This document shows, piece after piece, positions 1-33,327 of a DNA stretch of 33,327 nt. The DNA is taken from NCBI GenBank assembly GCA_027364875.1, contig DAHXON010000011.1, forward strand, positions 18,235 to 51,561. Direction: 5' to 3'. Position 1 is the stretch's first letter. Every line of letters begins with the position of its first letter. The stretch comes from Chloroflexota bacterium. GTDB taxonomy: Bacteria; Chloroflexota; Limnocylindria; Limnocylindrales; CSP1-4. The notes under the pieces were generated by a model, which was not told where the DNA came from, ran no database searches, and saw only the letters and a list, made by a program, of their open reading frames with translations. The position numbers and the translations under genes were made by a program.

Positions 1-39
1 GTAGCGCCGCAATCCCGCCTATTCGATTGAGACCGTGAA

Positions 40-1137
40 TTGACTCGCTATATCGTCCGTCGGCTCCTCGGGGCGATCCCCACACTGTTCATAGTGTCAA
101 TCCTGATCTATGCGATCTTGCTGGCAGCGCCAGGGGGGCCGACCGCACGATTCGCTCAGAATCCCCACATAACACCTCAGTCCCTCGCGGCATTCGAGCA
201 CCGCTGGGGCCTGGACCAGCCCTGGTACATCCAGTACTGCCGTTGGGTCGGTGTCTGCAATCCGAACGGTCAGGGCTTGGGCGTCTTCGTCAGCGATCAC
301 GGGATACCGAATCTGCTTCCCGGGATCATCGGCGGAGGGGACAACGGCGTTCTTCACCTCGACTTCGGGTACTCCAGCACCACCGGAGCGCCCGTATCGG
401 ACGTGATAAGTGAGAGGGTGCCGCGCACGGCCATCCTGGCAGGGTGCGCGCTCGTGCTGTGGCTGCTCCTTGCGTTCATCACAGGAATGCTTGCGGCGGT
501 CAGGCGTTACACGAAGATCGACACAGCCATAACGCTCTTCAACTACATCGGCTACTCGTTTCCGACGTTCTGGCTGGGCCTTCTCTTGATCATCATCTTC
601 GTCATGCAACTCGGCTGGTTCCCAGCGGGTGGCATGTGGAATGTGCGTACGGTGCCCATCTTCGGCACCGGGGCGTATTGGTCCTACGCCGCTTCGCAGC
701 CATTAGCCGCGCTCGGAGACCTGGCCTGGCACCTTACCCTGCCGGTCATTACCCTGGTCGCCGTCAGCGTTGCGGGTGACTCGCGTTTCGTCCGGGCCGC
801 GATGATCGACGCCCTGCGCGAGGACTACGTTCGCACGGCGCGCGCCAAGGGCGTGCCCGAGCGTCGAGTCATCTACCGGCACGCGCTTCGGAATGCGCTT
901 CTGCCCGTCGTGACCAACATGGGCCTGGAGTTGCCGTTCCTCTTCACCGGCGCAATCGCCACGGAAACCGTCTTCAGCTGGCCGGGCATGGGCCGTCTCT
1001 TCTACGAGGCGACGTCCAACTACGACTACCCGGTGCTCATGGGCATCCTCGTCATTACGGCGGTGCTCGTGATCGGGGCCAACCTGCTGGCGGACATCAT
1101 CTATGCCGTTGTCGACCCGAGGATCAGCTATGGATGA
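40..1137 (+). CDS. ABC transporter permease, DppB/OppB-like
   Basis: 365 aa ORF (TTG start); N-terminal MTRYIVRRLLGAIPTLFIVSILIY and the EDYVRTARAKGVPERRVIYRHALRNALLPVVT coupling motif typical of dipeptide ABC permeases. Confidence 0.93.
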   Translation: MTRYIVRRLLGAIPTLFIVSILIYAILLAAPGGPTARFAQNPHITPQSLAAFEHRWGLDQPWYIQYCRWVGVCNPNGQGLGVFVSDHGIPNLLPGIIGGGDNGVLHLDFGYSSTTGAPVSDVISERVPRTAILAGCALVLWLLLAFITGMLAAVRRYTKIDTAITLFNYIGYSFPTFWLGLLLIIIFVMQLGWFPAGGMWNVRTVPIFGTGAYWSYAASQPLAALGDLAWHLTLPVITLVAVSVAGDSRFVRAAMIDALREDYVRTARAKGVPERRVIYRHALRNALLPVVTNMGLELPFLFTGAIATETVFSWPGMGRLFYEATSNYDYPVLMGILVITAVLVIGANLLADIIYAVVDPRISYG

Positions 1138-2101
1138 GTCCACCGCCGCTCCGGAGGTCCGGGTCGTTGAATCGCCGGCCGCGCTCGAGCAGCTGCTGGC
1201 CGAACACCCGGACTATGACGTTCAGCTCGAATCACTGAATCAATGGCAGCTCGCCTGGCGGCGCTTCAAACGGCACCGAATGGCCATGGTCGGCTCGGCC
1301 ATGTTCCTCACGATGGTGGCAGTCGGCATCTTCGGGCCGATGATCTGGTCGTACAACTATTACAACGTGCCTTTGCCGGATCAGTTCGTCCACGCCGGTC
1401 GCCCACCCATGCTCTCGCCTTTCCACCCATTCGGAGAGACCATGCTTCTCCAGCGTGACGTGTTCACGCTGGTCGTGAATGGGATCCGGCTGTCTCTGCT
1501 CATCGGCGTTCTCGCAACCGTGATTGCCACAACGATCGGCACGTTCATCGGCTCGGTCGCGGGCTACTTCGGTGGGTTCCTCGACACGGTTCTCATGCGG
1601 ATCGTCGATGCCCTTCTTTCACTTCCGCTCCTGTTCCTGATCCTGGTCTTCAGCCGGTTCCTTGGAGCCGGAAGCTGGGTCACGGTGACGCTGATCTTCG
1701 CCCTCTTCGGCTGGATGAGCATCGCCAGGCTCGTCCGGAGCGTCGTCTTGAGTCTGCGTGAGGCGGACTGGGTCGATGCGGCTCGGGCCGCCGGCGTCTC
1801 GGATATGCGGATCATCTTCCGCCACGTGCTGCCCAACGCCCTCTCGCCAATCATCGTCGCGGCTTCCTTGAGCGTGGCAGGCGTCATCATCGGTGAGGCC
1901 TTCGTGAGCTTCCTCGGATACGGCGTCAACCCGTCGACGCCAACGCTGGGCAACATCCTGAGCGGTGCTCAGGACGCACTCACGGAGGGCAACTGGTGGT
2001 GGGCCTTCTTCCCCGGAATGGCGATCGTGATCATCGTGATGGGGATCAACTTCATGGGCGACGGTCTCCAGGACGCTCTCGATCCAAGGGCGAAGATATG
2101 A
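1130..2101 (+). CDS. ABC transporter permease, DppC/OppC-like
   Basis: In-frame ATG at 1130 overlaps the upstream stop by 8 bp; [33 protein letters not shown] motif; terminal [14 protein letters not shown]. Confidence 0.93.
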
Positions 2102-3213
2102 AGCAGAAGGCCGATCTGGCCGTCTACCAGGAGGAGACCCCGCGGGTCGGACCTCCAACCGATCCAGACGTTCTGCTGGACGTCCGCAATCTGCAAACCC
2201 ATTTCCACGTCATGGACGGGACCGTCAAGGCCGTCGACGGGGTGGACTTCTCCCTCAAGCGAGGAGAGACGCTCGGCATCGTGGGCGAATCCGGCTGTGG
2301 CAAGAGCGTCACTGCGCTGACGATCATGCAGCTTCTGGACATGCCGCCCGGAGAGATCGTCGGCGGCGAGATCTGGTTCGAGGGTCGCGACCTTCTCACC
2401 CTCGCCCCGGAGCAGATCCGCAAGATCCGCGGCGCCGACATGGCGATGATCTTCCAGGAACCGATGACGAGCCTCAATCCTGTGTTCACCATCGGTGACC
2501 AGATCTCCGAGGCGATCATCCTGCACCAACACGTCGGCAAGAAAGAAGCAATGACCCGGGCGATCGCCTCGCTTCGTGCAGTCGGCATTAACGCTCCCGA
2601 GCGCCGCGTCAAGCAGTATCCACACGAGATGAGCGGTGGCATCCGGCAGCGCGTCATGATCGCCATGGCGCTCTCGTGTAATCCTCAACTCATAATCGCC
2701 GACGAACCCACGACGGCCCTCGACGTGACTATCCAGGCCCAGATCCTGGAGCTGATAAAGAAGATCCAGGCCGACTCGGGGGCGGCACTTCTTCTGATCA
2801 CGCACGACCTCGCGGTCGTCGCTGAGACGGTCCAGAACGTGGCCGTCATGTATGCCGGCCGGGTCGTCGAAGCCGGCCCCGTGGAGGATGTGCTGCTTCG
2901 TCCGCAGCATCCATACACGCTGGGCCTGCTCAACTCGATCCCCGCCCTTCACAAACGCGGCCGCAAGCTGGATGTGATCAAGGGGGTCGTGCCCAACCCG
3001 TTCCGGATGCCCCCGGGCTGCAAGTTCGAACCCCGGTGTCCATATGCGTGGGAAGTGTGTCGTCGAAGTGAGCCAGATATGATGGATACGCCCGGTCGCA
3101 AGTCGCGATCCCGGTGCTTCCTGCACGCCGCCGAAGGTGCCGCTCGACGGTACGAATTCGAGAAGGCAGCTGTTGCGACCGTGACCGCAGGTCTTCCCGA
3201 GGCTCAGGCATGA
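2098..3213 (+). CDS. Dipeptide/oligopeptide ABC transporter ATPase, DppD/OppD-like
   Basis: ATG at 2098 (ATGA overlap); Walker A GESGCGKS, signature [15 protein letters not shown], Walker [14 protein letters not shown]-terminal Cys-containing oligopeptide ATPase tail. Confidence 0.94.
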
Positions 3214-4358
3214 CGCCTCAGACCGAACAGGCCCTGGTCGATTCTGTTCCCGCCGATAGCCCCAACGGTGTGTCCGCCGGCACTCAGCCGGACGTCATGC
3301 TGGAGGTCCGGAACCTCAAGACCTACTACCCGATCTACGGCGGCATCTTGCGCCGCCGGATCGGCAGCGTCTTTGCCGTCGACGACGTCAGCCTGACCAT
3401 CTCGCGCGGCGAGAGGTACGGTCTGGTCGGCGAGTCCGGGTGCGGCAAGACGACGCTGGGGCGGACGATCCTGCGGCTGGAAAAGGCCACAGGGGGATCG
3501 GTGACGCTCGATGGGGAGGATCTGCTGGCGATACGGCGGTCGCAGCTCCACCGCATGCGCCGCAAGATGCAGATCATCTTCCAGGATCCGTATGGGTCCC
3601 TCAATCCACGCATGCCGGTGAGCGACATCATCGGCGAAGGGCTTATCGCTCAGGCCGATCGCGAGAACGGCTGGTCGAAGCGGGCGGTCCGCGACAAGCG
3701 CGTCGGCGACTACCTGGAGGCGGTCGGCCTGCGGCGCGACTACTCGCGCCGCTACCCACATGAGTTCTCGGGCGGCCAGCGACAACGCATCGGCATCGCC
3801 CGCGCCCTCTCGCTCGGCCCCGAATTCGTCGTCTGCGACGAACCGGTCTCAGCCCTGGACGTTTCGATCCAGTCGCAGATCCTGAACCTGCTCTCGGATC
3901 TGCGGACGCAATTCAACCTGACGTACTTGTTCATCGCCCACAACCTGTCCGTGGTGCAGTATTTCTGTGAGCGGATCGGCGTGATGTACCTGGGTAAGAT
4001 CGTCGAGGTCGCCGAGACGGACGTGCTGTACGGCAATCCGCTTCATCCCTATTCCGTCGCCTTGCTCTCGGCGATTCCGATCCCGGATCCGCGCCAGCGC
4101 AAGAAGCGCCTCGTTCTAAAAGGCGATGTTCCATCACCGGCCAATCCACCTTCGGGCTGCCGGTTCCACACCAGGTGCTGGCTTCGAGAACGGCTCGGAA
4201 ACCCGGCGGAATGCTCCACCACGGAGCCGCCGCTCCGGACATTCCAAAGCGGTCATCAGGTGGCTTGCCACTTCGCCGAGCAGGTTTCCGCCGACGTGGT
4301 TCAGGAGACCGCGGCGAAGCAGGACGTCATCGAGACGGCGGCCGCCGAGCCCGACTGA
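3210..4358 (+). CDS. Dipeptide/oligopeptide ABC transporter ATPase, DppF/OppF-like
   Basis: ATG at 3210 (ATGA overlap); [41 protein letters not shown] tail. Confidence 0.94.
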
Positions 4359-4426
4359 TCGACCTGGCGCTCTGCGTCGGCGAGGCGATTCGCGTCGCTC
4401 GTTCGCGCCGTCCGAAGACCGCTCCG

Positions 4427-4459
4427 CCCGGGCTTCTCGGAGCCCGAGATTGGCCCGGG
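4427..4459. other. Intergenic hairpin between ATPase gene and solute-binding protein gene
   Basis: CCCGGGC-tt-CTCGG-agc-CCGAG-attg-GCCCGGG; 7 bp + 5 bp stems, no U-tract. Confidence 0.35.
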
Positions 4460-4567
4460 AATGGCCTGGGAGCGGCGGGAGTGGCTTCCGGCCGGGCAGG
4501 TGGTTCGCGGCGGAGCCGCATCTGATTGGTGCGGGGATACCCTGAGCCTCTGGATCAAGGAGTTGCA

Positions 4568-6265
4568 GTGAAGCGGTTCTTGTCGATCCTGGCCGTTGTG
4601 GCGGTCGTGGCCGGAGCGTGCGCAGGCAGCACGGCCACTCTGCCGGCGCATCCGCAGGGACTCAAGACCGGGGGAACGCTGACCGTGGGTATGGTCGGCG
4701 ACCTCACCTACGCGGACCCGGCTTTGGCCAACGACGTCTCGTCGACATACATCGCCAACGAAGTCGTCCAGGGCCTCGTGGGCCTCGAGCCGGGCACGAA
4801 CAGCGTCGTCGTCCCGGTCCTGGCCGCCGCGCTGCCCACCGTGAGCGGCAACGGCCTCTCCTATACCTTCAAGCTGCGGACCGGCATCAAGTTCCAGGAC
4901 GGCACGGATCTCGACGCCGCCGCGGTCAAGTTCAACTACGACCGCTGGAACGCCTTTCCGAAGGGCGACCTCCAGAACGCGGCCCAGGACTTCCGGGCAG
5001 TCTTCGGCGGCTTCGGAGCAGCGGGCAACCTCGCCTCGGTGGACGCGCCGGATCCCCAGACCGTCGTCATCAACCTGCGCAAGCCCCAGAGCAACTTCCT
5101 GATCAGCCAGGCCAACGTGGCCTTCGGGATACTGAGTCCGACCTCGATCCAGGCCAATGACGGCAACAACCCCAGCCTGGCCAAGAACCCCTATGCCCAG
5201 GGTACGGGCGGGGAGGGCAAGGCGATGGTAGGAACCGGGCCGTTCACGTTCAGTGAGCGAGTTCAGGGCGACCACGTGACGCTGGTCCGGAACTCCTCCT
5301 ACTGGGACACAGCATCGACGCCATATCTCGACGGGATCGTCTTCAAGCCGTTCGCCGACGCCGCAGCGGCAACCGCGGCGTTGCAGAGTGGAGACGTGGA
5401 CATGATCGACGTCGTGGATCCCGCCGACCTCAAGAGCATGTCCGGCTCCAAGACGGTCACCGTCCTCGATCGCGGTAACTCATGCGACGTGACGCAGCTG
5501 GCCATGAACGACGGGGACACGGTCAACGGAGCCACGAACCTGCTGTCCGATGACAACGTCCGCCTCGCCATCGCCTCGGCCGTCAACAAGCAGTCCTACG
5601 TGACCGAGATCTACGCCGGCGCCGCTACGATCGCCGAAAACTGGGTTCCCGACGGCGCCCTCTACTACAAGCCGGAATTCCTGCCGGGCTACGACCTGAA
5701 TCGCGCCAAGGGCTACATGACCGCCGCCGGACTCGGGGCCGCCAAGCCATCGATCGATCTGTGGTATCCGACCGGCGTGGCTTCACCGTCTCTCGTCGAC
5801 GCCAAAGGGTTGGCCACCGCGGTCGCGGCCGACATCGCCGGAATCGGCATCACCGCCAACCTCAAGCCGGAGGACGCGGCTGCGCTCAGCGCCGACGCAG
5901 CGGCCGGGAAGCTGCCGATGTGGATCTCGAGCCAGGCGTGCGTGTGGGATTCGGCGGACTACTTCCTCAATACGGCGTTTTTCCACTACACGCCGGGAAC
6001 CGCCGGCGCCGCGGGCACCCCGAACATAGAGTTCGCATACGCCAACGACGCGCTCGAATCCACCATGGCAGCCGGACTCTCGGCCACGGATCCGGCCACG
6101 ATCAAAGCGGCCTGGCAGAAGGCCCAGGACATCGTCGCGGCCGACATGCCCACGGTACCGCTCCTCAACGCCAAGCTGCCGGCTGCTGCCCGCAGCTACG
6201 TCCGGGGGTTCGTCGGCTCCGGCAACATGGTCGAGATCCTGACCTCGGTCTGGCTGGACAAGTAG
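4568..6265 (+). CDS. ABC transporter solute-binding lipoprotein, family 5 (peptide/nickel type)
   Basis: GTG start at 4568 preceded by AAGGAG; signal peptide VKRFLSILAVVAVVAGAC (lipobox); TYTFKLRTGIKFQDGTDLDAAAVKFNYDRW motif of SBP_bac_5. Confidence 0.9.
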   Translation: MKRFLSILAVVAVVAGACAGSTATLPAHPQGLKTGGTLTVGMVGDLTYADPALANDVSSTYIANEVVQGLVGLEPGTNSVVVPVLAAALPTVSGNGLSYTFKLRTGIKFQDGTDLDAAAVKFNYDRWNAFPKGDLQNAAQDFRAVFGGFGAAGNLASVDAPDPQTVVINLRKPQSNFLISQANVAFGILSPTSIQANDGNNPSLAKNPYAQGTGGEGKAMVGTGPFTFSERVQGDHVTLVRNSSYWDTASTPYLDGIVFKPFADAAAATAALQSGDVDMIDVVDPADLKSMSGSKTVTVLDRGNSCDVTQLAMNDGDTVNGATNLLSDDNVRLAIASAVNKQSYVTEIYAGAATIAENWVPDGALYYKPEFLPGYDLNRAKGYMTAAGLGAAKPSIDLWYPTGVASPSLVDAKGLATAVAADIAGIGITANLKPEDAAALSADAAAGKLPMWISSQACVWDSADYFLNTAFFHYTPGTAGAAGTPNIEFAYANDALESTMAAGLSATDPATIKAAWQKAQDIVAADMPTVPLLNAKLPAAARSYVRGFVGSGNMVEILTSVWLDK

Positions 6266-6303
6266 CCCGACGAGCACCGTCATACCGCTGAGGGTCCACA
6301 CCA

Positions 6304-6366
6304 TTGATAAGCGGCTCTGTCGTTGTTGATAAGGCAATCATGACAACGGAGCCCATCTGGTATAGG
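6304..6366 (+). promoter_or_regulatory. Candidate promoter/operator upstream of second transporter operon
   Basis: Direct repeat TTGATAAG at 6304-6311 and 6326-6333 (22 bp apart), imperfect inverted repeat GGCTCtgtCGTTGT/ACAACGGAGCC (6313-6326/6343-6353), -10-like TATAGG at 6361. Confidence 0.3.
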
Positions 6367-6497
6367 GTTTTTACAGTTCTTCACCTTGCGATCCGGTGAT
6401 TTGCGATAGCCCTTCTCGGAGGAGGTCGCGCCTGCGCTGCCCAGCCTGGCGTCGTTTCGCAATCGGATGGTGATGTGCGCGAAGAAAGGGAGTGGAC

Positions 6498-8162
6498 ATG
6501 AAACGATTTGCCTCCTTGCTGGCTGTCGCGGCGCTCGTTGCGTCGGCGTGCAGCAGCAGCAGTGCGTCGCCGAGCGCGGGCACTGCCGGCGGCGGCAGCA
6601 TGGTCGTCGCCCTCGACGGCCCTGCCGTATACGCGGACCCGGCGCTCGTCAGCGACGGCAACTCACTCTATGTCGAGGCGCAGGTCGTTCAGGGTCTGGT
6701 CGGCCTGAAGCCCGGCACCATCAGCGACGTCATCCCCGTTCTGGCGTCGGCGCTCCCGACGGTCAGCTCCGACGGCCTGACCTACACCTTCAAGCTGCGG
6801 ACCGGCGTCAAGTTCCATGACGGCACGGACTTCAACGCCGACGCCGTCGTGTACAACTACAAGCGCTGGCAGAACTTCCCGGCCGGCGACGTCCAGACAG
6901 CGGCGTACTACTACGGCGCCGTGTTCGGCGGGTTCGGCGACAAGTCAAACGTCGCGGACGTGAGCGCCCCCGACCAGCAGACCTTCGTCATCAAGCTCAA
7001 GGCCCCGCAGTCGAACTTCCTGCTCGCCTCCACCCTCGCCGTCTTCGGCATCGAGAGCCCGACGGCCCTCAAGGCAGGCGACGCGGACAATGCGACCCTG
7101 GCCAACAACAAGTACGCCCAGGGCCAGCTCGGTCAGGGCAAGGACATGGTCGGCACCGGGCCGTTCATGTTCAAGGAGTGGGTCGCCAAGGACCACTACA
7201 CCGTGGTCAAGAACCCCAATTACTGGGATTCGGCGAACGCCGCAAAGCTCGACCAGGTCATCTTCAAGCCCTTCAAGGACTCCACCTCCAAGCTGCAGGC
7301 GCTCCAGGCCGGCGGCGCGGACCTGGCGTTCTCGATCTCACCGCTCGACGTCAAGACCGCCAAGGACTCCGGCCTGACCATCATCGACCGGGGCGCGTCC
7401 TGCAACCAGCTCAACCTGGCCATGAACCAGAGTGTTGGCGGCACGCCCACGATCTACGCCGACAAGAACGTGCGACTCGCGATCTCCGAGGCAGTCAACA
7501 AGTCGAGCTACGTCGCTGCGTTCTACTCCGGCCTCGGCAAGGTCCCGACAGGCTTCATGCCGCCGGCCACACTCGGGTTCAAGGCTGAGACCCTGCCCTC
7601 GTACAGCGTCGATCAGGCCAAGGCAGACCTCGCGAAGGCCAACCTGACCGCCGATCAGAAGACCATCGATCTCTACTACCCGTCCAACGTCGTCCGGCCG
7701 TACATGCCGGATCCGAAGGGCATCGCCCAGGCCATCGCGTCGGATCTCCAGGCGATTGGCTTCACGGTCAACTTCAAGACCGAGGATTGGGGCACCGGCT
7801 ATGTCGATGACGCGACCGCCGGCAAGTTCCCGCTCTACCTGTTCGGCTGGACCTGCGACTGGGCCGGCGCGGACAACTTCCTCTACGCCGCGTGGTTCGG
7901 CTACCAGAATGGCCAGCCGAATCCGCAGTTCGGGTGGAAGAACGACCAGGCCAACACCCTGATGCTCAAGGCACTCGCGGAGCCCTCCGAGGACGCCGCC
8001 AATGCCGACTGGGGTCAGGTCCAGGACCTCCTGGCGCAGGATCTGCCCGTGGTTCCGATCGTCAACTCCACTCCGCCCGGTGCGTACACCTCGAAGGTGC
8101 ACGGCTTCGTCGGCGCCAGCAACGGTATCGAGTACTTCAATACCGTGACGCTGTCGAAGTAG
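6498..8162 (+). CDS. ABC transporter solute-binding lipoprotein, family 5 (paralog of the upstream one)
   Basis: ATG at 6498 after GGGAG; MKRFASLLAVAALVASAC lipobox; TYTFKLRTGVKFHDGTDFNADAVVYNYKRW; clear similarity to the protein at 4568-6265. Confidence 0.9.
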   Translation: MKRFASLLAVAALVASACSSSSASPSAGTAGGGSMVVALDGPAVYADPALVSDGNSLYVEAQVVQGLVGLKPGTISDVIPVLASALPTVSSDGLTYTFKLRTGVKFHDGTDFNADAVVYNYKRWQNFPAGDVQTAAYYYGAVFGGFGDKSNVADVSAPDQQTFVIKLKAPQSNFLLASTLAVFGIESPTALKAGDADNATLANNKYAQGQLGQGKDMVGTGPFMFKEWVAKDHYTVVKNPNYWDSANAAKLDQVIFKPFKDSTSKLQALQAGGADLAFSISPLDVKTAKDSGLTIIDRGASCNQLNLAMNQSVGGTPTIYADKNVRLAISEAVNKSSYVAAFYSGLGKVPTGFMPPATLGFKAETLPSYSVDQAKADLAKANLTADQKTIDLYYPSNVVRPYMPDPKGIAQAIASDLQAIGFTVNFKTEDWGTGYVDDATAGKFPLYLFGWTCDWAGADNFLYAAWFGYQNGQPNPQFGWKNDQANTLMLKALAEPSEDAANADWGQVQDLLAQDLPVVPIVNSTPPGAYTSKVHGFVGASNGIEYFNTVTLSK

Positions 8163-8224
8163 CATCGGCACCTGGCCTCCCGGCCGGTTGAGCCGGTCGG
8201 CCGGCCTGTAACATTCGCGCGTTC

Positions 8225-8256
8225 GGTCCCCCGGGGTCGACAAACCCCGGGGGGCC
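8225..8256 (+). terminator. Strong intergenic hairpin after solute-binding protein gene (attenuator-like)
   Basis: GGTCCCCCGGGGT-cgacaa-ACCCCGGGGGGCC; 13-pair stem including one wobble, 6-nt loop, no strong U-tract. Confidence 0.55.
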
Positions 8257-8282
8257 ACTTTCACCAGGAGTCTTCGTACCAC

Positions 8283-9299
8283 GTGGCAAGGTTCATCGTT
8301 CGGCGCGTCATCGCTGCCGTACCGGTGCTGCTCGGGCTCTCGGTACTGCTGTTCATCTTCGTGCGCCTGCTTCCCGGCGGCCCCGCGTCCGCCATCCTGG
8401 GGCAGCACGCCACGCCGCAGCGCATCGCCGACGTCAACGAGGCCCTCGGGCTGACAAGGCCGCTGTACGTCCAGTACTTCGAGTACATCGGCCGCCTTCT
8501 GCATGGCGATTTCGGGTCGAGCTATGTCGACGGCACGAAGGTGGTCGACGTCTTCCTGCTCAGGTTTCCGTCCACGATCGAGCTGACGATGGGGGCGCTC
8601 TTCTTCGCCATCGGGCTGGGCATCCCGCTCGGCCGGATCGCGGCCAGACACAGCAACGGGCTGATCGACGGCATCGTCACCGTGATCTCGCTCTTCGGCA
8701 TCTCCATCCCGGTCTTCGTGCTCGGCTACACGCTCGCCTTCTTCTTCGGCGTGCAGCTGCACTGGCTACCGACCTTCGGTCTCGCCGATCCGACCCTCGG
8801 TGTCCCGGCGGTCACCAACTTCCCGATCATCGACGGCGCCCTCGCTTCGCTGCAGGGCGGCACGACGGCCCCGTTCGTCGATGCGATCGCGCATGTCATC
8901 CTGCCGTCCATCGCGCTGGGCTCGATCCCGCTGGCAGTGGTGACCCGTATCACGCGAGCCGCCGTCATCGAGGTGAGCAACGAGGACTACGTCCGAACGG
9001 CCCGCGCCAAGGGGCTCACCGAGAAGCGAGTGGACAATCGCCACATCATGCGCAACGCCTGGCTGCCCGTGACCACCGTCATCGGGCTCGAGGCGGGCGC
9101 CCTGCTAGCCGGCGCGGTGCTGACCGAGACGGTTTTCAACATCAATGGCGTTGGTTCGTGGGTGGTCGACTCCATCAGAAACCATGATTACGTCGTCGTC
9201 CAGTCGCTGGTCCTCATCTTCGCGGTCATCTTCATGGTCGTGAACCTGATCGTGGACATCGGCTATGCCTTCCTGAACCCGCGAATCAGGTACAGCTAG
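8283..9299 (+). CDS. ABC transporter permease, DppB/OppB-like
   Basis: GTG start; MARFIVRRVIAAVPVLLGLSVLLFIFVRLLPGG; EDYVRTARAKGLTEKRVDNRHIMRNAWLPV. Confidence 0.93.
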   Translation: MARFIVRRVIAAVPVLLGLSVLLFIFVRLLPGGPASAILGQHATPQRIADVNEALGLTRPLYVQYFEYIGRLLHGDFGSSYVDGTKVVDVFLLRFPSTIELTMGALFFAIGLGIPLGRIAARHSNGLIDGIVTVISLFGISIPVFVLGYTLAFFFGVQLHWLPTFGLADPTLGVPAVTNFPIIDGALASLQGGTTAPFVDAIAHVILPSIALGSIPLAVVTRITRAAVIEVSNEDYVRTARAKGLTEKRVDNRHIMRNAWLPVTTVIGLEAGALLAGAVLTETVFNINGVGSWVVDSIRNHDYVVVQSLVLIFAVIFMVVNLIVDIGYAFLNPRIRYS

Positions 9300-10187
9300 A
9301 TGACCGCAACCGCAGCCACCCTTGCCGCCACTCCGCGCACCAGCCGTGGGCTCTGGGGCGACGCCCTCCGCCGGCTGATGCGGAACGGCCCGGCGCTGGT
9401 CGGCCTCTTCTTCATCGCCGTATTCGTCATGGGCGCGATCCTGGCCCCCATCCTGTCCCCCTACGACCCTACGGTCGGCAAGCTCGCCGACGGGTATCAA
9501 TCGCCGAGCCTCGCTCACCTCATGGGCACGGACCAGCAGGGTCGTGACGAATTCACGCGGGTCCTCTACGGCGCGCGGATCAGCCTCTCGGTCGGCGTGG
9601 TGGCCGTGCTCTTCGGCCTCATCGGCGGAACCATCGTGGGCTCAATCGCGGGCGGCGCGGGTGGCAAGCTGGACGGCCTCCTCATGCGATTCGTGGACGT
9701 CATGCTCGCGGTTCCGGGCTTGCTCCTGGCAATCGTCCTCGTGTCGTGGCTCGGCCACGGCGAGCTGCAGATCATGCTGGCCGTCGGCATCTCCTATTCG
9801 CCGATGTTCGCGCGTCTGTTGCGAGGGAGCCTCCTGGCGCTGCGCGAGTCCGACTACGTCATCGCCGCCCGCTCCATGGGCGCCTCACCGGTGCGGATCC
9901 TCGTCCGGCACATGATGCCCAACGCCCTGACGCCGCTGATCGTCCAGGCCACCCTGTTCGCGGCGACGGCGATCATCGACGTCGCGGGCCTTGGGTTCCT
10001 GGGTCTTGGCCCGGGCGATCCGCGCATCGCCGAATGGGGGGAGATGCTGACGGACGCCTCCAGCTACCTGCAGAACTACCCCTACCTGATCTTCTTCCCG
10101 GGCGCCGCGATCGTGATAAGCGCCATCGGGTTCAACCTCCTGGGCGACGGGCTGCGCGAGGCTCTCGACCCACGCCTGAAGCGATAG
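9300..10187 (+). CDS. ABC transporter permease, DppC/OppC-like
   Basis: [33 protein letters not shown]; terminal [14 protein letters not shown]. Confidence 0.93.
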
Positions 10188-10191
10188 CCAG

Positions 10192-11274
10192 ATGCATCTT
10201 CTTTCGGTCAGCGACCTGGTCGTCCGGTTCCGCACGCACGACGGCACCGTCCACGCCGTGAATGGCGTCTCCTTCGACCTGGACGAAGGCGAGACGCTCG
10301 GGCTGGTCGGCGAGTCCGGCTGCGGCAAATCCGTCACTAACCTCGCCGTCATGCGCCTGCTCCCCAGGCCGGCGGGCCACATCGAGCGCGGCTCGGCCGT
10401 GTTCGAGGGTCAAGACCTTTTCGAGATCGACGAGTCCGCGATGCGCGACATCCGCGGCAAGGACATCGCCATGATCTTCCAGGACCCGATGACCAGCCTG
10501 AACCCGGTCCTCCGGATCGAAGAGCAGATGGTCGAGACGATCCGGGCCCATCGGAAGGTGTCGACGAAGGACGCCCGCGAACGTGCGATCGAGCTGCTCG
10601 GCATGGTCGGCATTCCGCAGCCCGAGAAGCGGCTGCGCGACTACCCGCACCAATTCAGCGGCGGCATGCGGCAGCGCGTCATGATCGCCATGGCCCTCGC
10701 GCTCGAGCCGAAGCTGCTCATAGCAGACGAGCCGACGACCGCCCTCGACGTCACGATCCAGGCCCAGGTTCTGGAGCTCCTCTCCCGGCTCGCCGCCGAG
10801 CGCAACACCGCGGTCATCCTGATCACCCACGACCTGGGCGTCGTGGCCGGCATGACCCGGCGCGTAAACGTCATGTACGCGGGGTTCGTGGTCGAGACGG
10901 CCGCCACGTCGGACCTGTTCGCCCGGCCGCTCCACCCGTACACGATCGGCCTGCTCCATTCGATGCCCCGCCTCGACGCGGAAGAAGGCGAGCCACTCGT
11001 CCCGATCGAGGGTGTCCCGCCGGACCTTCGCCAGGCGCCCGTGGGCTGCCCCTTCGCGCCGCGCTGCGCCTGGGCAATCGACAGGTGCTGGGCCGACATG
11101 CCGGCGCTCGGTGCGATGGACGGCGTCGTAGCAATCGAGACCACCGGTGCCAATCCCACTCACCGGGTTGCCTGCTGGAACGTCCCGACTCCGGATGAGG
11201 CCAGGCTCGCCCATCCCGACCGGCCGGGCTTCCACGCGGCGCCGGCACCGACCGTCGCGGAGATTGCCCGATGA
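10192..11274 (+). CDS. Dipeptide/oligopeptide ABC transporter ATPase, DppD/OppD-like
   Basis: [35 protein letters not shown]-terminal [14 protein letters not shown]. Confidence 0.94.
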
Positions 11275-12461
11275 GCGCATCGACCAACGGCCCCGATAGC
11301 CCGGTCGCAGCCGTTGACGCCGGCCGCGGCGTCGCGGCTCAGGCCGACGCCACCGTCCAGGCCGCAGGGGAGGCACGACCGCTCGTGGAGGTCACAGACC
11401 TCCGGATGTACTTCCCGATCACGAGCGGTGTCCTCATCGACCGGCACATCGGCGACATCAAGGCCGTGGACGGCGTCAGCTTCTCCATCCGCAAGGGCGA
11501 GACCGTGGGCCTGGTCGGGGAGTCGGGCTGCGGCAAGAGCACCGTCGGGCGGACGCTCCTGCGTCTCTACAAGCCCACCGGCGGGAGCATCGTCTTCGAC
11601 GGCCAGCCGATCACGGACATAGGCGCGGCGCAAATGCGCCCGATCCGGCGCCGCATGCAAATGATCTTCCAGGACCCCTATGCGAGCCTGAACCCCCGAA
11701 TGACGGCGGCCGGCATCGTGTCCGAGCCGATGGAGATCCACAAATACGGCTCCAAGTCGGAGCGCCGCGAGCGCGTTCGGTATCTCCTCAAGACGGTCGG
11801 GCTCAACCCGGACTACGGCGACCGCTACCCGCACGAGTTCAGCGGCGGCCAGCGCCAGCGCATCGGCGTCGCCCGCGCCCTGGCGCTCCATCCGGACCTT
11901 ATCGTCGCCGACGAGCCGATCAGCGCCCTGGACGTATCGATCCAGGCGCAGATCATCAACCTCCTCGAGCGGCTCCAGGGCGAGTTCGGGCTGACGTACC
12001 TGTTCATCGCCCACGACCTGTCTGTGGTGCGGCACATCAGCGACCGGATAGCGGTGATGTACCTGGGCAGGCTCGTCGAGACGGCGCCGTCGCGCGACCT
12101 CTACGACAGGCCGATCCACCCGTACACCGTGGCCCTGCTGTCCGCGGTGCCGATCCCGGATCCGGCCATCGAGGCCCGGCGCCGGCGCATCATCCTGACA
12201 GGGGACGTGCCCAGCCCGGCGAACCCACCGTCCGGCTGCCACTTCCACACGCGCTGCTGGCTGCGGGCGAGGCTCGGCAACCCGGAGCGATGCGCGGTGG
12301 AGGTCCCGGTGCTACGCGACATCGAGAGCGGCCACCAGGTCTCCTGCCACTTCGCCGAAGAGGTCGAGGGGTCCCCGGAGCAGAAGCTTCAGCTCGCCTC
12401 GACCGGAACGGCCCCCGCGGCCCGAGGCCCGGTGCCACCGGCCCAGCCCCAGGCATACTGA
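11271..12461 (+). CDS. Dipeptide/oligopeptide ABC transporter ATPase, DppF/OppF-like
   Basis: ATGA overlap; [41 protein letters not shown] tail. Confidence 0.94.
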
Positions 12462-12485
12462 CGCAACACCGCGGTCTCGCCGGGC

Positions 12486-12507
12486 CCCCGAGCACGGCTC
12501 GCCGGGG
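12486..12507 (+). terminator. Possible hairpin after second transporter operon
   Basis: CCCC-CGAGC-acg-GCTCG-cc-GGGG; short bulged stem, no U-tract. Confidence 0.25.
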
Positions 12508-12525
12508 CGCGGCTAGACTCATCGC

Positions 12526-13497
12526 GTGAAGCCCATCCGGATCGCCCTCGCACAAATGGCGCCGCGCCTCGGCGTGGTAGAGGACAACCTTGCGCGCCAC
12601 CTCGCGCTGCTCGACGAAGCCCGCGGCGGCGGCGCGGACCTCGTCGTTTTCCCCGAGCTCGGCCTCACCGGATACCTCATCCAGGATCTCGCGGGCGAGG
12701 TCGCGATGCGCCGCGACGACCCGAGGCTGCTCGAGCTCGCGGCGCGCGCGGAAGGATCCGCCGGCGAGCGTCCGATGTCGGCCGTGGTCTCGTTCGTCGA
12801 AGAGTCCGACGATCACCGTCTCTTCATCAGCGCCGCGCTGCTCGAGGGTGGAGCGGTCCGGTTCGTCCACCGCAAGCTCTTCCTGCCCACCTACGGGCTC
12901 TTCGACGAGCGACGGTTCTTCGCCGCGGGGGACAGCCTGCGGACGGTGGAGTCGCGGCTCGGCGTACGCCTCGGCCTGGCCGTCTGCGAGGACTTCTGGC
13001 ATCTGTCGGTCCCGGAGACGCTCGCGTTCGACGGCGCCCACGTCCTGATCAACGTTTCCTCGTCGCCGGGCCGCGACCTGGCAGCCATCCACGAGGTGGG
13101 CCTGGGGACGGCGGCTTCCTGGCAGACGCTGATCCGGACCTACGCCCAGCTGACGACGAGCTACGTGGTCTTCTGCAACCGCGTGGGCGTGGACGAGACG
13201 ATCAGCTTCTGGGGCGGCTCGGAGGTCATCTCGCCGAGCGGCGACGCGGTCTTCAGCGCGCCCCTCTTCGACGAGGGTCTGCATTTCGTGGACGTCGACG
13301 CGGCCGACGTGCGCCGCGAGCGAGTCAGCCTGCCGCTCCTGCGCGACGAGCGGCCCGAGCTGCACCTGCGCGAGCTGCGGCGAATTCTGGCCGAGCGGAC
13401 GGGGATGACGATCGACCAGGCCAGCGAGCGCGGCCCCGGAGTCGAGCCGGCGGACGGAGAGACGCGGCGGCGGGCGAAAGCACGAGAGAACCGATGA
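12526..13497 (+). CDS. Carbon-nitrogen hydrolase (nitrilase superfamily), probable glutaminase partner of NAD synthetase
   Basis: GTG start; KPIRIALAQMAPRLGVVEDNL, VVFPELGLTGY (Glu), HRKLFLPTYGLFDERR (Lys), GLAVCEDFWH (Cys); overlaps nadE by 4 bp. Confidence 0.85.
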   Translation: MKPIRIALAQMAPRLGVVEDNLARHLALLDEARGGGADLVVFPELGLTGYLIQDLAGEVAMRRDDPRLLELAARAEGSAGERPMSAVVSFVEESDDHRLFISAALLEGGAVRFVHRKLFLPTYGLFDERRFFAAGDSLRTVESRLGVRLGLAVCEDFWHLSVPETLAFDGAHVLINVSSSPGRDLAAIHEVGLGTAASWQTLIRTYAQLTTSYVVFCNRVGVDETISFWGGSEVISPSGDAVFSAPLFDEGLHFVDVDAADVRRERVSLPLLRDERPELHLRELRRILAERTGMTIDQASERGPGVEPADGETRRRAKARENR

Positions 13498-14414
13498 ACC
13501 CGCAAGCCGGCCGTCCCACCGACATCCCGGCCGACGGATCGAACGGGCTTTTCGAGCTGCCGGCGGAGCTGGCCATCGACACCGACGTCGCGCGGCGCGT
13601 CATCGTCGGCTTCATCCGGAACCAGCTCAGACAGGCCGGCTTCGACCGCGCGCTGGTCGGCCTTTCAGGAGGCATCGACTCGGCGCTGGTCGCCTACCTG
13701 GTCGCGGATGCCATCAAACCCGAGCTGCTGCTCTGCGTCTCGATGCCGTATCGAACCTCGTCGCCGGAGTCCGTCGAGCACGCTCGCATGGTCGTGGACC
13801 GGCTCGGCTGCTCGAGTGAAGTCGTGGACATCAGCCCCATGGTCGACGGCTACTTCGGAGCCGATGGCGCGGCCGGCGCCGGCGGGCTCGACGCCGCTCC
13901 GCTGCGACGCGGCAACTTCATGGCCCGCCAGCGGATGTGCGTGCTGTACGACCGGTCCGTTACCTGGGGCGGCCTTGTGGTCGGGACGGGCAACAAGACC
14001 GAGTCGCTGATCGGCTACACGACGCTGTTCGGCGATTCGGCGTGCGCGTTCAACCCGATCGGCGATCTGTACAAGAGCCAGGTGCGCCAGCTCGCCGCGG
14101 CCGTTGGCGTGCCGGAGGAGATCATCCGCAAGGCTCCATCGGCGGACCTGTGGCCCGGCCAGACCGACGAATCCGAGGCGGGCTTCACCTACCCGGCACT
14201 GGACCGGCTGCTGTTCTGGATGATCGACAAGCGCCGCGACGACGAGGAGCTTCTGGCCATGGGCTTCGACGTTGCGACGGTAGACCGCGTAAAGCGGATG
14301 GTTGCGGTCTCGGAGTTCAAGCGCCAGGTGCCGCCGGTCGCGAAGCTGGGCCCAAGGACCACCGGCGTGGACTACCTGTACCCGCGACGGCGGCCCGGAT
14401 CGGCCAGGCGATGA
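13494..14414 (+). CDS. nadE: NAD(+) synthase
   Basis: SGGIDSALVAYLVADA PP-loop; VGTGNKTESLIGYTTLFGDSACAFNPIGDLYKSQVRQLA; KAPSADLWPGQTDE. Confidence 0.92.
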   Translation: MNPQAGRPTDIPADGSNGLFELPAELAIDTDVARRVIVGFIRNQLRQAGFDRALVGLSGGIDSALVAYLVADAIKPELLLCVSMPYRTSSPESVEHARMVVDRLGCSSEVVDISPMVDGYFGADGAAGAGGLDAAPLRRGNFMARQRMCVLYDRSVTWGGLVVGTGNKTESLIGYTTLFGDSACAFNPIGDLYKSQVRQLAAAVGVPEEIIRKAPSADLWPGQTDESEAGFTYPALDRLLFWMIDKRRDDEELLAMGFDVATVDRVKRMVAVSEFKRQVPPVAKLGPRTTGVDYLYPRRRPGSARR

Positions 14415-15370
14415 GCGAGGCGAGGGGATCGAGACCGAGCTCGGCGCGTGCCGGCGACGCTGCCGGCGACGGCCCCGGCGACGATGGCGGCCCGGGCGAC
14501 GGCTCGGGCGGCGGTGGGGGCCGGCTCTTCGTCGTGTCGACGCCGATCGGCAATCTCGGCGACGTCACCTTTCGGGCAATCGAGACGCTCAAGAGCGTGC
14601 CGCTCGTCGCCGCGGAAGACACGAGGCTGACCCGCCGCCTCTTCGCCCGCTACGAGATCGCCACGCGGCTGATCAGCTACCACGCTCAGAGCGGCCGGGG
14701 TCGCGAGATCGAGCTGCTGGAGCATCTGCGCTCCGGGCTGGACCTTGCCCTGGTCACCGATGCGGGTACTCCGCTGGTTAGCGACCCGGGCGCCGAGCTG
14801 GCGGCGGCCTGGGCCGCGGAGGGCGGCGTCGTCGTCCCGATTCCCGGGGCTTCGGCGGTGCTCGCCGCGCTGGTGGCCGCGGGGCTGGCGGCGCCTCGCT
14901 GGACGTTCGAGGGTTTCCTGCCACGCTCTGGCAGGGAACGGCGCGAGCGGCTGGCCCGCATAGCCGCCGACGATCGGGCGTGCGTCCTCTACGAAGGCCC
15001 GTCGCGGGTTCCGGCTACGTTGCGCGACCTGGCGGCCTCGTCGGGCGGCGAGCGACGCGCGGCCATTTGCCGCGAGCTGACGAAAATCCATGAAGAGGTC
15101 GTGCGCGGGAGTCTCGACGAGCTGGTCGCGGCCGCCGCCTCGAATGCCCTGACCCTCCGCGGCGAGTTCGCGATCGTCCTCGAAGCCAGACTCGCGTCCG
15201 CCGGACACGCGCCGGGAGAGACCGCTGCCTCGGCCTCGGCTCCGGATCTCGCCGCGGCTCGCGCGGAAGTGGACCGCCTCGTTACGACCGGCCTCAAGCG
15301 AAGCGAAGCCGTCCGCCGGGTGGCCGCGGCCTCCGGCCTTGACCGGCGGGAGCTCTACAGGCCCGGCTGA
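14411..15370 (+). CDS. rsmI: 16S rRNA (cytidine(1402)-2'-O)-methyltransferase
   Basis: ATG at 14411 (ATGA overlap); RLFVVSTPIGNLGDVTFRAIETLKSVPLVAAEDTRLTRRLFARY, LVTDAGTPLVSDPGAELA, FEGFLPRSGRER. Confidence 0.92.
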   Translation: MSEARGSRPSSARAGDAAGDGPGDDGGPGDGSGGGGGRLFVVSTPIGNLGDVTFRAIETLKSVPLVAAEDTRLTRRLFARYEIATRLISYHAQSGRGREIELLEHLRSGLDLALVTDAGTPLVSDPGAELAAAWAAEGGVVVPIPGASAVLAALVAAGLAAPRWTFEGFLPRSGRERRERLARIAADDRACVLYEGPSRVPATLRDLAASSGGERRAAICRELTKIHEEVVRGSLDELVAAAASNALTLRGEFAIVLEARLASAGHAPGETAASASAPDLAAARAEVDRLVTTGLKRSEAVRRVAAASGLDRRELYRPG

Positions 15371-15542
15371 CGGTGAACGTGTCCTGGCCGTCCGCAGATT
15401 GCTCGGCCGCGTCGCTCGCGGGCCGTCATCTCGTGCTCGTCTTCTCTCCGTCCCACTTGTCTGGCTGGCGAATGTCCGTCCCGCTATACAATCTGCATAC
15501 TGAGGTTGCGCTGCGACCTCGTCTCGAGACAGGGAGGCTCGA

Positions 15543-16733
15543 ATGGCCCGTTTGCCGCGAAAGGCAATCGCACTCCTTGCTGTATCTGCGCTAGTCGCAG
15601 CAGCTTGCTCCAGTGCCGCCGCCACGGCGTCGCCGACCGCGACCCCGACCCCCGCCGCGACCCCGACACCGGCCGCGACCCCGACACCGGCCACCAGCGC
15701 CAGCGCCAGCGCTCCGGCGACGGCGTTCAAGATCGGCGTCGTCACCGACGTCGGCCGCGTGGACGACAAGAACTTCAACCAGTACTCGTACCAGGGCGCC
15801 AAGGACGCCGCCGATGCCCTCGGCGCCAGCGTCAGCTATCTCGTCCCGAAGGATGCCACCGAATACGCCTCGGACATCCAGCAGTTCGTCGACCAGAAGA
15901 CCAACGTCATCGTCACAGTTGGCTTCAACCTGGGCAACGACACGATCAAGGCTGCCAAGGCCAACCCGGACATCTGGTTCGTTGCCGTTGACGTCGCCCC
16001 TTGCGTCGACGCCACCGGCGCGCCGGACAGCACCTTCGCCTGCAAGGGCGATGCCGCCACGCTGCTGCCGCATCTGATCGGCATCCAGTTCCAGGAAGAC
16101 CAGGCCGGATACCTCGCCGGTATGGTCGCGGCAGCCGTGAGCAAGACCGGTGTCATCGGCCAGCTCGGCGGCATCAACAGCAACCCGGCCGTCGTCCGCT
16201 ACATGCAGGGCTACGAGCTCGGCGCCAAGGCCTACAAGTCGAGCGTCACGGTCGACTCGGGCTTCTTCTCCACCGGTGACATCACCAAGGCCTACGGAGA
16301 CCCGGTCTTCGGCAAGACCTTCAGCCAGCAGTTCATCAGCCAGAAGAAGGTCGACGTCCTGTTCCAGGTCGCCGGCGCAACCGGCAACGGCGCCCTCGAC
16401 GCCGCCTGCGCGGCCGGCATCTACGCCATCGGCGTCGACGTCGACCAGTACCAGAGCTACCCGAGCGCGGACAAGTGCATCGTCACGTCTGCCGAGAAGC
16501 ACCTTGCCAGCGCCGTCAGCCAGACGATCAAGGCGATCAACGCCGGTACCGCCAAGGGCGGCATCAGCAAGTTCAACGCCGCGAACGACGGCATCGGCAT
16601 CTCGGCGTTCCAGAACACCTCGGTCACCCTCCCCAGCGACCTTCAGGGCAAGCTCGACGCAGCTCTGGCGGCCATGAAGGCCGGCACGCTGACGACCTGC
16701 ACTGCCCAGTGCGGAACCTGGACCGGCAAGTAG
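15543..16733 (+). CDS. bmpA: BMP family (BmpA/PnrA-like) nucleoside-binding lipoprotein
   Basis: Lipobox LVAAACSS; Ala/Thr/Pro linker; FKIGVVTDVGRVDDKNFNQYSYQGAKDAA; FQVAGATGNGALDAA; followed by NupO/P/Q-like genes. Confidence 0.9.
   Translation: MARLPRKAIALLAVSALVAAACSSAAATASPTATPTPAATPTPAATPTPATSASASAPATAFKIGVVTDVGRVDDKNFNQYSYQGAKDAADALGASVSYLVPKDATEYASDIQQFVDQKTNVIVTVGFNLGNDTIKAAKANPDIWFVAVDVAPCVDATGAPDSTFACKGDAATLLPHLIGIQFQEDQAGYLAGMVAAAVSKTGVIGQLGGINSNPAVVRYMQGYELGAKAYKSSVTVDSGFFSTGDITKAYGDPVFGKTFSQQFISQKKVDVLFQVAGATGNGALDAACAAGIYAIGVDVDQYQSYPSADKCIVTSAEKHLASAVSQTIKAINAGTAKGGISKFNAANDGIGISAFQNTSVTLPSDLQGKLDAALAAMKAGTLTTCTAQCGTWTGK
15641..15694 (+). repeat. Three tandem 18-bp units encoding the TPTPAA linker of the BMP lipoprotein
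   Basis: gaccccgac(c/a)cc(c/g)gccgc units at 15641-15658, 15659-15676, 15677-15694. Confidence 0.8.
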
Positions 16734-16754
16734 CCCTCAACTAGCGTTAATCTT

Positions 16755-16785
16755 CGAGCGGGTCGGCCAACGGTCGGCCCGCTCG
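16755..16785 (+). terminator. Strong intergenic hairpin after bmpA (attenuator-like)
   Basis: CGAGCGGGTCGGCC-aac-GGTCGGCCCGCTCG, 14-pair stem with two wobbles; followed by tcgtat only. Confidence 0.6.
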
Positions 16786-16837
16786 TCGTATCCGGCAGAC
16801 CTTGCGCGCGCGCCGCGCGAATCAGGGCGAGGCAGCC

Positions 16838-18388
16838 ATGACACAGGACGGACCCGGCGTTCCCGCACTCGAGATGCGGGGCATGACAAAGCGTTATCCA
16901 GGCGTTGTCGCCAACGACCACATCGATCTCGACGTATGCCCCGGTGAGATCCACGCCCTGCTCGGCGAGAACGGGGCAGGCAAGACGACGCTTATGAATG
17001 TCCTGTACGGCCTTGCCCGGCCCGACGAGGGCCAGATTCTTCTCGACGGGAAGCCCGTTCAGATCGCCAGCCCGGCCGACGCCATCGCCCGCGGCATCAG
17101 CATGGTCCACCAGCACTTCATGCTCGTACCGGTGCTCTCCGTCGCGGACAACGTGATCCTGGGCGCCGAGACGATGGCCAACCCCATCTTCCTCGACCGA
17201 AAGCAGGCGCGACGAAAGATCGCCGACCTGGCCGGCCGCTTTGGCTTCGAGCTGGATCCCGAGGCCAAGGTCGCGTCACTGTCGGTGGGGCAGCAGCAGC
17301 GGGTGGAGATCCTCAAGGCTCTCTATCGTGAGGCTCGAATCCTGGTCCTCGACGAGCCGACCGCCGTGCTCACTCCTCAGGAGACGGATGAGATCTTCGG
17401 CCTTCTGCGACGCCTCGCGGCAGATGGGCGATCGATCGTCTTCATCAGCCACAAGCTTTACGAAGTTCTCGAGATCGCGGATCGGATCACGGTCATCCGG
17501 CGCGGCAAGGTGATCGGCGAGCGCCGTCCGGCGGAGACGACCGAAGAGGAGCTGGCCGAGCTGATGGTCGGCCGCGCGGTCGAGCTGACCGCCGACCGCG
17601 GGGAGTCGCACGTGGGCCGGCCGATGCTCCAGATCGAGGGGCTGCGAGTCGCCGACGCGCGCCACCGCGAGATCATTCCGGGCCTGTCCCTCGAGGTTCG
17701 GGCCGGCGAGATCGTGGGCGTCGCCGGGGTCGCCGGCAACGGCCAGGACGAGCTGGTCGAATCGATCGTCGGGATGCGGACGCCCCAGGGCGGCAAGGTG
17801 ACGCTCGACGGCCGGGACGTGACCGGCCTGTCGCCGCGCAAGATGAACATGGCGGAAGTTGCCTACGTACCTGGGGACAGGCATCGCTTCGGCCTGATCC
17901 TCGCATTCCCCGTCTACGACAACCTCGTGCTGACGGGCTACTACAGCCCTCCTTACTCGAGATCGTTCCTTCGCGACGATCAGGCCATCAAATCCTCGGC
18001 GGAGCGCCAGGTGGAGAAGTTCGATATCCGAACCCCGTCCATCAACGTTCCGGCGGCGACGCTGTCGGGGGGCAACCAGCAGAAGGTCATCGTCGCCCGC
18101 GAGTTCGACCGGCCGCTCAAGCTGCTCGTTCTGGATCAGCCGACGCGTGGCCTCGACGTGGGCAGCATCGAGTTCATCCACCGCCAGATCATCGCCAAGC
18201 GTGACGCCGGCGCGGCCGTTCTCCTGGTCTCGGCGGAGCTCGACGAGGTGATGGAGATGTCGGACCGGATCGCGGTCATGTACCGCGGTCGGATCGTGGC
18301 GGAGATGGACGGCCGCACGGCCGACAAGAGCGAAGTCGGGCTGTACATGGCTACCGGTGGCAGGGAAGCTGCGGAGGCGACGGCGTGA
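16838..18388 (+). CDS. Nucleoside ABC transporter ATPase (two ABC domains, NupO/YufO/RbsA-like)
   Basis: GENGAGKTTLMNVLYGL, LSVGQQQRVEILKALYR, second domain VAGVAGNGQDELVESIVGM and LSGGNQQKVIVAREFDR. Confidence 0.93.
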   Translation: MTQDGPGVPALEMRGMTKRYPGVVANDHIDLDVCPGEIHALLGENGAGKTTLMNVLYGLARPDEGQILLDGKPVQIASPADAIARGISMVHQHFMLVPVLSVADNVILGAETMANPIFLDRKQARRKIADLAGRFGFELDPEAKVASLSVGQQQRVEILKALYREARILVLDEPTAVLTPQETDEIFGLLRRLAADGRSIVFISHKLYEVLEIADRITVIRRGKVIGERRPAETTEEELAELMVGRAVELTADRGESHVGRPMLQIEGLRVADARHREIIPGLSLEVRAGEIVGVAGVAGNGQDELVESIVGMRTPQGGKVTLDGRDVTGLSPRKMNMAEVAYVPGDRHRFGLILAFPVYDNLVLTGYYSPPYSRSFLRDDQAIKSSAERQVEKFDIRTPSINVPAATLSGGNQQKVIVAREFDRPLKLLVLDQPTRGLDVGSIEFIHRQIIAKRDAGAAVLLVSAELDEVMEMSDRIAVMYRGRIVAEMDGRTADKSEVGLYMATGGREAAEATA

Positions 18389-19512
18389 CCAGACGAGTTA
18401 TCCAGAGCCTGGCCGAGCCGCTCGCCGCAATCGTCCTGGCGCTCCTCGCCGGCGGAATCATGATCTTCCTGCTGAGCGGGCTCGTTCCGGGCCGCCAACC
18501 GTTCGACGCGCGGCTGCCCATCGACGCTTACGGCGCCCTGGTGAGCGGCATCGTGAGCTTCAACGGCTTGACCTCGACGCTGGTCTATTCCACTCCGCTG
18601 ATCCTGGGCGGCCTGGGCGTGGCGGTCGGCTTCAAGGCCGGGCTGTTCAACATCGGCGGCCGCGGCCAGTTTCTGATGGGGTCGATCGCTTCAGTCGCCG
18701 TGATCTCGGCGATCGGCGGCGCGACCGGTCCGTGGATCGCCATCCCACTGGCCCTCCTGGCGGGCGCGCTGGCGGGGGCCCTCGCGGGCTTCATCCCGGG
18801 CTTCCTCAAGGCCACCTCGGGCGCGCACGAAGTCGTCACCACGATCATGCTCAACTACATCCTGTTCTACGTCAGCAACTGGGCGATCAAGGGGCCACTC
18901 ACGCTGCCGCGGGCACCTCAGCCCACGACCCAGGACATCAGCGAGCTGAACGGCGCTCTCTACGTCCTGCCGTTCACCCGCGATCTCCATATCGGTGTCT
19001 TCATCGCGCTGCTCGCCGTGCCGATCATCTGGTTCGTGCTCTACAAGACCACCCTCGGCTTCGAGATCCGCTCTGCCGGCGCAAACCCGGACGCGGCCAG
19101 GTACGCCGGCATGAAGACGCGGCGCCTGATCGTCCTGACCATGTCGCTGTCGGGCCTCCTGATGGGCCTGGCCGGATCCGTTACCCTGCTCGGCCAGGTC
19201 CACCAGACGTCGTTCGGGTACGACACCGGCATCGGCTTCGATGCAATCACGGTCGCGCTCCTGGCAAGCTCGAACCCGATCGGTGTCCTGTTCTCGGGGC
19301 TGCTCCTCGGGGCGATGCGAGCCGGTTCGCCGGCGATGCAGAGTCAGGCCGGAGTTCCACCGGACCTGATCAATGCCCTCCAGGCGATCATTCTGCTGTT
19401 CCTCATCGTGAACGTGCTCAGACGGGTTCTGGCCCGGCGCCGAGCCGGCACGTCCACCCCTGAACCGGCGGCCTTGACGGCCGGGAAGTACAGCACGGAG
19501 TCGGTTCAATGA
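18385..19512 (+). CDS. Nucleoside ABC transporter permease (NupP/YufP-like)
   Basis: GTGA overlap; GLFNIGGRGQFLMG and IRSAGANPDAARYAGMKTRRLIVLTMSLSGLLMGLAG typical of BPD_transp_2 nucleoside permeases. Confidence 0.9.
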   Translation: MTRRVIQSLAEPLAAIVLALLAGGIMIFLLSGLVPGRQPFDARLPIDAYGALVSGIVSFNGLTSTLVYSTPLILGGLGVAVGFKAGLFNIGGRGQFLMGSIASVAVISAIGGATGPWIAIPLALLAGALAGALAGFIPGFLKATSGAHEVVTTIMLNYILFYVSNWAIKGPLTLPRAPQPTTQDISELNGALYVLPFTRDLHIGVFIALLAVPIIWFVLYKTTLGFEIRSAGANPDAARYAGMKTRRLIVLTMSLSGLLMGLAGSVTLLGQVHQTSFGYDTGIGFDAITVALLASSNPIGVLFSGLLLGAMRAGSPAMQSQAGVPPDLINALQAIILLFLIVNVLRRVLARRRAGTSTPEPAALTAGKYSTESVQ

Positions 19513-20588
19513 GCGGCATCCCCGGAGCCCTCGACGCGATCCCGCTGATCGGTTTGGTATTCCAGCTCATGGGCTATCTGATCGAGAACATCAACCCCAT
19601 CTCGGCCACCACCGTGGCGGTCTCCGTGCCAATCGCCCTCGCGGCCCTGTGCGGCGTCATGTGCGAGCGGTCGGGCGTGGTCAACATCGGCCTCGAAGGC
19701 ATCATGCTCATCTGCGCGTTCGTCGGCTGGTATGCCTCCGCCCTGGTCGCCGGCGCCCTTGGACCGGAGGCCCCATTCCCGCTGTTCGGCGCGACCCCGG
19801 CCCTTCTGATCGGCGTGCTGGCGGCGATCGTGGCAGGCATGCTGGTCTCGCTGCTCCATGCCTGGCTGTCCATCTCCGCGAGGATCGACCAGATCATCGG
19901 CGGGACGATCATCAACATCGGTGCGGCCGGGATCACGGGCTACCTCTACACGCTCGTGTCCGGCCAGTCGCTCACCGGAGCCGGGCAGTTCACGCCGCTG
20001 GGGGTGCCCCAGGAGGTGGCCACGGTGCCGCTGGTGGGCTGGCTCCTGAACGCCGTTCTGAACCAGGGTCCCATCGGCCTCACGACGATCATCATCGTGA
20101 TCATCTTCCAGATCATGCTCTTCCGGTCGCGCTGGGGACTGCGGACGCGGGCCGCGGGCGAGCACCCTCGGGCGGTCGAGACCGTCGGCATCGACGTCAT
20201 CCGGCTCCGCTACCGCAACGTGGTCATGTCCGGGGCCCTGGCAGCCCTCGGCGGCGCGTGGCTGAGCATGGAGTACGGCACCCAGTTCCAGGCCAACATG
20301 ACCAACGGGCGCGGGTTCATCGGGCTCGCGGCCATGATCGTGGGTCGGTGGTCGCCGGTGGGCGCGTTCGGTGCGGCTCTGCTCTTCGCGTCCGCGACCG
20401 GGCTGAGCCTGTCGATCACCATCTCGCCCCCGAGCGGCGACCTCGGCAACGTGTTCAGCTACATCCCCTCGGAGTTCTGGGACGCGCTGCCCTACATCAT
20501 CACGATCGTAATCCTGGCGGGCGTCGTCGGGCGGTCGATCGCTCCGGCGGCCGACGGGCAGCCTTACGAGCGCGAGTCGGCGAGCTAG
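19509..20588 (+). CDS. Nucleoside ABC transporter permease (NupQ/YufQ-like)
   Basis: ATGA overlap; CERSGVVNIGLEGIMLICAFVG; LRTRAAGEHPRAVETVGIDVIRLRYRNVVMSGALAALGGAWLS. Confidence 0.9.
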   Translation: MSGIPGALDAIPLIGLVFQLMGYLIENINPISATTVAVSVPIALAALCGVMCERSGVVNIGLEGIMLICAFVGWYASALVAGALGPEAPFPLFGATPALLIGVLAAIVAGMLVSLLHAWLSISARIDQIIGGTIINIGAAGITGYLYTLVSGQSLTGAGQFTPLGVPQEVATVPLVGWLLNAVLNQGPIGLTTIIIVIIFQIMLFRSRWGLRTRAAGEHPRAVETVGIDVIRLRYRNVVMSGALAALGGAWLSMEYGTQFQANMTNGRGFIGLAAMIVGRWSPVGAFGAALLFASATGLSLSITISPPSGDLGNVFSYIPSEFWDALPYIITIVILAGVVGRSIAPAADGQPYERESAS

Positions 20589-20603
20589 CGGTCTTGCCGC
20601 GCG

Positions 20604-21191
20604 TCAGGACGCGGCGCGCTCGTAGGTCGCGATGATCACTCCCGTGGTGGAGTTCTTCGTCGCGGCAAGGCGCCATGGCAAGACCGGCCCGGCCTGGTCG
20701 AACAGGCGCTGACCGGCGCCGAGCACGATCGGGTGGATGAGCAGGATCATCCTGTCCACGAGCTTTGCCGTGAGCAACGAGCGTACGAGCTCGCCGCTTC
20801 CCAGGATGACGAAGTCATTGCCGGGCCGGGCACGCAGGGCCGCCACGGCGTCCCCGGCGTCGCCCTTCAGCAGGATGGAGTTCTGCCAGGGAAGCGGCTC
20901 GGCGAGGGTCCGAGACGCCACGTACTTGAGTGAGTTGTCGAGGATCGGGCTGAAGGGGTTGTCCGTCCGGCCGTGCCAGACCGAGTAGAACTGCTCGTAC
21001 GTGTGCCGGCCGAAGAGCAGGCCCTCGGTCGTGCCGCCACCTTCGGAGGCCATGCCCGTGGTGATCGCGTCGGCATAGGGAGCTGCCCAGCCGCCGCGAT
21101 CGAAACCATTGCGCCGATCCTCGTCGGGATGACCGGGGCCCTGCATTACTCCGTCGAGGGTCACCGAGAGGAACACGACGACGCTGCTCAC
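20604..21191 (-). CDS. Dihydrofolate reductase family protein (RibD C-terminal-like)
   Basis: MSSVVVFLSVTLDGVMQGPG, LLFGRHTYEQF, FVILGSGELVRSLLTAKLVDRMILLIHPIVLGAGQRLFD. Confidence 0.87.
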   Translation of the reverse strand: MSSVVVFLSVTLDGVMQGPGHPDEDRRNGFDRGGWAAPYADAITTGMASEGGGTTEGLLFGRHTYEQFYSVWHGRTDNPFSPILDNSLKYVASRTLAEPLPWQNSILLKGDAGDAVAALRARPGNDFVILGSGELVRSLLTAKLVDRMILLIHPIVLGAGQRLFDQAGPVLPWRLAATKNSTTGVIIATYERAAS

Positions 21192-21277
21192 GCGCGACTC
21201 CCAGATGCTGATGAGGCAGGTTAGCCGGAAAGTCGCCGTTCGCGTCGTTTGTGGCGCGCTCCGACCACCCGAGTCGA

Positions 21278-22150
21278 TCAGGCGTTGCGCAGCAGCGAGG
21301 GGTAGAACACCGACTTACCGGCGGCCTTCTTGACCCGGCGCCAATCCTCGAGGATGACGACCGCCTCGTTGGCCGCGGCGATCGACCGCTCCTCGGCGCC
21401 GTTGTCGCCGAAGGCGTTGGTTGCCCGGTTGGCGACCGCGCCGAGCACCGCGCCGCTTCTCATTCCGAACAGGCGCGACAGCACGAAGAGCGCCGAGCAT
21501 TCCATCTCCAGGCAGGCGACGCCCGCCTTTCGGAGATCGTCGATGACCCCGTCAGCGGCCGACTGCCAGAACCCGCCGGTCACCGGCCGCTCCTGGCCCA
21601 GGTAGAACGAGCCGACGCTCGCGACAATGCCCAGGTGGTAGCGGAAGCCGAGCCTCTCGCAGGCCTCAACGAGGGCCATGTAGACCTCGGGGTCCGCGAA
21701 GGCGGGATGCTCCGGCGGCAGGTAGCGGTCCGTCATGCCGTCCCGGCGGACCGCGGCCACCGGCACGATGAGATCGCCGAGGGCGATTTCCGGGCGGAGC
21801 GCGCCACACGTCCCGACGCGGATGATCGTCTCGCCGCCGATCACCGCGAACTCGTGCGTGGCGATCTCCAGGCTCGGAGCGCCGACGCCGCTCGAGATGG
21901 CGCCGATTTCCACGCCCTTGTACGTCCCGCGGGCCGACCGGAACTCGCGGTGGAACGCCAGCTCCACGCCGCCATCCCATTTCTGGCGCATGAGCTCAAC
22001 ACGTCCCGGATCGCCCGGCATAAGGATCGTCGAGGGTATCTGGCCGGCCGAAAGATGAAGGTGATACTGTGCCCCCGCTTCGTTGGTGGGCGCGTCGGCG
22101 CGACGGTTGCCGGAACTGGTCGAAGACGTGATCGCCGGGTCTGCTGCCAT
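21278..22150 (-). CDS. udp: Uridine phosphorylase-like nucleoside phosphorylase
   Basis: ATG at 22150 preceded by GAGGAG; ILMPGDPGRVELM, SSGVGAPSLEIATHEF, IIRVGTCGALRPEIALGDLIV, CLEMECSALFVLS. Confidence 0.87.
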   Translation of the reverse strand: MAADPAITSSTSSGNRRADAPTNEAGAQYHLHLSAGQIPSTILMPGDPGRVELMRQKWDGGVELAFHREFRSARGTYKGVEIGAISSGVGAPSLEIATHEFAVIGGETIIRVGTCGALRPEIALGDLIVPVAAVRRDGMTDRYLPPEHPAFADPEVYMALVEACERLGFRYHLGIVASVGSFYLGQERPVTGGFWQSAADGVIDDLRKAGVACLEMECSALFVLSRLFGMRSGAVLGAVANRATNAFGDNGAEERSIAAANEAVVILEDWRRVKKAAGKSVFYPSLLRNA

Positions 22151-22276
22151 CGCTCGTCGTTCTCCTCGGCGCGGGGCTTTGTTCGGGCAGACGCTATCAC
22201 TCCTGCCGTAGCGTGTTTGCGGGCGAGATTCGGGCCGGGCGGCCGGGGCTTTCGGCCGGCAGCGACGAGGTGAGAT

Positions 22277-22759
22277 GTGGCCGGTTCGGGAATCGAATTG
22301 ATCGATCGAGCCGAGGCGGCGCGCCGGCTGCCCGAATTCGACCGGCTGCTCGAGGCGGCTCTGCTTGCCCAGTCGCGGGCCCGAGCGCCGTACTCGCACT
22401 TCAACGTTGGGGCAGCCGTGCTGTGTGGCGGCGGCGCGATCCACGCCGGCTGCAACGTGGAATCAGCGTCCTACGGCGCCACGATCTGCGCCGAGCGGAG
22501 CGCAGTGGTGGGCGCGGTGGCTGCGGGGGAGACGGCGATCCGCGTCTGCGTCGTGGTCACGCCGACGGCCGATCCGTCCAGCCCGTGCGGGATCTGCCGG
22601 CAGCTGCTCGCCGAGTTCGGGCCGGAGATGGAGATCTACGCGGCCTCGAGCAAGGGCGACGGAGTCTACGCGGCGCGGCTCGCCGACCTTCTGCCGCTGG
22701 CGTTCTGGGCTAAGAACCTCGACGCTGCGGAAGAGTCGAGCGGTGGGGTGGGAGCGTGA
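22277..22759 (+). CDS. cdd: Cytidine deaminase
   Basis: APYSHFNVGAAV, GCNVESASYGATICAERSAV, PCGICRQLLAEF zinc-binding/catalytic motifs. Confidence 0.93.
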   Translation: MAGSGIELIDRAEAARRLPEFDRLLEAALLAQSRARAPYSHFNVGAAVLCGGGAIHAGCNVESASYGATICAERSAVVGAVAAGETAIRVCVVVTPTADPSSPCGICRQLLAEFGPEMEIYAASSKGDGVYAARLADLLPLAFWAKNLDAAEESSGGVGA

Positions 22760-23619
22760 GCGCCGCACGCGCCTTCGAGCTCGGGCGTGAGATCTCGCCG
22801 GCCGAGCAAGCGAGCCATCTGGGCGAACTCGTGGCGGCGGTGCGGGCTCGGACCGCCCTGGAGCCTCGAGTCGGACTCGTCCTCGGCTCCGGCCTGGGGG
22901 GCCTCGCCGACGAGATGCAGGTCGAAATGGCAATTCCGTTCGGCGATCTGCCCGGCTGGCCGCCGGCGACGGCCCCGGGACACGCGGGCCGGCTTCTCTT
23001 CGGGCGGCTCGCGGGCGTGCCCGCGGTCATCCAGCAGGGCCGGTTCCATCTCTACGAAGGCCACTCGGCGGGGTTTGTGGTTCAACCGGTCCTGCTCATG
23101 GGGCTGCTCGGGGCCGGCATCGTCGTCCTCACGAACGCCGCCGGCGGTGTGAATCCCGCGTTCGGGGCCGGGACGCTCATGGTCATCCACGACCACCTGA
23201 ACCTGACCGGGCGCCACCCGCTCATCGGCTCCAACGACCCGGCCATCGGAGAGCGCTTCCCGGACATGACCCGCGTCTGGGACCCGGACCTGGGGGCGCG
23301 GCTCCTCACGGCATCCGAGGTTGAGAACGTGCCTCTCGCGTCCGGCGTGTACGCGTGCCTGACCGGCCCCAGCTACGAAACCCCCGCCGAGGTCAGGATG
23401 CTCGCCACGCTGGGCGCCGACGCCGTCGGTATGTCCACCGTGCCCGAGGCGATCGCCGCCCACTGGGCCGGGATGCGGGTCTGCGGCATCTCGCTCGTGA
23501 CGAACCCCGGAGCGGGCATCACCGGCGCGCAACTGAGCCACGCCGAGGTGCTGGCGGCGGCGGACGCCGCCGGGCCGCGCCTGGCGCGGGTTATTGCCCG
23601 ATTCGTGGCCGAGCTGTAG
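22756..23619 (+). CDS. punA: Purine nucleoside phosphorylase (PunA family)
   Basis: GTGA overlap; GLVLGSGLGGLAD, GRFHLYEGHSAGFVVQPVLLM, LTNAAGGVNP, GPSYETPAEVRML, GADAVGMSTVPEAIAA. Confidence 0.93.
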   Translation: MSAARAFELGREISPAEQASHLGELVAAVRARTALEPRVGLVLGSGLGGLADEMQVEMAIPFGDLPGWPPATAPGHAGRLLFGRLAGVPAVIQQGRFHLYEGHSAGFVVQPVLLMGLLGAGIVVLTNAAGGVNPAFGAGTLMVIHDHLNLTGRHPLIGSNDPAIGERFPDMTRVWDPDLGARLLTASEVENVPLASGVYACLTGPSYETPAEVRMLATLGADAVGMSTVPEAIAAHWAGMRVCGISLVTNPGAGITGAQLSHAEVLAAADAAGPRLARVIARFVAEL

Positions 23620-23621
23620 AG

Positions 23622-23654
23622 CTCGCTTCGGCGAGGGCCGCTCGCTTCGGCGAG
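23622..23654 (+). repeat. Two tandem CTCGC-TTCG-GCGAG mini-hairpins downstream of punA
   Basis: CTCGCTTCGGCGAG at 23622-23635 and 23641-23654; each a 5-bp stem with C(UUCG)G tetraloop. Confidence 0.75.
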
Positions 23655-23659
23655 GGGTT

Positions 23660-23696
23660 GGGGCGCGGCGGAGTGGGGGAGAACGCGCCGCGCCCC
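23660..23696. terminator. Probable bidirectional terminator between convergent punA and ssb
   Basis: GGGGCGCGGCG (23660-23670) / CGCCGCGCCCC (23686-23696), 11-bp stem, 15-nt loop, at a convergent junction. Confidence 0.55.
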
Positions 23697-23706
23697 GGGG
23701 TGACTG

Positions 23707-24192
23707 CTAGGCGAGGACGAGGACTTCCTCGTCGTCCGAGGTCTGCTCGTCGGCCGACTCGTCGGGCATCGTCCGGACGCCGACCTCGGCCGCCTCGTTC
23801 GGCGAGATGGCCGATTCGTCTGTCGTCGTTTCGGCCGCGGCGGCCTGGGTCGCGAGCGCGTCGGCCTGGTAGTCCTTCTTGCGCCGCCCCGACAGCATCT
23901 CTACCGACGTGGCGACGACTTCGGTCTTCCAGTGCCGCGTGCCGCGGTCGTCGTCCCACTGGCGCGTCTGGAGCCGGCCCTCGATGGCCACCTGCTGGCC
24001 CTTGCCGAGGTACTGGCCGCACACGACGGCCAGGCGGTCCCAAACGACCACGTTGTGGAATTCCGCGTGCTCCTTGCCGGCGCCGCGGTACTCGCTGGTT
24101 GCCACGGCGAACGTGGCCACGGATGAACCGCTGGCAAGCGATCGCAGCTCCGGATCGCGGGTCAGTCGGCCAGTCAAAAGGACCTTGTTCAC
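23707..24192 (-). CDS. ssb: Single-stranded DNA-binding protein
   Basis: MNKVLLTGRLTRDPELR, FAVATSEYRGAGKEHAEFHNVVVWDRLAVVCGQYLGKGQQVAIEGRLQTRQWDD; acidic C-terminal tail. Confidence 0.92.
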   Translation of the reverse strand: MNKVLLTGRLTRDPELRSLASGSSVATFAVATSEYRGAGKEHAEFHNVVVWDRLAVVCGQYLGKGQQVAIEGRLQTRQWDDDRGTRHWKTEVVATSVEMLSGRRKKDYQADALATQAAAAETTTDESAISPNEAAEVGVRTMPDESADEQTSDDEEVLVLA

Positions 24193-24211
24193 GGTCCTGT
24201 TCTCCTCTCGC

Positions 24212-24235
24212 GGCGCCGCCCCTTCCGGCGGCGCC
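24212..24235 (-). promoter_or_regulatory. Hairpin in the ssb 5' leader
   Basis: GGCGCCGCC-6 nt-GGCGGCGCC, perfect 9-bp stem about 20 bp upstream of the ssb start codon. Confidence 0.45.
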
Positions 24236-24400
24236 CTCTCGTTACGGCGGGTGAGAGGAAGTTAGCGGCGGCCCCTTCACTGCCCATTACCTGACGCTTA
24301 TCTGCGGATGCGTTCGAGTGCCCGCCAATCGCGATCGAGCGCGGATGGAGGCGGTATGCTGGCCGCCGCTGACCGCTCAAACGTCACCAGGGAGGCTGCG

Positions 24401-25489
24401 GTGCTTGCCAGAGCTGGATCCGTCGGTCGAGTTCGCGCCGCCGGCATCGCGCTTGCGGCGATCCTGGGCGCGGCCGCATGCTCGGGTGGAACCGGAACGG
24501 CTACCACGCCTCCGGCTACGAGCGGCCTGGCCTCCATTGCGGCCCCGGCCACCGGCACTCCCGGGCCGTCTTGCGCCGGTTCGATCGTGCCGAGCTCGAG
24601 TGCCGCGGCGACCCAGCCGGCCACCCCGGCGCCCAACCTCACCGTCCGACCCGGTACCGTGGTCGCCTGGGGCGACGACAGCTCAAACCAGATCGACGTC
24701 CCGGAAGGCCTCTCCAACGTCATCGCCGTGGCCGCCGGCGACGAGTTCAGCGTCGCGCTCAAGGCCGACGGCAGCGTCGTCGCCTGGGGCGGCGAGAACC
24801 TGGAAACCCAGGTCCCGGCCGGCGTCAAGAACGTCAAGTCGATCGCCGCCGGAAGCGCGTTCGTCATCGCGCTCGAATCCGACGGCAGCATCGTTGGCTG
24901 GGGCGACAACTCGAATGGCCAGCTCGACGTTCCGGCCAACGCCAAAGGAGCGATCCAGATATCCGCGGCCGGAGGCCACGGCCTCGCCCTGACGAGCGGC
25001 GGAATGGTGGTCGCCTGGGGTTCGAACGCGAATGGCGAAAGCGACGTCCCGGCCGGGCTCGAGAACGTCATCGAGGTTTCGGCCGGCTACGACTTCAGCC
25101 TGGCGCTGCTGCAGGACGGGACCGTGGTCGCGTGGGGCGACAAGAATCCAACCGACCAGTCCAGCGGCGTGGCCAAAGTTCCGGCCGGTCTCAAGGACGT
25201 CAGCGCCGTATCGGCCGGCTACTACCACAACCTCGCCCTCAAATCGGACGGAAGCGTAGTGGCCTGGGGATCCAACGAGAACGGCCAGAGCACGGTTCCC
25301 AAACCGCTCGCGAACGTGATCGCGGTGGCGGCCGGCGGCGACTTCAGCCTCGCTCTGACGTCGGACGGTCATGTGGTTGCCTGGGGCGGCAACGGCGCGG
25401 GCGAGAGCACGGTGCCGAAATCGCTGGCGAACGTCGAAGCGATCGACGCGGGCGGCAGCCACGCTCTAGCGTTGGTCTCCGGCTCGTAG
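24401..25489 (+). CDS. RCC1-repeat (seven-bladed propeller) putative lipoprotein
   Basis: GTG start at 24401 with AGGGAGG upstream; hydrophobic signal AAGIALAAILGAAAC; seven VVAWG...VPxxLxNVxxVxAGxxFSLALxxDGS repeats. Confidence 0.85.
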   Translation: MLARAGSVGRVRAAGIALAAILGAAACSGGTGTATTPPATSGLASIAAPATGTPGPSCAGSIVPSSSAAATQPATPAPNLTVRPGTVVAWGDDSSNQIDVPEGLSNVIAVAAGDEFSVALKADGSVVAWGGENLETQVPAGVKNVKSIAAGSAFVIALESDGSIVGWGDNSNGQLDVPANAKGAIQISAAGGHGLALTSGGMVVAWGSNANGESDVPAGLENVIEVSAGYDFSLALLQDGTVVAWGDKNPTDQSSGVAKVPAGLKDVSAVSAGYYHNLALKSDGSVVAWGSNENGQSTVPKPLANVIAVAAGGDFSLALTSDGHVVAWGGNGAGESTVPKSLANVEAIDAGGSHALALVSGS

Positions 25490-25544
25490 GGTCGACGGCC
25501 GACGGGCGGCAGCTCCGGTCGGCCCGCGGGGACGCGGGCCAAGA

Positions 25545-25579
25545 CTTGAACAACTTCCGCCACACGAAGGTTGTGCAAG
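25545..25579. promoter_or_regulatory. 35-bp imperfect palindrome (copy A), candidate operator
   Basis: CTTGAACAACTTCC-gccacac-GAAGGTTGTGCAAG; arms differ at a few positions. Confidence 0.5.
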
Positions 25580-25679
25580 ATGGAGCGCCTCCGAGACCGT
25601 CGGCGCGACCTCGATCGCGCACGGCCACGCGTGGATTGGCGTCTCCGGCGACTCCCCGGTGCCTCGGCGGGCCGGATTC

Positions 25680-25714
25680 CTCGCCCAACTTGCGCCTCAT
25701 GGAAGTTGTTCAAG
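25680..25714. promoter_or_regulatory. 35-bp imperfect palindrome (copy B, inverted relative to A), candidate operator
   Basis: CTCGCCCAACTTGC-gcctcat-GGAAGTTGTTCAAG; the 14-bp arm GGAAGTTGTTCAAG is the exact reverse complement of the copy A arm at 25545-25558. Confidence 0.5.
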
Positions 25715-25802
25715 AATCGGCCGGCTGCGGGCGCGGCAGCCGGCCAGCCGCCCGGCGCGGCCGACCTCGGGGCCATGGCAACGCCACACGAACCCGGTTC
25801 TC

Positions 25803-25831
25803 TTGACACACACGCCTCGGCGCGCCATAGT
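25803..25831 (+). promoter_or_regulatory. Sigma70-type promoter for the regulator/BMC operon
   Basis: TTGACA (25803-25808), exact 17-bp spacer, CATAGT (25826-25831), 36 bp before the regulator ATG. Confidence 0.55.
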
Positions 25832-25866
25832 TGGCAACATATGAGCAATGGTGTGCACATTTGAGC

Positions 25867-26856
25867 ATGGCTACCAGGACAGCGGCTCTCGGACAGGACG
25901 AGCTGGGTCTGGAGACTCGGCTGATGCTTCGCGCCGCCCAGCTCTACTACCGGCTTCACCTGACCCAGGATCAGGTGGGCGAGCGATTGGGTGTCAGCCG
26001 GTTCAAGGTCGGCCGCCTTCTCGATCGTGCCTTGCGTGAGTCGGCAGTGAGGATCGAGATCGTCCATCCAGACATCCGGCTCGTCGAACTCGAGGACGGC
26101 CTCGTCGCCCGGTTCGGCCTGCGGAGTGCCGTGGTCGTGGACGTCCCGCCGACTGCCTCCGAACAGGACCAGGAACTGCTCGCGCGCGAGCGCGTCGCCA
26201 CCGCGGCGGCCGCGCAGCTGACCGCCTTGAGGCCGACGGGTGCCATCGGCGTCTCGTGGGGCCGCACGATGCTCGAAGTCGCCGCGCACTTGCGCCCCGG
26301 CTGGACCGCCGCGTCGGAGATCGTCCAGCTGAACGGCGCGATGTCCCGTTCCGCCCGCCCCACCCGGGCCCAGGAGGTGGTGGAGCAGTTCGGACTCACC
26401 AGCGGCGCCGCGATCCAGCTGATGCCGGCCCCGGCGATCGTCGGCTCTCCGGAGCTACGCGAAGCCCTCGAACAGGACCCATCCATCGGCGAAACGCTGG
26501 CCGCGGCTCGGGCCGCCGAGACGGCCGTGTTCAGCATGGGCGTGCTCGGCACGGAGAGCGTCCACGTCGCGTCGGGGTTCATCGGCGACCCGGATCTCGC
26601 CGCGCTTGGCGAGGCCGGCGCGGTGGGTGACGTGCTCGGCCGATTCCTCGCCATCGACGGACGCATCGCCCTGCCGTCGCTCGACCGGCGGACGATCGGG
26701 CTGCCGCTCGAAGAGCTCCGGGCCAAGACGCTGACCGTGGGAGTTGCCGCGGGGCCGGGCCGTGGGTCCATCGCCCTGGCCGCCCTGAGGTCCGGCTGCA
26801 TCAACGTCATGGTTACGGACGAGGAGACGGCCACGTGGGTGATCGACCATGAGTGA
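25867..26856 (+). CDS. SorC/DeoR(B. subtilis)-type transcriptional regulator
   Basis: N-terminal HTH LRAAQLYYRLHLTQDQVGERLGVSRFKVGRLLDRA; C-terminal sugar-binding domain motifs IGVSWGRTMLEVA, GSPELREAL, GRFLAIDGR, VGVAAGPGRGSIALAALRSGCINVMVTDEETA. Confidence 0.9.
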   Translation: MATRTAALGQDELGLETRLMLRAAQLYYRLHLTQDQVGERLGVSRFKVGRLLDRALRESAVRIEIVHPDIRLVELEDGLVARFGLRSAVVVDVPPTASEQDQELLARERVATAAAAQLTALRPTGAIGVSWGRTMLEVAAHLRPGWTAASEIVQLNGAMSRSARPTRAQEVVEQFGLTSGAAIQLMPAPAIVGSPELREALEQDPSIGETLAAARAAETAVFSMGVLGTESVHVASGFIGDPDLAALGEAGAVGDVLGRFLAIDGRIALPSLDRRTIGLPLEELRAKTLTVGVAAGPGRGSIALAALRSGCINVMVTDEETATWVIDHE

Positions 26857-27514
26857 CCCACGCGATCGGGCAAACCCCTCCGCTGACGAGATCCGCGACA
26901 TCGTGCGCGGGATCGTGGACGCGGCCCTTGCCGGGGACGCGGCGGCGACGAGCCCCACGGCCTCCACGGCGCCCACGTCCACGGGCCCCAAGGCGCCGGC
27001 GAGCGCCCCCGCGCCCGGAACCACCCAGTCCGGCGCCGAGCGCGAAACCATCGCCATCGGCGCGGACCACGGCGGCTCCGCGATGAAGGATGCGATCGGG
27101 AAGATGCTCACCGAGGCCGGCTACGCGGTCCGCGACTGCGGCACCCACGGGACCGAGCCGGTCGACTACCCCGACATCGCCCACGACGTCGCCCGCCTGG
27201 TCGCGGACGGAACGTGCAAGTGGGGGATCATCCTCGACGGCGCCGGGATCGGATCGTGCATGGTCGCCAACAAGGTGCCGGGCGTCCGCGCGGCCCTGTG
27301 CCACGACCTATCGAGCGCCCGGAACAGCCGCGAGCACAACCACGCCAACGTGCTCACGCTCGGCGCCCGGTTCATCGGCGAGGGGCTTGCGATCGAGATC
27401 GTGCGGGCGTGGCTCGGCACGGCCTGGGCACCCGGACGTCATGCGGCCCGGGTAGACAAGATCACGGCGGTGGAACGCCGCTACATGGCTGCGACCGGTG
27501 AGGTTCGACGATGA
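26849..27514 (+). CDS. rpiB: Ribose-5-phosphate isomerase B with N-terminal extension (candidate BMC encapsulation peptide)
   Basis: [73 protein letters not shown]; extra N-terminal helix [19 protein letters not shown] plus Ala/Pro/Thr linker. Confidence 0.93.
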
Positions 27515-28407
27515 CGGAAGCGAAATACAACCGCGACGAGCTCGTCGAGCGGATCACGAGCCAGGTGATGGCGGTGCTGAGCGGGTCCGCCGCTGCCGCA
27601 ACCGCGGGCGGCGCCAATGGGCCCTGCGCAACCTGCATGGGGGCCTGCGCGGCCCAGTGCGCGGTCAGAGTCCGCGACGTCGTGGCCGGAGGCGCCTCCC
27701 GGGTCGAATACCACGGCCAGGCAGCGGACGTCCCCACCGACCTGGCCCGCTACATCGATCACACGCTTCTCCGGCCGGACGCCGTCGTCGGCGACATCGA
27801 CAAGCTCTGCGCGGAGGCGGCCGAGTACCGGTTCGCCGCCGTATGCGTCAACCCGACCTGGGTTCACCGGGCGGCGGAGAAGCTGCGCGACTCGGACGTG
27901 GGGGTCGCGTCGGTGGTCGGTTTCCCGTTCGGCGCCACGCCCACCGAGATCAAAGTCTTCGAGGCCCGGCGGGCGATCCGCGACGGAGCCCGCGAGATCG
28001 ACATGGTCATCAACATCGGGGCGCTCAAGAGCGGCATGCAGGCGCAGGTCCGAGAGGACATCGCCCGCGTCGCCGAGGCCTGCCACGAGGCCGGCGCCAT
28101 CTGCAAGGTGATCATCGAGACCGGCCTCCTCACGGACCCGGAGAAGGTAATCGCCTGCCGGCTGGCCCAGCAGGCCAAAGCCGATTTCGTCAAGACGTCC
28201 ACCGGGTATGCAAAGGGCGGAGCGACCGTCTTCGACGTGGCGCTGATGCGCGAGACCGTCGGCCCGAAGATGGGCGTCAAGGCCTCCGGCGGCATTCGCA
28301 CCGCCGAGGATGTCCAGGACATGATCGCAGCCGGCGCGACCCGCATCGGGGCGTCCGCCGGCGTCAAGATCGTCACGGGAGAGAAGGGCGGACATGGCCA
28401 ATATTGA
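27511..28407 (+). CDS. deoC: Deoxyribose-phosphate aldolase with N-terminal helix and four-Cys linker (DeoC1)
   Basis: DERA motifs [66 protein letters not shown]-terminal [18 protein letters not shown] and [12 protein letters not shown]. Confidence 0.94.
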
Positions 28408-29023
28408 CCTTCGGGCGTACGTCTTCCTCGACAGTCTCCAGGCCCAGTACGCCGCGTTTCTCGGGACGGTCGCGCAGGGCTTCCTGCCGCTCGCCGGCGA
28501 CGCGTCGCTGGAGATCGAGATCTCGCCCGGCATAGAGATCAACCGGCTGACCGACGTCGCGCTCAAGTCCACGACCGTCAAGCCCGGCATGCAGATCATC
28601 GAGCGCTACTACGGCATGCTCGAGATCCATTCGCCCTCGCAGGCCGAGGTCCGGGCCGCCGGCGCGGCGATCCTGGCCGACATCGGCCTGGCCGAGACGG
28701 ACCGGATCAAGCCCCGCGTCCTGTCCTCGCAGATCATCCGCCGGATCGACGACCACCAGGCCCAGCTCATCAACCGCACGCGCCACGGCCAGATGCTGAT
28801 TCCCGGCCAGACGCTGTACGTGCTCGAGCTGGAACCGGCCGCCTACGCCGCCCTGGCGGCAAATGAGGCCGAGAAGGCAGCGCACATCAATATCCTCGAA
28901 GTCCGGTCCTTCGGCTCGATGGGTCGCATCTACCTCGGCGGCGAGGCGCGCGACATCGACGTCGGCTGGCGCGCGGCGCTGGCGGCGATCGAAGGACTCG
29001 AAGGACGAGACGCGAAGGCATAA
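28394..29023 (+). CDS. BMC shell protein, BMC-T type (tandem BMC domains)
   Basis: 209 aa; BMC-like segments [56 protein letters not shown] and [59 protein letters not shown]. Confidence 0.78.
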
Positions 29024-29085
29024 CGGCAGCGACAGCGGCGGCGATCGAAAGGTCGAACGGCCGAAACCAGAAGGAGACACGCTCG

Positions 29086-29394
29086 ATGGCAGAAGCGCTT
29101 GGAATGATCGAAGCCCGCGGCTTCGCGGCAGTGGTCGAGGCGGCCGACGCGATGGTCAAAGCGGCCAAGGTCGAGCTGGTCAGCTACGAGAAGACCGGCG
29201 GCGGGTACGTGACCGCCGGGGTGCGGGGCGACGTTGCCGCCGTCAAGGCCGCGGTCGACGCCGGCGTCCGAAACGCCGCGAAGGTCGGCGAAGTCGTCGC
29301 CAGCCACGTGATCGCCCGGCCGCACGTCAACGTGGACCTCGTCCTGCCGCTCGGCCGGCTCGAGGAGGCCAAGGCAGAGGTGGGCCAGAAGTAG
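29086..29394 (+). CDS. BMC shell protein, BMC-H type (PduA/CcmK-like hexamer)
   Basis: [86 protein letters not shown]. Confidence 0.96.
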
Positions 29395-29419
29395 CCGCGC
29401 AGCGTGGCCACGCAGAGTG

Positions 29420-29448
29420 GCGGCGCGCCGGCCTCTCCGGCGCGCCGC
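29420..29448 (+). terminator. Strong hairpin between BMC-H and BMC-P genes (attenuator or mRNA stabiliser)
   Basis: GCGGCGCGCCGG-cctct-CCGGCGCGCCGC, perfect 12-bp stem, no U-tract, 26 nt after the BMC-H stop. Confidence 0.55.
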
Positions 29449-29467
29449 TCGATCAGGCGGTGACGAG

Positions 29468-29755
29468 ATGCTCCTTGGACGGGTTACCGGGACCGTTGTC
29501 GCGAGTCGCAAAGAGCCGCTCATGGAGGGCTGGAAGCTCCTGGTCGTGCGCGCGCTCGATGCCGAGAACCACGAGGCCGGCGGCTACGTCGTGGCCGCGG
29601 ACACCGTCGGCGCGGGCGTGGGCGAGGTCGTCCTCTACGCCACCGGCAGCTCTGCCCGCCAGACTGAGACCACCCGCGACCGGCCGTGCGACGCCGTGAT
29701 CATGGCCATCGTGGACACGTGGGAGATCGGCGGGACGGAGGTCTACCGCAAGTAG
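29468..29755 (+). CDS. BMC vertex protein, BMC-P (EutN/CcmL family)
   Basis: [31 protein letters not shown]...[28 protein letters not shown]...[12 protein letters not shown]. Confidence 0.94.
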
Positions 29756-29767
29756 CGGTCGAACACC

Positions 29768-31237
29768 ATGAGCGACCTCGACGAACGCGAAATCACCGAG
29801 ATCATCGAACTGGTCCGGCGCCGCGTCTCGGCGGCCGGCGAGGCCCGGCCGGGCGAGGGTCTGCGAGCCGGGGCCGAACTGGCCACGGCCGCTGCCGCCG
29901 GCGCCGAGCTCGGCGACGGCATCCACGCCACGGTCGATGAAGCCGTCGCCGCGGCCGCGCGGGCGTTCCAGCAGTTCCAGGTCCAGGGCCTGGCCGGCCG
30001 GAAAGTCATCATCGAGGCGGTTCGGCGCTCCATGCTGGATCACTCGGAGCAGCTCGCGCGGATGGCCCACCAGGAGACGCACCTGGGCCGGGTCGAGGAC
30101 AAAATCGTCAAGAATCGCCTCGTTTCGTCCAAGGCGCCCGGACCCGAAGACCTCGAAGTCCAGGCCACCACCGGCGACGCCGGGATGATGGTCACAGAGT
30201 TCGCGCCGTTCGGAGTCGTTGCGGCCATCACGCCGGTCACCAACCCGACCTCGACGATCATCAACAACACGATCAGCATCGTCTCGGCCGGCAACGCGGT
30301 CGTCTTCAACGCTCACCCGAGCGCGAAGCGATGCTCCGCGGAGACGATCCGGCTCATCACCCTGGCGCTCGTCGGCGCGGGCGGGCCTCCGAATCTCGTG
30401 TCGGCTGCCGCCACCACGACGATCGACACGGCCCGCGCCCTGATGACCCACCCGGGCGTCCGGGTACTGCTCGTCACCGGCGGTCCGGCGGTCGTGCGCG
30501 AAGCGCTCAAGTCCTACAAGAGAGCAATCACCGCCGGGCCCGGGAACCCGCCCGCGGTCGTGGACGCGACGGCCGACGTCGAGCGCGCCGGCCGCGACAT
30601 CGTCCGCGGCGCCTCGTTCGACAACAACATCGTCTGCATCGACGAGAAGCTCGTCCTGGTCGTGGACACCGTTGCGGACCGGCTGATACGGTCGATGACC
30701 GGGAACGGCGCGTACCTGCTCAAAGAGCACGAGCTGCGCCGCTTGGAACGCGTCGTCTTCAAGGAACTGGGCCAGCCCGGAAAACCCGGTGTCATGAACC
30801 CGGCCTGGATCGGCCAGGACGCGGCCAGAATGCTCGCCGAGATCGGCGTCCAGACCGATACGCCGCCGCGACTCCTCATCGCGGACGTGCCGCGCGACCA
30901 CAGCCTCGTCTGGACCGAACAGATGATGCCGCTGCTGCCGGTGGTCCGGATGAGCACCGTCGATCAGGCGATCGACCTGGCGGTCCGCGCCGAGCACGGC
31001 TTCCGGCACACCGCGTCGATCCACTCCACCAACGTCGACACCATCACGAGGATGGCCCGCGCGATGAACTGCAGCATCTTCGTGACCAACGGGCCCAACT
31101 TCGCCGGCCTCGGCGAGGGCGGCGAAGGTTTCACTTCCTTCTCTATCGCCAGCCCGTCCGGCGACGGTCTGACCCGGCCGCGGACCTTCTCGCGCGAGCG
31201 GCGGATCACCGTCGTCGGCGCGCTCCGGATCGTTTGA
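29768..31237 (+). CDS. CoA-acylating aldehyde dehydrogenase (EutE/PduP-like) with N-terminal candidate encapsulation peptide
   Basis: ITPVTNPTSTIINNTISIVSAGNAVVFNAHPSAK, LVTGGPAVV, GPGNPPAVVD, GASFDNNIVCIDEK (catalytic Cys), FVTNGPNFAGLGEGGEGFTSFSIA; N-terminal DEREITEIIELVRRRVSAAG. Confidence 0.94.
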   Translation: MSDLDEREITEIIELVRRRVSAAGEARPGEGLRAGAELATAAAAGAELGDGIHATVDEAVAAAARAFQQFQVQGLAGRKVIIEAVRRSMLDHSEQLARMAHQETHLGRVEDKIVKNRLVSSKAPGPEDLEVQATTGDAGMMVTEFAPFGVVAAITPVTNPTSTIINNTISIVSAGNAVVFNAHPSAKRCSAETIRLITLALVGAGGPPNLVSAAATTTIDTARALMTHPGVRVLLVTGGPAVVREALKSYKRAITAGPGNPPAVVDATADVERAGRDIVRGASFDNNIVCIDEKLVLVVDTVADRLIRSMTGNGAYLLKEHELRRLERVVFKELGQPGKPGVMNPAWIGQDAARMLAEIGVQTDTPPRLLIADVPRDHSLVWTEQMMPLLPVVRMSTVDQAIDLAVRAEHGFRHTASIHSTNVDTITRMARAMNCSIFVTNGPNFAGLGEGGEGFTSFSIASPSGDGLTRPRTFSRERRITVVGALRIV

Positions 31238-31239
31238 CG

Positions 31240-31752
31240 ATGCCAGGCCTCGCCTTCGAACCGGCACTCGCGCTCGTCGAGCTCGATTCCATCGCGGCCG
31301 GCATCGCCACCGGCGACGCCATGGCCAAGCGCGCGCCCATCGACATCCTGCGAGCGGGGACCGTGCATCCGGGCAAGTACCTGGTGCTCGTCGGCGGCAC
31401 CGTTGGAGACGTCGAAGAGGCGCTGGCTGCGGGCCGGGAAGTAGGTGCAGCCTCGATCCTCGACGTCGTCTTCCTGCCCAACGCCCACCCGGAGCTCATC
31501 GCCGCGATCGGCGGAACGTGCCGGGAGGCGGCGGGGGAGGCTCTCGGCGTCATCGAGACCGCAACCGTCGCCGCGATCATCGAGGCCGCCGACGCGGGGC
31601 TCAAGGGCGCCAGGGTGCGCCTTGTCGAGCTGCGCCTCGCCGACGATCTGGGCGGCAAGGGATACCTGCTGTTCGACGGGCCGGTCAGCGAGGTCGAGGC
31701 CGCCGTCGAGATCGGCGTCGACCGGCTCGCCGGCTCGCTCGGCCTGGCGTAG
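31240..31752 (+). CDS. BMC shell protein, BMC-T type (tandem BMC domains)
   Basis: PALALVELDSIAAGIATGDAMAKRAPIDILRAGTVHPGKYLVLVGGTVGDVEEALAAG and ALGVIETATVAAIIEAADAGLKGARVRLVELRLADDLGGKGYLLFDGPVSEVEAAVEIG. Confidence 0.93.
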   Translation: MPGLAFEPALALVELDSIAAGIATGDAMAKRAPIDILRAGTVHPGKYLVLVGGTVGDVEEALAAGREVGAASILDVVFLPNAHPELIAAIGGTCREAAGEALGVIETATVAAIIEAADAGLKGARVRLVELRLADDLGGKGYLLFDGPVSEVEAAVEIGVDRLAGSLGLA

Positions 31753-31755
31753 CGG

Positions 31756-31920
31756 GTGATTCCGCAGCTACATTCTGAGATGGCGGTGAACCTGGCCGCG
31801 GACGCGCAGTTCCGCGACCGGGTCCGGACCTCGGCGGCGGCGCGGGTCGCGGCGGCCACGTCGGCGGCTTCGGCCCGGACGTCGCCGTCCGCGTCGGCGC
31901 CCCGGCGCAGGGGCAGGTAG
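31756..31920 (+). CDS. Small ORF (54 codons, GTG start; alternative ATG at 31780), unknown function
   Basis: Fills the BMC-T to BMC-P gap; (V)IPQLHSEMAVNLAADAQFRDRVRTSAAARVAAATSAASARTSPSASAPRRRGR, TAG at 31918; below the supplied ORF cutoff. Confidence 0.35.
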   Translation: MIPQLHSEMAVNLAADAQFRDRVRTSAAARVAAATSAASARTSPSASAPRRRGR

Positions 31921-31924
31921 AGGA

Positions 31925-32209
31925 ATGCAGCTCGCCCGCGTGATCGGCACCGTCGTCGCCACCGTCAAGGCGCCCGGGCTCGAAGGCGTGAAGCTCCTGG
32001 TGATCCAGCCGCTCGACCGCTCGCTCAAGCCGGTGGGCGGCCAGCTCGTGGCCGCGGACGCGGTCCACATGGCGGGGCCCGGGGAGCTCGTCTACTTCGT
32101 GGCCGCCCGCGAAGCGGCCCAGGCAATGCCGGACCCGTTCGTGCCCGTCGACCACGCGATCGTCGGCATAGTAGACGCCGTCTCCGAACTGCCGGGGCAG
32201 AAGCCATGA
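31925..32209 (+). CDS. BMC vertex protein, BMC-P (EutN/CcmL family)
   Basis: MQLARVIGTVVATVKAPGLEGVKLLVIQPLD...GGQLVAADAVHMAGPGELVYFVAAREA...HAIVGIVDAV. Confidence 0.94.
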   Translation: MQLARVIGTVVATVKAPGLEGVKLLVIQPLDRSLKPVGGQLVAADAVHMAGPGELVYFVAAREAAQAMPDPFVPVDHAIVGIVDAVSELPGQKP

Positions 32210-32481
32210 AGCTCGGCCGGGTGGTGGGCACCGTCGTCTCCACGATCAACGCGCCCGACTTCGACAACCGCACGCTCCTCCTCTGCGATCTCGTGGATCC
32301 GGCCGGCCGGCCCGCGGGCGGCTATCTCATCGCCGTCGACACCGTCGGCGCGGGTGCGGGGGAGATGGTCCTGATCCTCGACGAGGGCAACTCCGCTCGA
32401 CAGGTTCTGAACGCGCCCGGCGCCCCGATCCGGACGCTCGTCGTGGGTATCGTCGACGCGGTCACGGACGGGTCGTTGTAG
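32206..32481 (+). CDS. BMC vertex protein, BMC-P (EutN/CcmL family)
   Basis: ATGA overlap; MKLGRVVGTVVSTINAPDFDNRTLLLCDLVD...GGYLIAVDTVGAGAGEMVLILDEGNSARQ...VVGIVDAV. Confidence 0.95.
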   Translation: MKLGRVVGTVVSTINAPDFDNRTLLLCDLVDPAGRPAGGYLIAVDTVGAGAGEMVLILDEGNSARQVLNAPGAPIRTLVVGIVDAVTDGSL

Positions 32482-32545
32482 GCTGGGCGGCAAGGATCCG
32501 GGGCTGGCGATCTCATTGCCAGCGATGCCGGCTCCGGGGAGAGAA

Positions 32546-33307
32546 ATGGAACCAATGCTCAAGGCCCGGCTCGCGAATCGCGCGCCCCTGGATCTCACGC
32601 TGCTCGACGAGAAGGCCCTGATGGGCGTGATCGACCACTCCCTGCTCAAACCGGAGCTCACGCGAGCCGACGTCGCGGCCGGCTGCGACCTGGCGATGGA
32701 GTACGAGACGGCAACGGTGTGCTGCCGGCCGGCCGACCTGGTGTTCGTGGTCGGGCGTCTGCGGGGGTCGCCGGTTGGGCCGACCACGGTGGTCGGTTTT
32801 CCGCACGGCGCGAACGTGCCCGCCATCAAGGAGCGGGAGGCCGTCGTGGCAGTGGACGACGGCGCGGTCGAGCTCGACGTCGTGATCAACATCGGGGCGC
32901 TGCGCGCCGGCGAGCTGAGCTACGTCCGGGACGAGCTCGCGAGCCTCATCTACGCGGTCGCTCCCACGCCGGTCAAAGTGATCCTCGAGACGGCGTACCT
33001 GACCCCGGAGGAAGTGGAAACGGGCTGTCGCGTGGCCGTGGAGGCGCGGGCCGCGTTCGTCAAGAACGGAACGGGCTTCTCGCCGCGCGGCGCCGAGCCG
33101 GCCGAGATCGCCCTGATGCGGCGAGTGGTGGGGGACCGTGTGGGGGTCAAGGCCGCTCATGGCGTTCGAACCCTCGACGCCCTGCTGGCGGTCCTCGCCG
33201 CAGGCGCATGCCGCTGCGGGGCCACGGCCACTGCCTCCATCGCGGCGGAGGGGCGGGCTCGCGGCCGGGAAGCCGTTGCCGCCGCCCTGGCGGCTCGCGC
33301 CAGGTAG
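32546..33307 (+). CDS. Second, divergent deoxyribose-phosphate aldolase-family protein (DeoC2)
   Basis: VIDHSLLKPELT, VVGFPHGAN, ELDVVINIGALRAGE, VILETAYLTPEE, AFVKNGTGFSPRGA (Schiff-base Lys context), GVKAAHGVRT; start ATG 32546. Confidence 0.9.
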   Translation: MEPMLKARLANRAPLDLTLLDEKALMGVIDHSLLKPELTRADVAAGCDLAMEYETATVCCRPADLVFVVGRLRGSPVGPTTVVGFPHGANVPAIKEREAVVAVDDGAVELDVVINIGALRAGELSYVRDELASLIYAVAPTPVKVILETAYLTPEEVETGCRVAVEARAAFVKNGTGFSPRGAEPAEIALMRRVVGDRVGVKAAHGVRTLDALLAVLAAGACRCGATATASIAAEGRARGREAVAAALAARAR

Positions 33308-33327
33308 CCTCGGAGGTCTCCGTTCCC

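What the first reader, a model, noticed from the sequence alone, without database searches (positions are those of the whole stretch)
26849..33307. Compact microcompartment operon built around RpiB, two DeoC aldolases and a CoA-acylating aldehyde dehydrogenase
Seen: ten recognisable genes, mostly overlapping or tightly spaced, encode 1 BMC-H, 2 BMC-T, 3 BMC-P, RpiB, DeoC, DeoC2 and an EutE/PduP-like ALDH. Known: DeoC cleaves 2-deoxyribose-5-P to glyceraldehyde-3-P and acetaldehyde, and PduP/EutE-type ALDHs convert acetaldehyde to acetyl-CoA. DeoC/RpiB BMC loci are known (sugar-phosphate-utilising type; Atribacteria), as I recall. Inference: the compartment confines acetaldehyde from deoxyribose-5-P cleavage. 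The class is probably described, but its biochemistry is, to my knowledge, little tested, and this gene arrangement may be a new subtype.
Basis: partly seen in the sequence, partly recalled or inferred. Interest (0 to 1): 0.85.

Follow-up and report, generated by a model that had tools for sequence, protein, structure and literature searches.

The report
Microcompartment operon for DNA-sugar breakdown
This is a known kind of bacterial protein organelle, inserted beside a resident nucleoside-salvage gene cluster and probably used to burn the deoxyribose of scavenged DNA; its signature enzyme, labelled ribose-5-phosphate isomerase, lacks the usual catalytic cysteine here and in every related organelle examined.

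Summary
Window 25867-32481 is an operon of regulator, RpiB, DeoC, CcmP-like BMC-T(dp), BMC-H, BMC-P, CoA-acylating ALDH, BMC-T(s) and two BMC-P. It belongs to the published SPU (sugar-phosphate utilisation) microcompartments. The same core gene order occurs in 25 of 80 public loci from at least three phyla, so it is not a new subtype.

Three corrections or additions:
(1) The second aldolase (DeoC2) is not part of the compartment. It is a genus-core gene present in 21 of 21 genus genomes, 18 of them without a detected shell gene. The operon is an insertion beside it.
(2) The insertion site is a resident nucleoside cluster (Bmp-type transporter, cytidine deaminase, two nucleoside phosphorylases). 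The operon carries its own DeoR/SorC-type regulator, promoter and conserved tandem operator. This supports deoxynucleoside sugar as substrate.
(3) The SPU RpiB has Asp in place of the catalytic Cys, and Ala in place of the proton-shuttling Thr, with the ring-opening and phosphate-binding residues kept. Asp is invariant in 17/17 shell-anchored and 80/80 further loci. The same genome keeps a second, normal Cys-type RpiB. I found no description of this.

What RpiB does inside SPU compartments is therefore open and testable.

The parts
25803..25831 (+). sigma-70-like promoter: TTGACA, 17 bp, CATAGT
   Evidence: TTGACA is invariant upstream of the regulator in 7 of 7 loci aligned; coordinates
25836..25867 (+). 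tandem operator-like repeat AACATATGAGCA / ACATTTGAGCA, 20 bp apart
   Evidence: first repeat conserved in all 7 aligned loci in variant form, both repeats in most of those whose aligned stretch reaches that far; function inferred
25867..26856 (+). SorC/DeoR-family regulator with sugar-binding domain (PF04198)
   Evidence: PF04198 4e-52; best NCBIfam model is DeoR NF053881, 213 bits, below its cut-off of 420; travels with the BMC block
26849..27514 (+). SPU-type RpiB: N-terminal amphipathic helix and linker (about 1-65), then RpiB domain with Asp in place of the catalytic Cys ('DGAGIGS' for 'CGTGIG')
   Evidence: PF02502; alignment to solved RpiB; Asp in 17/17 and 80/80 loci; helix moment exceeded by 0.9% of shuffles
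27511..28407 (+). DeoC1, the cargo deoxyribose-5-phosphate aldolase: N-terminal helix, Cys-rich linker [12 protein letters not shown], aldolase domain with both active-site Lys motifs ([14 protein letters not shown])
   Evidence: TIGR00126 281 bits; PDB aldolases 7e-76; linker conservation
28394..29023 (+). BMC-T(dp), CcmP-like double-layer trimer shell protein
   Evidence: NF053796 339.3 bits, cut-off 340; PDB CcmP 4ht5 1.6e-85
29086..29394 (+). BMC-H hexameric shell protein
   Evidence: PF00936 99 bits
29468..29755 (+). BMC-P1 pentameric vertex protein
   Evidence: PF03319 103 bits
29768..31237 (+). CoA-acylating aldehyde dehydrogenase of the EutE/PduP kind, with N-terminal helix; catalytic Cys retained (NNIVC)
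   Evidence: NF011927 608 bits, cut-off 403; PDB 5jfl 2e-126
31240..31752 (+). BMC-T(s) trimer, cut short by an in-frame TAG at 31750-31752 relative to all eight aligned relatives
   Evidence: PF00936 two domains; comparison of nine loci
31925..32209 (+). BMC-P2
   Evidence: PF03319 91 bits
32206..32481 (+). BMC-P3, last gene of the inserted block
   Evidence: PF03319 85 bits; block boundary from congeners
32555..33307 (+). DeoC2: resident genus-core aldolase without N-terminal extension, adjoining but not part of the BMC operon (upstream starts possible)
   Evidence: present in 21/21 genomes of the genus, 18 without detected shell gene; empty-site gene order
22756..23619 (+). purine-nucleoside phosphorylase of the resident nucleoside cluster
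   Evidence: NF006054 337 bits, cut-off 218
22277..22759 (+). cytidine deaminase of the resident cluster
   Evidence: TIGR01354 124.5 bits, cut-off 113.65
21278..22150 (-). uridine-phosphorylase-like protein (PNP_UDP_1)
   Evidence: TIGR01718 231 bits, below its cut-off of 280; PF01048
15543..20588 (+). ABC importer: Bmp/PnrA-type binding protein, ATPase, two permeases; probably nucleosides
   Evidence: PF02608, PF00005, PF02653 twice

Best explanation
An SPU-type metabolosome operon acquired as a block and placed next to the host's own nucleoside-salvage genes. Deoxynucleosides are imported, deaminated and phosphorolysed; the deoxyribose-1-phosphate is turned into deoxyribose-5-phosphate, which induces the operon by binding the DeoR-type repressor and enters the shell. 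[quoted passage not shown] Shown here: the genes, their families and active-site residues, the N-terminal extensions, the conserved promoter/operator, the neighbouring nucleoside genes and the empty-site comparison. Inferred: encapsulation, substrate, inducer and direction. RpiB rides along as a conserved but non-standard partner. It lacks the Cys base (Asp instead) and the Thr shuttle (Ala instead), but keeps the ring-opening His and the phosphate-binding Arg. My preferred guess is that it works on the same pool of sugar phosphates, either with Asp as the base or as a ring-opener that feeds the open-chain aldehyde to DeoC1.
For: Families and curated cut-offs; solved homologues. DeoC1 keeps [14 protein letters not shown] and EIDMVIN; the ALDH keeps its catalytic Cys. 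The regulator's closest model is DeoR, with promoter and tandem operator conserved in relatives. Nucleoside importer, Cdd, PNP and uridine-phosphorylase-like genes lie directly upstream. In three relatives of another genus the BMC operon instead sits beside Cdd, PNP and thymidine phosphorylase; in another, beside an ABC importer and a ribokinase. Published SPU function agrees (PMC8217296, PMC4207490). Amphipathic N-termini on RpiB and, less clearly, ALDH and DeoC1, but not DeoC2.
Against: The neighbouring nucleoside cluster is resident and also present without the BMC, so adjacency in this genus alone does not prove function. This genome has no PduL, Pta or PYNP_C match, so how CoA is recycled and how thymidine is handled are unknown; it is about 90% complete. 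The phosphopentomutase step was not pinned to one gene. One relative carries an importer, a dehydrogenase and an FGGY pentulose-type kinase upstream, which hints at another sugar there. The DeoC1 helix score is not significant (17% of shuffles reach it). The BMC-T(s) is truncated in this assembly. Expression and shells have not been seen.
Confidence: 0.75

Rival explanations
1. The compartment runs in the reverse or buffering direction: aldehyde made from acetyl-CoA (an NADH sink) is condensed with glyceraldehyde-3-phosphate by DeoC into deoxyribose-5-phosphate for storage, as proposed for Atribacteria.
For: Proposed by Nobu et al. 2016 as cited in PMC6281690; aldolase and ALDH reactions are reversible; no alcohol dehydrogenase or PduL in the locus.
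Against: A DeoR-type regulator and nucleoside import and phosphorolysis genes around the operon point to breakdown.
Confidence: 0.1
2. RpiB and DeoC1 act on one path for ribose: RpiB interconverts ribose- and ribulose-5-phosphate and DeoC1 cleaves ribose-5-phosphate to glycolaldehyde plus glyceraldehyde-3-phosphate, with ALDH making glycolyl-CoA.
For: Would explain why RpiB is always paired with DeoC in SPU loci (PMC8217296); nucleoside and ribose-type importers also supply ribose.
Against: DeoC1 scores far above the deoxyribose-phosphate aldolase cut-off (281 against 117 bits) with standard active-site motifs; RpiB lacks the usual isomerase base.
Confidence: 0.08
3. The locus is decaying or non-functional in this strain because BMC-T(s) is truncated by a TAG codon.
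For: In-frame TAG at 31750-31752 where all eight aligned relatives read through to a conserved tail.
Against: Both BMC domains are essentially complete before the stop; all other genes are intact; one base in a metagenome assembly may be an error.
Confidence: 0.07

Closest known systems
SPU (sugar phosphate utilisation) BMC loci, Axen 2014 and Sutter 2021 (PMC4207490, PMC8217296)
   Same: pfam01791 aldolase, pfam02502 isomerase, ALDH, BMC-H, BMC-T and BMC-P triplet; CcmP-like BMC-T(dp), as reported for SPU2 and SPU3; proposed DNA-sugar catabolism
   Different: No PduL or PduS here; own DeoR-type regulator; insertion beside a nucleoside cluster. The RpiB Cys-to-Asp replacement is not mentioned in the passages read.
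HO BMC of Haliangium ochraceum
   Same: BMC-P triplet, CcmP-like BMC-T(dp) (PDB 5v74), possible nucleic acid catabolism (PMC8217296)
   Different: HO main loci lack the RpiB/DeoC pair as defining enzymes
RpiB and LacAB isomerases
   Same: Fold, phosphate-binding Arg, ring-opening His and Asp-His pair
   Different: SPU RpiB has Asp where RpiB and LacB have the catalytic Cys, and Ala for Thr. The LacA half of LacAB also has Asp at that place, and the second pocket of LacAB is reported vacant (PMC3755991).
Ethanolamine (EUT) metabolosome
   Same: EutE-like ALDH, acetaldehyde intermediate, EutM- and EutN-like shell proteins
   Different: No ethanolamine ammonia-lyase in the window; aldehyde source is an aldolase

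Membership tests
SPU BMC locus | DeoC-type pfam01791 aldolase and RpiB-type pfam02502 protein encoded together | tested here: met
SPU BMC locus | BMC-H, BMC-T and BMC-P shell genes in the same locus | tested here: met
SPU BMC locus | CoA-acylating ALDH near the acetaldehyde branch | tested here: met
   NF011927 608 bits; tree placement against the published ALDH tree not made
SPU BMC locus | Encapsulation peptides on cargo enzymes | tested here: inconclusive
   N-terminal extensions present; amphipathicity clear for RpiB (0.9% of shuffles), weaker for ALDH (8.6%) and DeoC1 (17%)
SPU BMC locus | Assignment to one of the seven published subtypes | not testable with these tools
   subtype tables are in supplements that could not be opened; CcmP-like BMC-T(dp) suggests SPU2 or SPU3
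SPU BMC locus | Deoxyribose-5-phosphate to acetyl-CoA activity in a shell | not testable with these tools
   needs enzymes and electron microscopy
Ribose-5-phosphate isomerase B (catalytic sense) | Sequence score above equivalog cut-off | tested here: met
   TIGR01120 143.4 against 138.65 bits
Ribose-5-phosphate isomerase B (catalytic sense) | Catalytic base Cys (E. coli Cys66) and Thr shuttle | tested here: not met
   Asp and Ala instead; Cys-to-Ser/Ala mutants of characterised RpiB are inactive (PMC4783025); M. tuberculosis RpiB uses a Glu base instead
Deoxyribose-phosphate aldolase (DeoC1) | Schiff-base Lys motif VKTSTG, second Lys motif and Asp motif | tested here: met
Beta-carboxysome CcmP (28394-29023) | NCBIfam equivalog cut-off | tested here: not met
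   339.3 against 340 bits; a CcmP-like relative
EUT metabolosome | Ethanolamine ammonia-lyase EutBC in the locus | tested here: not met
   no such gene among the operon genes; locus is cut at the contig end

The most novel reading that the evidence does not exclude
The RpiB that defines SPU compartments is not a ribose-5-phosphate isomerase at all. With the enolisation base and the proton shuttle both replaced but ring-opening and phosphate-binding residues kept, it is a dedicated partner of the aldolase, for example a ring-opener (anomerase) that hands open-chain deoxyribose-5-phosphate to DeoC, or a LacA-like half-enzyme.
Probability: 0.35. Interest if true: 0.72.

Novelty: new member of a known kind. 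Interest (0 to 1): 0.5.

Why it matters
SPU is one of the most widespread microcompartment types (over 280 loci in 26 phyla in 2021), yet why an isomerase is encapsulated with a deoxyribose-phosphate aldolase has no good answer: deoxyribose-5-phosphate has no 2-hydroxyl and cannot be a normal aldose-ketose isomerase substrate. The invariant loss of the catalytic Cys in every SPU RpiB examined, with a normal Cys-type RpiB kept elsewhere in the same genome, turns that into a sharp question answerable with one purified protein. The empty-site comparison shows the operon moving as a block into a nucleoside-salvage locus, which is independent support for the DNA-sugar hypothesis.

Tried and rejected
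Two-aldolase subtype: rejected, DeoC2 is resident. Strict Fe-S or Zn site in the DeoC1 linker: left open, because the four-Cys motif (CxxCx3Cx3C and close variants) is complete in only 27 of 72 loci, though present in the Bryobacterales/Solibacter loci listed. D-type RpiB free of compartments: first suggested by 25 of 80 loci without detected shell genes nearby, some on short contigs, but rejected after 8 of 9 such genomes tested proved to carry BMC-P genes elsewhere. Fe-S pore in BMC-T(s): the pore position reads His (or Gln), not Cys, in the loci read. Structure prediction was not run, because sequence identity to solved RpiB and aldolases already fixes the residue positions and the tool returns no coordinates for the Cys cluster. 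Supplementary subtype tables of the BMC catalog could not be read. The RpiB tree has weak deep support; it shows loci of several phyla mixed around the window's clade but was not used for more than that.
Full report
Observation. The shell genes pass PF00936 or PF03319, except the first BMC-T, which is recognised through CcmP (NCBIfam 339 bits; PDB 4ht5 1.6e-85). The operon starts earlier than stated: a SorC/DeoR-family regulator at 25867-26856 overlaps RpiB by 8 nt. Its upstream region holds TTGACA-17-CATAGT and a tandem ACATWTGAGCA repeat. TTGACA and the first repeat are conserved upstream of the regulator in all seven loci aligned, and the second repeat in most of those whose aligned stretch reaches that far. 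The window ends where the contig ends.

What belongs to the unit. The genome's relatives settle the boundaries. In the genus, DeoC2 is found in 21 of 21 genomes, while the CcmP-like shell gene was found in only 3 of them. In congeners without the compartment the order is importer - uridine-phosphorylase-like - Cdd - PNP - SSB - RCC1-like - DeoC2 - PurA - PurD, in whole or part (L090, L091, L094, L095, L098). In the window the block from regulator to BMC-P3 lies between RCC1-like and DeoC2; in G004 (L050/L100) it lies between SSB and RCC1-like. The block is therefore an insertion into the locus, and DeoC2 is the host's own aldolase. DeoC2 has no N-terminal extension. In other genera of the family the same block sits elsewhere: beside Cdd, PNP and thymidine phosphorylase (L037-L039), beside an ABC importer and a ribokinase (L042), or with an ABC importer, a dehydrogenase and an FGGY kinase (L043). 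At four-fold sites the BMC genes of the window and another genus (L039: 0.54-0.78) are at least about as alike as housekeeping genes within the genus (0.41-0.56; the regulator, at 0.43, is an exception), which fits transfer between genera. The RpiB tree places loci of Actinomycetota, Acidobacteriota and Chloroflexota in one mixed group (deep support weak).

Is it a new subtype. No. Of 80 public loci fetched with SPU RpiB, 25 show exactly RpiB - DeoC - BMC-T(dp) - BMC-H - BMC-P - ALDH - BMC-T(s) - BMC-P - BMC-P (counted from the order strings), from Chloroflexota, Actinomycetota and Acidobacteriota records. The catalog of Sutter et al. reports over 280 SPU loci in 26 phyla with seven subtypes and CcmP-like BMC-T(dp) in SPU2 and SPU3 (PMC8217296). 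The exact subtype could not be assigned.

Function. The enzymes fit deoxyribose-5-phosphate to glyceraldehyde-3-phosphate plus acetaldehyde, then acetyl-CoA. The surroundings add support: a Bmp/PnrA-type importer, cytidine deaminase, purine-nucleoside phosphorylase and a uridine-phosphorylase-like protein lie directly upstream, and the regulator's closest curated model is DeoR (below its cut-off). Missing pieces: no PduL, Pta or PYNP_C match in this about 90% complete genome, so CoA recycling and thymidine phosphorolysis are not explained, and the phosphopentomutase was not pinned to one gene. A reverse, storage-type role was proposed for Atribacteria, and in one Atribacteria isolate with such a gene cluster no compartments were visible by electron microscopy (PMC7736352). 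In subseafloor Atribacteria the BMC and aldolase genes are transcribed (PMC7542362).

The RpiB anomaly. Against solved RpiB the window protein reads DGAGIGS where E. coli reads CGTGVGI: Asp for Cys66, Ala for Thr68. Cys66 is the base that moves the proton between C1 and C2 and Thr the shuttle between O1 and O2; Cys-to-Ser or Cys-to-Ala mutants are inactive, and M. tuberculosis RpiB, the noted exception, uses Glu75 (PMC3755991, PMC4783025). The ring-opening His (REHN), the Asp-His pair and the phosphate-binding Arg (GRHxxRV) are kept. Asp is present in 17 of 17 RpiBs from loci chosen by their shell protein, hence independent of RpiB, and in 80 of 80 loci from the genome collection (those were found with RpiB words, so partly biased). 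In 400 Chloroflexota genomes the DNA word for this motif occurs in 22, and all 22 carry BMC shell genes, against 11 of the 378 others (genomes are related, so the Fisher value of 2e-28 overstates independence; at least one of the 11, G071, has the Asp motif in a form the word misses). In Acidobacteria (Bryobacterales/Solibacter) the Asp-type RpiB and DeoC sit apart from the shell genes, followed in the loci with clear gene calls by a GAF/PP2C-like and a LysA-like gene, yet 8 of 9 such genomes tested have BMC-P genes elsewhere. The window's genome holds a second RpiB with the normal Cys beside a transaldolase-like frame. LacA, the half of LacAB without the catalytic Cys, has Asp at the same place. 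Whether SPU RpiB uses Asp as base, only opens rings, or does something else cannot be told from sequence. The library searches found no paper that describes this; the library lacks most subscription papers.

Verdict. A well-preserved new member of a known compartment type, with better contextual support for nucleoside sugar as substrate, one corrected boundary, and one apparently undescribed family-wide feature that makes the role of the signature enzyme testable.

Noticed in passing
window 31750-31752: In-frame TAG ends BMC-T(s) where eight relatives have a sense codon and a conserved tail (RVIxQLHxEMxxNLxADxRF); the window's frame stays open after it. Could be a strain mutation or an assembly error.
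   Followed up: partly
window 32555-33307; L060: Resident DeoC2 has His for Gly in the KAAGG loop only in the two genomes where the BMC block lies beside it; the other 19 congeners keep Gly. Two cases only.
   Followed up: partly
window 27511-27680; L130, L139, L160-L162, L167, L174-L176: Cys-rich linker CxxCx3Cx3C between N-terminal helix and aldolase domain of SPU DeoC; intact in the Bryobacterales/Solibacter loci listed, partly degraded elsewhere (27 of 72 complete, counting close variants). Metal site possible, untested.
   Followed up: partly
L130 6412-10929, L139, L160-L162, L167: In Acidobacteria, Asp-type RpiB and DeoC are followed by a GAF/PP2C-like and a LysA-like gene, far from the shell genes; the last two were named by eye from their sequence.
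   Followed up: partly
L101 (G216): A family member with two adjacent CcmP-like genes and one BMC-P, at 40-45% identity to the window protein: apparently another BMC type.
   Followed up: no
L043 590-7818: Family member with DeoR-like regulator, ribose-type ABC importer, Zn-dehydrogenase and FGGY pentulose-type kinase directly upstream of the BMC block, suggesting another sugar feeds the same compartment.
   Followed up: partly
window 24356-25489: RCC1-repeat protein between SSB and the BMC block; on the other side of the block in G004.
   Followed up: no
window 40-12461: Two oligopeptide-type ABC importer gene sets in tandem, each with permeases, ATPases and a binding protein.
   Followed up: no
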